In this document: piece after piece, positions 1-64,000 of the stretch | How positions within the stretch are numbered: the first letter of the stretch is position 1 | How the letters are laid out: every line of letters starts with the position of its first letter | Source of the DNA: a virus | DNA: 64,000 bases | Strand: one strand, 5' to 3' | IMG/VR virus record: IMGVR_UViG_3300046777_002658 | Location: 62,001-126,000 of that record | Notes under the pieces: generated by a model | Databases searched by the model: none | What the model saw: the letters and a program-made list of their open reading frames with translations, nothing else | What the model was told of the DNA's origin: nothing | Translations under genes and position numbers: made by a program

Positions 1-3
1 ACT

Positions 4-33
4 CACGACGAACGGTTCGTCGTGGGTATTTTT
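4..33 (+). terminator. Rho-independent terminator built on the ACGAAC-N-GTTCGT dyad
   Basis: CACGACGAAC and GTTCGTCGTG pair around one G and are followed by a T-rich run. This would end transcription from a gene left of the window. Its core is the G-centred member of the dyad family found six more times in the window. Confidence 0.7.
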
Positions 34-69
34 TATAGTCCGACAGCCGCTTAGACCAAGGAGGTTCGC

Positions 70-3000
70 ATGGCTTATCGACAACAACAAACCCTAGTTT
101 GTTCAGCTAAGGCAGAGGTTCGCCAGAATCAACCCAGCCATAGCGCCGTTGATACAGCCGCGCCTTCTGGTCAAACTAACTGTTCGGGTAACGAAAACAA
201 TTCTTCAAAGGTTTTAACCATGTCTTATTCCATGTCCGCTTTGTTACTTTCGTTGTCTATTGTCGTTAAAAGCGTAAAGAAGGTCGCTCCTTCTATGTCT
301 ATGAGAAATAAAGTAGCAAGAGCCTCCAGGAAGGCTCAACAACGTTTGGCACGAGCCAAGCGCCAAGCCAGACAAGTCAAGAATGGCTGGCTGCGCTCCT
401 CAGCGTATCAGAAGCTGTGTAGAGAGGCTGATCACGCCTCTCGTATCAGCTGCATCACTCCACCCGCCAGTAGTGCTGGTAAAGCTGGTTCATCCAGCAG
501 ACCTATTGTTAAATACTCCCGCCTATCAGATGGCGAAGGGGTATATGCCTTGACCCCAGCAATCCGAGTGCACAGAACCTTTGTGGCGCCGGTCACACGC
601 AGGGAACGACACCTTGCAGCTAGAGAGCAGCTTAAGGCTGCGGGACTGCTGCCTAACCAAGCCCCTGCTCTAGGCAAAGCTCTCAAGGAGCAACGTAAGG
701 CTAAAGCCAAAGTTAAGTCCTTAACCTTTAGTCCCGTCGCACGTCCACGGGATATAGAAAAAGCTGCCCAGCAGCTAGAGAAAGCTGCTGCCAAAGCAGC
801 AAGGCTTTCTGAAGTGGTTAAGGTTGCTGGGCACGCAGTAAGCAAGAAAAAAGAACAGAGAGAGGAAATCTTTGTTCAGAAAGTTGAGGCAGTAACCGCC
901 CCTCCAACTCTCTTAAAACTGGCCGCAAGATGCCAACGGCTAAGACAGAGATATTACAAAAGTCAAGACGAGCAAGACTACAAAGTCTGGCAAGAAGCAG
1001 AGGAAGATTATGCCTTTCTCTGCAAGAAAAAAGAACAGAGAGAGGAAATCTTTGTTCAAGAGGTTGTCACTCCAGATGACTTCCTAGCGCAGTTGGAGTT
1101 CTTAAGAACTCAGCTAGACCAAAATATGGCGCCTCCTGTTGTGCCACAAGAGTTTGCTACTGCAGCAGCAGAGATTGTGGATGACTACAAAGCCCAGGCA
1201 GAAGCCACAGGCACAAAGGATATGACCATGCTTATGTCCCTTTCATCCCCCATCAAAAACTCTGCTGGAGAGGATGTACAGGTTATAACCATTACAGGTA
1301 ACTGGAGTGGCAACGAGATTGACCCACAACTAAAAGCAGCCAGTAAAGATGTGATGGTGAACTTAGTGGGCAAGAACAAACTGCAAAAAGCAGAGTTCAC
1401 AAAACGAGGCTTTGTTCTTGTTACACAAGAGTGGTATTGTTTACCACTAGAGCAAAATAAACAACTAATTAAGGAAACACCAGTGAGACCACCAATTGTT
1501 TCCAGAACCAGCTCAAACCCACCAAAGCTGGTTAAAACAGACAGGGCTGATGGTGTTAAGTACCTGCACCTTTACCCTAACAGTGTTACACCCAAAAACA
1601 TTAAGGAACTTCTAGCCGAGCCCAAAGAGCTAGAAGTGCTTGTTAACATTAGCTCTGAACGGCTAATAGTTGAGAACCGGGATAAGTTTGTAGAGTTTCT
1701 CAGAGCTAATGGCTTTGAGAATTACTCTACTCACGCTGACTGGTTAGTCCTGCCAGCAGGTAGAAAGTTTGCAGAAAGAGTAGTTAAAGCTGGGGTTGTT
1801 TTCTCTGAAGAAGAGGAGTCATTTAACAAACTGTGGGTAACAGTTGATGGGGTTGACTTAGTAGAAGCTACCTTAGCTCCTCGCAAACCAACAGAAAATA
1901 TGGATGATATAGAAAATGAAGAGTTGTGGAACCGATTGGGTATAGCAGAAGCTGTACGCCAAGCAGTTGCTACAGCTCTTTCTGATTATCTGTATGCTGA
2001 TGTTTGGTTTAGCTATGACACAAGCATATCTCTGGAAGTAACTGAGCTTTTAGCAGAGTTTGGCTTTGCTTCTAAGTATGACTGCTTCTTGTTAAAACCA
2101 GCATTAAGAGAGCCAGTTAACAAGGATGTCAAATCTATGTACATCACAGTACATACAAAAACCAAAGCTGGTGTAGCTTCAGGTTCTTTCACTGTGGGTG
2201 ACACCACTATCCCAGTGGAAGTAGACCAAAAAGCTACAGAGCCAGCTAACAGACTGCTCTGTGTTAAGCAAGCAATCGCTTACGCTATTAACGCTGGGGC
2301 AAAGGCTGTTTCGGTAGAAGTCAGCCACGCTAACTATGACCTGAACAAGTTAGCTGCATGGAAAGCTGCTGGCTTTAAAGGCAAGTCTAATGTTGAGTTG
2401 CTAAAAGATATTGAGTCTCTGACTCACTACCTTTCTGTTACCTGGGTAAACCCTAAGAACAAAGCCAAAGAAGTGGCTAATACTGTAGTAAGAGAAACTG
2501 TGGCACAAGTAACAAAGGTGCAGGCTTCCGTAACCACATCCCATAAAGTAATTGGTGGAGAGGCTTATGCAGAAGAAGGCTTACTGTATTACCCTAAAAT
2601 CCTGTTTAAAGAAACCAGAGACTTACTGCTTGAAGATCTTCAAGCAGTTCTTGACAGTGGTGCTGTTGAGAAAACCAGCTTTGGTCCCTACCAGTACACC
2701 TGTTTAGGTGACTACTACTGGACATGGGAAAACAAGAAGGGTGTCTACTCTACCACTCAACCAAATGGCTCTCCTGTCGCAGCTGTACCAAAGCGGCTGA
2801 GAGAAATTGTTGAAGTCTGGTTAAATGGAGAGTTAAAAGTTTGGGAGGGTCAGTACGTAGTAGAATCTTGCCTTGTAAACTTCTACGAAGGCAAGCAGAA
2901 GCTAAACTGCCATCAAGACATCTCTGAAGAGATTGATGCTCCTATTGTCTCTTTCTCCTTTGGTGCTACTGGTCGTTTCCTCATTCGTGAGGGAGCTCGC

Positions 3001-6000
3001 ACTGGTCGTATCTCTCATGAGTTCACTTTAAGTGACTCTGACTTACTTGTTATGTATGGCAAGCACAGATACTGCTGGCATGAGTATGCTGGCAACATTG
3101 AATCTGGTACAAGGATAAACTTAACCTTCCGCATGGTTAAGAAGCCTGTAGTAACCCAACCAGAGGTAAGAACTGTGGAGCAAAGGACTGTAAAAACAGA
3201 ACGTCTTGTTGATACTACTGCAGTGAAGCAGAATCAACAGCCTGCAGCAAGAACTGTTCAGGATAGAGTAAGGGTTAACCCAGACTTCAAGCCTCAACCC
3301 AGAGCAAAAACCTTGCCGGAGCCTGGTTTGCTACCTCAGTCAGAGGTTGGCAGAATCAGTGGCACTCCTCAAGGTTGCTCTCACATCTTTGACTTTAAAA
3401 ACAATGAGTCTAAGAAAGGTCTTGATGAGGTTATTGTAGCAGCTTTCGCTGTAAGGTTAGACCCCGTTAAAGGGCAGCCTGTAGAGTGTAACATTAACAC
3501 TCCCTCATATGCTTATAACGATGAGTTTACTCACTACGGGTATGAAGATACTCTTACCACTAAAAAGGGTGAGAATATGAATGTTATAAGCTTGGGTGCA
3601 GCCGCTACAAAGGCTCTACCAGCTCATCTGACACCAATTATACTTTCTGTTTGCAACCACTGTTTAAATGGTGTGCGAGAAGAGTTTATACCCACAGCTC
3701 TATCATCAGTGAACAGAGTTAACAAGAAGGCTAATCTGCAGATTATTCTTGGGCAACCAGGTGGTGAATCCTGCTTGACCAAAGAGAAAGCCATCCAGGC
3801 ACCAGAATCTAGCTCTAGACAAAAGATGGGAGCAGCTATACTAGAAGGTGAGTCTAAAGAAATCCCTTCCGTAATATTCCACGATGACGGACAGGGACAT
3901 ACTCCCACGTTTGTTAAGTTAGAATTTTCTGGAGATGGTCTAGAAACTATTCTTGCAGACGGTAAGAGACACATCTTTATCGTAGTTGCTTGGTACGACA
4001 AGAGCAAGCAAACTTACTTTGAGAAGGGGGGTAAGCAGTACAGAATCTACCCCCACACTGCTAGTGTCTTCCATGTTGATGACTTAGAAGCTGTCTTTGG
4101 TGGTCAGAAAGTATTTAAGTTTGATGAAAGAGCTCTTCTAGGGTTATCAGCAGAGCCTGTAGTTGAGGCTAAAGCTGTTAAACCAGAGGTTAAAGCTCTT
4201 AACAGACCTCTTATCAAACCAGAACCAACAAAAGCAACCTCTGAAGAGGTTACAGAAGTTCAACAGTCTGTTGATAAGGCAAATCTAGCCAAAGAGCTGG
4301 CAGATCTTCACAAAGCCACCAGATTAAAAGGTCTTCCACTGACCAAAGGTCTAACAGAAGAAGACTTAGAGAGCATATTTGTTTGCATGAGTCCTGATGG
4401 TCAGATAGCTCACAGAACTCTAAGCTACATCAAGTCCAGAACCGATGGCAAACCTGTGCAGCTGTTTGATTGGACTAAAGCTGATGTTCTTAAGGTAGCA
4501 AAAGTTTTTGTAGACCTTTTATCGCCTACAAAAGCAACAGCAGATCAACAGGTGTTCCGCTACCGCAATACTGAAGAGGGCTTGTTGCTTTCCTTTGACG
4601 CTGGAACTATTGAGTTCTTGATAGGCAATGATGGTCGTGCTTATAATGCTGCTGATGGTCGTGCCTTTGAGCAAGGCATGGAGCTGATAGGGTACAACGC
4701 TTTAGATATGTCTTGGTGGGACTCTCCAGAGTATGCTAAAGCTAAAGCAGCACTAGCCGCTGCGGGTAAGAAAGAACCTGAAAAAGATGTTTCTTACTTC
4801 CAAATAGTTAATGGAGAGGTTCAGACCAGAGAGGAGTACAAACCTGAAATCACAGATGTTTGTTTCTCCTCCTCCATCGGTAAGTTCATGCAGGCTTTCT
4901 GTGCTTACTTATTGATGTTTGCTCAAAGCAAGAACAACACTCGGGGGGGCTTGGGTGACAACTTTAAGATTCTTTTGAACAAGTGCGAGAGTGTTATCTC
5001 TATGACCGAAGGAGATATCCTTGGTCAAAATGGAGGTTTCTTGTACTCTGTGCAAAACAGTCCTAAACTGTACGTTCACAGAGAGCAGTGTGACATATTT
5101 GCACTAGAAGAAGACAAGCTGAAAGACTTGGCTAATTCAGTGGCAACAGTAGTCAAGGGTTATGATAAAAAGCCACCAGAAGAGATGCTCAAAGTGTCTT
5201 CCACTGACACTCAGTCTCTAGCTATGAAAGAAGCTTTCAAGAAGTATCCTGCTTTGGGCTTCCACTTTGCTAAGGGTACTTTTATCAATGGTCTGACCCA
5301 TCTCAGACTAGCTACTCTTCAAAAGTATGCTCCAAACTTGTTTAATAAGACTCTGCAACTAACAGGGTTATCAGTTGAGGCTGCTGTTGAAAGTGTTGTC
5401 TCTTTAACTCTAAAAGCTTCTAAGGGTGCTAAACGAGCAACTTTAGCCTTAGCCAGAGCTGTTGAAGTGTTAGGAGAAGTGAAAGCTGGCTGGGCTTTCT
5501 ATGGTCAAGAGAAGGTGCTGACAGGCTGGCTTGTGCAAGAGTGTATGGCTCCTACATTTGTCATGGCTCCTGGTATGTCCTTCTTCTTAGGCAATGAGGA
5601 GGAGAAACCAGTTGCTTTAGTCAAGAAGACTCAGACACAAAACTACCCCAAGTTCTTGGCTAGTAACCTTGCTGAGGCTGTGAGCATGACAGGCGTTACT
5701 GAGTATCAAAGATGCCTGGCAGATCACAGACCCACTCAAACCTATGATGAGGTTTCAGCAACCTACCGCATCACCTTTGATAAAGAGGTAAAGCTAATCA
5801 AAGGCACAGAAATTGCTTTTGTTAAAAAGGAAGAGGGTCAGGGAGCCGATGCCGTCATTATTTTCAATGACAACGAGAGAGCCACTCTCAATGAGATAAC
5901 CTGGAGAGTCCATAAGGATCTTGTAGGTGAGTCAGTCTTGGTAGTCAACTACTCTTACACCCTACACCACCGCAACCCTAAACTGCGTGGTGTCATCAAA

Positions 6001-9000
6001 ACCATGATGGCTTCCTGCAGTAAAGAGTTGTTGTACAACTTCTTTAATGAGCCAAAGTTAACAGCTTTGGGATTAAAGGACATCAAGCTAGTATGCCCGC
6101 AGGATACTATCAAGTCTGATATGCTGTACTCTTGGCTAATGGTGATAGGTAACACTATCAGACACAACGACCCAACTAACCCTCACATTGCTAAGTTGAT
6201 TAGCTTAAGAGATCAACTCAATGAAGAGATGATGGGTGGTGCTGATTACGACCCTGACACCATTGTCATTAACCCAGCAGCAGTAGTAGCTGGTCTCTAC
6301 TCTGACTTGATTGCTTATTTTGTTAAGCACTTTGGTCATTCCTTATGGATGCACGTTCAACAACCAGAAGACCAAGGAGAGATCATGAATCGCCTGTATG
6401 TTGACCGCGTTGCCCAAAAAGCTGGCTGGGTAGAAGTACCTAAGATAGCTTGGGGTGAGTATGAGGAGGCTCTAGCTACAGCTAGACGTATGGAAGGCTA
6501 TACAGTCAAGCTATACGCAGAGTCAGTTGATTATCTAAAGAATGACAAGCAGAATGCTTTGTTGTTTACTTTAGACGCTGATGGAGTGGTAGTTGAATAC
6601 TTCCATCGTTCGTTCTGTTTTGTGGGTGCTGAAGGAGCACCTGTCTATGGTGTAGAGCTATTCGAGTCTAGCACTGTGGCTGAGGCTATCTCTGACTCCA
6701 GACATATGCCACCATCTGTGCGTTCACTCTCTCGCATGGAAGGAGTTGCTTTTGATGATGCTTGGGCGCTTCTAAACGCTGGTAAAGAGAAGATGTTTAT
6801 GTCTTTGGTGATTGCTGGAATGTCATCCTGTGACAAGTTCAACTGCTCTAAGACAATAACAATCCTAGAGCGTGGTGCTGAGAAGGACAAGAACCTGATT
6901 CTCTCTCCAGAAGACAAGGATTATTTCAATAGCATTTTAGTTGAGAACAAAATCAGCTTGGATTTCCATGAAGAGGAGCAGTTTAAAGCTGTAGCTTATG
7001 CGTTCAGAGATATTGTGTTTGTAGCTAAAGGCAAGACCTACTGGCTACCTGCTTTGTTTGCTATCAACAGCTTGAAGTCTGAAAACTCTACAAACAACCT
7101 TGCTCAACAGTTCTTTAGAGATATTCTTGTTGAGTGTCTAGCTGGCAGAACTGTGCCCGCAATAGAAGGTTCAAGAGCTGCTGGTATCTTGGATAGTCTA
7201 TGTGACTCTGCTTCTACCAAGAAGTTAATCACTGCTGCTGATAATATGGCAGCCAAGCGGATTGCTCTGGCTCACATTCCTGCTGGAGAGATTCATATTC
7301 TCAAGAGTACACATCCTGCCAGTAACTACCAAAACCTGCTCAGACACAAGTTTGACTTGAAGAGCGTAGAGGCTGGTAAGTCTACTATCTTTGTTCACAA
7401 CTCTCGCGCTCCTCTAACAGATGGTTGTCTGTTAAAGCTTGTAATAGTAACAGAAGAGCAAAACAGTAAGAACTTCTGGAAGTTAGACTCTGACAGCTTT
7501 GCTCTTGGGAGTATGGGTAACGGCATGGACTTTGGTGACTTTGACGGTGACGGTCACTATTTTGTTCAGCTTGTGGGCACTGACTATACAGTATCTACCT
7601 TTGACAGCATTGCTGACTTTATCACTGATGCTGTTGGGTACAACATTTTCAACACCTATGCCAACCCAGAGAATAAGAAAGGAGAGCCAAACGAAGCTTA
7701 CCTAGCTGACCACTACAACATCAAGAAGTGGTCTAAGGTTGATGAAACCTTATGCAATATGGGAGTCAAGAAGGCTACAAAGTCTAGTGCTACCTACTTG
7801 ATGTATAACCAGAATGCGCGTGAGATGCAAGCCAAAGCAACTGGCATTGCATACTCTGTGTATATGTGGTCTGAACACCTTGTAGACATCCTTCTAGCGT
7901 ACAAGAAGCTAGGCGGTGTTTTACCATTTGGTTTTGAAGCTGCTGCTGATGGTAGTTTAGTAGCCCCTATCTCTCAAGTGTACGAAGTTATTCTTGGTGG
8001 ATTTTCAGACCCTGCTTGGGCAGTCTACACCAAATACTTCCTCAAAATGAAGGAAGGTGAGCGCACAGTGTTTGACCATAACTTAGCCGAGTTTAACAAA
8101 GACTTGATGGCTATGGGCATCACTGGTCAAAAGCAAGCAGGGTTTAGTGCTCTGATGTTTGCTTCTTACCACTTATTCTTTTTAGAGAAGTGGGGTGAGT
8201 TCAATGACTATGAAGTAGACATGGTTACTAAGAACCCACTACCTTTAGAACTAAAAGGTATGTTAGCCTGCGCGTTGGTTTCCTTTGAGCTGATGCGAGG
8301 TAAGTTCCAAGGGTTTGTTGGTGCTCTGGAAGTCGAGAAAGGTGGTAAGGTGACAGGTCACAAGACTGCTATGAACTTTGCTAGAACCTTCCTATTAAAC
8401 AATCCAGGCATGGTGAGTGAGTCATTAGTTTGTAAACAACTAGCTCAAACTATTGAGGTTTGTAATCACCTGCTAGAAGGTAAGCCTCGCCCAGAAAGAA
8501 CTCTTGCAACACCAGGAGTTATTCAAGAGCGCACTGTAGCTGTTCCTACTTCTAACTTGTCTGATGAGGCTTTACAGTATTTCTTAACTAAAGTAGGTGC
8601 ATCTGCTGTGGTTAAGGAGACTAATGACTCTGATGATGAAGGTGGCAGCAAGGTTAGTGCAGAACCTAATACTCCTGACAATGGAGATGGTGGTGCAGCT
8701 GTAGAAGCTATAGACTATGCTGCTTATCTAGAAACTGAAGAAGTTGCTGCTCCTACAATTGAAGAGCTTGTGTCTGTTAGTTCTGCGGTAGTTGAAGAAT
8801 ACTACTCTGAGTCAGAGCTAGAAGAGCCAGAGTTTGCTGCTACCCCAGCTGTTCTTACAACATCTGAACCAAGCAGCTCACAGTATGAGTTTGATGCAGA
8901 TGGTTTTCTTGTAAATTGGCTAGACCACGCGCTTGCCACTATAAACTGGCAAGAAGAAACTCTTGTGATTGACTACACAGGTTCTAAACCTTGTTACTTA

Positions 9001-11826
9001 CTCAAGGGTGAAGGTCTCAAGTTGCACTCTTTAGTATCAAAAGGTTGGGGAGGAGCCTACTACTTTGAGGGCTTAGGAGAAGATAAAAAGGCTCCAGTCA
9101 TCTTTATGGATCAAAGTGTTGAAAGAACCGTGAAGGCAGACCAAGAGTTTAATGAGTTAGTGAGTTCTTGGGCTGAGTGGGCTGGAGAAACTATCGAGGC
9201 GCCAGAAGAGTTCTCAAAAGTCCTGATGGTCAGAGGTGAGGTAATAATCATTGAAGATGAAGATGAAGAAGAGCCAGTACAATCAGAGGTAATAGAGAAT
9301 GGAACAAAACAGAAGATGGCGACGTTAATGCAAGTGGTAGAACAACTACCAGAGTCTGCTTTAGATAAGCTACTAGCTGAGGGTGAAAGGCTACTAGCAG
9401 AATTAACCAAAACTAAAGAGCCAGTAAGAGAGGCTCTTAAAACAATAGAACCTACTGTTACCTGTACTTCCTGCTTAACAGTAGCAGAACCAGTTACTGA
9501 TGAAGCACCCTCTATAGACATACCTAGTGAAGGGACACAAAAGCAGTCAATAGTTAGTTTTACCTCCAGAACTAAGAGGGCTGACAAACCAGAAGTAACG
9601 AACAGTTCGTCAAGAGAGATTCTTCAAGCTGAGTCTGTTGTAGAAAATGTTGAAGTTGTAAAAGCTCATCCTTTAGATGGTCTTGCACCTTTGAGGTCTT
9701 CCACAGCAAAACACATGATTAAAGACATAGCTATGGCTGCTGTGGCTACTCAGTTCATTGGTACAAGTGCTGTATCTAAACCTTCTAGCACAGAGCTTTA
9801 CAGACAAGCCTGGGCTGATTGGAAAAGTGGTTGTGCCAACACAGGTGTCTACACTGCTGCTGACGTAGTAATGGTATCTGGTAACGGCTTGGGGAGGGCT
9901 ACAGAGGCTCAAATAGTAGAAACCTTTGCAAAGAGCTATATCCCCTACCTGTTGTTGGTAATCAATGCCAAAGCCACAGTAGTAGTTGGTGACTGTCCTG
10001 GTATGGACTGTTGTGTCAGAGATTACTTAGTGGGGCATGGCTATCAAAATACATGGGTTGCTGCCAAGATTGGTGGTTATAACAGACTCACACCTCCCAC
10101 CCAGCGAGAAAGAAAACTTGAGAGAGCTGTAGTTAAACAGTCTGTAGAAGCTGTAAAGATTCAACCAGAAGGAGACTGGGTTGAGGCTCTTGTTAGTAAG
10201 TTAGAGCCTTGGACTGGTAACCAGATAAAGAAAGCTCTAGCAACTCTTAGCTCTGAGCAGTTAGAGGCTGCTAGAATCATCATCCAACACGCTCTAAGCA
10301 ACACTACCGCTAAAGTTGCAGAGTTAGACCCTAAAGACGTGGTGGGTGGTCACATCCTCACTGGTAAAGCTGGTACTGGTAAAACCTACGCTACTCTTGT
10401 AATCATCATAGTCCTAGACTTGCTAGGCTTTCGTGTGGTAGCTTGCGGAACCACGGGTCTGGCTAGTCAAAATCTCAAAAACTCTTCTGGTACAATAAAC
10501 AGGGTTTTAAGCTTGGGTACAGGCTTTGAAGAGAGAAAAGATACTGAGGGAAACCTGCTGCCAAGAACTGAGGCAGACATTAGCCAGATAATACTCAAAA
10601 TGAGTAAGGATGGTAAAGTAGCCAAAAGACTATCTGAGCAAAGCAACAACAAGAACTATATAGGAGTAGTTCTGCTAGTTGATGAAGCCTTTATGCTTGG
10701 AGGAGATTTAGGTATCGCCGCTGCTGAGGGCTTAAAGACCATTGTTGGGCTAGAAGCTCAAAATGGTAAAGTCCGTCAGAGACCTATTCAGTTATTAATG
10801 GTTGGAGATCCTAAGCAGCTAGAACCAGTAAAAGACAGAATGATATTCGAGGAAGGTGAGTTCCTAGAATATTCTGACAGCACAGAAGTTCAGAAATACC
10901 ACGCTTTTACAGACCGTCTGAATCTAAAGGTTATTAAGCTAGAGAAGAACGAAAGGCAGTCTGGTGATACTGCTTTTGGCTTAGAGTTGGACTTGCTGGG
11001 AGAGGGTAAAGCTAAAACAGACCTGAGTAACTGTCCTGTTTTGTTGAGTAGATTTAAGGCTTCTCTCTCATGCCAACCCGCAGATGCTTTGCATATCATC
11101 TACAATAATGATGAAGTTGCCAAGTTTAATAAGTCTAAGCTAGACGAGCTTGTCAAAAAAGGTGCTTTCAAAAGAAAGTTTGAGGCAATTATTGACTCTA
11201 GTAGATGTGGCGAGAGTGAATTGCTATCTTACGTTGCTCCTACTCCTAGAACTTTAGAGTTAGTAGTGGGTGCTCCTGTCAGAGTAACCCAAAACATCCC
11301 TAAGAACGATGGCACAGACAATCTGTTAGTAGCTAATGGCGAGCGCGGAGTTGTGGCAAGCATGACCAAAGACAAAGTGACCGTCAAGTTCAAGGATGGT
11401 CGCTTTGAGGAGCTAGAAGCTGTAGAATCCAGAAAAATTCCGGTAGACGAAAATGGTGCACCAATAGGATCTTTCAGACAGCTTCCCTTATGCTTGTGTT
11501 GGGCTACTACTTTTCATGGTAGCCAAGGTCAAACCTACCCTAAAGGTGAACCTGTCATAGTGCATATGTACTCTCGTAAGGGAGGTAAGCATGATGGAGA
11601 GCTTCAAAGAGTATGGTCTAACAACGCGTTCTACGTTGCTTGTAGCCGCGTAACCCGCTCTAAAGACTTATTCTTTTACACCGGGTTGGGTGTTGATGAA
11701 AAAGCTGAAGGAGTGACTGATGAGGAGTTCACCAAGCAAAGGATGAACACTTACTTCAATCACTTCAAGCAAAGCTACAGATTCAATGAGAAGGCTATTG
11801 CTTGGTTAAACAAGCAGTCCTGCTAG
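70..11826 (+). CDS. Giant multidomain protein: AlkB-like oxygenase, two-barrel RNA polymerase-like core, SLOG-like domain, SF1 helicase
   Basis: A single 3918-residue frame that starts after a good AAGGAGG site. Residues 1-130 hold a short hydrophobic stretch and then a Lys/Arg/Ala-rich segment. A KKKEQREEIFVQ segment occurs twice, 60 residues apart (about 259 and 319). An AlkB-like 2-oxoglutarate/Fe(II) oxygenase lies near 870-1025: H948-x-D950, H1004 and the R1015-x-N1017-x-T1019-x-R1021 signature. H1966-R1968-N-P-K1971-L-R-G-V-I-K1977 resembles the lysine-bearing barrel of RNA polymerase beta. D2490-F-D2492-G-D2494, preceded by a beta-prime-like FVHNSRAPL segment, fits the metal-binding DxDGD loop of the second barrel. 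Residues 3264-3325 resemble a SLOG/DUF2493 fold (GDCPGMD). A RecD-like SF1 helicase closes the protein: GKAGTGKT 3432-3439, DE 3538-3539, GDPKQ 3579-3583, HGSQGQ 3816-3821, CSR 3858-3860. Motifs are read by eye. The oxygenase and helicase calls are strong; the polymerase call is good but inferred. Acidic linkers lie near 2850-3000. Confidence 0.85.
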   Translation: MAYRQQQTLVCSAKAEVRQNQPSHSAVDTAAPSGQTNCSGNENNSSKVLTMSYSMSALLLSLSIVVKSVKKVAPSMSMRNKVARASRKAQQRLARAKRQARQVKNGWLRSSAYQKLCREADHASRISCITPPASSAGKAGSSSRPIVKYSRLSDGEGVYALTPAIRVHRTFVAPVTRRERHLAAREQLKAAGLLPNQAPALGKALKEQRKAKAKVKSLTFSPVARPRDIEKAAQQLEKAAAKAARLSEVVKVAGHAVSKKKEQREEIFVQKVEAVTAPPTLLKLAARCQRLRQRYYKSQDEQDYKVWQEAEEDYAFLCKKKEQREEIFVQEVVTPDDFLAQLEFLRTQLDQNMAPPVVPQEFATAAAEIVDDYKAQAEATGTKDMTMLMSLSSPIKNSAGEDVQVITITGNWSGNEIDPQLKAASKDVMVNLVGKNKLQKAEFTKRGFVLVTQEWYCLPLEQNKQLIKETPVRPPIVSRTSSNPPKLVKTDRADGVKYLHLYPNSVTPKNIKELLAEPKELEVLVNISSERLIVENRDKFVEFLRANGFENYSTHADWLVLPAGRKFAERVVKAGVVFSEEEESFNKLWVTVDGVDLVEATLAPRKPTENMDDIENEELWNRLGIAEAVRQAVATALSDYLYADVWFSYDTSISLEVTELLAEFGFASKYDCFLLKPALREPVNKDVKSMYITVHTKTKAGVASGSFTVGDTTIPVEVDQKATEPANRLLCVKQAIAYAINAGAKAVSVEVSHANYDLNKLAAWKAAGFKGKSNVELLKDIESLTHYLSVTWVNPKNKAKEVANTVVRETVAQVTKVQASVTTSHKVIGGEAYAEEGLLYYPKILFKETRDLLLEDLQAVLDSGAVEKTSFGPYQYTCLGDYYWTWENKKGVYSTTQPNGSPVAAVPKRLREIVEVWLNGELKVWEGQYVVESCLVNFYEGKQKLNCHQDISEEIDAPIVSFSFGATGRFLIREGARTGRISHEFTLSDSDLLVMYGKHRYCWHEYAGNIESGTRINLTFRMVKKPVVTQPEVRTVEQRTVKTERLVDTTAVKQNQQPAARTVQDRVRVNPDFKPQPRAKTLPEPGLLPQSEVGRISGTPQGCSHIFDFKNNESKKGLDEVIVAAFAVRLDPVKGQPVECNINTPSYAYNDEFTHYGYEDTLTTKKGENMNVISLGAAATKALPAHLTPIILSVCNHCLNGVREEFIPTALSSVNRVNKKANLQIILGQPGGESCLTKEKAIQAPESSSRQKMGAAILEGESKEIPSVIFHDDGQGHTPTFVKLEFSGDGLETILADGKRHIFIVVAWYDKSKQTYFEKGGKQYRIYPHTASVFHVDDLEAVFGGQKVFKFDERALLGLSAEPVVEAKAVKPEVKALNRPLIKPEPTKATSEEVTEVQQSVDKANLAKELADLHKATRLKGLPLTKGLTEEDLESIFVCMSPDGQIAHRTLSYIKSRTDGKPVQLFDWTKADVLKVAKVFVDLLSPTKATADQQVFRYRNTEEGLLLSFDAGTIEFLIGNDGRAYNAADGRAFEQGMELIGYNALDMSWWDSPEYAKAKAALAAAGKKEPEKDVSYFQIVNGEVQTREEYKPEITDVCFSSSIGKFMQAFCAYLLMFAQSKNNTRGGLGDNFKILLNKCESVISMTEGDILGQNGGFLYSVQNSPKLYVHREQCDIFALEEDKLKDLANSVATVVKGYDKKPPEEMLKVSSTDTQSLAMKEAFKKYPALGFHFAKGTFINGLTHLRLATLQKYAPNLFNKTLQLTGLSVEAAVESVVSLTLKASKGAKRATLALARAVEVLGEVKAGWAFYGQEKVLTGWLVQECMAPTFVMAPGMSFFLGNEEEKPVALVKKTQTQNYPKFLASNLAEAVSMTGVTEYQRCLADHRPTQTYDEVSATYRITFDKEVKLIKGTEIAFVKKEEGQGADAVIIFNDNERATLNEITWRVHKDLVGESVLVVNYSYTLHHRNPKLRGVIKTMMASCSKELLYNFFNEPKLTALGLKDIKLVCPQDTIKSDMLYSWLMVIGNTIRHNDPTNPHIAKLISLRDQLNEEMMGGADYDPDTIVINPAAVVAGLYSDLIAYFVKHFGHSLWMHVQQPEDQGEIMNRLYVDRVAQKAGWVEVPKIAWGEYEEALATARRMEGYTVKLYAESVDYLKNDKQNALLFTLDADGVVVEYFHRSFCFVGAEGAPVYGVELFESSTVAEAISDSRHMPPSVRSLSRMEGVAFDDAWALLNAGKEKMFMSLVIAGMSSCDKFNCSKTITILERGAEKDKNLILSPEDKDYFNSILVENKISLDFHEEEQFKAVAYAFRDIVFVAKGKTYWLPALFAINSLKSENSTNNLAQQFFRDILVECLAGRTVPAIEGSRAAGILDSLCDSASTKKLITAADNMAAKRIALAHIPAGEIHILKSTHPASNYQNLLRHKFDLKSVEAGKSTIFVHNSRAPLTDGCLLKLVIVTEEQNSKNFWKLDSDSFALGSMGNGMDFGDFDGDGHYFVQLVGTDYTVSTFDSIADFITDAVGYNIFNTYANPENKKGEPNEAYLADHYNIKKWSKVDETLCNMGVKKATKSSATYLMYNQNAREMQAKATGIAYSVYMWSEHLVDILLAYKKLGGVLPFGFEAAADGSLVAPISQVYEVILGGFSDPAWAVYTKYFLKMKEGERTVFDHNLAEFNKDLMAMGITGQKQAGFSALMFASYHLFFLEKWGEFNDYEVDMVTKNPLPLELKGMLACALVSFELMRGKFQGFVGALEVEKGGKVTGHKTAMNFARTFLLNNPGMVSESLVCKQLAQTIEVCNHLLEGKPRPERTLATPGVIQERTVAVPTSNLSDEALQYFLTKVGASAVVKETNDSDDEGGSKVSAEPNTPDNGDGGAAVEAIDYAAYLETEEVAAPTIEELVSVSSAVVEEYYSESELEEPEFAATPAVLTTSEPSSSQYEFDADGFLVNWLDHALATINWQEETLVIDYTGSKPCYLLKGEGLKLHSLVSKGWGGAYYFEGLGEDKKAPVIFMDQSVERTVKADQEFNELVSSWAEWAGETIEAPEEFSKVLMVRGEVIIIEDEDEEEPVQSEVIENGTKQKMATLMQVVEQLPESALDKLLAEGERLLAELTKTKEPVREALKTIEPTVTCTSCLTVAEPVTDEAPSIDIPSEGTQKQSIVSFTSRTKRADKPEVTNSSSREILQAESVVENVEVVKAHPLDGLAPLRSSTAKHMIKDIAMAAVATQFIGTSAVSKPSSTELYRQAWADWKSGCANTGVYTAADVVMVSGNGLGRATEAQIVETFAKSYIPYLLLVINAKATVVVGDCPGMDCCVRDYLVGHGYQNTWVAAKIGGYNRLTPPTQRERKLERAVVKQSVEAVKIQPEGDWVEALVSKLEPWTGNQIKKALATLSSEQLEAARIIIQHALSNTTAKVAELDPKDVVGGHILTGKAGTGKTYATLVIIIVLDLLGFRVVACGTTGLASQNLKNSSGTINRVLSLGTGFEERKDTEGNLLPRTEADISQIILKMSKDGKVAKRLSEQSNNKNYIGVVLLVDEAFMLGGDLGIAAAEGLKTIVGLEAQNGKVRQRPIQLLMVGDPKQLEPVKDRMIFEEGEFLEYSDSTEVQKYHAFTDRLNLKVIKLEKNERQSGDTAFGLELDLLGEGKAKTDLSNCPVLLSRFKASLSCQPADALHIIYNNDEVAKFNKSKLDELVKKGAFKRKFEAIIDSSRCGESELLSYVAPTPRTLELVVGAPVRVTQNIPKNDGTDNLLVANGERGVVASMTKDKVTVKFKDGRFEELEAVESRKIPVDENGAPIGSFRQLPLCLCWATTFHGSQGQTYPKGEPVIVHMYSRKGGKHDGELQRVWSNNAFYVACSRVTRSKDLFFYTGLGVDEKAEGVTDEEFTKQRMNTYFNHFKQSYRFNEKAIAWLNKQSC
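842..1058 (+). repeat. 37-bp exact direct repeat inside the giant gene
   Basis: Copies at 842-878 and 1022-1058 lie exactly 180 bp apart, so the frame is kept. Each contains CAAGAAAAAAGAACAG, nearly identical to the intergenic promoter-like motif used elsewhere in the window. Confidence 0.9.
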
Positions 11827-11830
11827 TAAA

Positions 11831-11850
11831 CTGAGGGGTTCCTCAACCCC
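11831..11850 (+). terminator. Hairpin after the giant gene
   Basis: GAGGGGTT and AACCCCTC pair over a CCTC loop, five bases past the stop codon. The T-run is weak, so termination may be partial. Confidence 0.55.
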
Positions 11851-11911
11851 TCCTGTCCAGCTTTATTAAACACCATTGACAGAAAGTCCCAATGTCCTGT
11901 ACCCTTAATAT

Positions 11912-12008
11912 AGAAAAAAAGAATAAAGAGTGTAAACACCACTTTGAGAAGCTAGTTTGATATCTTTCACCCCTCAGATATCTGGTGATAACTAGCTTCT
12001 CTTTCTTT
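11912..12008 (+). ncRNA. Gene-free cassette: promoter-like motif, then terminator
   Basis: The motif AGAAAAAAAGAATAAAGAGTG (11912-11932) is followed by a stepped hairpin at 11946-12001 (GAGAAGCTAGTT with AACTAGCTTCTC, plus an inner AGATATC stem) and a T-rich run. No open frame with a ribosome site lies between. If the motif is a promoter, this makes an RNA of roughly 80 nt. Confidence 0.45.
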
Positions 12009-12009
12009 A

Positions 12010-12026
12010 GAAAAAAAGAAGAGTGT
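12010..12026 (+). promoter_or_regulatory. A-tract motif upstream of the 12055 gene
   Basis: GAAAAAAAGAAGAGTGT directly follows the terminator T-tract, about 30 bases before the start codon. It is a variant of the array-wide motif AAAAAAGAATAGTGARTG. Confidence 0.55.
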
Positions 12027-12054
12027 TTGCAATATTCTTTAAAGGTTTCAAATC

Positions 12055-12684
12055 ATGTCTTTATTACAATTGTCTCTAGAAGCTGGTGTTCCAAAATTCT
12101 GTGTTGACCAAATTGCTCAAGGTGATGGTCGCATTACTTTTGAGGCATCTGATTTGGAAATGTTGACCTTTAAGGTCTGGAACGTCTATGAGGACACACC
12201 AGGTCAATTCCAGATGATGGTGACCTTCCAAGGTCATTGTCTTGGTGAGTATGAGTTGCAAAGTCTACCTGAAGACCTTCACACCTTAGAGCAGCAGCCT
12301 GGGTATTTTAAACTATCTGGGTATATCCTGGAAGTTGCGGAAGACGTGCCTGCTGAGGTAGCTGCAGCAATGTCTGCTTTTGCTCAATGGAGCAAAGAAA
12401 ACAAGGGTGTCAAAAACCCTGCTAATCGTCCTCACTTATTTTATAAAGTGGCTAGTGCAGAAGCGTTAATTCAGTTAGTTGTGTGTTCTAGCTATAACAA
12501 GTCTACCAAAGTTAACGAGCTCAGCTTTAACGGCTGGGCTTACCAAGGCCTGGAATGGGCTGGAAACGGAATAGGTAGCATCAAAGCTACCAAGACTGGT
12601 ATAAGTGGTTATACCAGAAAGGTGCTGCCTCCAGCACCTGTAGCTCCCCCAGCTCCCCCAGCTCTTACTCTTAAGTCACGATAG
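12055..12684 (+). CDS. Hypothetical protein, 209 residues, Pro-rich tail
   Basis: First gene of the small-gene array. I do not recognise the family. The protein is soluble-looking, with mixed alpha/beta composition up to about residue 190 and then a short Pro/Ala-rich, basic tail (APVAPPAPPALTLKSR). The ATG follows TTTAAAGG. It is bracketed by its own motif upstream and a strong terminator just past the stop, so it looks like a single-gene transcript. Confidence 0.75.
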   Translation: MSLLQLSLEAGVPKFCVDQIAQGDGRITFEASDLEMLTFKVWNVYEDTPGQFQMMVTFQGHCLGEYELQSLPEDLHTLEQQPGYFKLSGYILEVAEDVPAEVAAAMSAFAQWSKENKGVKNPANRPHLFYKVASAEALIQLVVCSSYNKSTKVNELSFNGWAYQGLEWAGNGIGSIKATKTGISGYTRKVLPPAPVAPPAPPALTLKSR

Positions 12685-12688
12685 GGGG

Positions 12689-12737
12689 TAATAAACCAAT
12701 TGATCTACTAAAGACCAATTGGTTTATTATTATTTTG
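12689..12737 (+). terminator. Strong Rho-independent terminator
   Basis: A perfect 14-bp stem, TAATAAACCAATTG with CAATTGGTTTATTA, followed by a T-rich run. Confidence 0.8.
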
Positions 12738-12833
12738 TTGTACACAGCCCGGCGGGGACTACAGAGCCTCCAGCGATCGCTCTTTGGACAGGTGACAGAG
12801 AGAAAGGGGTGTACATCTAAATCTTCCTTTCTT

Positions 12834-12856
12834 AGAAAAAAAGAAGAGGGAATGGA
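12834..12856 (+). promoter_or_regulatory. A-tract motif upstream of the 12881 gene
   Basis: GAAAAAAAAGAAGAGGGAATGG. The leader that follows (ATTATTAGTATTAAAGGAAC, then AATCATGAC) is repeated almost exactly before the gene at 13685. Confidence 0.55.
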
Positions 12857-12880
12857 ATTATTAGTATTAAAGGAACAATC

Positions 12881-13294
12881 ATGACTAACGTATACTTCTT
12901 CTCCCGCCACGAAGCTCAAGAAGCAATGGTATCTGACTTGGGTGGAACTATCACTCAACAGTTCCGAGGCACAATCTCTAATGTTAAGCGTGTTGGTGAC
13001 GGCATTGAGTTCCAAGAGATTCCATTAGGTGAAACAGCTCCTGTGGTACACACAATTCCTGCCGATTCTATAGTCGTTGCTGTAGCTCCTCTGCCTTTAC
13101 AAGAGGCTTGGCTGAGAGCTGGTGTTTCTGTGTTCCTTGCGCCACAGAACAAGCGCGAGACCACAGAGTCTGGTGAAGTAGTTTTTAACTACGCAGGGCT
13201 GTTACAAGTCCTGAAGATTGAAGTAGTAACCCAACAGTGGGTTGGTACTGCTGTTAGTCTAGAGGACAAGCACGCCGAGCGTAGTGCTTTATAA
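12881..13294 (+). CDS. Hypothetical protein with N-terminal FFSRH segment, weakly Csx16-like
   Basis: 137 residues. The start is set by AAAGGA and the shared leader. The protein opens NVYFFSRHEAQEAM and later has DSIVVAVAPLPLQEAWLRAG. This order resembles small (V)SRH proteins such as the CRISPR-associated Csx16 family, where a VSRH start precedes GDxVIGTLPxxLA. Csx16-type proteins act on cyclic oligoadenylate. The match here is a pattern resemblance only; identity looks low, and a different small Rossmann-like family is equally possible. Confidence 0.6.
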   Translation: MTNVYFFSRHEAQEAMVSDLGGTITQQFRGTISNVKRVGDGIEFQEIPLGETAPVVHTIPADSIVVAVAPLPLQEAWLRAGVSVFLAPQNKRETTESGEVVFNYAGLLQVLKIEVVTQQWVGTAVSLEDKHAERSAL

Positions 13295-13332
13295 AGAATG
13301 TTGGGAGCGATCGCGCTCTCACTTTCTTTTAA

Positions 13333-13354
13333 AGAAAAAAAGAATAGTGAGTGG
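13333..13354 (+). promoter_or_regulatory. A-tract motif upstream of the 13376 gene
   Basis: AAAAAAAGAATAGTGAGTGG, preceded by CTTTCTTTT and a HIP1 octamer (GCGATCGC, about 13307). This is a close match to the array consensus. Confidence 0.6.
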
Positions 13355-13375
13355 AACTTATTTTTTTAAAAGTAT

Positions 13376-13585
13376 ATGTGGTCAACAACTATATCCAACC
13401 CACCTCTACCAGGATGGGTGCTACCAGATGGTAGCAAAATACTTGAAGTATTTGATGGAGATGTAAACGCCCTCCACCAGGTGTACATGGGTATAGCAAA
13501 GGTTGAATCCCCAACGGGGGAAGTAAGAATTGTGAGGGCTGACTGGTGGGTATCACCGGATGGCTCTCTGTTTATTGAGCTTTGA
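13376..13585 (+). CDS. Hypothetical protein, 69 residues
   Basis: A small soluble protein rich in Trp, Pro and Gly (PPLPGWVLPDGS, ADWWVSPDGS). The two similar PDGS segments suggest a small beta fold. Its own motif lies upstream and its own terminator directly downstream. Family unknown; a real gene is supported mainly by the cassette layout. Confidence 0.6.
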   Translation: MWSTTISNPPLPGWVLPDGSKILEVFDGDVNALHQVYMGIAKVESPTGEVRIVRADWWVSPDGSLFIEL

Positions 13586-13589
13586 ATTT

Positions 13590-13635
13590 AGTTAACTCAT
13601 TAGAGTATTAACCTAATGAGTTAACTCTTTTTTTT
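13590..13635 (+). terminator. Rho-independent terminator
   Basis: A 14-bp stem, AGTTAACTCATTAG with CTAATGAGTTAACT, then a run of eight or more T. Confidence 0.85.
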
Positions 13636-13640
13636 GATAT

Positions 13641-13659
13641 AAAAAAGAATAGTGAATGA
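13641..13659 (+). promoter_or_regulatory. A-tract motif upstream of the 13685 gene
   Basis: AAAAAAGAATAGTGAATGA, an exact match to the array consensus. The terminator T-run abuts it. Confidence 0.6.
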
Positions 13660-13684
13660 AATTATTAGTATTAAAGGAACAATC

Positions 13685-13861
13685 ATGACAGAGCAAGAAA
13701 TTTTACAATTGGCTTCTCTTTTAGAAAGAGCCAAACAAGCATTAACCTCTCCCTCAGGCTGTTTGCCTGAGTTCATTTATGTAGAGAAAGGTAAGGGGGA
13801 AATAAAGGGTTACACACCCTATATTGCAAATGGGGGGGCAAACTTTCTTTTCCCTCTCTGA
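13685..13861 (+). CDS. Hypothetical protein, 58 residues
   Basis: The start is set at the ATG after AAAGGAACAATC, the same leader as at 12881. Upstream in-frame codons belong to the promoter-like motif. The N-terminal half is a probable helix (MTEQEILQLASLLERAKQAL) followed by a short Gly-rich end. Function unknown. Confidence 0.6.
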   Translation: MTEQEILQLASLLERAKQALTSPSGCLPEFIYVEKGKGEIKGYTPYIANGGANFLFPL

Positions 13862-13902
13862 GGAGGGAGAGGTAATTAAAGTAGAATCCGCAATCTACTA
13901 AT

Positions 13903-13984
13903 ATTAATGGTTAAAGAAGAAGAAAAGAATTAACTCCTTCTTTAACCATTAATATTTTTTTTGTAAAAAAAAGAATAGTGGGTG
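13903..13984 (+). promoter_or_regulatory. Terminator plus A-tract motif cassette
   Basis: A perfect 17-bp stem (ATTAATGGTTAAAGAAG with its complement, 13903-13953) and a T8 run are followed immediately by AAAAAAAAGAATAGTGGGTG at 13965-13984. Confidence 0.7.
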
Positions 13985-13991
13985 CAATATT

Positions 13992-14192
13992 ATGGAGTTT
14001 TCTATGACTCGCGAAGAAGCTTTAAACACTAACTTAGTGCAAACCGGCGACTACTTCGTCTACAAAGTGGTCCAGGTTAAAGAAACAACAGTAGTTGTAA
14101 CTCCCTACAAGGGGGAGCAGTGGGGTGAGCAGTGGGGTGAGCACAATGAGTACAGGCTAGACAGCCTGTACCCCTACGATGGGGCTTTATAG
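13992..14192 (+). CDS. Hypothetical protein, 66 residues
   Basis: A small protein with a short internal repeat (GEQWGEQWGEH). The central part (TGDYFVYKVVQVKETTVVVTPY) looks like a small beta barrel. A second ATG four codons in is also possible. It sits in its own terminator/motif cassette. Family not recognised. Confidence 0.55.
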   Translation: MEFSMTREEALNTNLVQTGDYFVYKVVQVKETTVVVTPYKGEQWGEQWGEHNEYRLDSLYPYDGAL

Positions 14193-14196
14193 TAAC

Positions 14197-14240
14197 TGGG
14201 GGAAGCAATCCCCTTTTAAGAAAAAAAAGATAAATGAATG
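14197..14240 (+). promoter_or_regulatory. Terminator plus A-tract motif cassette
   Basis: A GGGG/CCCC hairpin with CCCCTTTT, then GAAAAAAAAGATAAATGAATG at 14220-14240. Confidence 0.6.
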
Positions 14241-14264
14241 AAGTTTGTAACTCTAGGAGTTATC

Positions 14265-14336
14265 ATGACCGCATTTATTTATATTCTCTTAGTTTACTTT
14301 TATCTGTGGGCTATGGATGCCCACACTCGAGATTAA
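14265..14336 (+). CDS. Small single-pass membrane peptide, 23 residues
   Basis: An ATG with TAGGAG seven bases upstream encodes MTAFIYILLVYFYLWAMDAH and three more residues. The first 17 residues are an uninterrupted hydrophobic helix; the end is charged. It is the first frame behind the motif and is followed closely by the next gene. Small phage membrane peptides can affect the host envelope or lysis timing, but nothing here assigns a role. Confidence 0.5.
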   Translation: MTAFIYILLVYFYLWAMDAHTRD

Positions 14337-14352
14337 AGGGAAAAAGAAAGTA

Positions 14353-14559
14353 ATGAGAAAAGTAAGTAATTTAGAGTTTAACCTAGCAACCAGCGGACAC
14401 GCCTGGCTGCTGGAATTAGAAGTAAACAACCAGGTAGTAGCCTCCCAGCTACTACTACTTGAGGAGCCGCCGCTCCTCAAACAGCAGAGGGAGTTTCGTG
14501 CGGAACACCCCCTTCAACATGGGGGTGTTGTGAAGTTTCATCCTGTAGTAAGGGAGTAA
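14353..14559 (+). CDS. Hypothetical protein, 68 residues
   Basis: The ATG at 14353 is preferred over an in-frame start at 14317, which would overlap the membrane peptide and encode a Lys-rich spacer. Composition is Leu/Glu-rich (ELEVNNQVVASQLLLLEEPPLL). Probably co-transcribed with the 23-residue peptide. Family unknown. Confidence 0.55.
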   Translation: MRKVSNLEFNLATSGHAWLLELEVNNQVVASQLLLLEEPPLLKQQREFRAEHPLQHGGVVKFHPVVRE

Positions 14560-14563
14560 CTTT

Positions 14564-14631
14564 GATTGCCTATCTAATCTCTGGATAGGCAATCGCGCTC
14601 TCTTTCAAAGAAAAAAAAGAATAGTGGATGG
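14564..14631 (+). promoter_or_regulatory. Terminator plus A-tract motif cassette
   Basis: Stem GATTGCCTATC with GGATAGGCAATC (14564-14594) and CTCTCTTTC, then GAAAAAAAAGAATAGTGGAT at 14610-14629. Confidence 0.7.
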
Positions 14632-14653
14632 AATTGTCACACCAAAACTTACA

Positions 14654-14977
14654 ATGAGAAAAACATCAGAAGAGTTGAAAGAAATAAGAAAACAGAAGAG
14701 AATAGCAGCCTGTCAAGCTGCTATAGAAAAATATAACAGGTTGGACAAACCTGTTTATGCTTACACCACAAGTTGTGGTGACCCGTGGGTTCCAGAAAAG
14801 GAAGTTGCCCTTCCCCTATATTGGGAGGAGGAACACAAGGAACTAAAGTTTTACACAGATTTTCTGTGGGGGATACTCAATGCTATTAACTATGAAATCC
14901 CTGACTGTGATTCTTCAACAGTAGTATTTAGGGAAAGAGGGGAGGGGGGAAAGATTGAAGAAATTATAACGGAGTGA
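14654..14977 (+). CDS. Hypothetical protein, 107 residues
   Basis: The start is placed at ATGAGAAAAACA, because the upstream in-frame ATG falls inside the promoter-like motif. The N-terminus is a basic helix (TSEELKEIRKQKRIAACQAA); the rest is acidic with several aromatic residues. No family recognised. Confidence 0.6.
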   Translation: MRKTSEELKEIRKQKRIAACQAAIEKYNRLDKPVYAYTTSCGDPWVPEKEVALPLYWEEEHKELKFYTDFLWGILNAINYEIPDCDSSTVVFRERGEGGKIEEIITE

Positions 14978-15011
14978 AGGAGGGGCTGGCGCGGGCTGGC
15001 TCTTTTTCTTC

Positions 15012-15030
15012 AAAAAAAGATAAGTGAATG
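15012..15030 (+). promoter_or_regulatory. A-tract motif upstream of the 15059 gene
   Basis: AAAAAAAGATAAGTGAATG after CTCTTTTTCTT. No clean hairpin precedes this copy, unlike most others. Confidence 0.5.
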
Positions 15031-15058
15031 AAATAATATTTTCTAAGGAGAAGCAATC

Positions 15059-15592
15059 ATGGCTATTTTAAACTTTAGAGGTCACACACAAGAAGTAGAG
15101 ACTCTTAACAACCAAGAGTTCACTGCTCCCGTTGTTAGAGTAGTAAACTCCAACAGTTACTGGTATAGAGCTTACTTAGAAGATGGCAGTATAGTTCAGT
15201 TCATACTTCCCCAAGTAGAAGACAGTTTTAAGTTTATAAACTGTCTTTTAAAATATAAAGGACATGAACTTCATGTCCTTCTCAAAGAGGAAGAGTTTCC
15301 TGACTCTTCGATAGTCTCCATCTCCTTTACTAAAAGATACTGCAAAGCAGTATATAAAAATGGAGAGGCAGTGGAGTTTAGGTTTTTCAAGTACGAAGAT
15401 TCTATCCCGTTTAGGGATAACTTTCCGCTTGAAAAATACAAAGCAGCCCTAGCTGCAAAAACAATGGTTGAGCAGGCTATCTTTGAATACCAAAAGGAGA
15501 TGGAAAAACTAGGAGCCGTGAACTGCTATGACTCGACAGAGTCGTGGTTAGAGATAGAAGATATTCCAGACTATGAGTGGAATCTCTTTTAA
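15059..15592 (+). CDS. Hypothetical protein, 177 residues
   Basis: The ATG follows TAAGGAGAAGCAATC, a strong ribosome site. Predominantly beta in the first 130 residues, with alternating hydrophobic strands, then an alpha-helical segment (AALAAKTMVEQAIFEYQKEMEKL) and an acidic end. No known domain recognised. It forms a single-gene cassette with a hairpin downstream. Confidence 0.7.
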   Translation: MAILNFRGHTQEVETLNNQEFTAPVVRVVNSNSYWYRAYLEDGSIVQFILPQVEDSFKFINCLLKYKGHELHVLLKEEEFPDSSIVSISFTKRYCKAVYKNGEAVEFRFFKYEDSIPFRDNFPLEKYKAALAAKTMVEQAIFEYQKEMEKLGAVNCYDSTESWLEIEDIPDYEWNLF

Positions 15593-15619
15593 TCTGCGGA
15601 GTGCTGCAAGAACACCTTT

Positions 15620-15690
15620 TCTACCTATCTTCCATCACCAAGATAGGTAGAAGGCTTCCAGCCCTTTAAAGAAAAAAGATAAGTGAATGA
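15620..15690 (+). promoter_or_regulatory. Terminator plus A-tract motif cassette
   Basis: A 12-bp stem, TCTACCTATCTT with AAGATAGGTAGA (15620-15651), and GAAAAAAGATAAGTGAATGA at 15671-15690. Confidence 0.65.
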
Positions 15691-15702
15691 TAAGAAGAAG
15701 CA

Positions 15703-15963
15703 ATGATGTATAAACCTACAGCTTTTGAGAATGTAACTTATACATATACAGGTTATGACCTTGATGGTCAGCCTGTATATCAAAACGAACAGGGGGAGAG
15801 AACAACCCCCGAAGCTTTAATAGAGCAAGGGGCAACTGTGCCTCTTGGCAACACTGTTGTTCTAAAAGAACAACATGATGTCTGTGTCTACTGCGGCACA
15901 GACAACGGGCTCCACGGGGTTAGGAGGAGAGGCTACGAATGCTGCTCCTGCGGCAGTGCTTAA
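15703..15963 (+). CDS. Small zinc-ribbon-like protein, 86 residues
   Basis: The C-terminus carries CVYCG (about residues 63-67) and CCSCG (about 80-84), two knuckles spaced as in a zinc ribbon. The N-terminal half has a repeated beta-hairpin look (YTYTGYDLDGQPVYQNEQGE). Likely a small metal-binding protein with a nucleic-acid or protein partner, which cannot be named. Two adjacent ATG codons are possible starts. Confidence 0.65.
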   Translation: MMYKPTAFENVTYTYTGYDLDGQPVYQNEQGERTTPEALIEQGATVPLGNTVVLKEQHDVCVYCGTDNGLHGVRRRGYECCSCGSA

Positions 15964-16005
15964 CCTCCCCTCCCTCTAACTCAACGTAAGGTAAAGGAAG
16001 AAATA

Positions 16006-16257
16006 ATGAACACTATCCGCGTGAAAGAAGAAAATTTATCATCTATTGTTCAAGGTTTACAAGAAGCTGGCTTTTCAGCCAAGGCTTCTAAATGCACCCC
16101 TCTGAGTCAGTGGGAGCATGATCAAAACTCTGATTATGACTTCGAGCATTGGACGTTCAATTCCCTCATTGGTATGAGGGGTATTGAAACCAATGCAAGT
16201 GGGAAGCAAGCCCACAAAGTCATTAAAGCCCTCAAAAAGGAGGGCAAAGCAAAATAA
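16006..16257 (+). CDS. Hypothetical protein, 83 residues
   Basis: Follows the zinc-ribbon gene by about 40 bases with GTAAAGGAAG upstream and no terminator between, so the two are probably co-transcribed. Begins with a possible helix (EENLSSIVQGLQEAGFSAKA) and ends with a basic helix (KVIKALKKEGKAK). Family unknown. Confidence 0.6.
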   Translation: MNTIRVKEENLSSIVQGLQEAGFSAKASKCTPLSQWEHDQNSDYDFEHWTFNSLIGMRGIETNASGKQAHKVIKALKKEGKAK

Positions 16258-16271
16258 TAAACATTGATTAG

Positions 16272-16346
16272 GGTTTAGGTAGTAGTTAGACCTCTTTAAC
16301 TACTACCTAAACCTTATTCTTTAGAAAAAAAAAGAATAGTGAGTGG
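16272..16346 (+). promoter_or_regulatory. Terminator plus A-tract motif cassette
   Basis: A long stem, GGTTTAGGTAGTAGTTA with its complement (16272-16312), then TTATTCTTT, then AAAAAAAAAGAATAGTGAGT at 16325-16344. Confidence 0.75.
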
Positions 16347-16368
16347 AACTTATTAGTAAATTACAGCC

Positions 16369-17196
16369 ATGTCCATCAAGATAAAATTTCCCCAATTCTC
16401 ACACCACTCAGATGGCACTGTTTGGGTGCACCTTGATGGTGTGTATTGGCTAGACAAAAGTAACGAAAGATGGTTTGTATCGGGGGTTCACCCCCAAGGT
16501 ACCAACAGCCTTAGTTCTTGCAAAGGAGAGGTTGCCTCTCCGTTTTTCTTCAACCAGGAAACTGAAGAAGCTTTCCCTCTTTTCTTAGCTGCTATTGCGG
16601 CTAAGAAAGCAGAATTAAAAGCTTTCTCCCTCCAGACAGAGGGGATGGATAAGTTAGAAGCCATTAAGTTGGCAAGGGAACAGTTTGACATGAGTCTCAA
16701 AGAAGCCAAGGAATTGGTAGAAGGGTGCCCCAGAACTCGCTACTCTGTCACACCTCTCCCCGTAGAAGTTTTTCGGGTTGAGGAAAGCAACCACCCTACC
16801 GCAGAGGAGGATCAACTCTGCAGCGTGAAGGGTCTCTGGAGTGGGAAGATGACCCTTCCAGCTTCTCTACTGGCACAAGTAGAGGAACTGATTGATTGGC
16901 AAGAGCCGTTGCTTTCTGCAGACTTCGAGCCCTCCTTAGTCCAACTGTTGGACACAGGAGAATGCGTTGGAGAGACTGAAAAACTACTCCTGCGCTTCAA
17001 AGTTGATACAGAGGAGGAAACCACAAGCCTCTGTAGTTGGAAAATACGTGAAGAAGGAAAAGATTTGGCTCCTGACTTTTCCTGCCTGCGGGTAACCACG
17101 CTCGATGCAGCACCAGCCTTGTACTCTATGTACTTGGCAGGGAAAGCAGATGAAGCTGAACGTTGGAAACAGCGTTTAGCCCTATTAATCAAATAG
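16369..17196 (+). CDS. Protein with an L7/L12 C-terminal-like helical motif, 275 residues
   Basis: Residues 94-119 (GMDKLEAIKLAREQFDMSLKEAKE...) closely follow the pattern of the ribosomal L7/L12 C-terminal domain (IKxVRxxTxxxLKEAKxLVE). In ribosomes this region contacts translation factors. The flanks are unrecognised; residues 1-70 are beta-rich and 150-275 are acidic. Some bacterial and phage proteins reuse the fold as a small binding domain, so a role in translation is only a suggestion. Confidence 0.65.
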   Translation: MSIKIKFPQFSHHSDGTVWVHLDGVYWLDKSNERWFVSGVHPQGTNSLSSCKGEVASPFFFNQETEEAFPLFLAAIAAKKAELKAFSLQTEGMDKLEAIKLAREQFDMSLKEAKELVEGCPRTRYSVTPLPVEVFRVEESNHPTAEEDQLCSVKGLWSGKMTLPASLLAQVEELIDWQEPLLSADFEPSLVQLLDTGECVGETEKLLLRFKVDTEEETTSLCSWKIREEGKDLAPDFSCLRVTTLDAAPALYSMYLAGKADEAERWKQRLALLIK

Positions 17197-17210
17197 ATAT
17201 TAAGGGGAGG

Positions 17211-17253
17211 GGGGGGCTATCCCCCTTTTTCTTATAAAAAAGATAAGTCAGGG
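17211..17253 (+). promoter_or_regulatory. Terminator plus A-tract motif cassette
   Basis: GGGGG-gctat-CCCCC with TTTTTCTT, then ATAAAAAAGATAAGTCAGGG at 17234-17253, a weaker motif variant. Confidence 0.6.
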
Positions 17254-17262
17254 AGAAAGTCA

Positions 17263-17484
17263 ATGAGGCTGAACAAGAATAAACAACCTTCCCATATTGA
17301 GAAAGTGTTATCAGCTTTAGAAAGTCAGACTCATGGTGCTACAAGAGAGCACTTGAGAGTAATAACTGACCTTCCTAATGATGTTGTTGAAAGAAGATTA
17401 AAAGAGCTCGTTGAGCAAGGAGAGGTTGAGTTAATCAAACGCCCGGGCAGGAAAGGCTACCTTTATCTTAAAAAAGAAGAGTGA
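17263..17484 (+). CDS. Winged-helix DNA-binding protein, 73 residues
   Basis: The whole protein fits a winged helix: helix 1 HIEKVLSALESQ, helix 2 TREHLRVITDL, recognition helix NDVVERRLKELVEQGEVE, and a wing (LIKRPGRKGYLYL). It is basic. Probably a small transcription regulator of phage or host genes. The ATG follows GGGAGAAAGTCA. Confidence 0.7.
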   Translation: MRLNKNKQPSHIEKVLSALESQTHGATREHLRVITDLPNDVVERRLKELVEQGEVELIKRPGRKGYLYLKKEE

Positions 17485-17511
17485 AGGGAATTTTGTTAAA
17501 GAGAGGGAAGC

Positions 17512-17763
17512 ATGGAAATAGTAGTAATTCTAAAGAAAATTGGCAAGCACAGCGAAGTGCAGCCAATAGTATTCTTTGACCCAGCAGAGGGTCATAAATA
17601 CTGGGAAGAGATTAAAGCAGACTTCTTACGGGACGAAGACAGTCGTTATTACGACTGTGAGCTCTGGCAAGGAAAGCCAGACTCTCTGAGAAGGATAGAA
17701 TACTTACAGGGGGCTTATAACATTAAAAGACTGGTCAACCTATCAAGGCAACCAGTCTTTTAA
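17512..17763 (+). CDS. Hypothetical protein, 83 residues
   Basis: Follows the winged-helix gene by 27 bases with GAGAGGG upstream, likely the same transcript. Rich in aromatic and charged residues (YWEEIKADFLRDEDSRYYDCELW). Its last codons form the terminator stem at 17725-17761. Function unknown. Confidence 0.6.
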   Translation: MEIVVILKKIGKHSEVQPIVFFDPAEGHKYWEEIKADFLRDEDSRYYDCELWQGKPDSLRRIEYLQGAYNIKRLVNLSRQPVF

Positions 17764-17766
17764 TTT
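17725..17766. terminator. Bidirectional terminator between converging genes
   Basis: An 11-bp stem AAAAGACTGGT / ACCAGTCTTTT overlaps the end of the plus-strand gene, with T on one side and A on the other. It faces the minus-strand gene that ends at 17785. Confidence 0.65.
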
Positions 17767-17784
17767 AAAAAAGTATAGAGTAGC

Positions 17785-18540
17785 TTACAGGGCAAAGCTC
17801 TCTTCTAAGGAAAGCAGCCGGCGCAGTCTTATGATTTCTTGATTAGATTCTTGAAGCATTACTCTTTCACTCTTAAAATGCTTGCATCTAAGGCGCAGTC
17901 TTATGATTTCTTGATTAGATTCTTGAAGCTTATCACTAAGTTCTTCTAGTTTATATGTTAGCTCATCAACCTTCTTTTCCAACTGAGCATAGGTTGGCTT
18001 GCTAGTCCTTTCTTGTTGAGCAGCTAGTTCTTCTCTCTCTTTAAAGTAGAGATGATGATCTAGTTCTTTAAGGTTATAGCCTGCTTCCCTCTTTTTAATG
18101 CCCCAAGTGATAATCTTGAGAGTAATCTGCAGTCTATAGCAAGCTTCGCTTTCTTGTAGCTTTAAGTCTTCTACTATATCCCAATTTTCTGCCAGCCTCA
18201 TGTAGTTCCAAGCCTGCGATCGCTTCAGACTAGCATTAGAGTTCTTACCATAAAAGGTTTGAAGATAGTGCTCAAAAGAGTTAAACACCCCTATGTCTGA
18301 GACAATAGGTTTCTCTTTTGAAGCACCCCGCAGAGCTTCTCTTATCTTTATCAGAAACTCACCAGAGTTCTTATAGTGAGTAAGGCTTTTAAAGCGATAG
18401 CTCTGGGATGTCTCATAAGCTTCCTTAGCAACTAGAAGTTCATTCATGCTGGCATTGTGATAAGATAGTAGGTATACGGAAGGCACCGGCTCATCCATAA
18501 ATTCTAACTCTTCGATGAAAAAGTCGTTCGTATCAATCAT
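17785..18540 (-). CDS. Counter-oriented HTH/coiled-coil protein, paralogue of the gene at 24488
   Basis: 251 residues from the ATG at 18540, with AAAGG upstream; a longer frame would begin at 18597. The core (LKRSQAWNYMRLAENWDIVEDLKLQESEACYRLQITLKIITWG, shown in part) matches the minus-strand gene at 24488 strongly, including NLKELDHHLYF. The pattern recalls DUF3102/ParB-type helix-turn-helix regions. The C-terminus is a coiled coil with LQESNQEIIRLR present twice. One of only two early genes against the general direction, so a regulator is a fair guess. Confidence 0.75.
   Translation of the reverse strand: MIDTNDFFIEELEFMDEPVPSVYLLSYHNASMNELLVAKEAYETSQSYRFKSLTHYKNSGEFLIKIREALRGASKEKPIVSDIGVFNSFEHYLQTFYGKNSNASLKRSQAWNYMRLAENWDIVEDLKLQESEACYRLQITLKIITWGIKKREAGYNLKELDHHLYFKEREELAAQQERTSKPTYAQLEKKVDELTYKLEELSDKLQESNQEIIRLRLRCKHFKSERVMLQESNQEIIRLRRLLSLEESFAL
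17820..17929 (-). repeat. 38-bp exact direct repeat in the coiled-coil end of the gene
   Basis: Copies at 17820-17857 and 17892-17929, 72 bp apart, so the frame is kept. They encode the doubled LQESNQEIIRLR heptad segment. A recent internal duplication lengthened the coiled coil. Confidence 0.9.
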
Positions 18541-18561
18541 AATAAACCTTTGGTACTTTTG

Positions 18562-18591
18562 ATAGGTAGTCCATTTCGCTGGACTACCTAT
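18562..18591. terminator. 11-bp inverted repeat between divergent genes
   Basis: ATAGGTAGTCC / GGACTACCTAT, 22 bases upstream of the minus-strand start codon. It could be an operator dyad or a terminator for incoming transcription; it has no long T-run. Confidence 0.5.
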
Positions 18592-18641
18592 TTCCATATT
18601 AACAGCTTATTAGCAGAAGTGTGTGCGATCGCTCTTTCAAA

Positions 18642-18662
18642 GAAAAAAAGAAGAGTGAGTGA
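18642..18662 (+). promoter_or_regulatory. A-tract motif upstream of the 18691 gene
   Basis: GAAAAAAAGAAGAGTGAGTG, just after a HIP1 octamer and CTCTTTC. Confidence 0.6.
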
Positions 18663-18690
18663 AGTTATTTGTTGTTTAAGGGGGATTACC

Positions 18691-19563
18691 GTGGAATTAC
18701 TTAAAAGAAAATTTGAGAGCTTTGAAGATGCTAACTACTGGGTAGCTGGCTTGTCTAAAGCCATCAACACTACCTATATTCCTAGTGGTAATAGCATAGA
18801 GGAAGTGTATGCTTCCTTCCTGAAGATACAACTGGGTCGGAGCTTCAACCATAACTGTGGGTTTGGCTCTGCTAACCTTGAGATGGTATTCAACGAGGGT
18901 GCCATGACCTTTCACTACTCCAGCACGTCTGGTACGTATGTCTTCTTGCAGTATTGCTTCTCCGACAAGATGGAGTTTAAGGGTGGAAGCGTCGAGTGTT
19001 CCATACCAGACCACAGAGTAGGCGGACAGCACTATGAGTTAATCACTCAACTCATCTATGACTACAAGTGGTCTAAAGATGGTGAGGTAGTTGTTCCCTT
19101 AGAGCTAATAAGCTTGAACCCTGAAGGTACAGAGTTTCCAACTCCTACTTGGGTTCTGGATGACTTAGCTAACCGAAGAGCTCAGAACAACCCAGAAGAG
19201 CGGGATGCTCAACTGCTGGAGTTTGGTTACACTCCTGTAGCTAAACCTATAGGCTTTGAGAGAGCCTGGGAGAATCCTAACCCTGAAGTCTATTATCCTT
19301 ATATAGTTCTCTCTGAGCAGTACAGTCATAACAGCAAGAACTACTTCATTCTGAGGGAGGGTAGTTGTGTGGAGCGTGACTACTCTGTCTCCTATAGGAG
19401 ACTACTGGAGATTCTGGCTGAACCTCCTAAAGAGAGCCGCCGAGCTCGCAGGACTAGAAGGTCAAAGTCAGAGGAAGTGGTAGAAGTAGAAGTAGAAGAC
19501 TACGACTACGACTACGACTACAACTATGAAGAGTCTGAATACACTGACGAGGATGAGAGTTAA
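18691..19563 (+). CDS. Hypothetical protein with acidic Asp-Tyr repeat tail, 290 residues
   Basis: The GTG start is chosen because AAGGGGGA lies eight bases upstream and the motif sits just before it; the longer frame from 18550 would run through the motif. The body is unrecognised. Residues about 245-260 are very basic (SRRARRTRRSK) and the last 30 residues are acidic with a (DY)n run. This charge-reversed tail resembles nucleic-acid mimic or regulatory tails. Confidence 0.7.
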   Translation: MELLKRKFESFEDANYWVAGLSKAINTTYIPSGNSIEEVYASFLKIQLGRSFNHNCGFGSANLEMVFNEGAMTFHYSSTSGTYVFLQYCFSDKMEFKGGSVECSIPDHRVGGQHYELITQLIYDYKWSKDGEVVVPLELISLNPEGTEFPTPTWVLDDLANRRAQNNPEERDAQLLEFGYTPVAKPIGFERAWENPNPEVYYPYIVLSEQYSHNSKNYFILREGSCVERDYSVSYRRLLEILAEPPKESRRARRTRRSKSEEVVEVEVEDYDYDYDYNYEESEYTDEDES

Positions 19564-19571
19564 GGTAAGGA

Positions 19572-19618
19572 GGGGGCATCAAGCCCCCCTTTTCTTAAGG
19601 AAAAAAGAATAGAGTGTG
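19572..19618 (+). promoter_or_regulatory. Terminator plus A-tract motif cassette
   Basis: GGGGGC-atcaa-GCCCCC with TTTTCTT, then GGAAAAAAGAATAGAGTGTG at 19599-19618. Confidence 0.65.
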
Positions 19619-19626
19619 TATAAACT

Positions 19627-20148
19627 ATGCTTGTGAAAAGAGAAATGATTGAACAATTAAAGCTAACTCTTCCTGTACATCTGTATGGTGTAGGTAAAGC
19701 TAAGTCTTTTGAAGGGCTCCTGAAAGAAATAGAAGACGGGGAGACCCAGATGGTCTTTGAAAACGACCTGCCAGTCAGACTAATCCAGGTTGCTAGAGTA
19801 TATGTCTTCCACAAAGACCAACAGCTTGTAGAAAGCAAGCAGACCATCAAGGGTCAGGGAGATAGACTCAGAAACCTTGAATGTGTTTCTGAGAAGTTTA
19901 AGTTATCAGAGTCTGCTCTAGATGCAGCGTGTCGTGGCATTCAGGAGGAGTTGGGAGTGAGCGTGTCATATTCTGAATTACAGTTTTTAGGTAAAAAGAC
20001 AGGGGAGCGGGTGAGTCCCAGCTATCCAGGATTGATGACCCGGTATGATTTCTTTGACTTCAAGTGGGATATGCCAGAACGGCTTTACAAGTCTGAAGGG
20101 TATATAGCTGACGAAGGGGATTGTATAACCTTTTTTAACTGGAAGTAG
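19627..20148 (+). CDS. Nudix-like hydrolase, 173 residues
   Basis: A Nudix-box pattern is visible at residues 95-111: E95-x7-R103-G-I-Q-E107-E108-L-G110-V. The canonical Glu after Arg is Gly here, and the leading Gly is missing. The catalytic EE pair is kept, so activity is possible on a nucleoside diphosphate derivative. Phage Nudix enzymes can act on NAD-type compounds, (p)ppGpp or capped RNA; the substrate cannot be read here. It sits in a single-gene cassette. Confidence 0.7.
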   Translation: MLVKREMIEQLKLTLPVHLYGVGKAKSFEGLLKEIEDGETQMVFENDLPVRLIQVARVYVFHKDQQLVESKQTIKGQGDRLRNLECVSEKFKLSESALDAACRGIQEELGVSVSYSELQFLGKKTGERVSPSYPGLMTRYDFFDFKWDMPERLYKSEGYIADEGDCITFFNWK

Positions 20149-20154
20149 GCGGAA

Positions 20155-20199
20155 GGGGCTTGATGCCCCTTTTCTTAAAGAAAAAAAGAATAGCGTATG
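20155..20199 (+). promoter_or_regulatory. Terminator plus A-tract motif cassette
   Basis: GGGGC-ttgat-GCCCC and TTTTCTT, then GAAAAAAAGAATAGCGTATG at 20180-20199. The possible ATG at 20197 lies within the motif. Confidence 0.65.
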
Positions 20200-20661
20200 A
20201 AAGTGTTTACCACTATTAATCCTATGAACGTTACCTACGAACTCACCCTCCTAAACTCAATAGTAACCAACCAAGCTAAGGAGCTAGAGCTCCTTAGACA
20301 ACAGATAGAAGAAATGTCTACACCAAAGTCTCATGACTACAGTAAGTGTTGGAAGACAAAGGATGGCAAATTGCTCTCCTACTGTGAGATGACCGACTAC
20401 CACTTGTTCTGTGCTATCCAGAAAGTGTGGTCTACAAGTCCATCAGTAGCTCCTCTGTTAAAAGAGGCACAAGCTAGATGGCACAGCATCCTTATTGACG
20501 AGACAGACAAAAACAGAAGTTGTTTAGAGTTTAGTGGAGACTTTAGAATCTCAGACCTTTTGTCAACAGAATACGTTTTCTCTCCTTTAAGAAGGAAAGC
20601 TATCTTGCTGGCTTATAAAAGCCTAAGGCAAGCCGGGGTGGATGTGGCTTTGACTATCTAG
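20197..20661 (+). CDS. Hypothetical protein, 154 residues
   Basis: Possible starts are the ATG at 20197, which coincides with the end of the motif, or the ATG at 20224. A short coiled-coil-like helix (VTNQAKELELLRQQIEEM) is followed by a helical domain. Family unknown. A hairpin with a T-rich tail follows at 20669-20705. Confidence 0.6.
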   Translation: MKVFTTINPMNVTYELTLLNSIVTNQAKELELLRQQIEEMSTPKSHDYSKCWKTKDGKLLSYCEMTDYHLFCAIQKVWSTSPSVAPLLKEAQARWHSILIDETDKNRSCLEFSGDFRISDLLSTEYVFSPLRRKAILLAYKSLRQAGVDVALTI

Positions 20662-20668
20662 AAGCGGT

Positions 20669-20708
20669 GTAGGTAGAGGGTTTACGCTCACCTACTCTTA
20701 ACCTTTTC
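20669..20708 (+). terminator. Hairpin terminator
   Basis: GTAGGTAGAG and CTCACCTAC pair, followed by TCTTAACCTTTTCC. Confidence 0.5.
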
Positions 20709-20727
20709 CTTTCTAGTAAATTGTAAA

Positions 20728-20991
20728 ATGACAACAACTTATAAGCTATGCCAAGCAGTTGGCACTTACAGCATTGACTCTTACTTGCATGAGTCAATCA
20801 AGCTCAATCCTGGTAAACCTCATTACCTGAGGGTGAGCCTGACATCCACTGCCTATAGAAATGTAGTGACAGTGATTAGAGTTAAAGTAGATTCTATGAA
20901 GAGTCTACATGGGAAAATCATTAACTTGAGAGCACTATACCAAAAGAAATGGGGTGTCCCCCCGGATGAGGTGGTAGTAAGCCGGGGTTAG
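20728..20991 (+). CDS. Hypothetical protein, 87 residues
   Basis: A small basic, beta-rich protein (PHYLRVSLTSTAYRNVVTVIRVKV). The stop is followed at once by the ACGAACAGTTCGT dyad at 20994-21006. No array motif lies directly upstream, so it may be read from the previous promoter. Family not recognised. Confidence 0.55.
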   Translation: MTTTYKLCQAVGTYSIDSYLHESIKLNPGKPHYLRVSLTSTAYRNVVTVIRVKVDSMKSLHGKIINLRALYQKKWGVPPDEVVVSRG

Positions 20992-20993
20992 TG

Positions 20994-21006
20994 ACGAACA
21001 GTTCGT
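20994..21006. repeat. ACGAACAGTTCGT dyad, intergenic copy
   Basis: Extends to TGACGAACAGTTCGTCA and is followed by an AAGAGAG/CTCTCTT hairpin (21008-21029). Other copies: 8-20, 9598-9610, 30750-30762 (one mismatch), 34404-34416, 41511-41523 and 53166-53178. Confidence 0.85.
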
Positions 21007-21032
21007 CAAGAGAGCATTAAGCCTCTCTTCAT

Positions 21033-21053
21033 GGAAAAAAGAATAGTGGGTGA
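21033..21053 (+). promoter_or_regulatory. A-tract motif upstream of the 21089 gene
   Basis: GGAAAAAAGAATAGTGGGTG after the AAGAGAG/CTCTCTT hairpin. Confidence 0.6.
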
Positions 21054-21088
21054 GTTTCAAGTACACAACTGCTGCAGCAGTTTTAACC

Positions 21089-21610
21089 ATGCCTTATATT
21101 CATATCAAGATATCAGACAACGTGGCAGCTCTCCTAGAGGAAGCTAGATCCACTGGTAGTGGATTTGAGTTCAAGTCCAACTTACATGGGTTAGACATAC
21201 AGGTCAGCCCAGGAGTAAAACCTACCCTCACAGGTTCTTTCAGCAACTTTAAGGTTGTTGCCGAACCACAAATAGTAGTAGAGGACAGAGTGCTCATAGA
21301 ACAACCTCCAGAACAACCACAACCCTCTAACGTTGTTTCTATCAAGCTACCTCACAGCAAAGAAGCAGAAATAGAGAATCGCAGGAATCTGTTAGTAGCT
21401 TTACTACAGAGGGGTTACCGACCAGGTATGACTCAAGCAGAAATAAGGGAGCTAATGCTCCAAGACTGCGGGGTTGAGTGTTCAGTTACTACTGTAAACA
21501 ATGATCTTAATGAACTCAAGAAAAGAGGCACAATCACCTCTTATACCGAGCGGGGCGTGGGCATAGTTTATAAAGTAGTGGAGCCCCCAACTAAAGCTTT
21601 ACCTTTTTAG
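21089..21610 (+). CDS. Protein with C-terminal winged-helix domain, 173 residues
   Basis: The start at ATG 21089 is favoured over a GTG at 21050 that lies in the motif. Residues about 1-60 are beta-rich. After a Pro/Gln-rich linker (EQPPEQPQPSN) comes a winged helix: NRRNLLVALLQRG, TQAEIRELM, and a recognition helix TTVNNDLNELKKRGTI. Probably a DNA-binding regulator with a ligand- or partner-binding N-terminus. Confidence 0.65.
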   Translation: MPYIHIKISDNVAALLEEARSTGSGFEFKSNLHGLDIQVSPGVKPTLTGSFSNFKVVAEPQIVVEDRVLIEQPPEQPQPSNVVSIKLPHSKEAEIENRRNLLVALLQRGYRPGMTQAEIRELMLQDCGVECSVTTVNNDLNELKKRGTITSYTERGVGIVYKVVEPPTKALPF

Positions 21611-21619
21611 GGTAATCAA

Positions 21620-21670
21620 GGGAGTGTAACAGCTCCCTATCTCTTTAAAAGAAAAAAAGAATAGGGAATG
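21620..21670 (+). promoter_or_regulatory. Terminator plus A-tract motif cassette
   Basis: GGGAG/CTCCC hairpin and CTCTTT, then AAAAAAAGAATAGGGAATGA ending near 21671. No gene follows before the next terminator. Confidence 0.6.
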
Positions 21671-21728
21671 AGTATAAAACTCTCTCTGTGTACTGGGTAG
21701 TTATTTCAGAAATAACTACCCATTTTTT
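21671..21728 (+). ncRNA. Candidate small RNA between motif and terminator
   Basis: The motif ending at 21670 is followed by about 25 unstructured bases and a perfect 12-bp terminator, GGGTAGTTATTT / AAATAACTACCC (21695-21721), with TTTTTT. There is no reading frame. The next motif begins at 21754. The predicted RNA would be about 60 nt. Confidence 0.45.
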
Positions 21729-21753
21729 ATATCATCTGCTGATCGTTTTTATA

Positions 21754-21774
21754 AGAAAAAAGAATAGTGGATGA
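21754..21774 (+). promoter_or_regulatory. A-tract motif upstream of the 21809 gene
   Basis: AGAAAAAAGAATAGTGGATG after TTTTTAT, matching the consensus. Confidence 0.6.
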
Positions 21775-21808
21775 ATTAGTAAACACTCAACAATCTTTAA
21801 GGTAAAAA

Positions 21809-22558
21809 ATGACTACTAACACAAGCACCGCTTCCTCTTCCTCTTTAGACCAAGCTGAATACTCTCCGCTAGAATTTGTAGCTATGCTACAGAACGATCC
21901 TCAAAGGGCACACTTGGTACATCAAATTCCAGAGATATTCTTTCAGCAGGCAAAGGCAAACTGCTCAACGTTCATAATCACCCCCGATATGATTGCTGAC
22001 CGTCTGCTGAACATTCAAGTAGCAGAACCCTTAGTGGAAGGAGACTCAGCAGTCAACATCAAACTGCGCCTTGTAGCTAGAGTAGATGAGCACTTCAACT
22101 TTATTCCTTTAGCCAAACAGGGTGAAGCTGATGAAAACGAGGACATTCCTTCAGCTTGGCTAAAAGGATTCAACTCTACTTTTATATCTTTAAACAACTC
22201 TTCTGTTAAAGCAGGACTTTTAACAGACAGAGAGTTGAAGTCTCTTGTAAACCACGCTGAGTTTTACGAGACCATTCCATTGGATGAAACAGGTCTCAGG
22301 TCTGCTTACTACAAAGACCCAAAGTACAAAAAAAACAAAATGAACCTCTCTGGAGTAGAAGGAGCAGAGGGTCAGTTCCAGTTCTTAATGGAAGTAAGAC
22401 AAAAAGGTAATAATGCCGGGGAGGAAACTCTTGGCATTGTTGTTAAGTTCTGGACTCCGGGAGCGTTTAAGTTCCTCGGTGGTGGTAATGCACGGGTAGT
22501 CTCCCTTAATGCTGTAACACCTGCCACTGGTTGGACATATAAATCTGCTAAGAAATAA
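21809..22558 (+). CDS. Hypothetical protein, 249 residues
   Basis: The ATG follows TTTAAGGTAAAA. The N-terminus is Ser/Thr-rich, then a globular alpha/beta protein with a charged middle (EADENEDIPSAWLKGF) and a basic patch (KDPKYKKNKMN). The size and a beta-rich C-terminal half would suit a single-stranded-DNA-binding or replication accessory protein, but no signature supports that. A strong terminator follows. Confidence 0.7.
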   Translation: MTTNTSTASSSSLDQAEYSPLEFVAMLQNDPQRAHLVHQIPEIFFQQAKANCSTFIITPDMIADRLLNIQVAEPLVEGDSAVNIKLRLVARVDEHFNFIPLAKQGEADENEDIPSAWLKGFNSTFISLNNSSVKAGLLTDRELKSLVNHAEFYETIPLDETGLRSAYYKDPKYKKNKMNLSGVEGAEGQFQFLMEVRQKGNNAGEETLGIVVKFWTPGAFKFLGGGNARVVSLNAVTPATGWTYKSAKK

Positions 22559-22565
22559 TCCTGTT

Positions 22566-22648
22566 AGACCTGGTTCACTAAACCAGGTCTGACTTTCTTT
22601 CTTCTCTCTCAACTAACTCTTTTAAATAAGAAAAAAGAACAGAGAAGG
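22566..22648 (+). promoter_or_regulatory. Terminator plus A-tract motif cassette
   Basis: AGACCTGGTT-cact-AACCAGGTCT with TTTCTTTCTT, then GAAAAAAGAACAGAGAAGG at 22630-22648. Confidence 0.7.
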
Positions 22649-22678
22649 ATTACCTTATAAGTACCAAAGGCAAATCCC

Positions 22679-23302
22679 ATGTCTGATCGAATCTTGCATC
22701 GTGGTTGGGTTAAGTCTATACGTGAGCTCAAGTCCCATAAAGTAGAGCTTGCTATCAAGTCTAAGTACCCAGCCATCCCTATTATAGGTCTGTTAGCAGT
22801 CCACCTAGCAGTAGAGTGGTTCAGACCAACTGACTGTGTTGAATACAGAAGAGCATCGGAGTTAAAAGACGAAAAGCTAGGTCAGAGCTTTGATGACTTA
22901 ACTGTAGAGTTAGTCATTCCGGTGCTAGAGAGACTGGCTGGTGATCGCTGGTTGGTATGGTTTCCTAATGTAGAAGTAGAGCTTTCAACAGCTCCTACAG
23001 AGATAACTATAGAGCATGACAACCTGGAGTTAAAGTACAAGTGGAGTAAGTACAAACAAGACTATCTTCGCACTGCTAAACCAGAGCTGGGGGGGCGCAT
23101 CCTGTTCTTCCCACCTAGTGAGGTTTCCTTACACTCTATCTTAGAGCAGCCAGCTCAACTGGGAGCTAACGTGGCTGACATTCCTTTTGTGTACCCAAGT
23201 GATGATGAAGAGGACATAGCTAGGAATGCTGAGAGAGAGGAAAAAGACTACTTCTCCAGAGAGATTAGTGCGACAGAGGCTTGGGAGTTAGTGCGCTCTT
23301 AG
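22679..23302 (+). CDS. Hypothetical protein, 207 residues
   Basis: Has a hydrophobic segment near residues 30-48 (YPAIPIIGLLAVHLAVEWF) that could be buried or membrane-associated. The last third is acidic. It heads a run of four genes without a terminator in between (22679-24412), which differs from the single-gene cassettes before it. Family unknown. Confidence 0.65.
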   Translation: MSDRILHRGWVKSIRELKSHKVELAIKSKYPAIPIIGLLAVHLAVEWFRPTDCVEYRRASELKDEKLGQSFDDLTVELVIPVLERLAGDRWLVWFPNVEVELSTAPTEITIEHDNLELKYKWSKYKQDYLRTAKPELGGRILFFPPSEVSLHSILEQPAQLGANVADIPFVYPSDDEEDIARNAEREEKDYFSREISATEAWELVRS

Positions 23303-23336
23303 TGGGGTACACTAAATCTAGTAAATCTAGAGAGCT

Positions 23337-23696
23337 ATGCACCCCATAAAGATAATAGGGTTGTTATTTGCAGCCCTAACCACTCCAGCCCTTGCTTGGG
23401 TGAGTGTCGGTCTAGGCAGTGGTGTTTACCCATTAGTGAAGCATTCTGCCTACCCCGCTCCAGGAACTTATACTCTCAAAACCAAAGTATTAGGGTTCTG
23501 CGGGGGTAAAGATTATATAACGTTCTCCTACAAATTCTCGAAGGAGAACTGTGTGGTTGTCTTCTTGTCAGATGATGAAAGGTTGAGAGTAGAAGACCCT
23601 CGCAACTTGTTAACCCACCAAGACCAGAAAGGTCAAGCCACCCTAGCAGTTGATGGGTTTAACAGACCCACATTGGTGGGGTGGAGTAATGAGTGA
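23337..23696 (+). CDS. Secreted or periplasmic small protein, 119 residues
   Basis: Clear signal peptide: MHPIK basic start, IIGLLFAALTT core, and PALA before Trp, so cleavage near residue 20. The mature part has two Cys (GFCGGKD, ENCVVVF) that could form a disulfide. Its end overlaps the next gene by 8 bases (ATGAGTGA). A phage protein sent to the periplasm may act in superinfection exclusion or envelope change; this is inference. Confidence 0.7.
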   Translation: MHPIKIIGLLFAALTTPALAWVSVGLGSGVYPLVKHSAYPAPGTYTLKTKVLGFCGGKDYITFSYKFSKENCVVVFLSDDERLRVEDPRNLLTHQDQKGQATLAVDGFNRPTLVGWSNE

Positions 23697-24174
23697 GGAG
23701 CAACCGCCATCCACTAGAGAAAGTATAGTAAGGTGCTGCTTTGGTATGTTCTTACTTACTGTCAGTCTGCATGGTGTAGCAGGTGAGTTTCCCAACCCAC
23801 TACCAACTCTAGCAAGTGACTGGATGCCAAAGCCCATAGAACAACCTAGAATAGGGTTCTACAAGTACATCAAAGTCCTCGGCTCAGGTGATCGCTATTA
23901 CCTTCTCAACCTAAATACAGATAGGGGAGTTGTCAAGAACGTTAGAGCAACTTTAATGCCGGGTAGCTACTGGAAGAATGTTACTATTAACTCAGAAGGT
24001 AGAGTAACCCGTAAGGAGCTATCAAAGTCTAGAGACACAGGCTGCCTTGAGAGGGCTGTTATTATGCGAAGGTCTGGCATAGTAAGCGTAGGTGGTATAC
24101 AAGTGACTGACGCGCAAGGGAACTTCTACGGGAATGTTGATTTAGTTAATTGTGAGAAGAAGGAAGTGGAGTAA
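23689..24174 (+). CDS. Second secreted small protein, 161 residues
   Basis: The start at ATG 23689 overlaps the preceding secreted-protein gene, indicating translational coupling. The N-terminus MSEEQPPSTRESIVRCCFGM is followed by a hydrophobic core LLTVSLHGVAG and then EFPNPLP, so a signal peptide or anchor. The mature part is beta-rich with two Cys (DTGCLERA, LVNCEKK). No family recognised. Confidence 0.65.
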   Translation: MSEEQPPSTRESIVRCCFGMFLLTVSLHGVAGEFPNPLPTLASDWMPKPIEQPRIGFYKYIKVLGSGDRYYLLNLNTDRGVVKNVRATLMPGSYWKNVTINSEGRVTRKELSKSRDTGCLERAVIMRRSGIVSVGGIQVTDAQGNFYGNVDLVNCEKKEVE

Positions 24175-24178
24175 CACT

Positions 24179-24412
24179 ATGAAAATAACAGTCAGCATAG
24201 AGATTGATGCAGAAGACGCTGGACACCTTATTGCTTTTGCTCACTTGTTATCAGATTGGGAGGAAGCAATAGACAATCAGATGGATGATGTTCTGAAAGC
24301 TTTCTGTTATGCCTCAGACCATCTAGTAGGTATAGAGAATAAAGAGATAGAAATGAAATGTAGTGAGCAGCAAGCTAACAGGTACAAGAAGCTTTTAGAG
24401 AAGTTAAGGTAA
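24179..24412 (+). CDS. Hypothetical protein, 77 residues
   Basis: The start at ATGAAAATAACA lies five bases after the previous stop, with GGAAGTGGAG upstream. Acidic and largely helical. Last gene of the 22679 run, ended by the strong hairpin at 24419-24451. Confidence 0.6.
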   Translation: MKITVSIEIDAEDAGHLIAFAHLLSDWEEAIDNQMDDVLKAFCYASDHLVGIENKEIEMKCSEQQANRYKKLLEKLR

Positions 24413-24418
24413 AGGGAA

Positions 24419-24451
24419 GGGGGCTGGTTATTTCATTAATAACCAGCCCCC
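24419..24451. terminator. Strong bidirectional terminator between converging genes
   Basis: A perfect 13-bp stem, GGGGGCTGGTTAT / ATAACCAGCCCCC, with a 7-base loop. It separates the plus-strand run from the minus-strand gene. Confidence 0.75.
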
Positions 24452-24487
24452 TTCAGCCCCGCCTTGCTTGCCCTAAAAGAAAAAAGA

Positions 24488-25123
24488 TTATGAGTTTTTC
24501 AAACAGAGTTCAGCCTTGAGTCTGTCATTCTCCAACATTAGATGTTGGTTCTTCTCTGTTACGTCCTGTAAGAGAGCTCTCAATGCACTAACCTCTATTT
24601 GTAACTCTTTCTTTGAAGGTACTTTAGGGTCGGGCTCTCCCTTACCTCTTTTCTCATCAAAATAAAGATGGTGGTCTAACTCTTTGAGATCGTAACCTTG
24701 CGACCGCTTCTCAAGTCCCCATCTAATGATATCCATAGTGATCTCAAGCCGATAAGCTGCATTTTCCTCCATGAGCTTTAGCTCTTCAACTACGTCCCAG
24801 TTCTCAGCCAGCTTGATATACTTGTATATCTGAGTTTTCTTCAAGCCAGACTCATAAGACTGATGTTCGCGCAGGAAGTGGTCAAAGGAAGTAAACTCTC
24901 CCATATCCGAAGAGACTGGGTGTAGCTTACTTGCTCCAGCAAGACTGTTTTTAATGTGAAGAAATTCAACCCCACAGTCTTTGTACATCACTAAGCTTTT
25001 CTTACGATGCTTTTGAGAAGTGCTATACTCCTTCTGTCCTTCTAGCCAGTTATTCATACCTTGTTTGTAGTATACTGAAAGAAGGACTTGCTCTCCTGGA
25101 AAAGAAAACTGATTAGCTGTCAT
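24488..25123 (-). CDS. Counter-oriented HTH/coiled-coil protein, paralogue of the gene at 17785
   Basis: 211 residues. Shares with the 17785 gene the sequence of motifs YKDxGxxF, SFDHFLRE, LKKTQIYKYIKLAENWD, VEELKLMEENAAYRLEI and DLKELDHHLYF. The N-termini differ. The C-terminus is a coiled coil (VSALRALLQDVTEKNQHLMLENDRLKAELCLK). As with its paralogue, the helix-turn-helix-like core and the orientation suggest a regulator. No array motif precedes it on its own strand. Confidence 0.75.
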   Translation of the reverse strand: MTANQFSFPGEQVLLSVYYKQGMNNWLEGQKEYSTSQKHRKKSLVMYKDCGVEFLHIKNSLAGASKLHPVSSDMGEFTSFDHFLREHQSYESGLKKTQIYKYIKLAENWDVVEELKLMEENAAYRLEITMDIIRWGLEKRSQGYDLKELDHHLYFDEKRGKGEPDPKVPSKKELQIEVSALRALLQDVTEKNQHLMLENDRLKAELCLKNS

Positions 25124-25142
25124 AGCTCTAAGTTAATAAGGT

Positions 25143-25238
25143 TTACTATTAGTCGTTTAGTTGTTTAGTAAAAAAAAATAACTGAACGACTATTTCAATA
25201 GTAACTCTTTTCCACAAGAAAAAAGAATAGTGAGAGTA
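25143..25238 (+). promoter_or_regulatory. Long hairpin plus A-tract motif cassette
   Basis: TTACTATT / AATAGTAA enclosing TAGTCGTTTAGTT / AACTGAACGACTA (25143-25204) with an A-rich loop, then AAGAAAAAAGAATAGTGAGA at 25216-25235. It lies between divergent genes and may serve both. Confidence 0.65.
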
Positions 25239-25257
25239 ATCAAGTGAGAGACCAGCC

Positions 25258-26013
25258 ATGTCAGAACCCAACCCAGTAGACAAAGATATTAAAAAGACTA
25301 TTGATAGTTGGCTTCTCTCTTTACCTTATAAAGAGGGAGACGTAGTGAAGTGTTACTATCCCGATGGGTTACTGCAACCAAAAGAATTAGAAATAGAAGA
25401 GTTAGAAATCTCCTCTAACTGTGCAAGTGGAGTAAGAGTACAGCTCAAAGGAATTAGAACGCGAACAGGCACAGAGTTATGGTTAGACTCTGATTGGATA
25501 GAACCTACCCGAGTAGAAGTAAAAGCAGCAGAGGCAGAGGAGTCAAAAGCAATAACAGATACCAAATGGATTGCTGTAGACCCAGATAACTTACCAGAGG
25601 GTGAGGTGTTGGCTATCAGTAAAGATAGACTGAGACCAGTAATAGGTGAGATTAAAATCCACAAGAACGGGGGTTTATACTGCCAGGATGATGAGGGACA
25701 TTCCATTACTCCTGAGGCTTACCAGCCTTTAGAAGCTGTTCACCAACTATGGGAAGGTCATAATCCATCTGCTGGATATTCTAAAGATAGTGATGCCTTC
25801 AAGTTACTAGAGTGGATTATTGAGTCTGATAGTAGTTTAGGTAAAGCATTAGAAGAAATACCTATCAAAGCTGGACACACAATAAAGATACTAGCTCAAC
25901 AGATAATTAAACTGTCGAGGCTTGTAGAAGATGCCCCTCAGAGTCCTGAGAGAAACTCAAGTGACTTCTTTCAAGAATTAATTTACTGGATTAAAGATTA
26001 CATAGCTGATTAG
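25258..26013 (+). CDS. Hypothetical protein, 251 residues; intact paralogue of the broken gene at 27314
   Basis: N-terminal 90 residues look like a small beta barrel (GDVVKCYYPDGL...VRVQLKGIRTRTG). The segment TKWIAVDPDNLPEGEVLAISKD begins a second unit found again at 27314 (IKWILVDANNLPEDEVIAIDKE). Both end in a similar helical segment (FFQELIYWIKDYIAD here; MDELVYWLKEYIAANK there). Function unknown. Confidence 0.7.
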   Translation: MSEPNPVDKDIKKTIDSWLLSLPYKEGDVVKCYYPDGLLQPKELEIEELEISSNCASGVRVQLKGIRTRTGTELWLDSDWIEPTRVEVKAAEAEESKAITDTKWIAVDPDNLPEGEVLAISKDRLRPVIGEIKIHKNGGLYCQDDEGHSITPEAYQPLEAVHQLWEGHNPSAGYSKDSDAFKLLEWIIESDSSLGKALEEIPIKAGHTIKILAQQIIKLSRLVEDAPQSPERNSSDFFQELIYWIKDYIAD

Positions 26014-26082
26014 AGTTAAGAGGGAGGCAACTCTCTACCCTAGTAACCAACTCATGAGATAGTTTGTGTAACTCTGCTGGTA

Positions 26083-26102
26083 AGAAAAAAAGCCAAAAGA
26101 GA
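26083..26102 (+). promoter_or_regulatory. Degenerate A-tract motif
   Basis: AAGAAAAAAAGCCAAAAGAG. It keeps the A-tract but loses GAATAG. It precedes the membrane-protein gene. Confidence 0.35.
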
Positions 26103-26123
26103 GGATTCCTCACACAAATTACT

Positions 26124-27239
26124 ATGAGCATTCACTTTCTAGTTACCTTTAGCTTATTCTGCTGGGTAGTCTTACACCTAGCTAGGCATTCTTTGATAAC
26201 TCCTTATATAGCCGGGGGAGCAGCCATGACTCTGTGTTCCTACTTTCAAACCAAAGCAGTAGTCTTTCTGGTTGCCGTAGTCCTTGCCTACTTCACTGTT
26301 TATCTCCTGAATGAGGATGTAGACCCCAACCAACTGTTAGTAAGAGATAGAGAGAGTGCGGCTGCCCTGACAGAGGAGATAGGTGGCAACATTAAAGTAG
26401 TGAAAGTAGTGACTTTGCTACTGTTCTGCTTCCTACCAATCCCCAGCCCTCCTGGTTTTATTACAGGAATACTCCCAGTAGTGATTATCTCTTTGCTGAT
26501 ATTCCTCAACAAGGATGCAGGGAAAGGCAACCTGGTAGGTTATCTGGTTTTGGTTATGGGAGCAGTAGGAGGAGCCAGTTTTACTCTATGGTTAGTCAAA
26601 ACCTTCCTACCAATCCAAGTGAGTGTAATACCAATATTAACCGGGCTGGCTATCCCTTCCTTGCTGGGCTGTGACCCACCACCTACCAAGAGCTTGAGAG
26701 AAAGAGGGTTGAACTCCCCACCAGGGATAAACAACATTCTGTGGACATTCCTGCTCACTTGGGTAACACCAGGTTTATCTCTGAGTGCTACCACGTCTGC
26801 GCTCATAGCTCCTGGTGCTTACAGGTTAGTAATTGCTAACCTAACTTCTGTAGCTATAGAAGGCTGGAATCTAGGTCTGTTGTTTAGGGATGGGAGTTCT
26901 ACTAAAACTCCTCTAGGAGACTTATTACTCAGACCAGACCGCTGGTATCAAACCCCAACCTTGCAAGTTTCAGGAGCGGGGCTGGACCACCTGTTCTTTG
27001 TAGTCCTGCTGGGAGTAATGCCAGCGGTCGCAATGTACCTCTGGTGTAACTCAAAGTTTGAGCCAGACCCTTCCATAATCATTGTGGTGATGCTATTGCA
27101 GTCTGCCGTGATAGCAGGTTGGTCATCCTTAGTTTTAGTACCTCTGGGATTTGGGTTTGCTATATTGCAGATGGCGTTGATGCCAAACTATTCAGAGATT
27201 AGAAGCTTGACTATCATGGCTCCAATGCTTGTACCTTAA
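26124..27239 (+). CDS. Polytopic membrane protein, 371 residues
   Basis: The start is set at ATGAGCATTCAC with GAGAGGA upstream. About nine or ten hydrophobic segments are visible, for example IHFLVTFSLFCWVVLHLA, TKAVVFLVAVVLAYFTVYLL, VVKVVTLLLFCFLPI, GILPVVIISLLIFL, LVGYLVLVMGAVGGASF and FFVVLLGVMPAVAMYL. One charged cytoplasmic-looking loop follows segment 3. No transporter family recognised. Large membrane proteins are uncommon among phage early genes. Confidence 0.7.
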   Translation: MSIHFLVTFSLFCWVVLHLARHSLITPYIAGGAAMTLCSYFQTKAVVFLVAVVLAYFTVYLLNEDVDPNQLLVRDRESAAALTEEIGGNIKVVKVVTLLLFCFLPIPSPPGFITGILPVVIISLLIFLNKDAGKGNLVGYLVLVMGAVGGASFTLWLVKTFLPIQVSVIPILTGLAIPSLLGCDPPPTKSLRERGLNSPPGINNILWTFLLTWVTPGLSLSATTSALIAPGAYRLVIANLTSVAIEGWNLGLLFRDGSSTKTPLGDLLLRPDRWYQTPTLQVSGAGLDHLFFVVLLGVMPAVAMYLWCNSKFEPDPSIIIVVMLLQSAVIAGWSSLVLVPLGFGFAILQMALMPNYSEIRSLTIMAPMLVP

Positions 27240-27249
27240 AGGAGATTGT

Positions 27250-27324
27250 ATGACTGAAGTAACAAGAGTTAATAAATCACTGATGATTTTAGAAAACAAA
27301 GGAGCGCAGCAGTATGAGTATTAA
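27250..27324 (+). CDS. Short coupled reading frame, 24 residues
   Basis: The ATG follows an ideal AAAGGAG (seven-base spacing), ten bases after the membrane-protein stop. The frame (MTEVTRVNKSLMILENKGAQ...) ends eight bases inside the next gene. It could be a leader peptide that couples translation, or a remnant. Confidence 0.35.
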   Translation: MTEVTRVNKSLMILENKGAQQYEY

Positions 27325-27812
27325 ATGGATTCTAGTTGATGCTAACAATCTACCAGAGGATGAGGTAATAGCTATTGATAAAGAAGGGCACATAGTGGTA
27401 GGATTCTTTATGCCCTCTTCACGCTCTTATTCCCCCCCCTCATCAACTTGTTGTTGCAGTACAAGATGATGAAGGGAGAGTGGTGAAAGATGTACACTCC
27501 TTCATACCTATGAAACATCTAACAAAGCTATGGAGAGAACAAAACCAGGTAGTACCAAATTACTACTCCAAAAAGAGTAAAGCTTACGAGATTCTCTCGT
27601 GGCATATGGAAGAGGGTGTGCTGAAAGAACCTTGGAACTCTGGACTACTAGAGTGTCCTTTAAAGGCTACTAAGCTTATAAGGTGTTTAGCCAATTCTAT
27701 GGTTCTTAACTACTTCATTTACCCATCCAAAGCAAAGCTAATAGCTGGCGATACGCAAATAATGGATGAGCTTGTCTACTGGCTAAAAGAATACATTGCT
27801 GCTAATAAGTAA
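27314..27812 (+). pseudogene. Frameshifted paralogue of the 25258 gene
   Basis: The frame opens IKWILVDANNLPEDEVIAIDKE, then enters a C8 run (27432-27439) and stops at 27478-27480. The other frame continues QDDEGRVVKDVHSFIPM to 27812. Removing one C would join them into one protein aligned to residues about 100-251 of the gene at 25258. Either a real frameshift, a slippage site, or a homopolymer error in the assembly. Confidence 0.75.
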
Positions 27813-27839
27813 AATAAAGAGGGCTGCCCCTCTTTATTT
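27812..27839 (+). terminator. Hairpin terminator
   Basis: AAATAAAGAGGG-ctg-CCCCTCTTTATTT overlaps the last stop base. Confidence 0.7.
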
Positions 27840-27930
27840 CTATAAGCTATAACCTCCCAATCACATTACAATAACTCTCCACCACAGAACTAGCAGTAAA
27901 CGCTTCCAGAGAGTTGTTAAAGAAAAAACA

Positions 27931-28188
27931 GTGACCTTTACAGCAGAAAATTTTGTAGAAATGGAAAAAGCAAAACTAAAAAGCGGGACTGGCTATTCTT
28001 CTAAAAAGACTTTCTATTACCATGTCTGTAAAGGAGAAGACCAAGAGATTACTTTTAACCAAGAGGATTTAGGAGAGGCAGTAGAGTTAAGCAACATCTA
28101 TTCCAATCTTGGAGACTTTGAAGAAGAGCCTTCTCTTAAAGATGTAATAGAAAGACTATTAGAGCTAGAAAGAGGCTATGAAAGTTAG
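27931..28188 (+). CDS. Hypothetical protein, 85 residues
   Basis: Start uncertain: a GTG at 27931 in a weak motif (AAAGAAAAAACAGTG) or the ATG at 27961. A small acidic protein with a final helix (SLKDVIERLLELERGYES). Family unknown. Confidence 0.5.
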   Translation: MTFTAENFVEMEKAKLKSGTGYSSKKTFYYHVCKGEDQEITFNQEDLGEAVELSNIYSNLGDFEEEPSLKDVIERLLELERGYES

Positions 28189-28218
28189 AGGAGTCTAACA
28201 TTTAAAGAATGGATGGAG

Positions 28219-28297
28219 CAAGAAAAAAGAACAAAGAAAGTATATCAACAGAGAGCTCAAACAAGCTCTCCTTTTCATTTTTAAAAAAGATAAGGTG
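28219..28297 (+). promoter_or_regulatory. Two motifs flanking a terminator, no gene between
   Basis: CAAGAAAAAAGAACAAAGAAAG (28219-28240), hairpin GAGAGC / GCTCTC (about 28252-28270) with CTTTTC, then TTAAAAAAGATAAGGTG (28281-28297). The second motif would serve the RNase H gene. The first has only a very short possible transcript. Confidence 0.5.
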
Positions 28298-28375
28298 CAC
28301 TACTACAATGATCTAATTAAAAGCTACACAGTCAATCACTAACAAAGCAAATGATAAAGAAAATAACAAACAAAG

Positions 28376-28798
28376 ATGGCACGCGCAACACTATATACAG
28401 ATGGTTCAGGATTAGGTGGTTATGGAATCTATGGAGTCAGTGACCACGGCAGGATAGAATGTGGGGGCAGGTGCGAATACAGAGATTCTGTAGCTTGCGA
28501 ACTGTATGCTATTCTGGAAGGCATCAGAACCTGCCTAAACCAGTGGGGGGAGAACATTGACAGAATTTTAGTCCACTCAGACTCCCAACAAGCCCTCAAA
28601 TTAACTAAAAATTCTTTCAGAAACAAGCTGTCCCCCAGAGAAGACTTAAGAGAACTCCAAAAACACTTTCAAGCCCTGTCTAAACAAGTGAGAGTAGACA
28701 TTCGCTGGGTGCCTGGACATCAGACAGGAAACTCTACAGAAGCTTACCTCAACAGGAAAGTTGACCAGATAGCATCCAGACACAACAGAGCAGCATGA
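28376..28798 (+). CDS. rnhA: Ribonuclease H (type 1)
   Basis: 140 residues, the usual length for RNase HI. It cleaves RNA in RNA-DNA hybrids. The four acidic catalytic residues are visible: D9 (YTDGSG), E42 (ACELYAI), D69 (HSDSQQ) and D130 (RKVDQIA). H115 sits in the catalytic-loop WVPGHQ motif. In a phage it would remove primers or R-loops during genome replication. The start has no strong ribosome site. A long gene-free stretch follows. Confidence 0.9.
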   Translation: MARATLYTDGSGLGGYGIYGVSDHGRIECGGRCEYRDSVACELYAILEGIRTCLNQWGENIDRILVHSDSQQALKLTKNSFRNKLSPREDLRELQKHFQALSKQVRVDIRWVPGHQTGNSTEAYLNRKVDQIASRHNRAA

Positions 28799-29290
28799 CA
28801 AAAGTTTTTCTCTGGCTTTAGACAGCCGAAACAAACAACCAATGCACAACATCCCTTCCTTCCTTGCATAACTTTAGTCTTACCTGCAAAGCCAACAAGC
28901 TTTAGACATGACAAATCACCCTCAAGTTCAAGTGACTTTAAGAGTGTCTAAACCAAGCTAGTTGGCTGCTCTGCTATTGATGGTAATTTACTGAATCATG
29001 TCTTCAGCGGGAGACTAAAAGTGGCCTTGGCTCTCACCCAGCGTCACTCGACTGTTAGATAAGTTGACCCTTGAACTGTCATGCACTTGGTCTCCGCCTG
29101 CAATGTTAAGGTGGTCTGTCTATCTACTCTTATTGTACCCTGATTAACAAAAAGAAAGAAATAATTTCTAAAAAAGTTTGACAGCCGACCTCAAAACACA
29201 ACTTTATTATTTCTTAACAATCTCTGTAAAGCCTGCTGCGTAAGAGTTTGAGAGGTTAGATAAAAAATATTTAGAAATTCTTTGGAAAAA
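28799..29290 (+). other. Gene-free stretch with several inverted repeats; possible structured RNA
   Basis: No frame with a start and ribosome site is convincing. Pairings seen: AGCCAAC with GTTGGCT and TTTAGAC with GTCTAAA, nested over about 90 bases (roughly 28881-28967); and GCGGGAGAC with GTCTCCGC enclosing about 80 bases (roughly 29009-29100). Phage genomes seldom leave 800 bases unused, so a structured RNA or a replication/control region is plausible. Confidence 0.4.
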
Positions 29291-29293
29291 CAC

Positions 29294-29322
29294 TTGTCAT
29301 TATTGTTTTATTACTGTATGAT
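29294..29322 (+). promoter_or_regulatory. Sigma-70-type promoter
   Basis: TTGTCA (29294-29299), 17-base spacer, TATGAT (29317-29322). One of the few host-like promoters in the window. Confidence 0.65.
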
Positions 29323-29329
29323 GATAGTA

Positions 29330-29486
29330 GAAGAACTAAATATAGATTAAACCTCTAAGTACAGAGCTGGTATAGAAAATGACTAAACATACCCTATATC
29401 CCATCTTCATTATTTGAATTTTTTATTTGTACTTCTTAATAAGCTATTTAATACCCCTTGTTGTAAAACAAGGGGTATTTTAGTAT
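29330..29486 (+). ncRNA. Candidate small RNA, about 150 nt
   Basis: Lies between the sigma-70-type promoter and a strong terminator (ATACCCCTTGTT / AACAAGGGGTAT, about 29451-29480, then TTTTAG). It contains only a 12-codon frame without a ribosome site. Its function cannot be read from the sequence. Confidence 0.5.
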
Positions 29487-29561
29487 TTAACCTCTTTCTA
29501 CTCTATCCTACCCTTTCCAAGAGGCGCTACCAAAGTTTATTTTGGGGACTAGTGTTATTAT

Positions 29562-29585
29562 GCAAGAAAAGAGAATAGAGAGAGA
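29562..29585 (+). promoter_or_regulatory. A-tract motif upstream of the 29615 gene
   Basis: GCAAGAAAAGAGAATAGAGAG, a variant of the consensus, about 30 bases before the start. Confidence 0.5.
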
Positions 29586-29614
29586 GTAGTGAAACAAAAA
29601 GTATACTAGCGAGT

Positions 29615-30049
29615 ATGGTAAATAAGAAAGAAGCTGAGAGAAGTTTAGATTTAAAGAAAGCAGCTTTGATTGCTTTCAGGGCATGGAGATACAAAGGGTC
29701 TTTATACCTTAGAGTCGTGGAGCAGACAAATGGGTTAGCAGTCATTCTTTCGGATGTGTGTAGAGAAGATCACAAGATTAAAGAAGGGGAGGAGGGCTGG
29801 GCTTACAAGATGTGCGTCGGTTGGGGGAATTATTTGTTACCTCCTGGTCTTTTGCATTATGGAGGAGAGAGCTGGTTTAGTGATAAAGAGGATAGTTTAA
29901 TAAAATTGCTGACAGTGATCGCTCGTGAATGGTATGAACCCACAGTTGTTATACACTGTGAGGAGAATAGTTCTTCTAGAGAGGATGTATTAGAAGGAGA
30001 AGGGAGGGTGGCTTTAATGAGATACCTTGCTGCTTTTCGTCAGCGTTAA
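29615..30049 (+). CDS. Hypothetical protein, 144 residues
   Basis: Basic helical start (NKKEAERSLDLKKAALIAFRAW), then an aromatic-rich beta region (GWAYKMCVGWGNYLLPPGLLHYGGESWF). Soluble. No family recognised. About 350 gene-free bases follow. Confidence 0.65.
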   Translation: MVNKKEAERSLDLKKAALIAFRAWRYKGSLYLRVVEQTNGLAVILSDVCREDHKIKEGEEGWAYKMCVGWGNYLLPPGLLHYGGESWFSDKEDSLIKLLTVIAREWYEPTVVIHCEENSSSREDVLEGEGRVALMRYLAAFRQR

Positions 30050-30084
30050 GAAGAGGAGTTGCTATGACTACAAGTTTTAGGAAA

Positions 30085-30165
30085 CAAGAAAAAAGAATAA
30101 AGAAAGAGTCTAAGATTACTAAAATGAACTACAGCAACTAGCCCTGACACAGAGCTAGTTGGCTA
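30085..30165 (+). promoter_or_regulatory. A-tract motif followed by a hairpin, no gene
   Basis: CAAGAAAAAAGAATAAAGAA at 30085-30104, then CAACTAGC / GCTAGTTG (30135-30161). A fourth gene-free motif-hairpin pair. Confidence 0.45.
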
Positions 30166-30259
30166 ATTGTCCATTAAAAGAGATAAAAGCTTCTAGGGAG
30201 CCGGCAGTCACTTTATGCCTGCTTGCTAGTTAATAGCCTTTAAAAAAAAGTTAAAACAT

Positions 30260-30299
30260 GGAGGAGCCGGCTTCCTAAAGGAGGAGCCGGCTTCCTAAA
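30260..30299 (+). repeat. Two tandem 20-bp repeats with a GCCGGC core
   Basis: GGAGGAGCCGGCTTCCTAAA occurs twice head to tail. Each unit is nearly palindromic around GCCGGC. Single related sites occur nearby (GGAGCCGGCAGT at about 30199). This resembles a paired operator for a dimeric protein. Confidence 0.75.
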
Positions 30300-30398
30300 A
30301 GAACTGAAGTCTGGCTTTGCAGAGAGTGGAAAAACTTTGAGATAGAAGGAGTAATCAGATAATGACTAGTACAAAGCAATTTAAACAACAGGAGATTT

Positions 30399-30773
30399 AT
30401 GAAAAGAGATTTAAGACGCCTGACTGAGTTAGTTAATGTAGTGCTGCCACAAGTAAAAGATGAAGAGTTTAATTTATTTTCATGGAAAAGCGAAAGCAAC
30501 TGCGGGACAGTAGCTTGTGCTGTTGGTCATGCTTGCTTACACCCACCTTTTCAAAAAGCTGGACTGTCCCTCTCTTTTTATGAGATTCCTTATCCAATAT
30601 ATAATGGTGTCACAGGTACATCTGCCGTAGCTCAGTTCTTTAACTTGTCAGCAGTTGAGGTAGAAGACTTGTTCTTTGTACAGTCATACCCAAACAGAAA
30701 GGACACCACTAAGCAAGAGGTGATGCAAAGGATTAAAGAGTTGCTGGCAACAAACAGTTCGTCAGAAAGCTAG
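30399..30773 (+). CDS. GTVAC-family small protein, copy 1, 124 residues
   Basis: First of three paralogues (others at 37483 and 42820). Shared pattern: leucine-rich start, SW...CGTVACxxGHxC near residues 34-46, F...KAGLSL, a central A..FF.L segment, and an end like KQEVMQRIKELL. The Cys/His pattern may bind metal. A 21-codon frame with AAGGAG (30362-30427) overlaps its start. The ACAAACAGTTCGT dyad lies near its stop. Function unknown. Confidence 0.7.
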   Translation: MKRDLRRLTELVNVVLPQVKDEEFNLFSWKSESNCGTVACAVGHACLHPPFQKAGLSLSFYEIPYPIYNGVTGTSAVAQFFNLSAVEVEDLFFVQSYPNRKDTTKQEVMQRIKELLATNSSSES

Positions 30774-30805
30774 AATAGTAACAAAAGGAGCTGTGTTGTG
30801 TTAGG

Positions 30806-30833
30806 ACTAATTAAGGTAGTTAGAGATTGAAAC
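30806..30833 (+). repeat. 28-bp repeat ending GATTGAAAC, copy 1
   Basis: 24 of 28 bases match the copy at 34843-34870. The 3' end (TTAGAGATTGAAAC) resembles the end of cyanobacterial CRISPR repeats (…AGGGATTGAAAC). There is no spacer-repeat array. Confidence 0.55.
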
Positions 30834-30867
30834 AAAACAAGGATTAAAACAAAAAGGAGATTTTGTG

Positions 30868-30939
30868 ATGATTTACTTAAACAGTGGAGACGAGAAAGAC
30901 CACAACCAGCCAATTAAAAGACCACCAGGTGGTAGATAG
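30868..30939 (+). CDS. Peptide of 23 residues
   Basis: ATG with AAAAAGGAG upstream; a charged peptide (MIYLNSGDEKDHNQPIKRPP...) ending GGR. It is followed by a strong terminator (GGGAGGT/ACCTCCC, 30951-30973), so it is the only frame in its short unit. The good ribosome site and dedicated terminator support expression. Confidence 0.45.
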   Translation: MIYLNSGDEKDHNQPIKRPPGGR

Positions 30940-30950
30940 TAAAAAAGTGA

Positions 30951-30975
30951 GGGAGGTCGAGACCTCCCTTTTTGT
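30951..30975 (+). terminator. Rho-independent terminator
   Basis: GGGAGGT-cgag-ACCTCCC followed by TTTTTG. Confidence 0.8.
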
Positions 30976-31026
30976 TTCAATAAACTTAGTAATGACTTAA
31001 ACCTAGAGTTAAGAAAATAAGAGAAG

Positions 31027-31794
31027 ATGAATAACTTGATAATTCTTGGTGGCAGAAAGGGTAGTGGTAAGTCAACTTGTGGAGCTATTCTTGAGAAGAA
31101 ACTGGGCTACAAGCAGGTTAGTTTTGCCAGTAAGCTAAAAGAAGTAGTTGCTAAAGTGTATAACCTAGATAGGACTAAGCTAGAAGGCTTGACAGAGGAG
31201 GATAGAAAGTGGCGTGAGACTCCTTTGGTCAATTTGAGAGGAGAGAAAGCTATAAACCACCAAACCTTTTGGGAAGAAAAGTACAAAAACGCTATCCAAG
31301 ATGTTTATGGAATTGAGCTGACAGATTACTACCAAGACTGCCAAACTCTACAAAACAGAACTGCTTTAGATGTTTTTAGTGAGTTAAAATGTGCAGTTGA
31401 TAAGCTAAACAGGTATAGAGACCTCACTCCCAGACAGTTGATGCAGTATGTAGGAACAGAAGTATTTAGAACAATAAGCAAAAACACTTGGTGTGAAGCT
31501 TTAGGTAGAGAGATTGAACCAGACTTAGATGCTGGGCAGAAATTTGTAGTCACAGATGGCAGATTTGAGAATGAGGCGCTGTGGGGTAAATCTAAAGGTG
31601 CATTGATTGTTTTCATAAGTAGAGGACTAGAGCCTGAATACAATGATGAGCACTCTAGTGAGAACTTAAAGGAGTTTGAGCAGCTTGCGGATGTAGTTAT
31701 AACTAATAACTCAAGTGTAGAAGAGCTAGAAGGGTTTTGGGTGTCCTTCTTTTCATTAGGTAAGCAGAATTTAAGACAGCCTTTGATAGTATAG
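31027..31794 (+). CDS. Deoxynucleoside monophosphate kinase, T4 gp1-like
   Basis: 255 residues. P-loop GGRKGSGKST at residues 8-17. The phage dNMP-kinase signatures LMQYVGTEVFR...NTWCEALGRE and VVTDGRFENEAL are present near residues 137-185. It phosphorylates dNMPs to supply DNA synthesis, in the cytoplasm. The start is at AGAAGATG. Followed by the RNA ligase and DHH genes on the same strand. Confidence 0.85.
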   Translation: MNNLIILGGRKGSGKSTCGAILEKKLGYKQVSFASKLKEVVAKVYNLDRTKLEGLTEEDRKWRETPLVNLRGEKAINHQTFWEEKYKNAIQDVYGIELTDYYQDCQTLQNRTALDVFSELKCAVDKLNRYRDLTPRQLMQYVGTEVFRTISKNTWCEALGREIEPDLDAGQKFVVTDGRFENEALWGKSKGALIVFISRGLEPEYNDEHSSENLKEFEQLADVVITNNSSVEELEGFWVSFFSLGKQNLRQPLIV

Positions 31795-31879
31795 CAAGAA
31801 GGAAAGTTTAACTCTTTGAAAGGTGATGTTAACTAGCTTCTAATCTACTATCCTGTAAGAATTTAAGAAGAAATAAACT

Positions 31880-32677
31880 ATGGACATCCAAAAACTGAAC
31901 AGCGCGACAAAGTACCCTTCCATTTTGTCCTATCACCAGCATGGGCAGAAAGGGCTTCTAACAGAGAAGCTAAACTGTACTCCTCCCACTTGCTTTCACG
32001 CGCTTCCTCTGGGCTGCACAGAGAAGATAAACGGTAGTAATGCTAGAATCATCCTCTTTTTAGATAAAGACCAATGGAGGTTTGTTATAGGCAGCCGTGA
32101 GACTTTACTTTATACTAATGGCGACTTTTTACTAAGAGAAGAGTATAGTATTGTAGAAACCTTACAAGCTACAGCAGCACGACTGCAGAGACAAAAGGTT
32201 TATGCGTTCAATGAGAACGCCATCACAACCTTCTATTTTGAGGTGTTCGGTGACGCTTCTCAGCCAGAAAGTAAAAACTACAGCAGCTTTCATAATCCTA
32301 CTTTTAGATTATTTGATGTGTCTAGAGTAGATATAGACTTCTTTGAGAAACAGTCTATTGAGGAAATAGCTGCTTGGAGAGAACGCGGTGGTCAGCATTT
32401 CTTGGATGAGTTAGAGTTGCAACATATAAAGGATAAACTCTTTCTAAACCTAGTGCCTCGTAGATGGAATGTACAGCTACCCACAAGTATTGAAGATACA
32501 TATAGTTGGCTTCAAGAAATTATGCCTGAAACTCGTTGCTTGTTAGACAACACAGGTAAAGGTAAAGCAGAAGGAGTGGTGGTGAGGAATAGCGATCGCT
32601 CTTTTATCGCAAAGATTAGGTTTGAAGATTACGAGAGACACTTCAGAAAAATAGAACTACAGGGAAAGGGAAAATGA
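31880..32677 (+). CDS. RNA ligase (nucleotidyltransferase superfamily)
   Basis: 265 residues. Nucleotidyl-lysine motif K49-I-N-G52 (CTEKINGSNARI). Motif IIIa-like YFEVFGD, motif IV EGVVVR and motif V AKIRF are near the C-terminus. Such enzymes join RNA ends through an AMP-enzyme intermediate and often repair tRNAs cut by host defences. The stop overlaps the next gene by four bases (ATGA), so it is translationally coupled to the DHH phosphoesterase. Whether RNA or DNA ends are preferred cannot be read. Confidence 0.85.
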   Translation: MDIQKLNSATKYPSILSYHQHGQKGLLTEKLNCTPPTCFHALPLGCTEKINGSNARIILFLDKDQWRFVIGSRETLLYTNGDFLLREEYSIVETLQATAARLQRQKVYAFNENAITTFYFEVFGDASQPESKNYSSFHNPTFRLFDVSRVDIDFFEKQSIEEIAAWRERGGQHFLDELELQHIKDKLFLNLVPRRWNVQLPTSIEDTYSWLQEIMPETRCLLDNTGKGKAEGVVVRNSDRSFIAKIRFEDYERHFRKIELQGKGK

Positions 32678-33639
32678 GTAACACAAAAATCATCTACCAT
32701 AAAATAAACCAAAATACCAACTGTCCAGACGGCTATTCGGCAGCGTGGATTGCTCTTAAGAAATATCCTGATGCTGAAATAATAGGGTGGGAGTATCAGA
32801 CTGAACCACCCTTAACATCTGACAAACTAACAAATCTGTTCAAGTTATTAGTTAGAAGTTTTTCTAAGAATGTAAAACATCCTCAGAAAACTCTTATAAC
32901 CCCTGGAGACAGAATTGTGATAGTTGACTTCTCCTTCCCTAAAGAAGTTCTTGACTCTTGGGTGGCTATAGGTGTTGAGGTAATAGTAATAGACCACCAC
33001 AAGACAGCACAAAAGATGCTTGAAGGGTTTGCTGGTGGTATCCTGCGTTTTGACATGGAGAAATGTGGGGCTATGCTAACTTGGGAATACTTTTTCCCAG
33101 ACAAGCCAGTTCCAGAGTTTATCAAGTATGTCCAAGACCAAGACTTATGGCAGTGGTCTTTACGCTACTCAAAAGAGGTAAGAGAGGCTTTTGGTAGTCT
33201 GGGTAGAAACTTTAAGACCTTTAACTTTCTAGAAACTCTTTCAGGCGATGAGTTTGTAGAGTATATGCTTTCAATAGGAGAGCCACTTGTTAAGGCTAGA
33301 GAAGAAAAGGTCAAGGCGATCGCTAGTAGGCACAAGGATACATTTCTTGATGAGTATATTATCAAGGCTGTAGAGCTGACTGAAGATGAGCTGCCTTTAA
33401 CTTCAGATGTTTGTGCCTTCTTGTATAATCAGTTTCCAGACGTTCCTTTTACTGCTTGCTACAACTATGAGCCTCAGAACTTGCTGCAAAAGCTTCTGAG
33501 AAAAACTAAAACTGTAAAGTGGAGTCTGAGGTCTAGCAACAAGAATCCTAACGCTGTAGATGTCTCAGCCGTTGCAAAAAAACGGGGTGGAGGGGGACAT
33601 CACTCGGCAGCAGGTTTCAGTACAAAAGAAGAAAAGTGA
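32674..33639 (+). CDS. DHH-family phosphoesterase
   Basis: 321 residues. Motifs: NCPDGYSAA near the start, VDFSFP with D85, D107-H108-H109-K (the DHH signature), QDQDLW, and a C-terminal GGGGHHSAAGF typical of DHHA1 domains. Family members hydrolyse short oligoribonucleotides, cyclic dinucleotides or single-stranded DNA ends. Coupled to the RNA ligase, so it may clean RNA ends or degrade nano-RNA or signalling nucleotides. Confidence 0.85.
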   Translation: MSNTKIIYHKINQNTNCPDGYSAAWIALKKYPDAEIIGWEYQTEPPLTSDKLTNLFKLLVRSFSKNVKHPQKTLITPGDRIVIVDFSFPKEVLDSWVAIGVEVIVIDHHKTAQKMLEGFAGGILRFDMEKCGAMLTWEYFFPDKPVPEFIKYVQDQDLWQWSLRYSKEVREAFGSLGRNFKTFNFLETLSGDEFVEYMLSIGEPLVKAREEKVKAIASRHKDTFLDEYIIKAVELTEDELPLTSDVCAFLYNQFPDVPFTACYNYEPQNLLQKLLRKTKTVKWSLRSSNKNPNAVDVSAVAKKRGGGGHHSAAGFSTKEEK

Positions 33640-33752
33640 GTAAAGATTGTGTGCAGCAAGAGATAAAATTATCCTTGCCAGCACAGCAAAGAGCAAAGCT
33701 GAGTAAGCTATAATAAACTAAGAATTAAAAACTTTTAGTCTATACGCTATCT

Positions 33753-34304
33753 ATGAATTACCAAGAATACTCTCCACTAGCTCTACGCACCCTGTCCCCC
33801 TCTTTTGATGGTGATAGAGTGAGCGCAGAAGAGTTTTACAAGCTTGTTAAAGGTCTTAGTGTAAGCGGAGAGCTTATTACTCTATTTAAAAAAGCTTTGT
33901 TCTACGGTAAACCTCAAGAAGCTTTAAAAACTCCAGAGAGAGAAAAAAGCTTAACTTTTCACTTCCCACAGTTAAACAACTCAGACAAGTTTAACACCCT
34001 CCACGCTTTGTTAGGCTTAATAGGTGAGTCTGTAGAGTTGTTAGAAAATTTACTTGGTGGAGATGACTCTACAAACACTGTAGAAGAAGTAGGGGACTTG
34101 TTTTGGTTTATGGCGTTGCTGACCGAGACTAATAAACTAGATGCTGAAGTAATTTGGCAAGCTAATATAGCCAAACTGGCAGCTAGATACCCAAATAAGT
34201 TTGACAGTGAGAAAGCAGTGAATAGAGACTTAGAGGCTGAGAAGAAGGCTTTGGAAACTGCTCTAGACAGCACAGGCAGTGAACAATTGTCTCTGGCCTT
34301 ATAA
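33753..34304 (+). CDS. MazG-like nucleotide pyrophosphohydrolase
   Basis: 183 residues. E92-x-x-E95 (GESVELLE) and E112-x-x-D115 (EEVGDLFWFM) form the metal site of all-alpha NTP pyrophosphatases. Followed by NIAKLAARYPNKF, typical of the phage version. MazG proteins are common in cyanophages and act on (d)NTPs; a role in ppGpp control has been proposed but is debated. A terminator follows at 34330-34370. Confidence 0.85.
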   Translation: MNYQEYSPLALRTLSPSFDGDRVSAEEFYKLVKGLSVSGELITLFKKALFYGKPQEALKTPEREKSLTFHFPQLNNSDKFNTLHALLGLIGESVELLENLLGGDDSTNTVEEVGDLFWFMALLTETNKLDAEVIWQANIAKLAARYPNKFDSEKAVNRDLEAEKKALETALDSTGSEQLSLAL

Positions 34305-34329
34305 GGTACACTATTTCGTAAGCTAAAAA

Positions 34330-34369
34330 GGCTGGAAGTTAGCAATTAACTTCCAGCCATTGTTTTTCT
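34330..34369 (+). terminator. Rho-independent terminator
   Basis: GGCTGGAAGTTA-gcaat-TAACTTCCAGCC, then ATTGTTTTT. Confidence 0.85.
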
Positions 34370-34388
34370 AACACTAAACAAAACTACA

Positions 34389-34799
34389 ATGACAGAAACA
34401 ATGACGAACAGTTCGTTGACAACTAAAATTTTAACACTAGACGAGATTAGGACTGGCTTGGGTCTTCTTAAACCAGAAGACCAAATATTAAAAGTTGTGA
34501 AGCAAATACTAGAGTCAGACTTAACAAACTGGGAGAAAGCACAGGCTATAAAACAGATGAGGGGCTTTGGTTTTACAACAGAAGTTTTATTAGATGCTTT
34601 GTACAGCTCTCAGATGTACAAGGTGGCTATAGAAGCCTTCTACAAACCTAGAAGTGAAGACTTAGCCAAGAAAGCTAGAGATTGGGCTGTCCAGTTGGGT
34701 ATAGACCCTAGTAACATATTAGCCGCGCCAGTAAAGCTTGAAGCTGGAACTGTTACCTCTGATGTTACCACCTATTATGATAGGTTCAGAAACAGCTAG
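34389..34799 (+). CDS. Hypothetical protein, 136 residues; start region holds the dyad
   Basis: Two possible ATGs, 34389 and 34401. The ACGAACAGTTCGT dyad (34404-34416) lies right at the second one and encodes TNSS. All-helical in look, acidic then basic. A dyad at the start codon could act as an operator on DNA or as an RNA hairpin. Family unknown. Confidence 0.65.
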   Translation: MTETMTNSSLTTKILTLDEIRTGLGLLKPEDQILKVVKQILESDLTNWEKAQAIKQMRGFGFTTEVLLDALYSSQMYKVAIEAFYKPRSEDLAKKARDWAVQLGIDPSNILAAPVKLEAGTVTSDVTTYYDRFRNS

Positions 34800-34842
34800 T
34801 TGACACTATTAAAAATCCTGAAGGTTTTATGAAGTGACAATT

Positions 34843-34870
34843 ACTAATTAAGGTAATTGAGGATTGAAAC
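34843..34870 (+). repeat. 28-bp repeat ending GATTGAAAC, copy 2
   Basis: Matches 30806-30833 at 24 of 28 bases and ends exactly before the ATG at 34871, so GAGG inside it may also serve as ribosome site. Confidence 0.55.
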
Positions 34871-35065
34871 ATGAACAAAGACTCAGAAAATAAAACACTA
34901 AAGTCACTAAGCTTTGTCACCTCTCTTCTTGTAACTATAACTTGTGGTATTCTGGCAGCAAAAATTATAACAGGGCTAGACCAGCAAGAACAGTTAGTTG
35001 AATTAGTGTGCTTAATTTATGGTTTAGGAGCTTTAGCGTGTCACCTACTATTAGTAGATTATTAG
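34871..35065 (+). CDS. Small membrane protein with two helices, 64 residues
   Basis: Two hydrophobic segments, SLSFVTSLLVTITCGILAAKI and LVELVCLIYGLGALACHLLLV, joined by a short charged turn (TGLDQQEQ). The size and topology would suit a holin- or antiholin-like protein, but the lysozyme gene is 16 kb away, so this is only a thought. Confidence 0.6.
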   Translation: MNKDSENKTLKSLSFVTSLLVTITCGILAAKIITGLDQQEQLVELVCLIYGLGALACHLLLVDY

Positions 35066-35113
35066 TAGTGAGCAAGCATATCATATAATACTTTGATATG
35101 CTTGGTAAAGCAA

Positions 35114-35186
35114 GCCTCTCTAGCTCAACCAGATAGAGCAGCGTTCTTCTAAAGCGCAGGTTGAAAGTTCAAGTCTTTCGAGAGGC
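35114..35186 (+). tRNA. tRNA-Arg (anticodon UCU)
   Basis: 73 bases. Acceptor stem GCCTCTC / GAGAGGC; D arm GCTC...GAGC; anticodon stem GCGTT / AGCGC with loop CTTCTAA (anticodon TCT at 35147-35149); T arm GAAAG-TTCAAGT-CTTTC. No encoded CCA. It reads AGA, a codon used often in this A-rich genome, so it probably supplements the host pool. Confidence 0.9.
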
Positions 35187-35193
35187 TTTTCCA

Positions 35194-35216
35194 GCAAGAA
35201 AAAAGAATAGGGTATG
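35194..35216 (+). promoter_or_regulatory. A-tract motif just after the tRNA
   Basis: GCAAGAAAAAAGAATAGGGT directly precedes the ATG at 35214, giving a near-leaderless gene if the motif is a promoter. Confidence 0.55.
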
Positions 35217-35702
35217 TACAAACATACTTTTATTATGTTGCTACAACAAATCAAGCCTTTTACAGAAGAACAGGTTAGGAAAGTTTACCCCTTAGAGCAA
35301 GTAAAGGCTATCTTTGCTGGTGAACTAATAGCAGAGGGAAATGTTTACTGTGACTTTAGTGCCTCTTTACTAACAAATGACTATTTTCTTAGCGAAGCCT
35401 ACTTTATTGGCACAAGTGGAGCAGCTAGTCACACAGATGATGAATTTGCACAGTATGCTTATCATTTAGTGCTAGTTAACACAGGGTTAGTAGCTAAAGG
35501 TGTTAACCAACAAAACAACTTTGAACCACAAGTACCAGGTACAATCATCGTCTTAAACAATTGGGAATGGCATCACGCTATTAAAGACTCAAGAATTGGG
35601 ACTTCTGAAGATCCTATTTGGGTTTCTATTTGCTTTGATAGTGATTATGAGCTCACTGAAGAACAATTGATAAATATATTCAAGGAGTTTTTGAATGACT
35701 AA
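35214..35702 (+). CDS. Possible small 2OG-Fe(II) oxygenase- or cupin-like protein, 162 residues
   Basis: Segments ASHTDDEFAQYAYHLVLVN and PGTIIVLNNWEWHHAI give an HxD...H order with a Gly before the distal His, as in 2-oxoglutarate/Fe(II) oxygenases and some cupins. The Arg that binds oxoglutarate is not obvious. It overlaps the GHKL gene by 8 bases, so the two are coupled. Another start at 35235 is possible. Confidence 0.55.
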   Translation: MYKHTFIMLLQQIKPFTEEQVRKVYPLEQVKAIFAGELIAEGNVYCDFSASLLTNDYFLSEAYFIGTSGAASHTDDEFAQYAYHLVLVNTGLVAKGVNQQNNFEPQVPGTIIVLNNWEWHHAIKDSRIGTSEDPIWVSICFDSDYELTEEQLINIFKEFLND

Positions 35703-37371
35703 CACATTTAAGATAGGTATCAGCCCAAAGATTCTCGACAAAGCTAGAAACTTTTTTAACTCAACAACTGAAGATATTCTCAATGAGTTACTGCAGAACT
35801 CCCGCAGAGCAGGAGCCACTAAAGTTAAAGTTACAAAGAGTGTTAATGACAACACAGTAATTATTGAAGATAACGGCATAGGAATCTTTAATAACGGCGT
35901 GGCAATCAATCTTGGTGGCAGCAGTTGGTCTTCTAAAACTCAAGAAAAAGAAAGTCCTGCAGGTTGTGGGCTGTTCTCTCTAGCTAATCTTGACAGTATT
36001 ATAGAATCACACGGTAAGAAAGTACGCTTAAATGCTGCGGCATTTAATGGTGCAAGAGAAGTGGAGATTGAAGAATCAGATTTCCTAAATGGCACTAGAA
36101 TTACGTTTAGAAACGATGACAACGAGACCTTTTTCAATTGGATTCTAAAGAAAGCTTGTAAGTTTTACCCAGTTGAGGTTGAGTATAACGGAGTAGATCT
36201 GGACAAACCTAAGGATTTTCTAGAAGATGCTGTCTATGTACAAGAGTGGGAAGGTCTCAGAATTGGTGTTGTAAAAACTTACCAAAGGGTTGGCTCTGTG
36301 ATTAAGCTAAACTTCTATGGTTTAGAGATTAACTGCCCAGACCGAAGGAGACCTTACTTTAACGGAGTATTAGACAAAGAAGACCTACTTATAAAAATAG
36401 ACATCATAGATTGCTCTAAGTTGCAACTAGTCTTGCCCTCGCGTAAGGAAGTCGTATCAAATGACTTTTTAGAGCTGCTGTTTCAACAGGGTAGAAAGGC
36501 TGTCTTTAACTACTTTAAAGACTACTGTGCCGCTGGTGGTACCCATACCCTAAGTTATACGCTGTGGTTAGAAGCTAAGAATTGTTTTGGCATAGAACTA
36601 CCAGAAGCCAAAGAGAGTCTTATTAAATGGTATCCAGAGACAGATAAATATCATAATGAGTTTTGTAGTGAGCACGTAGAAGTAAAAGCTACAAATGTCG
36701 TGATCTACAACATTGCGCAGGAAAACTATGAGCAGCACACTCTCTACCGTAGTCTATGTATAAATAACAAGGCTCCAACATTGGTTTTTGCTAATAAAGA
36801 CTATGAGGGGTACTCCTGGTACAAGAGCCTTCCTAAACTAAAAGAAGTAGAAACAAAACTTACTTACAAAGGAATTACAGTTTCACTGCAGGAGGAGATA
36901 AACGAAGACCAAACTGATCTTCGACCTGACTGTATAGAGCTAGAGTTGGTCATAGAAACTTGTGGGTTAGATACAACAATAACTCTTTACACAGACCTTG
37001 TTTTAGCTGGTGGAGAATACTGCTGTGACCTCTATGAAGCAATAATCTTTTTGTCTAAAGATAGCAAAATAGAATTAGAGGAGCTAGTTAATGTTTTAAC
37101 TTTATGCTTTTTTATTCCCTGTGAAGATAGCGGCTCTGACAGTTATGAAACTCAAATGGAATATTTCAGTGGTGAAGTCTGGTCTCTTGCCAGGAGTTTA
37201 CTGCTGTCAGAAAAAGAGGCTGCTTTAGCAAGTATACAAGAGGCTGTAGAAAACCATATACGCTGTCTTGTCCCTTCTGGAAACAGGGCTGTAATTAAAA
37301 TTCAGCAGGGCTTAGTTACAGTTGACCTGGAGCTTCTAACAGAAAATACCCTTGAAGCAGTAAAAGAATAG
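35695..37371 (+). CDS. GHKL (Hsp90-type) ATPase-domain protein, 558 residues
   Basis: N-terminal ATP lid motifs: N35 in NELLQNSRRAGAT, D59-N-G-I-G63, and GCGLFSL at 90-96. This is the Bergerat fold of Hsp90, MutL and MORC-type ATPases. The remaining 450 residues are unrecognised and end in a helical part. Different from the rIIA-like gene at 43514. Coupled to the small oxygenase-like gene. May remodel a protein or DNA complex; the target is unknown. Confidence 0.8.
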   Translation: MTNTFKIGISPKILDKARNFFNSTTEDILNELLQNSRRAGATKVKVTKSVNDNTVIIEDNGIGIFNNGVAINLGGSSWSSKTQEKESPAGCGLFSLANLDSIIESHGKKVRLNAAAFNGAREVEIEESDFLNGTRITFRNDDNETFFNWILKKACKFYPVEVEYNGVDLDKPKDFLEDAVYVQEWEGLRIGVVKTYQRVGSVIKLNFYGLEINCPDRRRPYFNGVLDKEDLLIKIDIIDCSKLQLVLPSRKEVVSNDFLELLFQQGRKAVFNYFKDYCAAGGTHTLSYTLWLEAKNCFGIELPEAKESLIKWYPETDKYHNEFCSEHVEVKATNVVIYNIAQENYEQHTLYRSLCINNKAPTLVFANKDYEGYSWYKSLPKLKEVETKLTYKGITVSLQEEINEDQTDLRPDCIELELVIETCGLDTTITLYTDLVLAGGEYCCDLYEAIIFLSKDSKIELEELVNVLTLCFFIPCEDSGSDSYETQMEYFSGEVWSLARSLLLSEKEAALASIQEAVENHIRCLVPSGNRAVIKIQQGLVTVDLELLTENTLEAVKE

Positions 37372-37389
37372 GATTGTAGTTTTTTGTTG

Positions 37390-37460
37390 CTTGGTAGAGA
37401 CTTGATTTCTACCAAGCTGTTCAGATTTGATGATAAGCTATTTCTTAAAAGAGAATAGAA
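37390..37460 (+). promoter_or_regulatory. Hairpin and degenerate A-tract motif
   Basis: CTTGGTAGA / TCTACCAAG (37390-37416), then TTAAAAGAGAATAGAACAT at 37445-37463, before the gene at 37483. Confidence 0.5.
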
Positions 37461-37482
37461 CATAAACTTTTGGAGGCTATAA

Positions 37483-37869
37483 ATGACTAAGGATTTATCA
37501 AGACTTAAAGAACTGGTTGAAGTAGTTTTACCAGCCGTGCCTGAAGATTCTTTTAGTCTAGAGTTTTGGGCTAAAATAAAGGACTGCAGAACAGTTTACT
37601 GTGCTTGTGGCTGGGCAGCTGAATATCAACCTTTTAAAGAAGCTGGGTTAAGCTTAACCTTGATAGAACAACTAACACATACTTTTGAATTGGTTTACCA
37701 AGAGAACAAGAATACTAAGTATACAGGTTATAAAGCAGCATCAAAGTTCTTCAATATACCCCTTAGCCAAGCTTTTAACTTCTTTGATCCTGATAGTTAC
37801 TCTAAGGGGACATACACAACTAAAGCAGAGGTTATAGAAAGAATCACAAGCTATCTAAAGGAGGTTTAA
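37483..37869 (+). CDS. GTVAC-family small protein, copy 2, 128 residues
   Basis: Paralogue of the genes at 30399 and 42820: LSRLKELVEVVLPAVPE start, CRTVYCACGWAAEYQPF core (here GTVAC is changed to RTVYC and GH to GW), KEAGLSL, AASKFFNI, and KAEVIERITSYLKE end. The ATG follows TTTTGGAGG. Function unknown; core variation suggests divergence after duplication. Confidence 0.7.
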   Translation: MTKDLSRLKELVEVVLPAVPEDSFSLEFWAKIKDCRTVYCACGWAAEYQPFKEAGLSLTLIEQLTHTFELVYQENKNTKYTGYKAASKFFNIPLSQAFNFFDPDSYSKGTYTTKAEVIERITSYLKEV

Positions 37870-37872
37870 GTA

Positions 37873-38142
37873 ATGAAAGAATTAGCAACCAAGAATAACT
37901 GGGAATTTACAGAAGTATGGATAGACCCAATGTTATCACCTCCATATATTCTGTTATTGCTTTGCGACAGTAAAGGAAATTGTCGAATTTATGACCCAAA
38001 ACAAGGTGATAAGGTTGTATTTTCTAGTAATAGTTATGAAACTACAAAGTTATGGTTATTAAGAAATGAGTATCAACCAGTTGAAGGTAGGCTTTTAGCT
38101 GCAAAATTATTGGAAGATATTTTTGATAAATGCAGCCCTTAG
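37873..38142 (+). CDS. Hypothetical protein, 89 residues
   Basis: Starts three bases after the previous stop, with AAAGGAGG upstream, so it is co-transcribed with GTVAC copy 2. Mixed alpha/beta, no Cys/His motif, ends in a helix (GRLLAAKLLEDIFDKC). Family unknown. Confidence 0.65.
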   Translation: MKELATKNNWEFTEVWIDPMLSPPYILLLLCDSKGNCRIYDPKQGDKVVFSSNSYETTKLWLLRNEYQPVEGRLLAAKLLEDIFDKCSP

Positions 38143-38219
38143 CGTTGGGAAGGTACTCAACTTCTGAAGCACCCAAAATTCTACTAAATTCTTTTTCTAT
38201 AGTCTCAGGAGCGCAAAAA

Positions 38220-38474
38220 ATGACGATAGGGACACACCAACTAAAAACTCATCCACAGTATTTTCAAGCTGTTAAAAAAGGACTGAAAACATTTGAGTGT
38301 AGGTACAATGACCGCAACTTTCAAGAAAACGACACATTAATACTTAAAGAATTTAATCCTGAAGCACAAGAGTATACAGGTGATGAATTAAAGGCTGTAA
38401 TTACGTATATTCTTAGTGATTTTGCAGGGTTAAAAGAAGGTTTTGTAGTTTTGGGAATTAAAGTAACCAGATGA
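38220..38474 (+). CDS. DUF3850 (ASCH/PUA-like) protein, 84 residues
   Basis: The start at ATG 38220 has CAGGAGCGC upstream. Near full-length match to the DUF3850 pattern: HQLKTHPQYFQAVKKGLKTFECRYNDRNFQENDTL (shown in part), YTGDELKAVITYIL, GFVVLGI. ASCH-type domains bind RNA or nucleotides. A more divergent relative lies at 51888. Confidence 0.8.
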   Translation: MTIGTHQLKTHPQYFQAVKKGLKTFECRYNDRNFQENDTLILKEFNPEAQEYTGDELKAVITYILSDFAGLKEGFVVLGIKVTR

Positions 38475-38559
38475 CTGAAGAAAAGATTCTAGCTGGCGTG
38501 CAGAAGTGCTAGAGCTACCTACCTTTGATTGGAATTAAAAAGAAATAGAGCACAACAGT

Positions 38560-38871
38560 ATGAACCACATAAATCTATCAGGAACTTCCCGCAACTCTAT
38601 TGGAAGTATAGCAGACAAAAACAGTAGCAGAGTAGTAGGATTCGGAAGCTCTCAAATAGTTAACGACAGAGAAGAAGTAATCTTAGACTTTGAGGTGGAG
38701 AACGAGAAAGAAGACCTCTGCGTTTCTATAGCAGAAGCAGAACAGAAAATAAGCTTTGACCCAAACACAAAGTATTTCCTTAAGATTAATGCTCCATTAT
38801 GGAATGCCACCCGGGAAAGAAATTCTTTAGGAGAGTTCGTTTGTACAGAGTCAGGTTCAGGTTTTGCTTAA
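38560..38871 (+). CDS. Hypothetical protein, 103 residues
   Basis: Ser/Gly-rich, low-complexity first 30 residues, then an acidic beta-rich part. A weak motif variant (AAAAAGAAATAGAGCAC) lies just upstream. Family unknown. Confidence 0.6.
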   Translation: MNHINLSGTSRNSIGSIADKNSSRVVGFGSSQIVNDREEVILDFEVENEKEDLCVSIAEAEQKISFDPNTKYFLKINAPLWNATRERNSLGEFVCTESGSGFA

Positions 38872-38958
38872 GCAGCTCATAAGTTTCGTTAAGTGTAAAG
38901 TTACCACAAATGTCTCTTGTACACTTTTGATTAATAAAAATAGAGAATTAGCTTCCTC

Positions 38959-39939
38959 ATGCAAACAAAATCAATTCCACCCAACTTGGAAAAGTTGGAG
39001 CATCTCAGAAGTCTTAAATCATCTATTCAGCACCGTCCACGCTCTTTGGCTAACTTTATTAAACCAAATGGACGCAGTGCTGATTTTTGTTTATCTATAG
39101 CCTATGGTTGTCTGCTGGGCTGCTCCTACTGTTATGTTCAACGCAACAACATTAATGGTAATCCTCTTACAATCTACTCAAATCGTAAAGAGCTGTTCAA
39201 TAAAGTAGTAAAGTGGCATAGTCAACTACCTAGCACTAAGCCTAAAAGCTTTAAACCTTGTGACTCTCCTTACCCTTCAGGAGAGTCAGACCAAATCAAC
39301 TATACCTATGACATAGGAGAGTCAGTAGATTTGTTGTTGAAAACTCTCTCAGAAGACGTTAATTGGTGGTTAGAAAAGCTAGTTGCTGTCTCTAGACTGA
39401 AACCCACCTTTGCAACAAAGATATCAACCCCTGTGGCTGTATCTTGTCTGATTGACTGTCCAAGCCCCCGCAAAGCCCGCATCAGAGCTTCTGTAGCCCC
39501 GCAGCATATTATAGACCAAACAGAGGTTCTTACAGCTAGTGTGAGCGATCGCATTGCTGGTCTGAATCTTGCCTATCAGAAAGGCTATGAGTGTCACTTG
39601 AACTTTAGCCCTATAGTTATTACTCCTACTTGGGTTGAGGACTACAAGAATCTTTTTCTTCAGATAGATCAATTGCTATCAGCAGAGGTAAAAGAACAGT
39701 TGCGCTGCGAGGTCATATTCCTAACTCACCATGAGAAGTTATCTCAATGGAACAGGGAAAACTTTCCTACAGATAGTGAGTCCTTATTGTGGACTCCTAA
39801 AAATCAAGAAAACAAAACTAATGGGCGTGGCTCCCAAGTTAGACGTTACAAATGGCAGCTTAAGTCTCTTTACGTAAACACTTTTAGACAGCTATTAGCA
39901 GAGTATATGCCTTATTGTAAAATAAGGTATAGCTTTTAG
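38959..39939 (+). CDS. Radical SAM protein of the spore photoproduct lyase type
   Basis: 326 residues. C51-x3-C55-x2-C58 (CLLGCSYC) binds the 4Fe-4S cluster. The context AYGCLLGCSYCYVQR and the closing segment YKWQLKSLYVNTFRQLLAEYMPYCKIRYSF (shown in part) fit the SPL family, which reverses UV-made thymine photoproducts using SAM instead of light. A phage of sunlit water would gain genome repair. Other radical SAM roles remain possible. The start is placed at the ATG at 38959, after TTAGCTTCCTC. Confidence 0.8.
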   Translation: MQTKSIPPNLEKLEHLRSLKSSIQHRPRSLANFIKPNGRSADFCLSIAYGCLLGCSYCYVQRNNINGNPLTIYSNRKELFNKVVKWHSQLPSTKPKSFKPCDSPYPSGESDQINYTYDIGESVDLLLKTLSEDVNWWLEKLVAVSRLKPTFATKISTPVAVSCLIDCPSPRKARIRASVAPQHIIDQTEVLTASVSDRIAGLNLAYQKGYECHLNFSPIVITPTWVEDYKNLFLQIDQLLSAEVKEQLRCEVIFLTHHEKLSQWNRENFPTDSESLLWTPKNQENKTNGRGSQVRRYKWQLKSLYVNTFRQLLAEYMPYCKIRYSF

Positions 39940-39989
39940 ATTTACTCTGAAAGCCGGCAAACCTGCTGTAAGAAAAAAACGGTAATAGA

Positions 39990-40018
39990 TTGCGCTTTTG
40001 GAGAAAGTAAGCTATACT
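39990..40018 (+). promoter_or_regulatory. Sigma-70-type promoter for the long RNA
   Basis: TTGCGC (39990-39995), 17-base spacer, TATACT (40013-40018). Confidence 0.6.
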
Positions 40019-40023
40019 AAGAA

Positions 40024-40685
40024 AAGTAGCAAAAGAGGGTCAGACAGCTAAGGCTGATAAAGACTCAATCTAATAGCTATTAGGCAGAGGTTACAACGGT
40101 CGTAACAAACACACTAGATAGGCGCGTTGGCCGGGCTCAGGGAAACTCCTCCCGGTATGGGGGCATATAGTCAACATAACGAACACCAACGATACTCACT
40201 GAACTTGAACCCTTCCAGTAATTATGGGCACTCCATAAGCTTAAAGTAGAAAAGAAAATACTGTTGAAAGACAGCTTCTATAGAGAGTTGGAACTGAAGA
40301 AGGGGCGTGGTACTGAGATCCTTTACCACGAGACGCGAAGAGGCATGAAGCCGTTAGAAACCGTCGAGCAAGTCTTCTATCTTTTGTGCTGCCTATTCAA
40401 CACTTTGTTCTACCAACAAAAGCACCAAACAATGCAAGCAAACTCCGTTCAGCGAAATCCCACCAGTAGAAGCAAGTTTATATTGCTGTTGGTAGAGCGG
40501 AGAGTAACCATAACAGATTGTAAGGTTAACTAGGATGTAGCAGACTTGGTAACAGAATGTCTTGTTACCTGTAAAAGTCGAGCAATCCAGGTAAGAACGT
40601 TTAGAAGGCATAGCCAAGGCGTAGTCGTATGACTGCGGGCAATAAGAGATTCTAGCATTGGCTGGAGTCTCTTATTGTTTTGAAG
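40024..40685 (+). ncRNA. Large structured RNA candidate, about 660 nt
   Basis: Gene-free, with its own promoter and terminator. Perfect stems seen: GTTAC/GTAAC (40091-40108); CGTTGG/CCAACG closing about 69 bases with an inner CCGGG/CCCGG (40124-40192); TTATGG/CCATAA (40223-40238); CGTGGTA/TACCACG (about 40305-40329); CTTTTGT/ACAAAAG (about 40381-40421); CTCCG/CGGAG (about 40443-40502); GGTAACA/TGTTACC (40548-40569); GTAGTC/GACTGC (40621-40636); and the terminal CAATAAGAGA/TCTCTTATTG (40640-40678) with TTTTG. Size and phage context recall GOLLD- or ROOL-type ornate RNAs, but no class can be assigned by eye. Confidence 0.6.
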
Positions 40686-40705
40686 TACACAACAGAGGAT
40701 TGCTT

Positions 40706-41464
40706 ATGCTAAAGGATTTGATAAAGTCTAAAAAGAAAAAAATAGAACTTCTTGTAGAACTTCTTAAAGAGAAGCTAGACAAAAAAAGCAAGAAGCCACA
40801 ACGTTGGGTTCTGAGATTTACAAACTCTCAGGGATTTGCTAAAGAATCCTTACTAAACTTGCTGACAGAAATTGGCTTGTTCCAGTTCTACTCTAAGAAC
40901 AACAGTAAGCTACTTAACGTCTCTCAAGTAGTGTATTACTTAAAGAGCGGCTGGAAAGCACTAGAAAATGGTTACACAGCAGGCAAGTCATCTGAGGTAG
41001 AAATTCATCATATAGATGGTGATATTACCAACGATAGCCCTCACAACTTGGTTGCTTTATTCAGTGGAGACCACTATTACGTCTCTGCTTGCCAAAATGG
41101 AACTTTCAGACTGGAAGATTTTTTCTGGCAGAATAGCAAAGCCACCGACCAGCCAACCCTCTTTAATAATCAAGGTAGACCAATCAAGAACCACGCTAAG
41201 TTCCTGCAACGCATAATCGCAGCTACCCTCTTCAACACCCAACGCTGGCTAGAAAAAGCAGCAATGCGAACAGGTGCTAAGGTTAAGCAGATAGTAGGCT
41301 GGGTGGTCAAAAAGCTGGGTCAAGCAGTTGAAAAAGGTGTTCAGGCTATCAAGGCTATAGCAGTGAAGCCCCAAGAAAATCAGCTCGGCAGCCCTTTACT
41401 TAACTCTCCCAAAACTACTTGGAGAGAACTCAGAAGAGCTATTCTCAAACCTGTTATAGTTTGA
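40706..41464 (+). CDS. HNH endonuclease, 252 residues
   Basis: HNH_3-type core: H101-H102-I-D104-G-D...H113-N114-L (EIHHIDGDITNDSPHNLVAL). The N-terminus is strongly basic; the C-terminal 100 residues are Lys-rich and helical (KVKQIVGWVVKKLGQAVEKGVQAIKAIAVK). Probably a free-standing homing-type nuclease. The start at ATG 40706 is favoured because an upstream GTG-type start lies in the terminator of the RNA. It directly follows the large structured RNA. Confidence 0.8.
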   Translation: MLKDLIKSKKKKIELLVELLKEKLDKKSKKPQRWVLRFTNSQGFAKESLLNLLTEIGLFQFYSKNNSKLLNVSQVVYYLKSGWKALENGYTAGKSSEVEIHHIDGDITNDSPHNLVALFSGDHYYVSACQNGTFRLEDFFWQNSKATDQPTLFNNQGRPIKNHAKFLQRIIAATLFNTQRWLEKAAMRTGAKVKQIVGWVVKKLGQAVEKGVQAIKAIAVKPQENQLGSPLLNSPKTTWRELRRAILKPVIV

Positions 41465-41466
41465 AT

Positions 41467-41523
41467 GCAAGAAAAAAGAATAGAGAATGATAAAAGATAA
41501 AACAAAGTTGACGAACAGTTCGT
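41467..41523 (+). promoter_or_regulatory. A-tract motif followed by the ACGAACAGTTCGT dyad
   Basis: GCAAGAAAAAAGAATAGAGA at 41467-41486; dyad at 41511-41523, 25 bases later. If the motif is a promoter, this places the dyad in the leader, where a repressor could bind. Confidence 0.55.
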
Positions 41524-41570
41524 CGCTGCTATGATTCTGTTAATTAATAAGGTATCAACAATGTTTGACT

Positions 41571-41765
41571 ATGAAAACACAACAGGAAGCTGTACACGTC
41601 CTTCTCCAGAACGGCTGGAGTACAAAGGAAATAAACCTTTTATTCAACCGGAAGCAATCTTGCCCTATTCCACCTTGGAGTCCAGAGAAACAACAAATCG
41701 CTCAGTCGTCTTCTACAAAAGCCTTGAGTATTTCTTTCTCTATTCCCAAAACTTCCCAGAGCTAG
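41571..41765 (+). CDS. Uncertain small gene, 64 residues
   Basis: Two frames overlap here. This one (MKTQQEAVHVLLQNGWSTKE...) has a helix-turn-helix-like start. The other (ATG 41561 to 41785, 74 residues) has a better AAGG site. Only one is probably real. Confidence 0.35.
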   Translation: MKTQQEAVHVLLQNGWSTKEINLLFNRKQSCPIPPWSPEKQQIAQSSSTKALSISFSIPKTSQS

Positions 41766-41804
41766 GAGTAATAATAGGGGGTTAATGTACAAAAGGAAAA
41801 CAAC

Positions 41805-42020
41805 ATGACAGAAGATATAAAATCATTAGCTCTACAAGCAGTTCAAACATGGGGTAACAAACCTCAGTTGTCTCAAGCTACAGAAGTAGCAGAAGAAGTG
41901 GCTGACTGCCAGCTAATGCTTGAACAGATAAAGCTGATAGTTGGCATACCAAAAGATGTTATGCAAGAAGTACAGCAGACCAAGCTTAAGAAGCTGAAGA
42001 GAGGGTTAAATGCAGAGTAA
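41805..42020 (+). CDS. MazG-like protein lacking its first metal motif, 71 residues
   Basis: The end EVAEEVADCQLMLEQIKLIVG and the start LALQAVQTWGNKPQLSQAT fit the short phage MazG-like family, but the usual EELxEL(I/V) segment between them is absent. This looks like an in-frame deletion of about 20-25 residues that removes the first ExxE pair. Enzyme activity is therefore doubtful. Confidence 0.6.
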   Translation: MTEDIKSLALQAVQTWGNKPQLSQATEVAEEVADCQLMLEQIKLIVGIPKDVMQEVQQTKLKKLKRGLNAE

Positions 42021-42198
42021 AAGAGCTAGACGTAGGGCTAGAGGGTTAGAGAGAGTTAAGAAGATAATCAGGAGTTTAACAGGGACTTTTAGTTTTGAGT
42101 ATACTCACATAGTAATAAGAAGAGGCAGTGTTCAAGCTTTCTGCCTACCGTCTGGCTTTTTATTAAACTTATCTACTCCTGGTCTGTACTCGTTATGA
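42010..42198 (+). CDS. Basic hypothetical protein, 62 residues
   Basis: Overlaps the previous gene by 11 bases and the next by 4, so the three are coupled. A very basic start (SKRARRRARGLERVKKIIRSL) suggests nucleic-acid binding. Family unknown. Confidence 0.55.
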   Translation: MQSKRARRRARGLERVKKIIRSLTGTFSFEYTHIVIRRGSVQAFCLPSGFLLNLSTPGLYSL

Positions 42199-42866
42199 GA
42201 AACCCTCTTGACCACTATGACAGCCCCGGTTGGTTTGTAACTCACCTGCCAAATTACATTACTCTTGATGGTGTCGTAGGAGAACCTTGTTCAGGGGCCG
42301 GCAACCTCTCTTCTATCCTCCCTCACTTTAAGAATGTTCAGTCAGTCTGGACTAATGATATAAACAGAAATCTAAAAGCAGACTCACACTTTGATGCAAC
42401 TAACCCCAGAAGCTGGTTAGAGTTTCCAGAAACTGATTGGGTGGTCACAAACCCACCTTTCAACCAAGCCTTCCAAATTCTCCTCAACGCCTTCTTCTTT
42501 GCTAAAAAAGGTGTTGTTTTTTTTGTCAGGCATTCATTTACAGAACCAACAGAAGAACGAGGTGAGTGGCTCTCTAACCACCCCTGCTGGGCTAACTTGG
42601 TTTATCCAAGGTTTAAGTTTGTACAAAACAACAGAGGAACCTGGCAGACTGATAGCGCACCTATTGATGCTGTAATCTGGTTGAGGCATCCTCCAGCAAA
42701 GCTAGGTCTTTTAACTATTCCTAGCAGTAAAATAGTTGGGTTCTACAATGACCCCTCTAAAGAACCTACTACAGAACAACATTTAATTAACCTACAAATT
42801 GAAGAAGGAAAAGCAGAATATGCAGTGCAACAGGTGGAAGCAAGAAAAAGCTGCAGTAGCCCCTAA
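42195..42866 (+). CDS. N6-adenine-type DNA methyltransferase-like protein, 223 residues
   Basis: Motif I E30-P-C-S-G-A-G36-N binds SAM; motif IV N86-P-P-F89 is the catalytic (N/D)PP(Y/F) of amino-methyltransferases; NDIN at 54-57 is the acidic SAM-ribose loop. No target-recognition domain is obvious. The phage may modify its own DNA against restriction. Coupled to the small basic gene before it. Confidence 0.85.
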   Translation: MRNPLDHYDSPGWFVTHLPNYITLDGVVGEPCSGAGNLSSILPHFKNVQSVWTNDINRNLKADSHFDATNPRSWLEFPETDWVVTNPPFNQAFQILLNAFFFAKKGVVFFVRHSFTEPTEERGEWLSNHPCWANLVYPRFKFVQNNRGTWQTDSAPIDAVIWLRHPPAKLGLLTIPSSKIVGFYNDPSKEPTTEQHLINLQIEEGKAEYAVQQVEARKSCSSP

Positions 42867-43263
42867 CATCGAAGCTTTAGAAAAGGCTATTGAAATTTTA
42901 GAGTCATTACCAGACAGCTTAGTAAATTTAAACTCCTGGAAAACAGGCGACACAGACTGTGGAACAGTAGCTTGCGTTGTAGGTCACTGCTGCCTTAATG
43001 AGTGGTTTAATGCTAAAGGGCTAACTCTCACAGATTGGGGTCCAGACTACATATGTCCCCATAATAAAATTGAACTTTGTTCTTGGGATGCTGTAGAAGG
43101 ATTTTTTGGTCTTAGTAGTACACAATCTTCTTTCCTTTTTAAAAAAGGTAGCTATGACTCTCCCACAGATAACAGTGTAAGTATCAGACAGCAGGTAATT
43201 AACAGAATTAAGGAGTTTGTGGATGGGAAGCAATTATCAAGTAGTGAACAATATGGCAGTTAA
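42820..43263 (+). CDS. GTVAC-family small protein, copy 3, 147 residues
   Basis: The start at ATG 42820 (AAGGAAAAG upstream) lies inside the end of the methyltransferase gene. The core DCGTVACVVGHCCLNEWF, KGLTLT, AVEGFFGL and RQQVINRIKEFV match the copies at 30399 and 37483. The CGTVAC...GHxC core is closest to copy 1. Function unknown. Confidence 0.65.
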   Translation: MQCNRWKQEKAAVAPNIEALEKAIEILESLPDSLVNLNSWKTGDTDCGTVACVVGHCCLNEWFNAKGLTLTDWGPDYICPHNKIELCSWDAVEGFFGLSSTQSSFLFKKGSYDSPTDNSVSIRQQVINRIKEFVDGKQLSSSEQYGS

Positions 43264-43423
43264 ACCCTTAACTGTACTAGAGTTTCTCTTAAAAGTTATG
43301 ATTCTAAACTCAAGGATGACTCAAGTTAACCTAGTCAAAGCAACTAAAAAGTTACAAAAAGCAAAGCTAAAACTAATAACAAGCAAAAAGCCGACAGAGC
43401 CAGGCAAAACAACTTACACATAA
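43223..43423 (+). CDS. Small basic protein, 66 residues
   Basis: ATG at 43223 with TTAAGGAG upstream inside the previous gene; a second ATG at 43253 is possible. The last 35 residues are Lys-rich (KATKKLQKAKLKLITSKK). Ends just before a terminator. Confidence 0.45.
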   Translation: MGSNYQVVNNMAVKPLTVLEFLLKVMILNSRMTQVNLVKATKKLQKAKLKLITSKKPTEPGKTTYT

Positions 43424-43429
43424 GTAGAT

Positions 43430-43495
43430 GGTCTTCTAGAAATAGAAGACCTTTTCTTTTTAATAGTATCAAGCAAGAAAAAAGAATAAAGTACG
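43430..43495 (+). promoter_or_regulatory. Terminator plus A-tract motif cassette
   Basis: GGTCTTCTA-gaaa-TAGAAGACC with TTTTCTTTTT (43430-43461), then GCAAGAAAAAAGAATAAAGT at 43473-43492. Confidence 0.7.
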
Positions 43496-43513
43496 AATAA
43501 AAGTTTGATTAAT

Positions 43514-45880
43514 ATGAAACTAACACCTTTAAATAAGTATTGTGCAACTAACATAGACTTAGAAGCACAATCAGAGCTTGAGCTGCCCACAGAAGGTGAT
43601 GCTAAAGCTATTCTGATGAATATGATCATCAGTAACCAGTATTCAGACCCTTTAAAAGCTGCTTGCAGAGAAGCTTTGCAGAATGCTTTAGACGCCAATA
43701 AAGAAGCAGGCAACCAGCATCTACCTATAATCATTAACCTACCAACTAAAGAAGAGCCTCAACTGACTATATCCGACAATGGTAAGGGGATTGATGCTGA
43801 AAGGTTTGATAACGTCTACAGGAAGATTGGTCATTCAACAAAAAGCAATGACAACGAATTTATGGGAGGTTATGGAATGGGCAGGCTTTCCATGCTTGCA
43901 GTAGCCTCTCAAGTGTTAATAAACTCTGTATCTGCAGGTATCTATTACCAGCACTCAGCCTACATAAAAGAATCAGGAAACATAGGCTTTGCAACTTTCA
44001 GCTCTCAACCAACAGACAAACCCTCTGGAACACAAATAGTTATCCCAATAGACACAAAAGACCACTTGGAAGTTAACAAACATATCAAAGAGTTAACTAC
44101 CTGGGTAGAGCAGCCTGTTGAGGTATATCACAATGGAGAGTTATGTAACAATATTCAAAACACAAGTGACTGGTCTTTAAAAGGTTGCTACAAAGATTGT
44201 CCTTGGTATCTTAAGTTTCAAAATTGCATTAATGTCGAGGTTACTATACTCCAGGGTGACTTGCCTTATCAATTAAGCGGAAAGCTTTACACTGACCTAA
44301 AAGATCACTTTAAAAATTCTGTCGGGGAGTGGAATTTAACAAGTGGGATAGAGCTAAAAAACAACCTAGAGCTAAAAAACAACCTGGTTATAAGAATGCC
44401 AGTAGGGTCTCTGGAGTTAACTCAAAGCAGGGAAAGTCTAAGGATAAATGAATTTAACAAGAAAGCCTTAGAATTTATTCCTCTGCTGCTAGAGCATATT
44501 AAAGAAAAACTTGAAGAAGCGTTACTCAGTCAACCAAGTCTAAGAGAGGTCATAAGAACGTTCTTTCTAAACTATCCATTTAGCAGCTTTGAGTTTAGAG
44601 GCAGGCAGTTTACTAGACAAAGCTATAGCTATTATAATGCTTACTCACTAAGTGATTATCGCAGAGTTTTTCCTGAAAAGTGCACTCTAATCTGGGGTAG
44701 CGAAGAAACAACAAAAAATGCGCTAAGGAGGTGGATAGCTAAACTTAGCAAAGCAACTAGTCCCTTAATCTATAAATGCACAAACAGTATACTACCCTTT
44801 CTAGACTGTGTGTGGGTTGTATATCCAGAAGGTACTACTAAGGTTAAACTTGAGTTTAAGATCAGACAAGCTCTAAATATACCAACTAGTAAGCATATTC
44901 TGTGTATACCTACAAACCAAGACCCGGAGGAGTACATAAAAACTCACCCGCTGTTCTCCTTACTAGAAGATGTTCTAGTCTATAAGCCAATACAAAAAGA
45001 AAGAAAATATAATTCTAAACCTACCACCCTAAAGTCTCTTATCAAAGGTGGTAGTGCCAGAACTCTTTTGTCTAACGCAGGATCATTATCTCAAGGAGTC
45101 TATAACTGCACAGAAAAAGTCTTTGAGCTACCTGACTCGGGTATTTATGTCAAAACAGATGAAGCAAAAACTAGGTTAGGTTCTTACCATATACCTAAAT
45201 GGTTAGACCAGAGTACACTGTTCTTTGTTAGTGACTCTATAGCAGAAAAACTAAAGGAAAACCCTCAGTGGAAGTCCTTTTCAGATTACTCTAAAGAGCA
45301 GTTTACTAACCTTGTAAATACCCATAGAAAAGGATTGGAGTTACTAGACTGGTCTGTTGATAGTACCTGGGTATCAGGTGACTGTTACTTCTGTGGGCTG
45401 CCTTGCAATGAATTTCTTGCTAAGGTCATCAAAAAATCAATGAGTGCTACAGCTCAAAACTCAGAAGAATTATCGTTGGTTAACCTACTTCTGCACCCAG
45501 ATCAAGCTTTTTGGTTAAGTAAAGCTGGCGACTCTTTTTTTGTTAACTTTAGCGAAGAGAGCGAAGAGAGCAAAAAACTTCAAAGCATTAAGAACAAACT
45601 CAAAAACAACCGCTGGAGTCTAGGTCAATATCAAGTAAAGGCACTGTCTACAACTCTTTCTGTCAAACCTTACTACACTAGCCCAAATGAGTACGCAGCC
45701 CTTAAAGTTCCTATCTTTAAGAAACTAGCAGACAAGTACCCTCTACTGATGCTGCTAATACAGAACGTGGAGATTGGTACTCAGAAACCCACCACAAAAG
45801 AAAACTTACCTCTGGCAGAAAGAAACCTGTTAGAGTCAATTGAGCAATACATGGAGCAAATAAATGCAATACATAATTGA
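43514..45880 (+). CDS. rIIA: rIIA-like protein with GHKL ATPase domain, 788 residues
   Basis: N-terminus SDPLKAACREALQNALDANKEAG (N57 in the N box), DNGKGID (88-94) and GGYGMGRLSM (118-127) give a Bergerat ATP site in the order seen in T4 rIIA. Its length is close to T4 rIIA (about 725). In T4, rIIA and rIIB act together on membrane energetics, lysis inhibition and exclusion by lambda Rex. The next gene is rIIB-like and overlaps by 17 bases, which supports the call. The start is at ATGAAACTAACA; an upstream TTG is less likely. Confidence 0.8.
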   Translation: MKLTPLNKYCATNIDLEAQSELELPTEGDAKAILMNMIISNQYSDPLKAACREALQNALDANKEAGNQHLPIIINLPTKEEPQLTISDNGKGIDAERFDNVYRKIGHSTKSNDNEFMGGYGMGRLSMLAVASQVLINSVSAGIYYQHSAYIKESGNIGFATFSSQPTDKPSGTQIVIPIDTKDHLEVNKHIKELTTWVEQPVEVYHNGELCNNIQNTSDWSLKGCYKDCPWYLKFQNCINVEVTILQGDLPYQLSGKLYTDLKDHFKNSVGEWNLTSGIELKNNLELKNNLVIRMPVGSLELTQSRESLRINEFNKKALEFIPLLLEHIKEKLEEALLSQPSLREVIRTFFLNYPFSSFEFRGRQFTRQSYSYYNAYSLSDYRRVFPEKCTLIWGSEETTKNALRRWIAKLSKATSPLIYKCTNSILPFLDCVWVVYPEGTTKVKLEFKIRQALNIPTSKHILCIPTNQDPEEYIKTHPLFSLLEDVLVYKPIQKERKYNSKPTTLKSLIKGGSARTLLSNAGSLSQGVYNCTEKVFELPDSGIYVKTDEAKTRLGSYHIPKWLDQSTLFFVSDSIAEKLKENPQWKSFSDYSKEQFTNLVNTHRKGLELLDWSVDSTWVSGDCYFCGLPCNEFLAKVIKKSMSATAQNSEELSLVNLLLHPDQAFWLSKAGDSFFVNFSEESEESKKLQSIKNKLKNNRWSLGQYQVKALSTTLSVKPYYTSPNEYAALKVPIFKKLADKYPLLMLLIQNVEIGTQKPTTKENLPLAERNLLESIEQYMEQINAIHN

Positions 45881-46745
45881 CGACAAGCACATCACCATTC
45901 ACAAAGACGGTAAAACCCACTTGATCTCAAAGGATTCAAACTCCTACTTTGACTTTATTAAGAGCACGCTGCTGAAAGCAGGAACAGCAAACACTAATCT
46001 CTTAAGTTGGGGTGGACAAATAAAACAAGCAACTGCTGGAGCTTTTAATTATAACAAGGGAAAGTTCTATTATGAAGATGAACCAGTCCCTAAGTCAGTT
46101 GGTGAGAGAATTAAAGAGTTGGAAGACCAGAATCTTCCTTTTCAACCTTTGATCAACTTTTGGTTAAAGCTCAAAGACCACCCAGATAGAGAAATAAGAG
46201 AAAAATTAGGTCAGTCAGCAGGTAGACCTGGCATACCTTTGACTTGGGATGGAGACTTAATCCTTTACACTCGTGCAAGCTGGGTTCCTCCATCTGCTGA
46301 CAAAGAAGAAATAACCAGTCTAACAAACCTTAATAGGTTTACACGTTTGGACTGGAGTAGTAACAAGTTTACCCCAGGAAAAACAATGGTTTCATCGACA
46401 GCACTAATCTGTGGTGACTTTACCTGGATAACAGAGGTATGCCCTGATGCTGGAGTTATCTATGATATTCAAGTAAACCCTCTTCATGTTGTTAAAAGCA
46501 GCCCATTGGGCGGTAAACTAGAAGTAAGCCAGTTTACCTACCTTTCCCAGCTGGAGGAGCATTCTGCGCTGACTGACAAGATATTCTTTGTTAAAGTAGA
46601 GACTAACACTTTTGGGAAGCAGCTAGTGGTAAGAAAACCCTATTCTCCTGAGTCTCTAAGAGAGTATTTGGCTAATTTGATGCCTGGCACTAATAAAATG
46701 AAAGAGACTGAGAGTCAAACTGTTTCAGTGCGCGGCGGTTGTTAA
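45864..46745 (+). CDS. rIIB: rIIB-like protein, 293 residues
   Basis: The middle (PFQPLINFWLKLKDHPDREIREKL, then GIPLTWDGDLILYTRAS) matches the rIIB pattern of PLxxFxxNLxxNPS followed by xITxDGxxLAYK. The C-terminal half resembles the rIIB region with VNPxxVV. The gene order rIIA-rIIB with an overlap is the same as in T4. A small GGGAG/CTCCC hairpin follows (46756-46773). Confidence 0.75.
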   Translation: MQYIIDDKHITIHKDGKTHLISKDSNSYFDFIKSTLLKAGTANTNLLSWGGQIKQATAGAFNYNKGKFYYEDEPVPKSVGERIKELEDQNLPFQPLINFWLKLKDHPDREIREKLGQSAGRPGIPLTWDGDLILYTRASWVPPSADKEEITSLTNLNRFTRLDWSSNKFTPGKTMVSSTALICGDFTWITEVCPDAGVIYDIQVNPLHVVKSSPLGGKLEVSQFTYLSQLEEHSALTDKIFFVKVETNTFGKQLVVRKPYSPESLREYLANLMPGTNKMKETESQTVSVRGGC

Positions 46746-46783
46746 TTTAGTTCAAGGGAGTCTTTTGGCTCCCCTAACCAATA

Positions 46784-47509
46784 ATGATTGATTCAAGAGA
46801 ATATACACACCCTAGTTATGGTCTAGTATCATTATCAAGGGTTCAAGCTAACAAATCTAACTGCTTTATGGCAGATGGGCTGGAAGTTGGTGGTTACATA
46901 AAAATGACAGTTAGCACTGCTTTCTTAAGTAGAAAGTTGTCTGGTTATAATCTTTACCCTGATAAGAATATCTTATCCTTAAGGATGTCTTATCACCAGT
47001 TTGCTGAGTTAATTACTAATTTTAACAACGGCTCTGGGACTGCTTGTACTCTTGAGTGGATTACACCTGCTGGTCAAGGAAAGGTTGAAGAGTATGTCTC
47101 TCCTCCCAGCGTTAGGTCAGAGTTTGAGCTTGATCTAAGAAAGCAACTAGACCAAGCTAACAAAATCTTGAAAGAACTTAAAGATAGCATAGCAGAGCTA
47201 GTAAACAAAGGTAAGGCAGGAAAGACAGAGTTAAAACAAGCTTCAGAACTTGTTAACAGAGTTGAGAGACAACTGTTTGACAGCACACCATACATAGAAA
47301 AAAGATTTGGTGAGGCTTTAGATAATGCTACTAGCCGCAGCAAAGCAGAGATTACTGCGTGGATGGATGCCCAACTGTCACGCATGGGTTTAGAGAGTCT
47401 ACGGCAAAAGCAAATAATGTCTGGTTCAAGCCCAGCACCGCTAGAAACAGATAAACCAGCAGGGGACTTAACGTCAGCTATTGGTACTGCTGTAGATTCT
47501 CTTCAATAA
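46784..47509 (+). CDS. Phage protein with QFAELIT domain, 241 residues
   Basis: Residues 1-110 follow a pattern seen in phage and plasmid proteins (HPSYGLVSLSRV...LRMSYHQFAELITNFNNGSGTACTLEWI, in part). Residues 110-215 form a helical/coiled-coil part; the end is disordered. Lies right after the rII pair. Function unknown, although the domain is recurrent. Confidence 0.65.
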   Translation: MIDSREYTHPSYGLVSLSRVQANKSNCFMADGLEVGGYIKMTVSTAFLSRKLSGYNLYPDKNILSLRMSYHQFAELITNFNNGSGTACTLEWITPAGQGKVEEYVSPPSVRSEFELDLRKQLDQANKILKELKDSIAELVNKGKAGKTELKQASELVNRVERQLFDSTPYIEKRFGEALDNATSRSKAEITAWMDAQLSRMGLESLRQKQIMSGSSPAPLETDKPAGDLTSAIGTAVDSLQ

Positions 47510-47539
47510 CTGCACAGAACAATAGTCACAGGAGAAGAA

Positions 47540-48466
47540 ATGGCATACAAAAGTCAAAGAAGCCAGTTAGTAAACCGTCCGCTTCCTTCTTCATTTTCAG
47601 ATTTTAAAGCAAAGTACCCTACTCTGTTAAGGAAGCTAGTCTATTGGGCTAGTAGAAGGAGCTACAGTCTAAAAGATGCTGTTTTTAAAGAAGTAGTAAC
47701 TTATCTACATGAGTTAGTTATAAATCGCTCCACTGACTTTGCAGAGGCTAAACCTTATCTAGAAATATGGGATAGAACCTTATCTTCTAGAGAAAAGGAA
47801 GAGCTGTGGAAAGTAGTGCCTTATAGATTTCCTAACAAGGAGTTTCTAAAGTACAAAGACGCGCAATTAGAGAGCAGATGGTATACCGGCAGTTACTCTG
47901 TCTTAACAGAAAAGATAACAGATGAATTGTTCTACAAAAGTTCTCTGCAAGGTATTCTCACAGTCAACAGCTATAAAGCGACTATTCTTAACGCCGAAAG
48001 GATGCTGATTGTAGACGTAGATATTGATGGTGATTGTTTAGAATACAACAGAGCTCCAGTAAGTGAAAAGCAAGCTATCATAGCTCTCCGCGCTTGGCAA
48101 TCTCAACAAGGCGGTAACTTCAGAGTTTATAAGACAGCAGGTGGTCTGAGGTACATTGAGACCACTAAAGAGTGGCAGCCTTCAAGTCGTGATACAAAGG
48201 CTGTTATGGCTAACCTATACGCAGATTCTAAATACTCATTACTATGCCAAACCCAAGAAACTTTTAGAGCTAGGTTAACTCCTAAACCTTGGAGGTATGA
48301 AGACTGGGATGTTTACTGTGAAGATGAGCTTGAAGCAGAAGACGTTGGAGTCTGTAAACTCATAGGAGTGGTCGGGGATAAGAAAGTAGATGACAAGTTC
48401 AAAGATTTGATTAAGCTGCACGATAGGAAGACTAAAGCTTTTAGCAAAGACTTAGATTTAGTGTAA
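47540..48466 (+). CDS. Protein with possible primase-like (AEP) core, 308 residues
   Basis: MLIVDVDIDGD near residue 153 and FRVYKTAGGLRYIET followed by SLLCQTQETFRARLTPKPWR. The acidic hhhDxD strand and GGLRY order are reminiscent of archaeo-eukaryotic primase folds, but the match is weak. The FRARLTPKPWR tail occurs in a conserved bacterial family of unknown function. The ATG follows CAGGAGAAG. Confidence 0.6.
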   Translation: MAYKSQRSQLVNRPLPSSFSDFKAKYPTLLRKLVYWASRRSYSLKDAVFKEVVTYLHELVINRSTDFAEAKPYLEIWDRTLSSREKEELWKVVPYRFPNKEFLKYKDAQLESRWYTGSYSVLTEKITDELFYKSSLQGILTVNSYKATILNAERMLIVDVDIDGDCLEYNRAPVSEKQAIIALRAWQSQQGGNFRVYKTAGGLRYIETTKEWQPSSRDTKAVMANLYADSKYSLLCQTQETFRARLTPKPWRYEDWDVYCEDELEAEDVGVCKLIGVVGDKKVDDKFKDLIKLHDRKTKAFSKDLDLV

Positions 48467-48664
48467 GCTACCAACAGTAGAGAAGAAGCGTCAGAGGAAA
48501 CTGCAGTCGCAAATGCAGGGCAGTAAGTTCTCAGTCATTCTTGGGAGACAAGGGCTCCCAGAGTTTGATAGCCGCAATAACTGTAGCCTGCATGGTCAGT
48601 TTGAAAGTGTTCAGGCTAAAGTTTCGTTTGTGCAAGGTCAAGCAACAATCAAGATTTAGACAAT
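48467..48664 (+). other. Gene-free stretch
   Basis: About 200 bases with no supported frame and no clear motif until the hairpin at 48667. Short local inverted repeats only (GGGAGacaaggGCTCCC near 48543). May be the eroded end of a former gene. Confidence 0.3.
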
Positions 48665-48666
48665 AA

Positions 48667-48722
48667 GGTAGAGGTTAACAGCCTCTACCAAACTATTCTC
48701 AGCAAGAAAAAAGAATAAAGCA
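48667..48722 (+). promoter_or_regulatory. Terminator plus A-tract motif cassette
   Basis: GGTAGAGG-ttaacag-CCTCTACC (48667-48689), then GCAAGAAAAAAGAATAAAGC at 48702-48721. It now precedes only a gene remnant. Confidence 0.65.
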
Positions 48723-48734
48723 AGAAATAGAAAA

Positions 48735-48949
48735 GTTGCCATAACTATAGAATTTAAAACAGGTGACTTGCTGAAAGAACAAGCGCAAGCATTAGTAAAC
48801 ACGGTAAATTGTGTTGGTGTTATGGGTAAGGGCATTGCCAAGCAGTTTAAAGAAGCTTACCCAGAAAAATAGATTGGGCTGTAGTAAAACCTTTAATAGT
48901 AGCAGCTTTTGAAGAACTACTTGATGTCAAAGTGGTAATCTTTGAGTAA
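48735..48949 (+). pseudogene. Macro-domain (ADP-ribose-binding) gene remnant
   Basis: The first frame reads ...[37 protein letters not shown] and stops; this is the start of a macro domain (VNxxN...GxGxGKGIA). The last frame reads DWAVVKPLIVAAFEELLDVKVVIFE and stops, the usual end of a macro domain. About 100 or more central residues are missing and the frame changes at the join near 48871. There is no ATG at the front. Intact relatives include DarG-type antitoxins. Confidence 0.75.
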
Positions 48950-48994
48950 GAAAAGAATAATAACCAAAACAAACAATCAAACAACAAGAAATTT

Positions 48995-49528
48995 ATGCGA
49001 TTAACACAAGAACAAGTTTTAACCAATCTCAAAAACAACTATGATGAGTGCTCTCAAGCTTCTTGCAGCTTTTGGGTCACTTCTTTATGGACTAAGGAAA
49101 CAGTAGCAGAGCTACAAATTGCTGCTAAAGTCTTCTGGAAGCTGATCAAGACTTTTTTGTTTGTAGCCTTAACTGTTCTGACTGCCTTGCTTTACTACCC
49201 TACTTTGGGAGCAATAAAAATGTGGAACCTACTGGTAGAAACTGTAAACCCAATCTCCACCATTTTAAGTGTTTTAGAGGTTAGCACAGACAAGTTTACA
49301 GAGACAGAATACAAGTTTGATACTAAAATAGTTAAGGAGATAGAGAAACAGCAAAAAGACTCAACAGAAACCTCTTTTGATACAGCCAAACCTATTCTTC
49401 CACCTTTTGTTTATTTTGCGGCATCAAGAATAAATTCTTTCTTAAACACACCAATTGGTGAATTAATGAAGACCGACTTGATAGAATCTAACAACCAATC
49501 AAACACAAATGATGAATCAAGTGTTTAA
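48995..49528 (+). CDS. Membrane-anchored hypothetical protein, 177 residues
   Basis: Two adjacent hydrophobic segments near residues 48-72 (VFWKLIKTFLFVALTVLTALLYY) and 80-95, then a charged soluble part with many Thr, Glu and Lys. The motif variant TAAGAAAAGAATAATAACC lies just upstream. Overlaps the next gene by 20 bases. Function unknown. Confidence 0.6.
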   Translation: MRLTQEQVLTNLKNNYDECSQASCSFWVTSLWTKETVAELQIAAKVFWKLIKTFLFVALTVLTALLYYPTLGAIKMWNLLVETVNPISTILSVLEVSTDKFTETEYKFDTKIVKEIEKQQKDSTETSFDTAKPILPPFVYFAASRINSFLNTPIGELMKTDLIESNNQSNTNDESSV

Positions 49529-49904
49529 TCCCTTTAAAGTTATCAAGCAACAAGGAAAGCTTCTACAGCTGGCTTTAGAAAAGATAGCAGCTTTAGAAAA
49601 AGAAGTTTTAGAGTTAAAACAAAGTAATGTTCAGGACATTGCCTCTCTAACTCAGCACTTGAGTCCTGATCAGTTAAAAAGAATTGGGTGTGACCATTAC
49701 CCTGAGCTTGTAAAAGAATTAGCTCAAGAACTAAAGAAAGTTTCATATCTGATTCCCTTAGCCAGGGAAGTGGCAAAGCAGCCAGAAGTACAACAACGTG
49801 CGGCTAACTACTTAGCTCACAGAATATGCACAGCTTTATCACCTGATGCAAGCACCAAGGTTGTGGCAGTTAGACCTGATAACACCACAACCTTCATGGA
49901 TTAA
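49509..49904 (+). CDS. Coiled-coil protein, 131 residues
   Basis: Residues 8-40 form a coiled coil (QGKLLQLALEKIAALEKEVLELKQ), followed by a helical region. Coupled to the membrane-anchored gene before it by overlap, so the two may form one complex. Family unknown. Confidence 0.6.
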   Translation: MMNQVFNPFKVIKQQGKLLQLALEKIAALEKEVLELKQSNVQDIASLTQHLSPDQLKRIGCDHYPELVKELAQELKKVSYLIPLAREVAKQPEVQQRAANYLAHRICTALSPDASTKVVAVRPDNTTTFMD

Positions 49905-49945
49905 GCTACATTACTCACATTCAACATTTAACCCTCTTTACGCAA

Positions 49946-50575
49946 ATGACAACCAAAAAGATTACCATTACTAGAGCTTTAAAAGAACTGAAGACTTTGG
50001 GTGATCGCAGCAATAAAATGACCAGTGAAACTACTTTTTGTGTTTTACAAGAAAAGCCTGGTCAACTCCCTATTGGTTTTACTTCAGTGGAAGAGCTGGA
50101 AAAGAGCTTAAAAGCTAATTATCAGTCTTTAGTAGACTTGATAGCTTATCGGGAAAGAATCAAGCAGGCAATTGTAAACTCTAATGCCACCACAATGGTA
50201 ACTATTGCTGGTAAACAGTACACAGTAGCAGCAGCTATAGAAACCAAGCAAAGCTACCAGTACAAAATTGCTTTGGGTAGAGCAATGAAGTCTCAACTAG
50301 AAAAGGCTGTTAACTCTAAAAGCCGCTTAGATGCTCAACTTGCTAACAGACTAGATGAGCTTATTAAAACTACCTTTCAGGGTAAAGCTAATTTGACTGA
50401 GACTGACTACGCCTCTATAGCCAACCCTTTCCACGAAAGGAACGAGGTGAAGATTGTAGACCCGCTAGACCTTTCTAAGCTAATAAACTCTCTACATGAC
50501 GAAGTAGCTGAGTTTCTGAACAATGTAGATGATGTTGTTTCAGTGTCTAACTCAACAAACTTTATAGAAGTTTAG
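49946..50575 (+). CDS. Helical phage protein, 209 residues
   Basis: Nearly all helical. The region LKELKTLGDRSNKM...SLVDLIAYRERIKQAIVNSNATTMVTIAGKQYTVAAAIE (shown in part) resembles a family of phage helical proteins, but no function is known. The start has no strong ribosome site. A long 3' region with a strong terminator follows. Confidence 0.65.
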   Translation: MTTKKITITRALKELKTLGDRSNKMTSETTFCVLQEKPGQLPIGFTSVEELEKSLKANYQSLVDLIAYRERIKQAIVNSNATTMVTIAGKQYTVAAAIETKQSYQYKIALGRAMKSQLEKAVNSKSRLDAQLANRLDELIKTTFQGKANLTETDYASIANPFHERNEVKIVDPLDLSKLINSLHDEVAEFLNNVDDVVSVSNSTNFIEV

Positions 50576-50918
50576 AACTTCTGTTAGAATACTCTTGTTG
50601 TCATAGCGAATAACTTAAAACAGAGAACCCTCTAGCTGGGGTAAAGGCTAACCAACACTCGGAGAAGTGTACATAAAAGGTATCTTTCTTTAGCTGGTCA
50701 GTGAACTATCCAAAGAAAAGACCTTAAAGCTCAATCTTCAAAGCTCAACTCTTAACTCTAAAACGCTTAGTATTCTTATTTATCAAAGTTCAACCATTAA
50801 TGGTCAACATTCGATAAAATCCTAAAGCAAGGTTTCAAGCGTTATTCTCTGTACGATAGTAACCATTAGGCTGCTATGCCAACCTCTAAAAGCCCTAGAG
50901 TTGTATCTAGGGCTTTTT
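50576..50918 (+). other. Gene-free stretch ending in a strong terminator; possible RNA
   Basis: About 340 bases without a frame. A pyrimidine/purine pairing (TCTTTCTTT with AAAGAAAAGA, about 50683-50722) lies inside, and a perfect terminator AAAAGCCCTAGA / TCTAGGGCTTTT (50888-50918) ends it. Either a long 3' untranslated region or a separate RNA; no good promoter is seen. Confidence 0.45.
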
Positions 50919-50943
50919 AGTAGATACTTACTTTATTTTGCTC

Positions 50944-51576
50944 ATGTTCTACAAAAGAAGACAATGGAGTAGTAACAGACAGTTAGCCGCACTCAGCGGA
51001 TGTAGCGTTCTATTTTTTCTAATGTTTGAATTTCTGGTAGCAACAGTTATTAACTATCAAACACCAAAAGACTTATTTCCCTCGCATACTAACCAAGTAA
51101 ATACACAACCTGTAATACTTCCCCTACAGCAAATAAACCAAAAAGGTATCCAACTAGTCAAACACTTTGAAGGTCTTTATCTCTCTCCTTATGTATGTCC
51201 TAGTGGAAAAAAGACCATTGGGTTTGGTCATACAGGAAAAAAGGCTAGAGAAGGAAGAAAAATAACTGCTGCTCAAGCCGAGGCACTTTTACAACAAGAC
51301 TTAGCAAAAGCAGAAGCAGTTGTCAGAAAGTTTGTGAAAGTTCCTCTTAACAGCAACCAGTTTAGTGTATTAGTCTCTTTTACTTTTAATACTGGTGCAG
51401 GAGCTTTTCAGAGGTCTACACTTCTAAAGCTAGTTAATCAACAAGACTTTGCTGGTGCTGCTGTTGAGTTAGGTAAGTGGGTGCATGGTAACAGAGGTAG
51501 AAGGCTACAAGGTCTAGTTCTTAGAAGAGAAGCAGAAAGAAAACTATTTGAGGAGCCCGTAGCAAATGAGTTTTGA
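50944..51576 (+). CDS. T4-type lysozyme (endolysin) with N-terminal signal anchor
   Basis: 210 residues. A hydrophobic segment at 13-36 is probably a signal-anchor-release or export signal, so no holin may be needed for transport. Glycoside hydrolase family 24 catalytic pattern E76-x8-C85-x5-T91: the T4 Asp20 position is Cys here, as in some phage lysozymes, which may allow redox control. GFGHTG follows, and the C-terminal RRxxExxLF helix. It cuts peptidoglycan for lysis. The start at ATG 50944 is taken over TTG 50938. Confidence 0.9.
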   Translation: MFYKRRQWSSNRQLAALSGCSVLFFLMFEFLVATVINYQTPKDLFPSHTNQVNTQPVILPLQQINQKGIQLVKHFEGLYLSPYVCPSGKKTIGFGHTGKKAREGRKITAAQAEALLQQDLAKAEAVVRKFVKVPLNSNQFSVLVSFTFNTGAGAFQRSTLLKLVNQQDFAGAAVELGKWVHGNRGRRLQGLVLRREAERKLFEEPVANEF

Positions 51577-51883
51577 AGATGATGTAGAAAGATTTTTAAC
51601 AGTATCTTCTAATCATGCAACCCCAAACGACTTTAATCTAATGACTTCAAGTGCTGAAAAATCACTAATGGTTTTTAGAGAAAGTATGGACGAGGCTGGT
51701 GTGATACTTAACATTGGCTATATTGAAGGCTGTGGTTTTGATAGAGAAGCTTTGTCTGCTTTAAAGTTTAGTGACCTGTTCTGCAACCTTATAGAGTGGG
51801 CTATAAAGAACAATATTTCCTGGGTGAGAATTGACAGGGACGGTACAAAAATAGATGGTTTATCTCAATGTGACTGGCAGTAA
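51566..51883 (+). CDS. Hypothetical protein, 105 residues
   Basis: Its ATG overlaps the end of the lysozyme gene by 11 bases, so it is coupled to it. Acidic, mixed alpha/beta (GVILNIGYIEGCGFDREALSALKFSD). No membrane segment, so not a typical spanin or holin. Function unknown. Confidence 0.6.
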   Translation: MSFEDDVERFLTVSSNHATPNDFNLMTSSAEKSLMVFRESMDEAGVILNIGYIEGCGFDREALSALKFSDLFCNLIEWAIKNNISWVRIDRDGTKIDGLSQCDWQ

Positions 51884-51887
51884 AATA

Positions 51888-52319
51888 ATGAAAACATTCT
51901 TTTTAAAGACTCCATCAAAGTTTTTCACCCCTGTTTGGGCTGAAACAAAGCCTTTTGAGCTGCTAGAAGACAGAGGCTACCAAGTAGGCGATCGCATAGT
52001 AAGACTTGAGTTTCATGAATCTGCTAACCAGTTTACTGGTAGACTAGCAGACGCTTACACAAGCTACAAGATAGATAGTAATGAATTAGGCTTAGAAAAA
52101 GGTTTCTGTGTACTAGGGCTGACTAAAGTTAAGCTGTTAGATGTCTACAAGCTGGAGCTTTCTTCCTTTAACTATCAGCTTCTCTACAAAGAAGGTCTCC
52201 AACATCTGAGAACAGAATTAGAAGAAGCTTATGCAGAGTGCTCTTCTAACCTTGATGAGGATTTAGGTTCTGAGCTTGAAGTTTACTTAAACAGTGATTA
52301 TAACCAAGATGCAGCATGA
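51888..52319 (+). CDS. DUF3850-like protein with C-terminal extension, 143 residues
   Basis: The start at ATG 51888 follows the previous stop by a few bases. Residues 1-85 fit a divergent DUF3850/ASCH pattern (FTPVWAETKPFELLEDRGYQVGDRIVRLEF in part, FTGRLADAYTSYKI, GFCVLGL), related to the gene at 38220. The remaining 55 residues are acidic. Overlaps the methyltransferase remnant by four bases (ATGA). Confidence 0.65.
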   Translation: MKTFFLKTPSKFFTPVWAETKPFELLEDRGYQVGDRIVRLEFHESANQFTGRLADAYTSYKIDSNELGLEKGFCVLGLTKVKLLDVYKLELSSFNYQLLYKEGLQHLRTELEEAYAECSSNLDEDLGSELEVYLNSDYNQDAA

Positions 52320-52476
52320 AGGTTTTATCCTTGTTTAGTGGCATAGCAGGGCTGTGCAAATCAGTTTACCAGGAAACTTTGAAGCTAGAAGAGCATATGG
52401 TTTAAGCTGTAGCCCAAGACAGTCAGCAATCGCTTGGAAAAGAATTGATTACTTAACAAAGCTACTAAAAGAGTGA
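52316..52476 (+). pseudogene. Cytosine-C5 DNA methyltransferase remnant
   Basis: The ATG frame reads MKVLSLFSGIAGL, the motif I start of C5 methyltransferases, then loses similarity. Another frame reads QISLPGNFEARRAYGLSCSPRQSAIAWKRIDYLTKLLKE (in part), which looks like the end of such a gene, and stops at 52476. The centre, including the catalytic PC motif, is gone, and the frame changes near 52350. The end overlaps the next start as GTGA. Confidence 0.7.
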
Positions 52477-53165
52477 CACAAACAAACGGGCATATTATAT
52501 GGGAGGGAGCCTCATTAATTAATGGGGCTCCTATTTTATTGCTTCTGACAGGCACAACCCGTCCGTCAAGCAATGTAAAGACAGGGTGGATGCTCCAGAC
52601 TTGGATAATGCCTAAGAACCATCATCCACTAGAAGCTATTCATAGCAACCAAGATACATCTGTCTGTGGTAGTTGTCCTCTAAAAGGAGATAAAGGCACA
52701 GGAAGAATTTGTTATGTAAATAGCATGACTCTAGGGCAGATTTACAAGGCTTACAAAGCTGGTAATTATCCAGTCTTAAAGACAAGCCACAGACTAAGTG
52801 GTAGAGACTTGAGAATGGGTTCTTATGGGGAACCCACCGCTGTTCCTTTCAATGTATGGGAACCTTTAATAAAACTAGCCAGAGTACATACTGGCTACAC
52901 TCATAGATGGAAAGAATGTGATCAGCAATGGAAAAGCCTTTTAATGGCTTCTGTTGAGAGTGTAGCCCTAAAGCAACAAGCAAACTCTTTAGGCTGGAAG
53001 ACCTTTAGAGTTAAAAAACCGAGCGAACCTGTTCTACCCGATGAAAGATACTGCCCAGCAGCAGAGTCAGCCTATGAGGTTACCTGCCAAAAGTGTGGTA
53101 AGTGTAATGCTCGTAGCGGAAACATTGTGGTAGACATTCATGGAAATGGGTCAAGGTACTTTTAG
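52473..53165 (+). CDS. Cys-rich phage protein of the DUF7227 type, 230 residues
   Basis: GTG start coupled to the remnant before it. Pattern KTGWMLQTWIM...TSVCGSCPLKG...ICYVN, LRMGSYGEPTAVPFNVW, TGYTHRWKECD, and CQKCGKCNAR near the C-terminus is widespread in phages of many hosts. The Cys clusters suggest zinc or an iron-sulfur cluster. The biochemical role is not known. The ACGAACAGTTCGT dyad begins at the stop codon. Confidence 0.7.
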   Translation: MTQTNGHIIWEGASLINGAPILLLLTGTTRPSSNVKTGWMLQTWIMPKNHHPLEAIHSNQDTSVCGSCPLKGDKGTGRICYVNSMTLGQIYKAYKAGNYPVLKTSHRLSGRDLRMGSYGEPTAVPFNVWEPLIKLARVHTGYTHRWKECDQQWKSLLMASVESVALKQQANSLGWKTFRVKKPSEPVLPDERYCPAAESAYEVTCQKCGKCNARSGNIVVDIHGNGSRYF

Positions 53166-53178
53166 ACGAACAGTTCGT
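53166..53178. repeat. ACGAACAGTTCGT dyad, copy after the 52473 gene
   Basis: Starts one base after the stop codon. Lies about 70 bases before the HU gene start. Confidence 0.85.
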
Positions 53179-53246
53179 TGATTTTGCTTCTGCTGTAGTA
53201 GTTTTGTAGCTATGTTGAGAAGGTAGAGCAAAATAAATATAAAACA

Positions 53247-53561
53247 ATGACAGAAAGCCAAAATAAGACAAAAACAGTTACCACAAAGGAACTGACTACC
53301 TTAATACATACCACAGGTTTAGAAAAGTCAGTGGTAGAAAAAGTAATCAAAGAAGTAGTAAAAGCTGTAACTGACTGTGTAACCAGTGGTCAATCTGTTC
53401 GTATAAAAGGTCTAGGAACTTTTAGTGCCAGATTAAGTAAGGAAAGAGTAGCTAGAAACCCTAAAGATCAAGCTGCTGTAGTTAAAGTTTCAAGCCGTTA
53501 TAGAGGTAAGTTTAAACCTGCTGCAGCTTTTAATAGAGCAACAAAAGACATGAAAGTTTAG
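53247..53561 (+). CDS. HU-family DNA-binding protein, 104 residues
   Basis: After a Lys/Thr-rich start, KELTTLIHTTGLEKSVVEKVIKEVVKAV (in part) is the helical dimer core, VRIKGLGTFSARL the beta saddle, and RVARNPKD the tip of the DNA-binding arm. It probably compacts or bends phage DNA, and could also shape transcription or packaging. A terminator follows. Confidence 0.85.
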   Translation: MTESQNKTKTVTTKELTTLIHTTGLEKSVVEKVIKEVVKAVTDCVTSGQSVRIKGLGTFSARLSKERVARNPKDQAAVVKVSSRYRGKFKPAAAFNRATKDMKV

Positions 53562-53571
53562 AAAGGTTGTG

Positions 53572-53616
53572 CCAGAGCTATAAGTGTAACAAGCTCTGGT
53601 TAAGATATCTTTTTTA
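53572..53616 (+). terminator. Hairpin terminator after the HU gene
   Basis: CCAGAGCT / AGCTCTGG, then a T-rich run ending in TTTTTT. Confidence 0.65.
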
Positions 53617-53674
53617 GATGTAGGTAATTTCTAATATTTACGTTAGTATAAAAAAAATAAGTTTCTTTATACCA

Positions 53675-53941
53675 ATGGTTAACCAGACTACTACAGCAAA
53701 CACTCAACTACCAGCTACTATTAAAGACTATAGTAACTATAAAAAAGCTACAAGTTATTTAAGTGACATAATACCAGAAACTAAAAGATGGGTAGAAGAG
53801 GGTGTTATCAACCTGCAGCCAGATGAGTTAGAGGTTTACCTAAAGTTTGTTGTAACTCCTAGCTTGGGTAGAGGAAAGACCAATTTAGGCACTCTTAAAG
53901 ATCTGCTAGATATGTCTTTGTGCAATACAAAAATATCATAG
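53675..53941 (+). CDS. Hypothetical protein, 88 residues
   Basis: Polar N-terminus, then a helical region (YKKATSYLSDIIPETKRWVEEGVI...). No family recognised. An A-rich tract lies upstream without the full array motif. A hairpin (AGGGGTG / CACCCCT, 53978-54010) follows. Confidence 0.55.
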   Translation: MVNQTTTANTQLPATIKDYSNYKKATSYLSDIIPETKRWVEEGVINLQPDELEVYLKFVVTPSLGRGKTNLGTLKDLLDMSLCNTKIS

Positions 53942-53977
53942 TAAATCACAAGTTAAAGTGTTTTAGCCTGGACTACA

Positions 53978-54018
53978 AGGGGTGAGGTGTATTATATACA
54001 TCCCACCCCTATGTCTTT
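53978..54018 (+). terminator. Hairpin terminator
   Basis: AGGGGTG / CACCCCT enclosing an AT-rich inner stem, followed by ATGTCTTTTG. Confidence 0.55.
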
Positions 54019-54104
54019 TGGAATAGATTATTCCTGCTTGTTTAAACTACCAAAAAAAGTTATTATAAAAAACAAATAACAAAAACAAGAATAAGTAACT
54101 ACTT

Positions 54105-55451
54105 ATGTCTAGAACTACAACCACTCAAAAGACTAATAGTAACAATGTCTATAGTAGTCTAAAAAAAGATACAACAAGCGAACTAAAGCTAATAGCGTTT
54201 GAGCTACAAGAATTAATCACAGAATGGAAGAGGCAGAGCCATAAAACTGCTGTAGAAGCCGGCTGCAGATTACTGGAAGCAAAAAAAATATTTGTAAGAG
54301 ATAAGAAAAGTGGTAAGTTCTGGCAAAGGTGGGTGGAAGAAGAGCTAGGAGCAGAAATCAGCCATGATACAGCTACAAATCTTATTAACCTGTATACCTT
54401 AGTCAGAGACCACGGAGAGCAGCACAGCGAGGGTATAGCCAAACTTAGCCTGAGTGCTTTGTATTTTACTTCTAGAGCCAGTGTTGAACCAGAAATCAAA
54501 GAAGAGATCCTTAAAATAGCTGCTGAGTCAGAAGAAGCTCCTAGCAGAGATGAAGTCGCTAGTTTAATAAAAGTTTACAGAAAGGTTAAGTTAGCTCAAG
54601 CAGGAGTAAACCCTGAAGTAATAGATGTTTTAGCAAGTAGTAGTGTTATCGAAGATCCTAAAGAGTTAAAAGCTTTAGCAAAGCTTAGTCAGAAGAAGCA
54701 GGCTGAAGTTGCTAATATGCTTGAATCAGACAACCAGACTGGCTATAGCACTGTCAAACAAGCTATAGCAGAAATAAAAGAAAAAAAAGAAAGAGTTCAA
54801 GAGCAGGAGAATACTTCAATACAAACTCTTTTACTAGAGGGTATGGAGCTGAAGAGCTATACAGGTCTAGCATCAAAAAGTTTTGACTTAGTAGATGCAG
54901 AATCTATTAATATAGCACTTATAGAAGCTCCTATGAAGTTTAGTTTTACTCATGATAAAACTGAAGGATTTGCTTTGATGTGCCGGCAGCTTGAACATTG
55001 CCTAAAACCTGGTGGGTTTGGATTTGTTACAGTAGGTCACAAAGCTGCTATGTTTATAGGAACTTTAATAGAAGAGGCTGGTCTTGTTCCTCTGCATCTT
55101 TTAGTATTAAGAAGACAGTCTGGTAGGTCAAGAAGCATTGTTGGCATAAACATTACTAGCGCCTCAGTCATCATGGCTTTAGCGTACAAACCTCCGTTTT
55201 ACGCTCCTAAAAAGATGATTGTTGACCTACAGACTATTAGTGATGGTGAGAAAGTAACAGAGGGTATGGATGTAATAGAAAATGGTATTGAAGACTGCTT
55301 AAAAAGATTTTTAACTCCTGTAATAGAAGCTAACAGCTCTGTGTTACATTGTGTATACGGTTCTTCAGAGGAACACTTTGGCATATCAGAAGATTTAAAA
55401 ACTATATCTAGAGACTGTGGAGCAGCAAAGTTTGTGCAGCTAGGGCTGTGA
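54105..55451 (+). CDS. ParB/DUF3102-like HTH joined to a methyltransferase-like domain, 448 residues
   Basis: Residues 20-110 (AFELQELITEWKRQSHKTAVEAGCRLLEAKKIF in part, EEELGAEISHDTATNLINLYTLV) resemble DUF3102/ParB helix-turn-helix segments. Residues 130-250 are helical. From about 265 on lies a class I methyltransferase-like part with LKPGGFGFVTVGH. The usual catalytic DPPY/W is replaced by EAPMKF, so it may be an inactive methyltransferase used for binding. It precedes the sigma factor. Confidence 0.65.
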   Translation: MSRTTTTQKTNSNNVYSSLKKDTTSELKLIAFELQELITEWKRQSHKTAVEAGCRLLEAKKIFVRDKKSGKFWQRWVEEELGAEISHDTATNLINLYTLVRDHGEQHSEGIAKLSLSALYFTSRASVEPEIKEEILKIAAESEEAPSRDEVASLIKVYRKVKLAQAGVNPEVIDVLASSSVIEDPKELKALAKLSQKKQAEVANMLESDNQTGYSTVKQAIAEIKEKKERVQEQENTSIQTLLLEGMELKSYTGLASKSFDLVDAESINIALIEAPMKFSFTHDKTEGFALMCRQLEHCLKPGGFGFVTVGHKAAMFIGTLIEEAGLVPLHLLVLRRQSGRSRSIVGINITSASVIMALAYKPPFYAPKKMIVDLQTISDGEKVTEGMDVIENGIEDCLKRFLTPVIEANSSVLHCVYGSSEEHFGISEDLKTISRDCGAAKFVQLGL

Positions 55452-55452
55452 G

Positions 55453-55482
55453 TTGTTTATCTGTTGGTTGGCATACTATAAT
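55453..55482 (+). promoter_or_regulatory. Sigma-70-type promoter for the sigma-factor gene
   Basis: TTGTTT (55453-55458), 18-base spacer, TATAAT (55477-55482). Its position argues that translation begins at 55510. Confidence 0.6.
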
Positions 55483-55511
55483 AGTGCTAACAAACAGCAT
55501 TTGAGCACTAT
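55481..55511. promoter_or_regulatory. 8-bp dyad over the -10 end and start codon
   Basis: ATAGTGCT (55481-55488) and AGCACTAT (55504-55511) are inverted repeats spanning the transcription start and the ATG. A likely operator, perhaps for autoregulation. Confidence 0.5.
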
Positions 55512-56535
55512 GGGCAGACCAAAGAAAATAACAACTAACACCCTTTATAGTTTGCATACAGAAAGAACCAAAACACCCAGAGAACTGGACTGTCTAGGTT
55601 CTTTTTTAAATTTGATAGGTAGACATAGGCTACTCACAGAACAAGAAACTAATGACTATAGCCTATCAGTAAGAAAAGCTATGACTATTGTAGAAGCTAA
55701 TCCAGCTCTAAAATTAAACTTGACTATGAAGTCTTTTACTGAAGAGCAAGCTAAGGCAGTAGGAATGTCTCAAAAAGAACTAAATATAATATTTAATAGA
55801 GCCGCTCACGCTAAAAATAAACTTATAGTTTCAAACCTAAGACTTGTTGTTATTCTTGCTAAAGGATACGCCAGAAGGCAGGAAGAATCACTTGTAGACC
55901 TAATTCAGGAAGGATCAGTTGGACTAAACAGAGCTGCTGAAAAGTTTGATTCCACAAAAGGGTTCAAGTTTAGCACGTATGCTTCTTGTTGGATAAGACA
56001 ATCTATTTCTAGGTCTATAACACAGCACAGTAGAGCTATCCGTCTTCCAGCAATGGTGTACGAAGAGGTTAATAAGCTAAAAAGAACTGTAAAAGCTTTT
56101 ACAGCAGATAAGGGCTATAACCCAACAATTGCTGAACTAGCAACTCTTTTAGGAAAAAGCGAAGAGAGAGTACAGCAGTTGCATAACTGGTGTAGAAGAG
56201 TGTGCTCCTCAGACATTACTGTAAAGCAAGGCAACAGTGATACTACTTTGGAAGAGCTGATGCCATCTCCAGATAATACTGATTTAATACTACAGGAAAT
56301 AGGCTATCCTACTGTTTTGGAAATGATGATGTCTGACACGCCTGATCGTGAAAGAAAACTACTGAACTGGAAGTATGGTCTAGATGGTGAAGAACCCCTA
56401 TCTGCTTTCGAGATAGGGGCTCTTATTGGTGTTTCCCCGGAAAGGGTGAGACAGATATGCAACCAGGAGCTAAGGAGGCTAAAAGAAAAAGCTGATAGAC
56501 AAGGTTTAAGGGGTGACGAGGTTTTTTGTATATAG
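55510..56535 (+). CDS. Phage-encoded sigma-70 family factor (RpoD-like), 341 residues
   Basis: Region 1.2-like RELDCLGSFLNLIGRHRLLTEQE; region 2 LIVSNLRLVVILAKGYARRQEESLVDLIQEGSVGLNRAAEKFD (in part) and FSTYASCWIRQSISRSI (2.3-2.4); region 3 RLPAMVYEEVNKL...NPTIAELATLLGKSEERVQQL; region 4 SAFEIGALIGVSPERVRQICNQELRRLKE. It resembles cyanobacterial group 2 sigma factors, so it was probably taken from a host. It would direct host RNA polymerase to phage promoters, possibly the late structural genes. Confidence 0.9.
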   Translation: MGRPKKITTNTLYSLHTERTKTPRELDCLGSFLNLIGRHRLLTEQETNDYSLSVRKAMTIVEANPALKLNLTMKSFTEEQAKAVGMSQKELNIIFNRAAHAKNKLIVSNLRLVVILAKGYARRQEESLVDLIQEGSVGLNRAAEKFDSTKGFKFSTYASCWIRQSISRSITQHSRAIRLPAMVYEEVNKLKRTVKAFTADKGYNPTIAELATLLGKSEERVQQLHNWCRRVCSSDITVKQGNSDTTLEELMPSPDNTDLILQEIGYPTVLEMMMSDTPDRERKLLNWKYGLDGEEPLSAFEIGALIGVSPERVRQICNQELRRLKEKADRQGLRGDEVFCI

Positions 56536-56597
56536 GAAGTAGATAGTAAGCTAGACCACGCACTTTGTGCTAAGTTAATAGCAGTTTTAACTAACTA

Positions 56598-59500
56598 TTA
56601 CAAAGATGCAGTATCTAAAAAAGCCATAGCCTCATCAGTCCAACCACCGCTCCAAGCATGGCTAGTACCCGCTAGGGAGTATGTGTGTTGAATCCCTAGA
56701 TTTGTTAAGTGAGTAGTAAAGTTTTGCATATCAGTAGGGAATTTAATAGCAGGGAAACCACCAGTTCCACGACTAATCCAAATCCTATTTGTAGAAGTAA
56801 AATTAGCAGCGTTATTAGTCGCTAAAGTTGGCGGGTAATAAGTATCTAAATTTGCTTGAGTGCCAAATATAAAAGTACCTGCGCCGAAAAAGTTAGCATG
56901 ATTTATTGTATTTGAGTACAAAGGGGCATCAAAGCAAGCAGCAGCACTGTATAAAGATTGGTTTCTAAATATCTTAGTTAGCGCACCCCACCCAGACTTA
57001 GAATATCCAATTAATACCCGCTTGTCACCAGGTGTACCAAAGTTATTTTCTACCCAAGGTATTAACTCTTCATCATAAAAAGACTCCCATCGTTGATGTG
57101 CATACGTAGGATGGTCTGCATACCAGCATTCATCAGGGAAGTCTACCTCAATGAATGTCATGTTGTAATCATTGTGGTAGGATTCTGTTACTGTGCAGTG
57201 TTCAATCCCAACACCAAAGCTAGTTTGCGCAGGTATTGTTGTGGCTTCCAGTAAATAACAATATCTAGGTGGCTTACCTGCTGCGGGTGAAGTGGGAGGC
57301 TTAACTCTAATCCTTACAAATCCTGCTTTTCTACTAATCACATTGTGGTTAATAATTCCATTAGCATCAGTGCTAGTGCTAATAATCCTGAATTGATTGG
57401 CTGATAGACCTAATGTATGTGCATCAATTTCAAATTGCAACATCCCCCTCAAAAGATTATCTATTTCAGTTTGAGTTGGGTATCCTTTAAGAATAATTAC
57501 TGATGGGATATAAGACGGACAAGCAACAAAAATAGGATTGTTAGCTGAGTAACCTGAAATTAACTTACCCATTCGTAACTCATGGGGATTAATGGGGGTT
57601 TCCTGTTGGGTGTAAGTATCTCCTGCATTTCTAGTCCTCAAGTTCTGGTTAAAACTTGTACCATTCCGCATTCCTAAAGCAGTCGCACCTTGCCAGTATG
57701 CAGAACTAAATTGAGCTAGTTCGTCACCTCCAAGATTATGATCCCAAATCAACCCCTGGGTATCCCTAAAAGTTGCACCTCTCCACCCAAGAATACTCAG
57801 TCCGTTGGAACTGTTGTAGCCTTTTAAAGATGTTGGGTTGTCTTGGAATGCTAATACTCTGTTACCTTGTCCCGCTCCAGCTTGCCCCGTAGCAGCCCAT
57901 AAATCACTAGTGGCATTAAATCCTGTAATGATTGCAGTAATGCCATCACCGCTTGCTCCATGAGTAAAATTTAAACCTTGTGTAGAGATTATTACACTAT
58001 CATTTTGTGCAGGTACTCCACTGAAGAAAGTATCCCAAGTATAGTTAGCTTCTAAAGTAGCTTTAGCATTAACAGGAGCAATAGTTGGTATACCTCCTGA
58101 TATACCTACTTCCATTACCGCACTACTACCACTGCCAACATTTACTGCACTAGATAAACTAACACTCAACACAATTTTATTAAAAACATTTACAGGGGTT
58201 AATCCATTAGCTATAGACCAATCTGTAGCTTCTCCGTTTAAGAACTTAACTTTGTTTTTAATAAGATTCGCAGAATTAACAGATAATAAACTTTGACCAA
58301 GAGCAGTTCTCTCACTATTTATCTCACTAATTATAGGTCCCCAAATAGCAGAGAAACTTTCACGGAACTGAGTGTCCCATATTTTTAGTTCATACTCAAT
58401 AAATGAACCATCGCAGTCTCCTATTAATTTAGACTTCTTGTAGGCCTCTGTAGATACAGGTGTAGACTCTTCAGCAGCTTTAAAAACAGAAGGGTTTAAA
58501 CTAACAGAATAGGGCACACTGCCTTGAATAATGTTAATAATATATTTTCCTGACTGTAAATTAGTAAAAGTTAAACTTGTAACATTTCCAGTTACAGTCA
58601 GATCATAAATATTAGATAAGCGACCGTCAATAATTACATCCCCACTAATGTCTTGAACTTCTCTAAGAGAACCCTGAAACCCTTCAAACTGCTGGCTAGT
58701 ATTAGTTTTAGCCATGTCAGTTAAGCTACTATCTACATAGGCTTTAACAGCCAGCGGGGTTGCTGCTTCTGTTTCTGAAGTTGAAGTAATAGAAGAGTTT
58801 AGTTGTACTATTCCTGTTTGGCTAGTAGTAGCTGTTCTGATGTCAGCTAATACACGACCAGTTATTCTACCATAAGTATCTTTAGATACTGACTGAACAA
58901 AGTTAATTCCTGCTTCTCCATTTGTGTCTGTTTGAGAAACAGTAGCTAGGTCTATAGCATTAGTAGTAGAATTAACAGCTATTCTGTTAGTTGTACCAAC
59001 TATTGTTAGTTGGGTCTGGGGTACTTTACCGTTGCTATCTAAAGTAGCAACACCATTGTTAGCGCCTTTTTCTGTAGAGGCGATCGCACCGCCAGTCAAG
59101 TTGATGACACCAAAGTTGGTTAAGGTAACGCCATCCTGATAGAACAGGGTATTGGGAGCATTTAGAGGAACAGTCCAGATAAATTTAGTGGAATCGTTAG
59201 TTACCTGAGTACCATTTGTTCCTATCAATCCTGTGCTGTATAGGTTGCCGCTAACAGTCCCAGATGTGGTTGTGATGTTGAAACCATGTCCAGTAACGTT
59301 CAGATTAAACTTATAGGTTTGACCCTTAGTGAGAGTCAATACAGGATTAGAACCCAAGCTAACGTCATTGACTGCAATGCTGTAGGTAGACCCGCTAAAA
59401 CTAACTGCAATAGTGGGGACAGTAGCAACCACGTCATTCAAAGGAAGAGATCGCACTACACCAGTCGTTCCGCTGTTGTTCCCTAAGACTGAGTTACCAG

Positions 59501-62500
59501 GAACGTGAGCAATCTCATTGAGGTCTACAGCTTCATTTTTAATCGAGACAACCCCATTGGAAATATCAAAGTCTGTGTAGTCAAACTTAGCAACGCCTAA
59601 GGTACTAGCACCGCTGGTTTGTCCTTGGCTATAACCTACGGTGTTGACAGTGACCGTGATATCCCCAACCTTAGAGTTTGTAGGATAAGTTCCAGGGGTG
59701 ATCGCATCAGTACCAATCACAACGGACTCATTCCCACTCAGGAGCGATCGAACTACAGGTTTGTAGGAGCTATCCCCTGCCAAGAATGTACTGGCGTTGG
59801 CTGTACCGGAGCCTAAATTAGTTACTGGGATTACCCCAGCGATGCTACTGGCTGAAGTCACTCCAGAAGGTAGGATTGCCCAATTGTCATCAACACTTGC
59901 ACCACCATTAGCTATAGTTTTTAGGACATAAACAACACCAGTATCAGCTTGAGCCGCATAGTCTCCCTGATTAACATTGGTTAAAGCTAATCTCTCAGCT
60001 TGGTTGGCAACATTAAAGATATTGAAGGGAGAACGCGGTGGGAGTTGGGTTTCACTAATAAAGCCCTGTTGAGTTAGCTCTACTAACTGACCAGCAAAGC
60101 TAGACCCGCCGCCGCTGGTTCCTGATGTCTTATCAAATAGATTGCCCAGCTTGTTTTTAACAAAGTCTCTAATTGCTCGCTGGGTGGGGATGCGGGTATT
60201 AGCTGCGCCGGTATCTCCACTCAAGTCTGTATCAATGGAAAATTCTCGAATGGGAACACCAGGAGAGTTTTTAAGCTGAATCTCATCAATAACACCCAGT
60301 GAAACTGTGCCAGTGAATGTGACTTTACCGGATTTCAAATCAACGTTAAAGAAAGGTCCAACAGTGAAGTTACCATCCTGGTCTGTAGCAGAGCAATAGA
60401 CCCTGCCTGAGTTGACTTCTACAGTTTGGGTTTGAGGATCTGTAACGCCACCATTTTCAGGTAGAGCTGTGTAGTTTATACCTGAGCCAATAAACTCAAA
60501 GGTATGGGAGGACGAGTTAATGGTACTGGGTCGTCTTAGCTCTATTGCAGTGTTCCCGGGTAATGCACCTTCCCAGAGTACCTGTAAGGTGACGACTGTA
60601 ATACCACTATTGTTAAATGGTGTTGCTTCCTCAACAATATATTCTAATTCGTCAGTACGAGTGTAAAAATTGCTAGTACCAAGGATTCTAACCTTGACGA
60701 CGTAATTAGGAAGGGGTATAGAGGTGAAGCCAGAAATACTCAACCTAGTAACTTGTCTGCCTTGGGTAATCGTTACAGTCCCTGTTTGCCCACCAGCAGC
60801 AATACCACTACCAAAGGGGATATCAACTATATAAGAGATTGTGCGGTCGCTTGCCTGGACGTTAGTAATAATCAACCCCGTGCCGTTGGCTGCTGCTACG
60901 CTATGTCCCGCGACTGTGATAGTTTGCCCAACTACAAATTGACCTATTTTGTCAGCTTCCAAAGTTAGAGTAACTCTGGTTTGGTTGTTGCCCGCGTTAG
61001 CAAAAGTAGACTCAAAAATGTTTGAGGGTGTATTATTAAAGCCTAAGTTTACGTTCTCAGCGCCAACTAATGTCCCTTCGTAAAAAGGGAAGGAAGTGTC
61101 GCTAAAACCCACTGCCTTGAGAGCATAATTACCAAAGTTTGTGGCGCTGTTAGTGACAGAGGTATAAGCGCCAGACTCACACAAGATGCCAATATCCTCA
61201 AAGACCTGGAATACAGATACTAGTTGGGAGTAACCATTGCGCTTGTGGTGGAAGCCTACAGACCCTGAAACGATTTGGGTAAAGGCATCCATTACCATAG
61301 AAGCAATAGGAGACGTATTTGCTAATACGCCACCATCAACCAATATCCCACCAGCTAGAGTCTTAGTATCATCCAGTTCTCCACTGCCATCTGATTTTAA
61401 GACTGTGCGACCAAGAACTGAAATATTAGAACAGTTTTGGATGTACGGGGACAAAAAGATATTTACCCCATCTTTAAATGCGGCTGCATATCTAAAAGCT
61501 TTGGCGTTCTGAGTGCATTTAGATCCGCTAATATGCCGAGTAGCTGTTGTGTTGAATACCCCTCTACTGCCAATTACCAAATCATTGCCATTCAAAGAAG
61601 CAATCTGCATCCACTCTTGGTTTACCAGTAATAGTGTTCCAGTGTTAGCTTTGGGTGGAGGATTACCAGCAGCGATCGCACTAATAAGGTCAACTAGGGT
61701 AGCGGCTGCTGATTGGACATTGGCGCAGTCACCAGTATCGTAGTTAACACCACCTGGATTCAGGGAATTGAAATCCGTGCCAGAGGTTTGGTTGGCTTCA
61801 CTATTAGGCAAATCCCCCCGAATTGCACTGAGAATCAGGTCTTTAGTTTGGGTGATTTTGGTGGGGTTATTGACTGCGATCGCCTCGATGGAGTTAATGT
61901 TCCCCATGATTCTCAAGTCTGCAATTACCGCGTCAATGATGGGTAAAGCGTTGTAATCAATAACCTGTGCATCAATGTACAATCGGTTTGCTCTAACTAA
62001 GTTAGCAGCATCTTTAAACCTACCAGGAGTGTCTTTGATGGTATGTCCAGGGAAGAGTCTGAGGGTGGTAGCTGTAGCTGACATTTCTCTAGGATTGACC
62101 TGGTTGGAAGAGTCCAGGATACCAAACCCACCCCGGTAATTGTCCTCAAATACCATGTAATTTAGATAAGTACCTGAATCAATCTTGAATAGGTCTTGTC
62201 CGTGATTCAAAGGGCAAATGGTAGTAGTCCGTAGGTTGTCCCCAATGACTGCTGTCTTTGGTTGAGGAATGATTAAGGGGTTGTCTTCGTAGAATCTCCC
62301 AGAGCTTACCCTAACTGTACATTCCTTTTCTGGAAACTTAGCTACTTCAGCTAAAGCCCTTTTGATACTAGCAAATGCAGTTCTCCAGCTTTGCCCTGGT
62401 AGTTCCTTCTCAATCAATCCTACCTTGCGTTTAGGAGCATCAGCCCAGTCTAAGCCATTTTCTAGATACCCAATAATAATATTAAATATGCTGTAAGCTG

Positions 62501-63701
62501 CACTGGCAACGCTGGCACATTCGCTACCTTCAAACTGTGCACCACCGGCGCTGATTGCGGGTAGATTCAACTCACCATCCACCTCAGCAAAGTTGGAGGT
62601 ATTAGGTAGCTTATTTTGAATAGCTTGCATACAATAGTCACGAGCTAACCTAAATGCTGCGACTGTTTTAGTTAGTTCAGAAGGGTCGTCTGATGTTCCA
62701 ATGACTAGCTCGCCGTCTTCATAATATTTGTAGCCTACTGCAATAGCATTGACGTTAGATAAATTCCTAATATCTGCTATTGCGGCATCTATAACAAAGT
62801 TTAAGTCCCTACGGCATTTAGTTCCGGAGGGTAGTATGTAGTTATAAGGTGCTGCCTGTAAGTTTGTCAATACCCTGTCAATGATATAGTCCCGATTGGC
62901 TCTAATCAGGTTGGAACCATCAATAAATCGACCGCGTTGTATACCATATTTGAGTTCAGGAGCCGCAGCCCAGTTTAATCCATTGTCCAGGTAGCCATTG
63001 ATGATATCTCGGAGGCTATTGACGTAGGTGGCAAAGCTTGAACCGATTAAGGCGATTATCTGGGAGGCAACGCTACTAAAAGCTATCTTACTGGGTGCGA
63101 CTTCGTTTATCCCAATCCTCCTGGTTTCATCTAGCTCGTAGTAAGCCTTACCAGCTTGGATGCTGTAGAGATTAGACCTAAATAACAGGTCATCGTTGCT
63201 GTTGCCCAAGTCAGCCGCGATCGCATCTACAACATATCCAATGTCTCGCCTACAAGTAGTTTCACTCTCACCTGCTGGAAGGAAAAAAGTATCATAGGCT
63301 GCATTAATAATATCTGTACGAGCGTTCTTAACTGCGACCGCTGCTGCTTTATAGCTGGATGAAACATCTGGATGATCAAAGCCATTGGCAGCAACAAAAA
63401 AGTTGTCCGCAACAGCTTCGCCAACTGTTACCGGAATTGATTGTAAACTCGAAGAAAAAGAAGAAACACCCCACTTTTCCCACTGACCAGATTTGTACAC
63501 ATAAGTCTTGTCTTGGTCTACAACGTAAACCAACAGTCCCTCTTCTAATCTTTCAAGTGGTATAGCATTTCTCTCATCTAGAGTAGCTACACTGTAGTAC
63601 CCTCCCTTCCCATACTTAGCAAAATGAGTTGGGTAAGTGTCTTCACTATCGTTTGGGGCTATCGCTCCAGTAAGGCTAACAGTTCCAGGAATAGAGGCCA
63701 T
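56598..63701 (-). CDS. Giant tail-fibre protein with C-terminal alpha/beta-hydrolase domain, 2367 residues
   Basis: The N-terminus contains a segment probably joining it to the tail (GKGGYYSVATLDERNAI). Repeats with CRRDIGYVVDAIAADL (about 150) and CRRDLNFVIDAAIADI (about 297) are of the type seen in cyanophage fibres. The middle is rich in short beta repeats, with a domain near 1435-1530 (LTKGQTYKFNLNVTGHGFNI...FIWTVP) resembling a cupredoxin fold. From about 2080 the protein resembles an esterase: nucleophile elbow G2232-Y-S2234-K-S-G and a His near the end (TSHAWSG). It probably binds and deacylates host surface polysaccharide. Opposite in direction to the early genes. Confidence 0.85.
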   Translation of the reverse strand: MASIPGTVSLTGAIAPNDSEDTYPTHFAKYGKGGYYSVATLDERNAIPLERLEEGLLVYVVDQDKTYVYKSGQWEKWGVSSFSSSLQSIPVTVGEAVADNFFVAANGFDHPDVSSSYKAAAVAVKNARTDIINAAYDTFFLPAGESETTCRRDIGYVVDAIAADLGNSNDDLLFRSNLYSIQAGKAYYELDETRRIGINEVAPSKIAFSSVASQIIALIGSSFATYVNSLRDIINGYLDNGLNWAAAPELKYGIQRGRFIDGSNLIRANRDYIIDRVLTNLQAAPYNYILPSGTKCRRDLNFVIDAAIADIRNLSNVNAIAVGYKYYEDGELVIGTSDDPSELTKTVAAFRLARDYCMQAIQNKLPNTSNFAEVDGELNLPAISAGGAQFEGSECASVASAAYSIFNIIIGYLENGLDWADAPKRKVGLIEKELPGQSWRTAFASIKRALAEVAKFPEKECTVRVSSGRFYEDNPLIIPQPKTAVIGDNLRTTTICPLNHGQDLFKIDSGTYLNYMVFEDNYRGGFGILDSSNQVNPREMSATATTLRLFPGHTIKDTPGRFKDAANLVRANRLYIDAQVIDYNALPIIDAVIADLRIMGNINSIEAIAVNNPTKITQTKDLILSAIRGDLPNSEANQTSGTDFNSLNPGGVNYDTGDCANVQSAAATLVDLISAIAAGNPPPKANTGTLLLVNQEWMQIASLNGNDLVIGSRGVFNTTATRHISGSKCTQNAKAFRYAAAFKDGVNIFLSPYIQNCSNISVLGRTVLKSDGSGELDDTKTLAGGILVDGGVLANTSPIASMVMDAFTQIVSGSVGFHHKRNGYSQLVSVFQVFEDIGILCESGAYTSVTNSATNFGNYALKAVGFSDTSFPFYEGTLVGAENVNLGFNNTPSNIFESTFANAGNNQTRVTLTLEADKIGQFVVGQTITVAGHSVAAANGTGLIITNVQASDRTISYIVDIPFGSGIAAGGQTGTVTITQGRQVTRLSISGFTSIPLPNYVVKVRILGTSNFYTRTDELEYIVEEATPFNNSGITVVTLQVLWEGALPGNTAIELRRPSTINSSSHTFEFIGSGINYTALPENGGVTDPQTQTVEVNSGRVYCSATDQDGNFTVGPFFNVDLKSGKVTFTGTVSLGVIDEIQLKNSPGVPIREFSIDTDLSGDTGAANTRIPTQRAIRDFVKNKLGNLFDKTSGTSGGGSSFAGQLVELTQQGFISETQLPPRSPFNIFNVANQAERLALTNVNQGDYAAQADTGVVYVLKTIANGGASVDDNWAILPSGVTSASSIAGVIPVTNLGSGTANASTFLAGDSSYKPVVRSLLSGNESVVIGTDAITPGTYPTNSKVGDITVTVNTVGYSQGQTSGASTLGVAKFDYTDFDISNGVVSIKNEAVDLNEIAHVPGNSVLGNNSGTTGVVRSLPLNDVVATVPTIAVSFSGSTYSIAVNDVSLGSNPVLTLTKGQTYKFNLNVTGHGFNITTTSGTVSGNLYSTGLIGTNGTQVTNDSTKFIWTVPLNAPNTLFYQDGVTLTNFGVINLTGGAIASTEKGANNGVATLDSNGKVPQTQLTIVGTTNRIAVNSTTNAIDLATVSQTDTNGEAGINFVQSVSKDTYGRITGRVLADIRTATTSQTGIVQLNSSITSTSETEAATPLAVKAYVDSSLTDMAKTNTSQQFEGFQGSLREVQDISGDVIIDGRLSNIYDLTVTGNVTSLTFTNLQSGKYIINIIQGSVPYSVSLNPSVFKAAEESTPVSTEAYKKSKLIGDCDGSFIEYELKIWDTQFRESFSAIWGPIISEINSERTALGQSLLSVNSANLIKNKVKFLNGEATDWSIANGLTPVNVFNKIVLSVSLSSAVNVGSGSSAVMEVGISGGIPTIAPVNAKATLEANYTWDTFFSGVPAQNDSVIISTQGLNFTHGASGDGITAIITGFNATSDLWAATGQAGAGQGNRVLAFQDNPTSLKGYNSSNGLSILGWRGATFRDTQGLIWDHNLGGDELAQFSSAYWQGATALGMRNGTSFNQNLRTRNAGDTYTQQETPINPHELRMGKLISGYSANNPIFVACPSYIPSVIILKGYPTQTEIDNLLRGMLQFEIDAHTLGLSANQFRIISTSTDANGIINHNVISRKAGFVRIRVKPPTSPAAGKPPRYCYLLEATTIPAQTSFGVGIEHCTVTESYHNDYNMTFIEVDFPDECWYADHPTYAHQRWESFYDEELIPWVENNFGTPGDKRVLIGYSKSGWGALTKIFRNQSLYSAAACFDAPLYSNTINHANFFGAGTFIFGTQANLDTYYPPTLATNNAANFTSTNRIWISRGTGGFPAIKFPTDMQNFTTHLTNLGIQHTYSLAGTSHAWSGGWTDEAMAFLDTASL

Positions 63702-63712
63702 AAAATTTATCT

Positions 63713-64000
63713 TTATCCTAAATTAATAGTTAATGCGCCAGCAGTCGGGTTGAAAGTTCTGTACAAGTTATAAGTTACAGAAACACCAAGTCTGGTTAAA
63801 GTAACTTGGCTAGTGTTAGCCATAGGAACATCAAAACCACCGCTTGTAAAAGAAGTGTAAACAGGATAGCTAGTAGGAAGAAATATATAAAGGTAAGCAC
63901 TAGCTCCTGCTGGTTTTGTAACAGATGTTGGTCTACTAAGAGTATTATTTATAGTAGTTAACTCAGAAGTATTAACAACTGACCCAGATGTTGAGTAGCC
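63713..64000 (-). CDS. Structural protein, C-terminal 95 residues (partial)
   Basis: Open from the window edge to a TAA at 63713-63715, eleven bases before the fibre gene starts. Ser/Thr/Asn-rich beta composition (TSGSVVNTSELTTINNTL, YLYIFLPTSYPVYTSF), ending NPTAGALTINLG. This suits a tail or fibre-associated protein in the same late transcript. Confidence 0.7.
   Translation of the reverse strand, partial: GYSTSGSVVNTSELTTINNTLSRPTSVTKPAGASAYLYIFLPTSYPVYTSFTSGGFDVPMANTSQVTLTRLGVSVTYNLYRTFNPTAGALTINLG

Follow-up and report, generated by a model that had tools for sequence, protein, structure and literature searches.

A giant phage protein joining a two-barrel RNA polymerase-like core to an SF1 helicase in one chain

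The window analyzed here, 64,000 nucleotides spanning positions 62001-126000 of the 196,877-base IMG/VR record IMGVR_UViG_3300046777_002658 (contig G000), encodes a protein of 3918 amino acids in which a two-barrel RNA polymerase-like core is followed by a helicase of the Pif1/Dda SF1 type at the C-terminus. We are fairly confident that this is a DNA-dependent two-barrel RNA polymerase (RNAP) of the phage, made as one chain with its helicase, its catalysis being predicted. The coordinates of all features are collected in Table 1.

The phage is tailed, with a genome encoding a contractile-tail sheath, a terminase, RIIA-like proteins and giant tail fibres. Its terminase is closest to those of Microcystis phages (36% identity), which suggests a cyanobacterial host. 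The window phage also has two HATPase/RIIA-like genes (window 35695-37371 and 43505-45880) and a spore photoproduct lyase-like DNA repair gene (window 38959-39939; Pfam PF20903, E 6e-20). Several large-terminase genes of the group (L002:12238-14457; L010, L011, L014) carry apparent intein-like or other insertions and range from 739 to about 1470 aa.

The initial annotation had described a single 3918-residue protein, and the frame is indeed open throughout behind a good ribosome-binding site, with all the motifs named for it at the residues given. A start at M51 was rejected because the Shine-Dalgarno sequence is placed to serve the ATG at 70. An assembly or ORF-fusion artefact is likewise ruled out, with related long ORFs in eight other contigs and dN/dS values far below 1. 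The sequence GAYTTYGAYGGNGAY is found at a single place in the record of 196,877 bases.

Table 1. Positions of the features in the window (all on the plus strand; residues are those of the 3918-aa protein)
Feature	Residues	Position	Strand	Evidence
Intrinsic-terminator-like end of the upstream unit: 9-bp perfect stem, then T-run		4..34	+	directly read
Shine-Dalgarno AAGGAGG		58..64	+	directly read, just 5' of the ATG at 70
Giant ORF, 3918 aa		70..11826	+	no interruption; 8 further contigs have relatives (1442-4239 aa)
Very basic stretch, 14 K/R in 40	79-118	304..423	+	sequence composition
AlkB-type 2OG-Fe(II) oxygenase	837-1021	2578..3132	+	Pfam PF13532, E 1.9e-28
Two-barrel RNA polymerase-like core	about 1720-2840	5227..8589	+	alignments A6/A9, AF2 models, Foldseek
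DPBB-B, predicted beta/Rpb2-like barrel region with K1971, R1973, K1977	about 1800-2070	5467..6279 (approximate)	+	pLDDT, Foldseek, invariant columns
DPBB-A-like segment, RxP (2446, 2448) and GDFDGD (2489-2494)	2441-2510	7390..7599	+	nine-way invariance, YonO and RdRP profiles
DFDGD, predicted Mg2+-binding catalytic motif		7537..7551	+	invariant column GDxDGD
SLOG-like domain	about 3264-3340	9859..10089	+	homologues B and E have matching SLOG-like segments (hhalign E 1.2e-4)
SF1 helicase, Pif1/RecD/Dda type	3428-3901	10351..11772	+	phrog_325 E 1.6e-35, PF13604
Sigma-70 family factor, regions 2, 3, 4; candidate for host-polymerase redirection		55453..56535	+	Pfam PF04542, PF04539, PF04545

The enzymes flanking the core were assigned correctly at the outset, and their fusion to it in one open ORF is real. 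The AlkB-like oxygenase carries HQD at 948 and RINLTFR at 1015-1021, giving the HxD...H and RxNxTxR motifs on the PF13532 domain. The SF1 helicase is Dda-like by its PHROG match, resembles Pif1 in the PDB (E 2e-6) and has the full motif set, Walker A, a DE motif II and motifs III-VI, read as GKAGTGKT (3432), VDEAF (3537), GDPKQLEPV (3579), GSQGQT (3817) and VACSRVT (3856). The proposed SLOG-like domain is weak and nonetheless supported by its match to the segments of two homologues, B and E, in which it is clearer than in the window protein; none of A, B and E gave a SLOG match in Pfam at the thresholds applied.

Homologues were found by tracing contigs through terminase relatives and then searching these contigs for the core. 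IMG/VR yielded eight divergent proteins, nine with the window protein (A): B (G004, 4182 aa), C (G005, 3452), D (G010, 3186), E (G009, 4239), F (G007, 2319), G (G013, 1969), H (G011, 1442) and I (G015, 1829), with 20-28% identity to A. All nine core-bearing contigs examined, the window record included, are related through terminase. The core is present in every examined contig of at least 150 kb (8/8, again counting the window record) and in the 101-kb G005; the contigs lacking it, of 31-138 kb, are shorter and possibly fragmentary. By tblastn against INPHARED phages, the window core had no match, nor had homologue B, and homologue C matched generic helicases only; bacterial and archaeal genomes gave no core with the two patterns applied. 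Basic stretches near the N-terminus, as in the window protein, recur in homologues B, C, E and G. A hydrophobic N-terminal stretch preceding the basic region is seen in several homologues, including A (window 214-300) and G (L074:3004-8910), and the combined region could be a processing or targeting signal.

Only the core is common to all nine proteins. The helicase is C-terminal in A-F (six of nine, window included), and in H, where the core stands nearly alone, it is a separate gene directly downstream (8642-10783 of L075; BLAST E 1e-23 to the window helicase); near G and I no helicase was found. Fusion in six proteins and adjacency in a seventh are the best evidence that the helicase and the core work together, and the two form a conserved unit. 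Between C and D, dN/dS is about 0.08 for the core, about 0.04 for the helicase and about 0.17 for the linker; purifying selection thus acts on both enzymatic parts, which are maintained. A 388-aa gene upstream of H was considered as an unfused N-terminal domain and set aside, having nothing in its favour beyond low complexity.

The remaining domains vary. By Pfam, C and F have the helicase only, and most of the length of D matches C; B adds NADAR, DUF4326, a SLOG-like segment and AlkB, and E adds an AAA_33 kinase, a SLOG-like segment and, read by eye, a zincin-like HEFGH motif. AlkB occurs in A and B only (38% identical), N-terminal to the core in A and C-terminal to it in B, which rules it out as an integral part, and the original description of a transcription, repair and unwinding machine was accordingly overstated. 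Because domain sets and the position of AlkB differ among homologues, the accessory domains are interchangeable and AlkB is a swappable accessory. AlkB enzymes reverse alkylation. NADAR enzymes reverse ADP-ribosylation of guanine (PMC11125620, PMC11543638). Given these two activities, a common theme of base un-marking is possible.

Such variable sets, together with the HEFGH motif of E, would also suit a polyvalent conflict protein that enters with the injected DNA. Its polymerase-derived core would then be one effector or protection domain among others, maybe acting on host nucleic acid and not transcribing the phage genome. The polyvalent proteins of phages and plasmids are very large and multidomain (PMC5512222), and the window family resembles them in size, in its many domains and in its swappable accessory enzymes. 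It differs in that the polymerase core is what stays constant, its catalytic-type residues being invariant and its strong constraint shared with the helicase; in H this core dispenses with nearly everything else, and virion carriage of the 3918-aa protein is unsupported. We therefore consider the conflict-protein explanation unlikely.

The evidence for a polymerase lies in the core itself. In alignments of eight to nine homologues (A6/A9, the latter with all nine over 900 positions), K1971, R1973, K1977, R2446, P2448 and G2489-D2490-x-D2492-G2493-D2494 (window numbering) are invariant in 9/9, as are a D-K-D triplet just past the K1971-K1977 group and YExxLG at 2638-2643. In the window protein these columns fall in HRNPKLRGVIK (1967), FVHNSRAP (2441) and DFDGD (2490), and invariance in nine divergent homologues means that the K, R, K, RxP and GDxDGD motifs are not a matter of chance. 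The core profile aligns with the YonO family at hhalign E 0.001, with RxP and DxDGD in register and a score of 41.5 compared with at most 27.6 among 300 shuffled decoys. Much of this score comes from the motif: with GDxDGD masked, the match falls to E 0.27 in the same register. Since tblastn finds no match in phages and hhalign gives E 0.91 for the single sequence and E 0.001 for the profile, the window core counts as a relative, not a member, of the YonO-like RNAPs.

The DPBB-A fragment of homologue H matches Pfam RdRP (PF05183) at E 0.0067, below the curated cut-off; no Pfam RNAP family reached threshold on the core, and a sequence profile search of the core found no RNAP chains in the PDB. 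A conserved helical region containing the invariant YExxLG follows DPBB-A, where the model is of low confidence, and neither a bridge helix nor a trigger loop was identified in the core. Pfam's lone hint for the window's own DPBB-A segment, an FG-GAP repeat at E 0.004, lies below threshold; it would fit DFDGD being an acidic loop, of the calcium type or due to chance, in a core that is no polymerase at all. This explanation is highly improbable in view of the nine-way conservation across the 900-position alignment, the RdRP and YonO profile matches and the beta/Rpb2 structural matches.

The structural matches come from AlphaFold models searched with Foldseek. The model of window residues 1720-2840 scores low as a whole (pLDDT 53.5) and well around the lysine region, where its pLDDT is highest, and 15 of its 17 best PDB matches are beta/Rpb2-type RNAP chains or assemblies, led by the second-largest subunits of Pol II, plastid RNAP, Pol I and Pol III (best E 2.7e-3, prob 1.00). 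For the model of homologue H, all 50 of the PDB matches listed are of this type (best E 1e-5, prob 1.0). Among viral models, a protein of Acinetobacter phage ME3 with 798 aa matches best (E 1.4e-4), and giant-virus RNAP subunits come next. These matches to beta/Rpb2 subunits make the lysine-bearing barrel (DPBB-B) a well-supported prediction of a beta/Rpb2-like fold. The DPBB-A region is modelled at pLDDT <50 in both the window core and homologue H, and the DxDGD barrel is likely on its conserved motifs. Of the two-barrel core first postulated, the lysine barrel thus withstands the refutation by structure prediction that was proposed with it, and the DxDGD barrel, modelled at low confidence, is supported by sequence.

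A two-barrel replication enzyme, such as a PolD-like DNA polymerase or a primase, coupled to a helicase would account for part of these observations. Dda/Pif1 helicases usually serve replication, and the helicase link is conserved. The two-barrel superfamily moreover includes archaeal PolD (PMC4996933). However, the Foldseek matches are RNAP beta-type chains and not PolD, the sequence is in register with YonO and RdRP, and the genome has another DNA-polymerase/exonuclease-like ORF (135360-137768; phrog_31382 E 1e-23, phrog_17 E 9e-16), which together leave a replicative role improbable.

As an RNA polymerase, the protein would work as follows. DPBB-A would hold two Mg2+ ions through D2490, D2492 and D2494, and DPBB-B would supply the basic residues K1971 and K1977, as in YonO, QDE-1 and cellular polymerases. 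The giant protein may load on phage DNA through its helicase and the basic N-terminal stretch; the helicase, of the 5'-3' kind, would open the duplex ahead of transcription or at its start, replacing other melting help, and the two-barrel core would transcribe phage genes. In the window phage, AlkB could repair alkylated bases on the exposed strands, and across the group the AlkB, SLOG, NADAR, DUF4326 and kinase modules may clean phage nucleic acid or shield it from damage or from host defence. The 3918-aa protein is probably made after entry, in the infected cell and from its own ribosome-binding site, as a polymerase of the non-virion kind.

A second giant protein, of 3920 aa (record 41425-53187; L004:3425-15187), begins beside the structural cluster and has two PLD-like HxK motifs near its N-terminus and RxGxP followed by GDNDGD late in the chain. 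Of 14 contigs searched, 10 encode a relative, with lengths of about 3,100 to 5,400 residues, and RxGxP...GDxDGD is kept in all ten that were aligned. At this motif, the profile of the family also aligns to that of the window family (E 0.0019). By itself it has no match to the YonO profile, and the second giant protein has none in named phages. The shared motif suggests two two-barrel polymerases per genome. Two RNAPs per phage are known from phiKZ (PMC4666361) and P23-45 (PMC10770324). The second protein is a better virion candidate than the 3918-aa protein, and may act as the virion-type polymerase. The host RNAP is probably used too, as the window encodes a complete sigma-70 factor. Separately, a 4239-aa giant protein on the minus strand (record 183614-196333; L009:1614-14333) has many hydrophobic places, PLD-like HxK motifs and, by eye, a C-terminal M23-peptidase-like segment, making it an ejection or tape-measure candidate.

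More tentatively, the whole group might share a new class of transcription machine in which one chain unwinds with its own helicase, transcribes with a two-barrel core and meanwhile reverses base lesions or ADP-ribose/alkyl marks, in phages with two giant two-barrel polymerases, one virion-type and one cell-made, and a sigma factor for the host enzyme. If the two polymerases do coexist in each genome, the virion/non-virion division known for phiKZ and P23-45 reaches a further phage group, one that is uncultivated. With lengths between 1442 and 4239 aa and one helicase as a separate neighbour gene, the homologues provide a natural series for studying the assembly of the machine and its minimal core, and homologue H, the smallest, is a practical target for structure and activity work.

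Single-chain two-barrel RNAPs are already known (YonO, QDE-1, phi14:2 gp66, P23-45 gp64/gp96), as are RNAPs buried in giant virion proteins. To our knowledge, no cellular-type (two-barrel) polymerase has its own DNA helicase in the same chain, and fusion of a two-barrel polymerase to an SF1 helicase or to AlkB was not found in the literature covered, open-licence papers. Among the closest comparisons is YonO of phage SPbeta, a single-chain two-barrel RNAP of 839 aa (PMC5467207), with an RxP lead-in and then a D-rich catalytic motif in register with the window core; it has no fused helicase or oxygenase, and the similarity is seen only profile-to-profile. QDE-1 and the eukaryotic-type RdRPs are linked by the sub-cut-off match of homologue H, whereas the DPBB-B model resembles beta/Rpb2 chains.

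Among phages, the crAss-like phi14:2 encodes gp66 (6VR4), cited in PMC10770324 as a large single-chain two-barrel virion RNAP, a description that the predicted window core shares; the core-family profile had no match to the phi14:2 record in a search that also missed YonO and is thus insensitive at such distance. P23-45 has a tape-measure-fused virion RNAP, gp96, and a non-virion RNAP, gp64 (PMC10770324). Here the likeness lies in a predicted single-chain two-barrel RNAP within a giant protein and in a candidate second RNAP in the same phage; the P23-45 fusion is to a tape measure and not to a helicase or AlkB, and with gp64 only DxDGD aligns. In phage ME3 (KU935715.1 222114-226849, L116), ME3_309 has 798 aa, the length of the best viral fold match, and ME3_307 has DVDGD; ME3_308 between them is a T5orf172-domain protein of the homing-endonuclease kind, and together ME3_309 and ME3_307 resemble a single two-barrel RNAP gene into which ME3_308 has come. 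The neighbouring ME3_305 was ruled out as AlkB, belonging to a different 2OG-Fe family (PF13759). Compared with the Dda/Pif1/RecD SF1 helicases, finally, the window helicase has the same complete motifs and differs in being fused to a polymerase core.

Follow-up and report, generated by a model that had tools for sequence, protein, structure and literature searches.

Two unrelated small RNAs of cyanobacteria, one of them related to SroH of E. coli, have homologs that adjoin on the same strand of a single phage genome. The window that we analysed is a 64,000-nt stretch of DNA, bases 62001-126000 of the 196,877-bp virus record IMGVR_UViG_3300046777_002658. The virus may infect cyanobacteria, and the stretch at 40024-40685 of the window may be transcribed as one long non-coding RNA, as we predict; the two homologs, which we call modules 2 and 3, lie in its 3′ part. 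In cells, each of the two RNAs converges on a protein gene, yjaZ for the first and a DUF3800 gene for the second. Both RNA families covary, both protein genes are missing from the phage, and other phages carry these RNAs alone as well. We tentatively propose, with confidence a little short of even, that the RNA of this unit is a two-in-one decoy or antitoxin mimic directed against two host RNA-protein systems. Its expression, its binding to proteins, the nature of the host pairs as toxin-antitoxin or defence systems, and an anti-defence outcome are what we infer as most likely.

The unit fills a gap between the end of a spore-photoproduct-lyase (SPL)-like gene (39939) and the start of an HNH-like gene (40706). 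An earlier note on this DNA had described it as gene-free and as a large structured RNA of the phage, and both descriptions held. Each of the six frames contains 7 to 18 stops, the codon log-odds are about 0 compared to 0.17-0.27 for the adjoining genes, which score as coding, and the short open reading frames had no match in Pfam. The minimum free energy (MFE) of the 662-nt RNA is -199.7 kcal/mol, whereas dinucleotide shuffles reach -170.2 ± 7.7 (z = -3.85), and the excess over the shuffles sits mainly within the 3′ 300 nt. The MFE model itself contains many short stems, as in any 660-nt RNA. For the 3′ 84 nt, z falls to -7.3. The terminal hairpin that the note had predicted is present and strong, but it is a near-perfect stem of about 19 bp instead of 10 bp. 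A consensus scan found no terminator above threshold, and the stem is followed by only a short T run; a T-rich stretch following a hairpin also closes the host small RNAs of both kinds. The boxes proposed as a promoter (TTGCGC-N17-TATACT) are likewise there, but their agreement with the consensus is limited to 3/6 and 5/6 positions. This promoter is weak and fell below the threshold of the consensus scan, which found none above it. The features of the unit are collected in the table.

Table. Features in and around the non-coding unit (window coordinates)
Feature	Position	Strand	Basis
Candidate promoter TTGCGC-N17-TATACT, weak -35	39990..40018	+	read from sequence
Structured non-coding transcript unit (predicted)	40024..40685	+	no coding signal, MFE z = -3.85
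5′ domain	40024..40530	+	no homolog found
Module 2, diverged copy of cyanobacterial sroH-like small RNA	40531..40606	+	blastn, alignment, model R2
Module 3, copy of DUF3800-linked cyanobacterial small RNA	40604..40642	+	blastn, model R1, covariation
Module 3 hairpins, the second with GUAU loop	40607-40615; 40620-40637	+	within module 3
Terminal hairpin, probably an intrinsic terminator (short T run)	40638..40679	+	fold z = -7.3
HNH-endonuclease-like gene, adjoining the unit	40706..41464	+	PF13392, PHROG HNH

At gathering thresholds, Rfam 15 finds nothing but a tRNA in the whole window and places the unit in no family. Relaxing the filters to E = 10 on the unit did not bring up any model of GOLLD, ROOL, OLE, HEARO, or group I or II introns. 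Weak matches to BSnc120, Hrs13, snoRNAs, and lncRNAs remained below the gathering thresholds and were set aside as chance. The unit had been likened to GOLLD and ROOL, with which it shares being a large phage non-coding RNA. Its size, its location in a phage, a tRNA-Arg gene about 5 kb upstream, and folding that beats the shuffles would all suit a giant, ornate RNA that multimerises. However, it matches neither the sequences nor the covariance models of GOLLD and ROOL, or the model of OLE, even at relaxed thresholds, and what can be recognised in its 3′ part corresponds to two small host RNAs. Covariation in relatives, which the note looked to for such an RNA, was found for the two small-RNA modules at the 3′ end and not for one giant fold. 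We consider it very unlikely that the unit is a GOLLD/ROOL-like RNA.

The HNH signal of the gene downstream of the unit is weak, though consistent: PF13392 gives E = 0.0013, below the cut-off, and the PHROG HNH families give E of about 0.002. It does adjoin the RNA, as the note had said, but nothing ties the two together in support of the suggestion that they could move as one. Adjacency to this gene is what would speak for a self-splicing intron or a homing element moving with it. The Rfam intron models and HEARO are silent on the unit. No split gene is evident, because the match of the SPL-like gene to its family reaches the C-terminal end (positions 73-336 of 338 in the profile). None of the relatives of modules 2 and 3 that we read has a homolog of this HNH gene next to it. 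An intron or homing element is extremely unlikely. IMG/VR yielded no protein closely related to the HNH protein. Several neighbours are worth recording in their own right. The SPL-like gene (radical SAM) that immediately precedes the RNA, at 38959-39939, is unusual phage cargo. A short DNA-methyltransferase-like gene (42195-42866) lies close behind the HNH gene, rIIA-like and rIIB-like genes stand side by side (43505-45880 and 45864-46745), and there is another HATPase-domain gene at 35695-37371.

Module 2 was recognised by blastn, which matched it to two cyanobacterial genomes (77% over 71 nt, E = 4e-7). In the host, a TATAAT box precedes the matching RNA, and the match begins at the first bases of that RNA. 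This host RNA is a small RNA of about 130 nt with a promoter and a terminator, present at 28 Nostocales loci, and it matches the full Rfam sroH model (RF00372) with 61.9 bits (E = 3e-14). On the phage unit, a relaxed Rfam scan had given sroH 10.3 bits at 40503-40607, which later proved to be the right place; both scores are below the sroH gathering threshold of 80 bits. We then have the result of R2, a covariance model of the cyanobacterial sroH-like RNA built without the window sequence: its only match in the window is 40532-40610, with 25.9 bits (E = 0.0015 in 102.7 kb). A direct alignment scored 61, while 500 shuffles gave a maximum of 30. The sroH-like family covaries. Since the phage copy retains the fewest consensus pairs among the 34 members of the family, 17 of 23, module 2 may be decaying or altered. 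Two sequence patterns were also tried. The pattern GGATGYAGCAGACTTGG gave ten matches in viral contigs, all by chance and without sroH structure, and GATGYAGCAGAC...GTTACC...GTCGAG gave one, also by chance.

SroH has been known as a small RNA of E. coli for two decades. At 13 of the 28 cyanobacterial loci (L055, L058, L062-L064, L068, L069, L071, L072, L074, L075, L079, and L080), a gene of about 185 codons converges on the sroH-like RNA from some 100-165 bp behind it, and the products of these 13 intact genes are YjaZ homologs (phmmer E from 4e-52 to 2e-33). An adjacent intact YjaZ gene is missing at about half of the loci. The same arrangement exists in E. coli K-12 (L083:3787-4488), where sroH (4190327-4190487, minus strand) directly converges on yjaZ (4189786-4190325, plus strand). 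Judged from sequence, sroH and yjaZ look like an unrecognised two-part system that extends from E. coli to the Nostocales. NCBIfam names YjaZ a "stationary phase growth adaptation protein," and the protein gave no Pfam, PADLOC, or convincing PDB match. Weak matches of a YjaZ structure model to toxin-antitoxin proteins of the HigB type were discounted, the model being too poor (pLDDT 52, built on a four-sequence alignment).

Module 3 surfaced as a 40-nt piece of the unit that matched, by blastn, the Leptolyngbya phages LPP-2 and Lsp-JY17 and a Geminocystis plasmid. A pattern scan also located it in one IMG/VR contig and five cyanobacterial genomes. R1, a covariance model of this family, was built from seven sequences; searching 386 cyanobacterial genomes with it returned further, more diverged members. 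The phage copy scores 58.9 bits against R1, being itself one of the seven sequences in the model. It has the features of the family, which are a hairpin of 4 bp with a 3-nt loop, a hairpin of 7 bp with a GUAU loop, and a G-rich linker, and its alignment score is 47 against a shuffle maximum of 25. Both sides have changed in 7 of the 11 base pairs of the family, a covariation score that none of 500 shuffles reached and that no slid register comes near. The copy in our phage has hardly diverged, and it shows a compensatory change of a G-C pair to C-G. We rejected a kissing interaction between the two loops (AUA with UAU), as loop 1 varies (AUA, ACA, UCA) and loop 2 is constant.

In cyanobacterial chromosomes and on the plasmid, the module 3 RNA is a stand-alone small RNA made up of promoter boxes resembling TTGACA/TATAAT, about 35 nt of two hairpins, and a terminator hairpin. 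All 12 readable chromosomal and plasmid loci (L018-L021 and L023-L030) have a DUF3800 gene, or what remains of one, behind this RNA in convergent orientation. A two-hairpin small RNA convergent to a DUF3800 gene is also seen at L006:4999-5794. No Rfam model matches this RNA, those of the DUF3800 motifs included, and it is a new member of the group of DUF3800-associated RNAs. DUF3800 proteins have an RNase-H fold and are associated with non-coding RNAs and CRISPR loci (PMC10910872, PMC12669027).

Neither DUF3800 nor YjaZ, nor a remnant of either, is detectable in the 197-kb record of the phage. The convergent DUF3800 gene is absent from all other tested phage carriers of module 3 too, namely LPP-2, Lsp-JY17, and the contigs G001 (L004), G675 (L092), G676 (L096), G677 (L099), and G678 (L103). 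Such solo copies, a partner RNA in a phage that lacks the protein, are a mark of phage RNA mimics. YjaZ was not found among 50,697 phage records. A full-length sroH homolog lies directly upstream of the terminase gene in Vibrio phage 1.262.O (MG592626; L084:2499-2627), whose record has no YjaZ. Solo sroH also occurs near an Ogr-like gene at L086:6584-6674 and L091:2974-3061, on contigs with portal, terminase, and Ogr-like genes; from their P2-like portal and Ogr-like genes, we take these contigs to be P2-like phages. On some viral contigs sroH and YjaZ are together (L087-L090). Since this is so, and since about half of the cyanobacterial loci lack an intact YjaZ, solo sroH is not diagnostic of mimicry. 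The two modules are joined on one predicted transcript in this phage only, and no second genome with both was found among those searched. Looking through the HNH, SPL-like, and rIIA-like proteins, we found no close relatives of the phage.

The location of the phage copies bears on a different explanation. The modules could be host-derived regulatory or 3′-end-stabilising elements which the phage uses for gene control, with no anti-defence role; standing before a terminator or ahead of late genes, they would tune transcript ends. This is how they are placed in some phages: in LPP-2 and Lsp-JY17, module 3 is directly behind the capsid gene region and ahead of a terminator, and the RNAs of L096 and of Vibrio phage 1.262.O are directly before terminase genes. 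One EMSA study, moreover, observed binding of kbl mRNA by E. coli SroH (PMC6172242). However, cellular copies of module 3 pair with a dedicated protein gene and not with assorted operon ends, and simple reuse of terminators would not predict two unrelated host small RNAs in one transcript. We regard such a regulatory role as unlikely. The copy at L096:4412-4450 is 107 nt before a small-terminase-like gene, with no evident terminator behind it. In Lsp-JY17, a convergent integrase gene and a tRNA-Gly come after module 3 (L005:3001-4562), and LPP-2 has at that place a gene for an HNH-type recombination endonuclease and no integrase. Because the two phages differ there, the spot behind module 3 may be an insertion site.

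A third explanation is that the unit is a degraded cargo island. The phage would have gained two host RNA-protein pairs and lost the protein genes, leaving the RNAs as orphans or anti-addiction remnants. Cellular genomes do contain sroH-like RNAs that are orphans, as well as DUF3800 and YjaZ genes in decay, and module 2 is the most diverged of its family. This origin does not explain the near-perfect conservation of module 3 with its compensatory pair. It also sits poorly with the arrangement of the RNAs, which run in the same direction with no spacer, versus convergent pairs in cells, and with a record that shows no detectable remnant of either protein. We find it quite unlikely.

The mimicry that we favour would work as follows. 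The last third of the phage transcript would be tandem mimics of two unrelated host small RNAs, and this RNA would be made during infection. The module RNAs would bind host YjaZ and DUF3800, taking the place of these proteins' own RNAs. Binding would either keep the host proteins inactive, in the style of an RNA antitoxin, or jam the RNA-protein complex, so that one transcript neutralises two host systems. Several points weigh against this explanation. The roles of YjaZ and of these DUF3800 proteins as toxins or defence are putative. Solo sroH is not peculiar to phages, and module 2 keeps just 17 of 23 pairs. The tandem comes from one genome, and its expression is predicted from a weak promoter.

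The two modules also leave four fifths of the transcript unexplained. The 5′ domain had no credible match in phages, plasmids, or Rfam, nor in a phylum sample of about 390 cyanobacterial genomes and 391 genomes of one order. Isolated matches of 19-50 nt to these 500 nt or so have a per-genome E of about 3e-4 or worse, which is not credible over some 390 genomes. The domain could hold further modules, a scaffold, or nothing. A broader proposal, which we find doubtful, is that the transcript is a modular multi-antidote RNA. It would carry the sroH-like RNA against YjaZ, the two-hairpin RNA against DUF3800, and perhaps more in its 5′ 500 nt. Several defence or toxin systems of the RNA-protein type would thus be disarmed together, and sroH-YjaZ would count among them, with a range from E. 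coli to cyanobacteria.

If the mimicry is true, a single RNA of the phage combines decoys for two distinct host systems. The analysis points to two conserved RNA-protein gene pairs, sroH-YjaZ and the two-hairpin small RNA with DUF3800. The convergence of sroH and YjaZ from E. coli to the Nostocales, together with solo carriage by phages, yields a concrete hypothesis that is testable in E. coli.

Several known RNAs are close to parts of the unit. Module 2 copies, in diverged form, a cyanobacterial RNA that resembles Rfam sroH (RF00372) and E. coli SroH. Unlike sroH, it has only the first ~75 nt, 6 of the 23 consensus pairs are broken, and module 3 stands where the 3′ hairpin and terminator would be. 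Like the DUF3800-associated motifs of Rfam (DUF3800-I, DUF3800-IX, and others), the cellular module 3 RNA is a small structured RNA beside a DUF3800 gene, but the cyanobacterial family matches none of these motifs, and the gene is missing in the phages. Phage RNA mimicry as such is proven for RNA anti-CRISPRs (Racrs) (PMC10651486). As with Racrs, which phages or plasmids encode, the unit would be a solitary mimic of a host defence RNA; the putative targets here, predicted from sequence, are DUF3800 and YjaZ partners and not CRISPR-Cas. Mimicry is also proven for pseudo-ToxI of phage PhiTE, which imitates the RNA of a type III toxin-antitoxin system (PMC3475682). The likeness is a phage copy of a protein-partnered host RNA with the protein absent. 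Unlike pseudo-ToxI, with the toxin-antitoxin nature of the host pairs being putative, our phage has copies of two unrelated host RNAs on one long predicted transcript.
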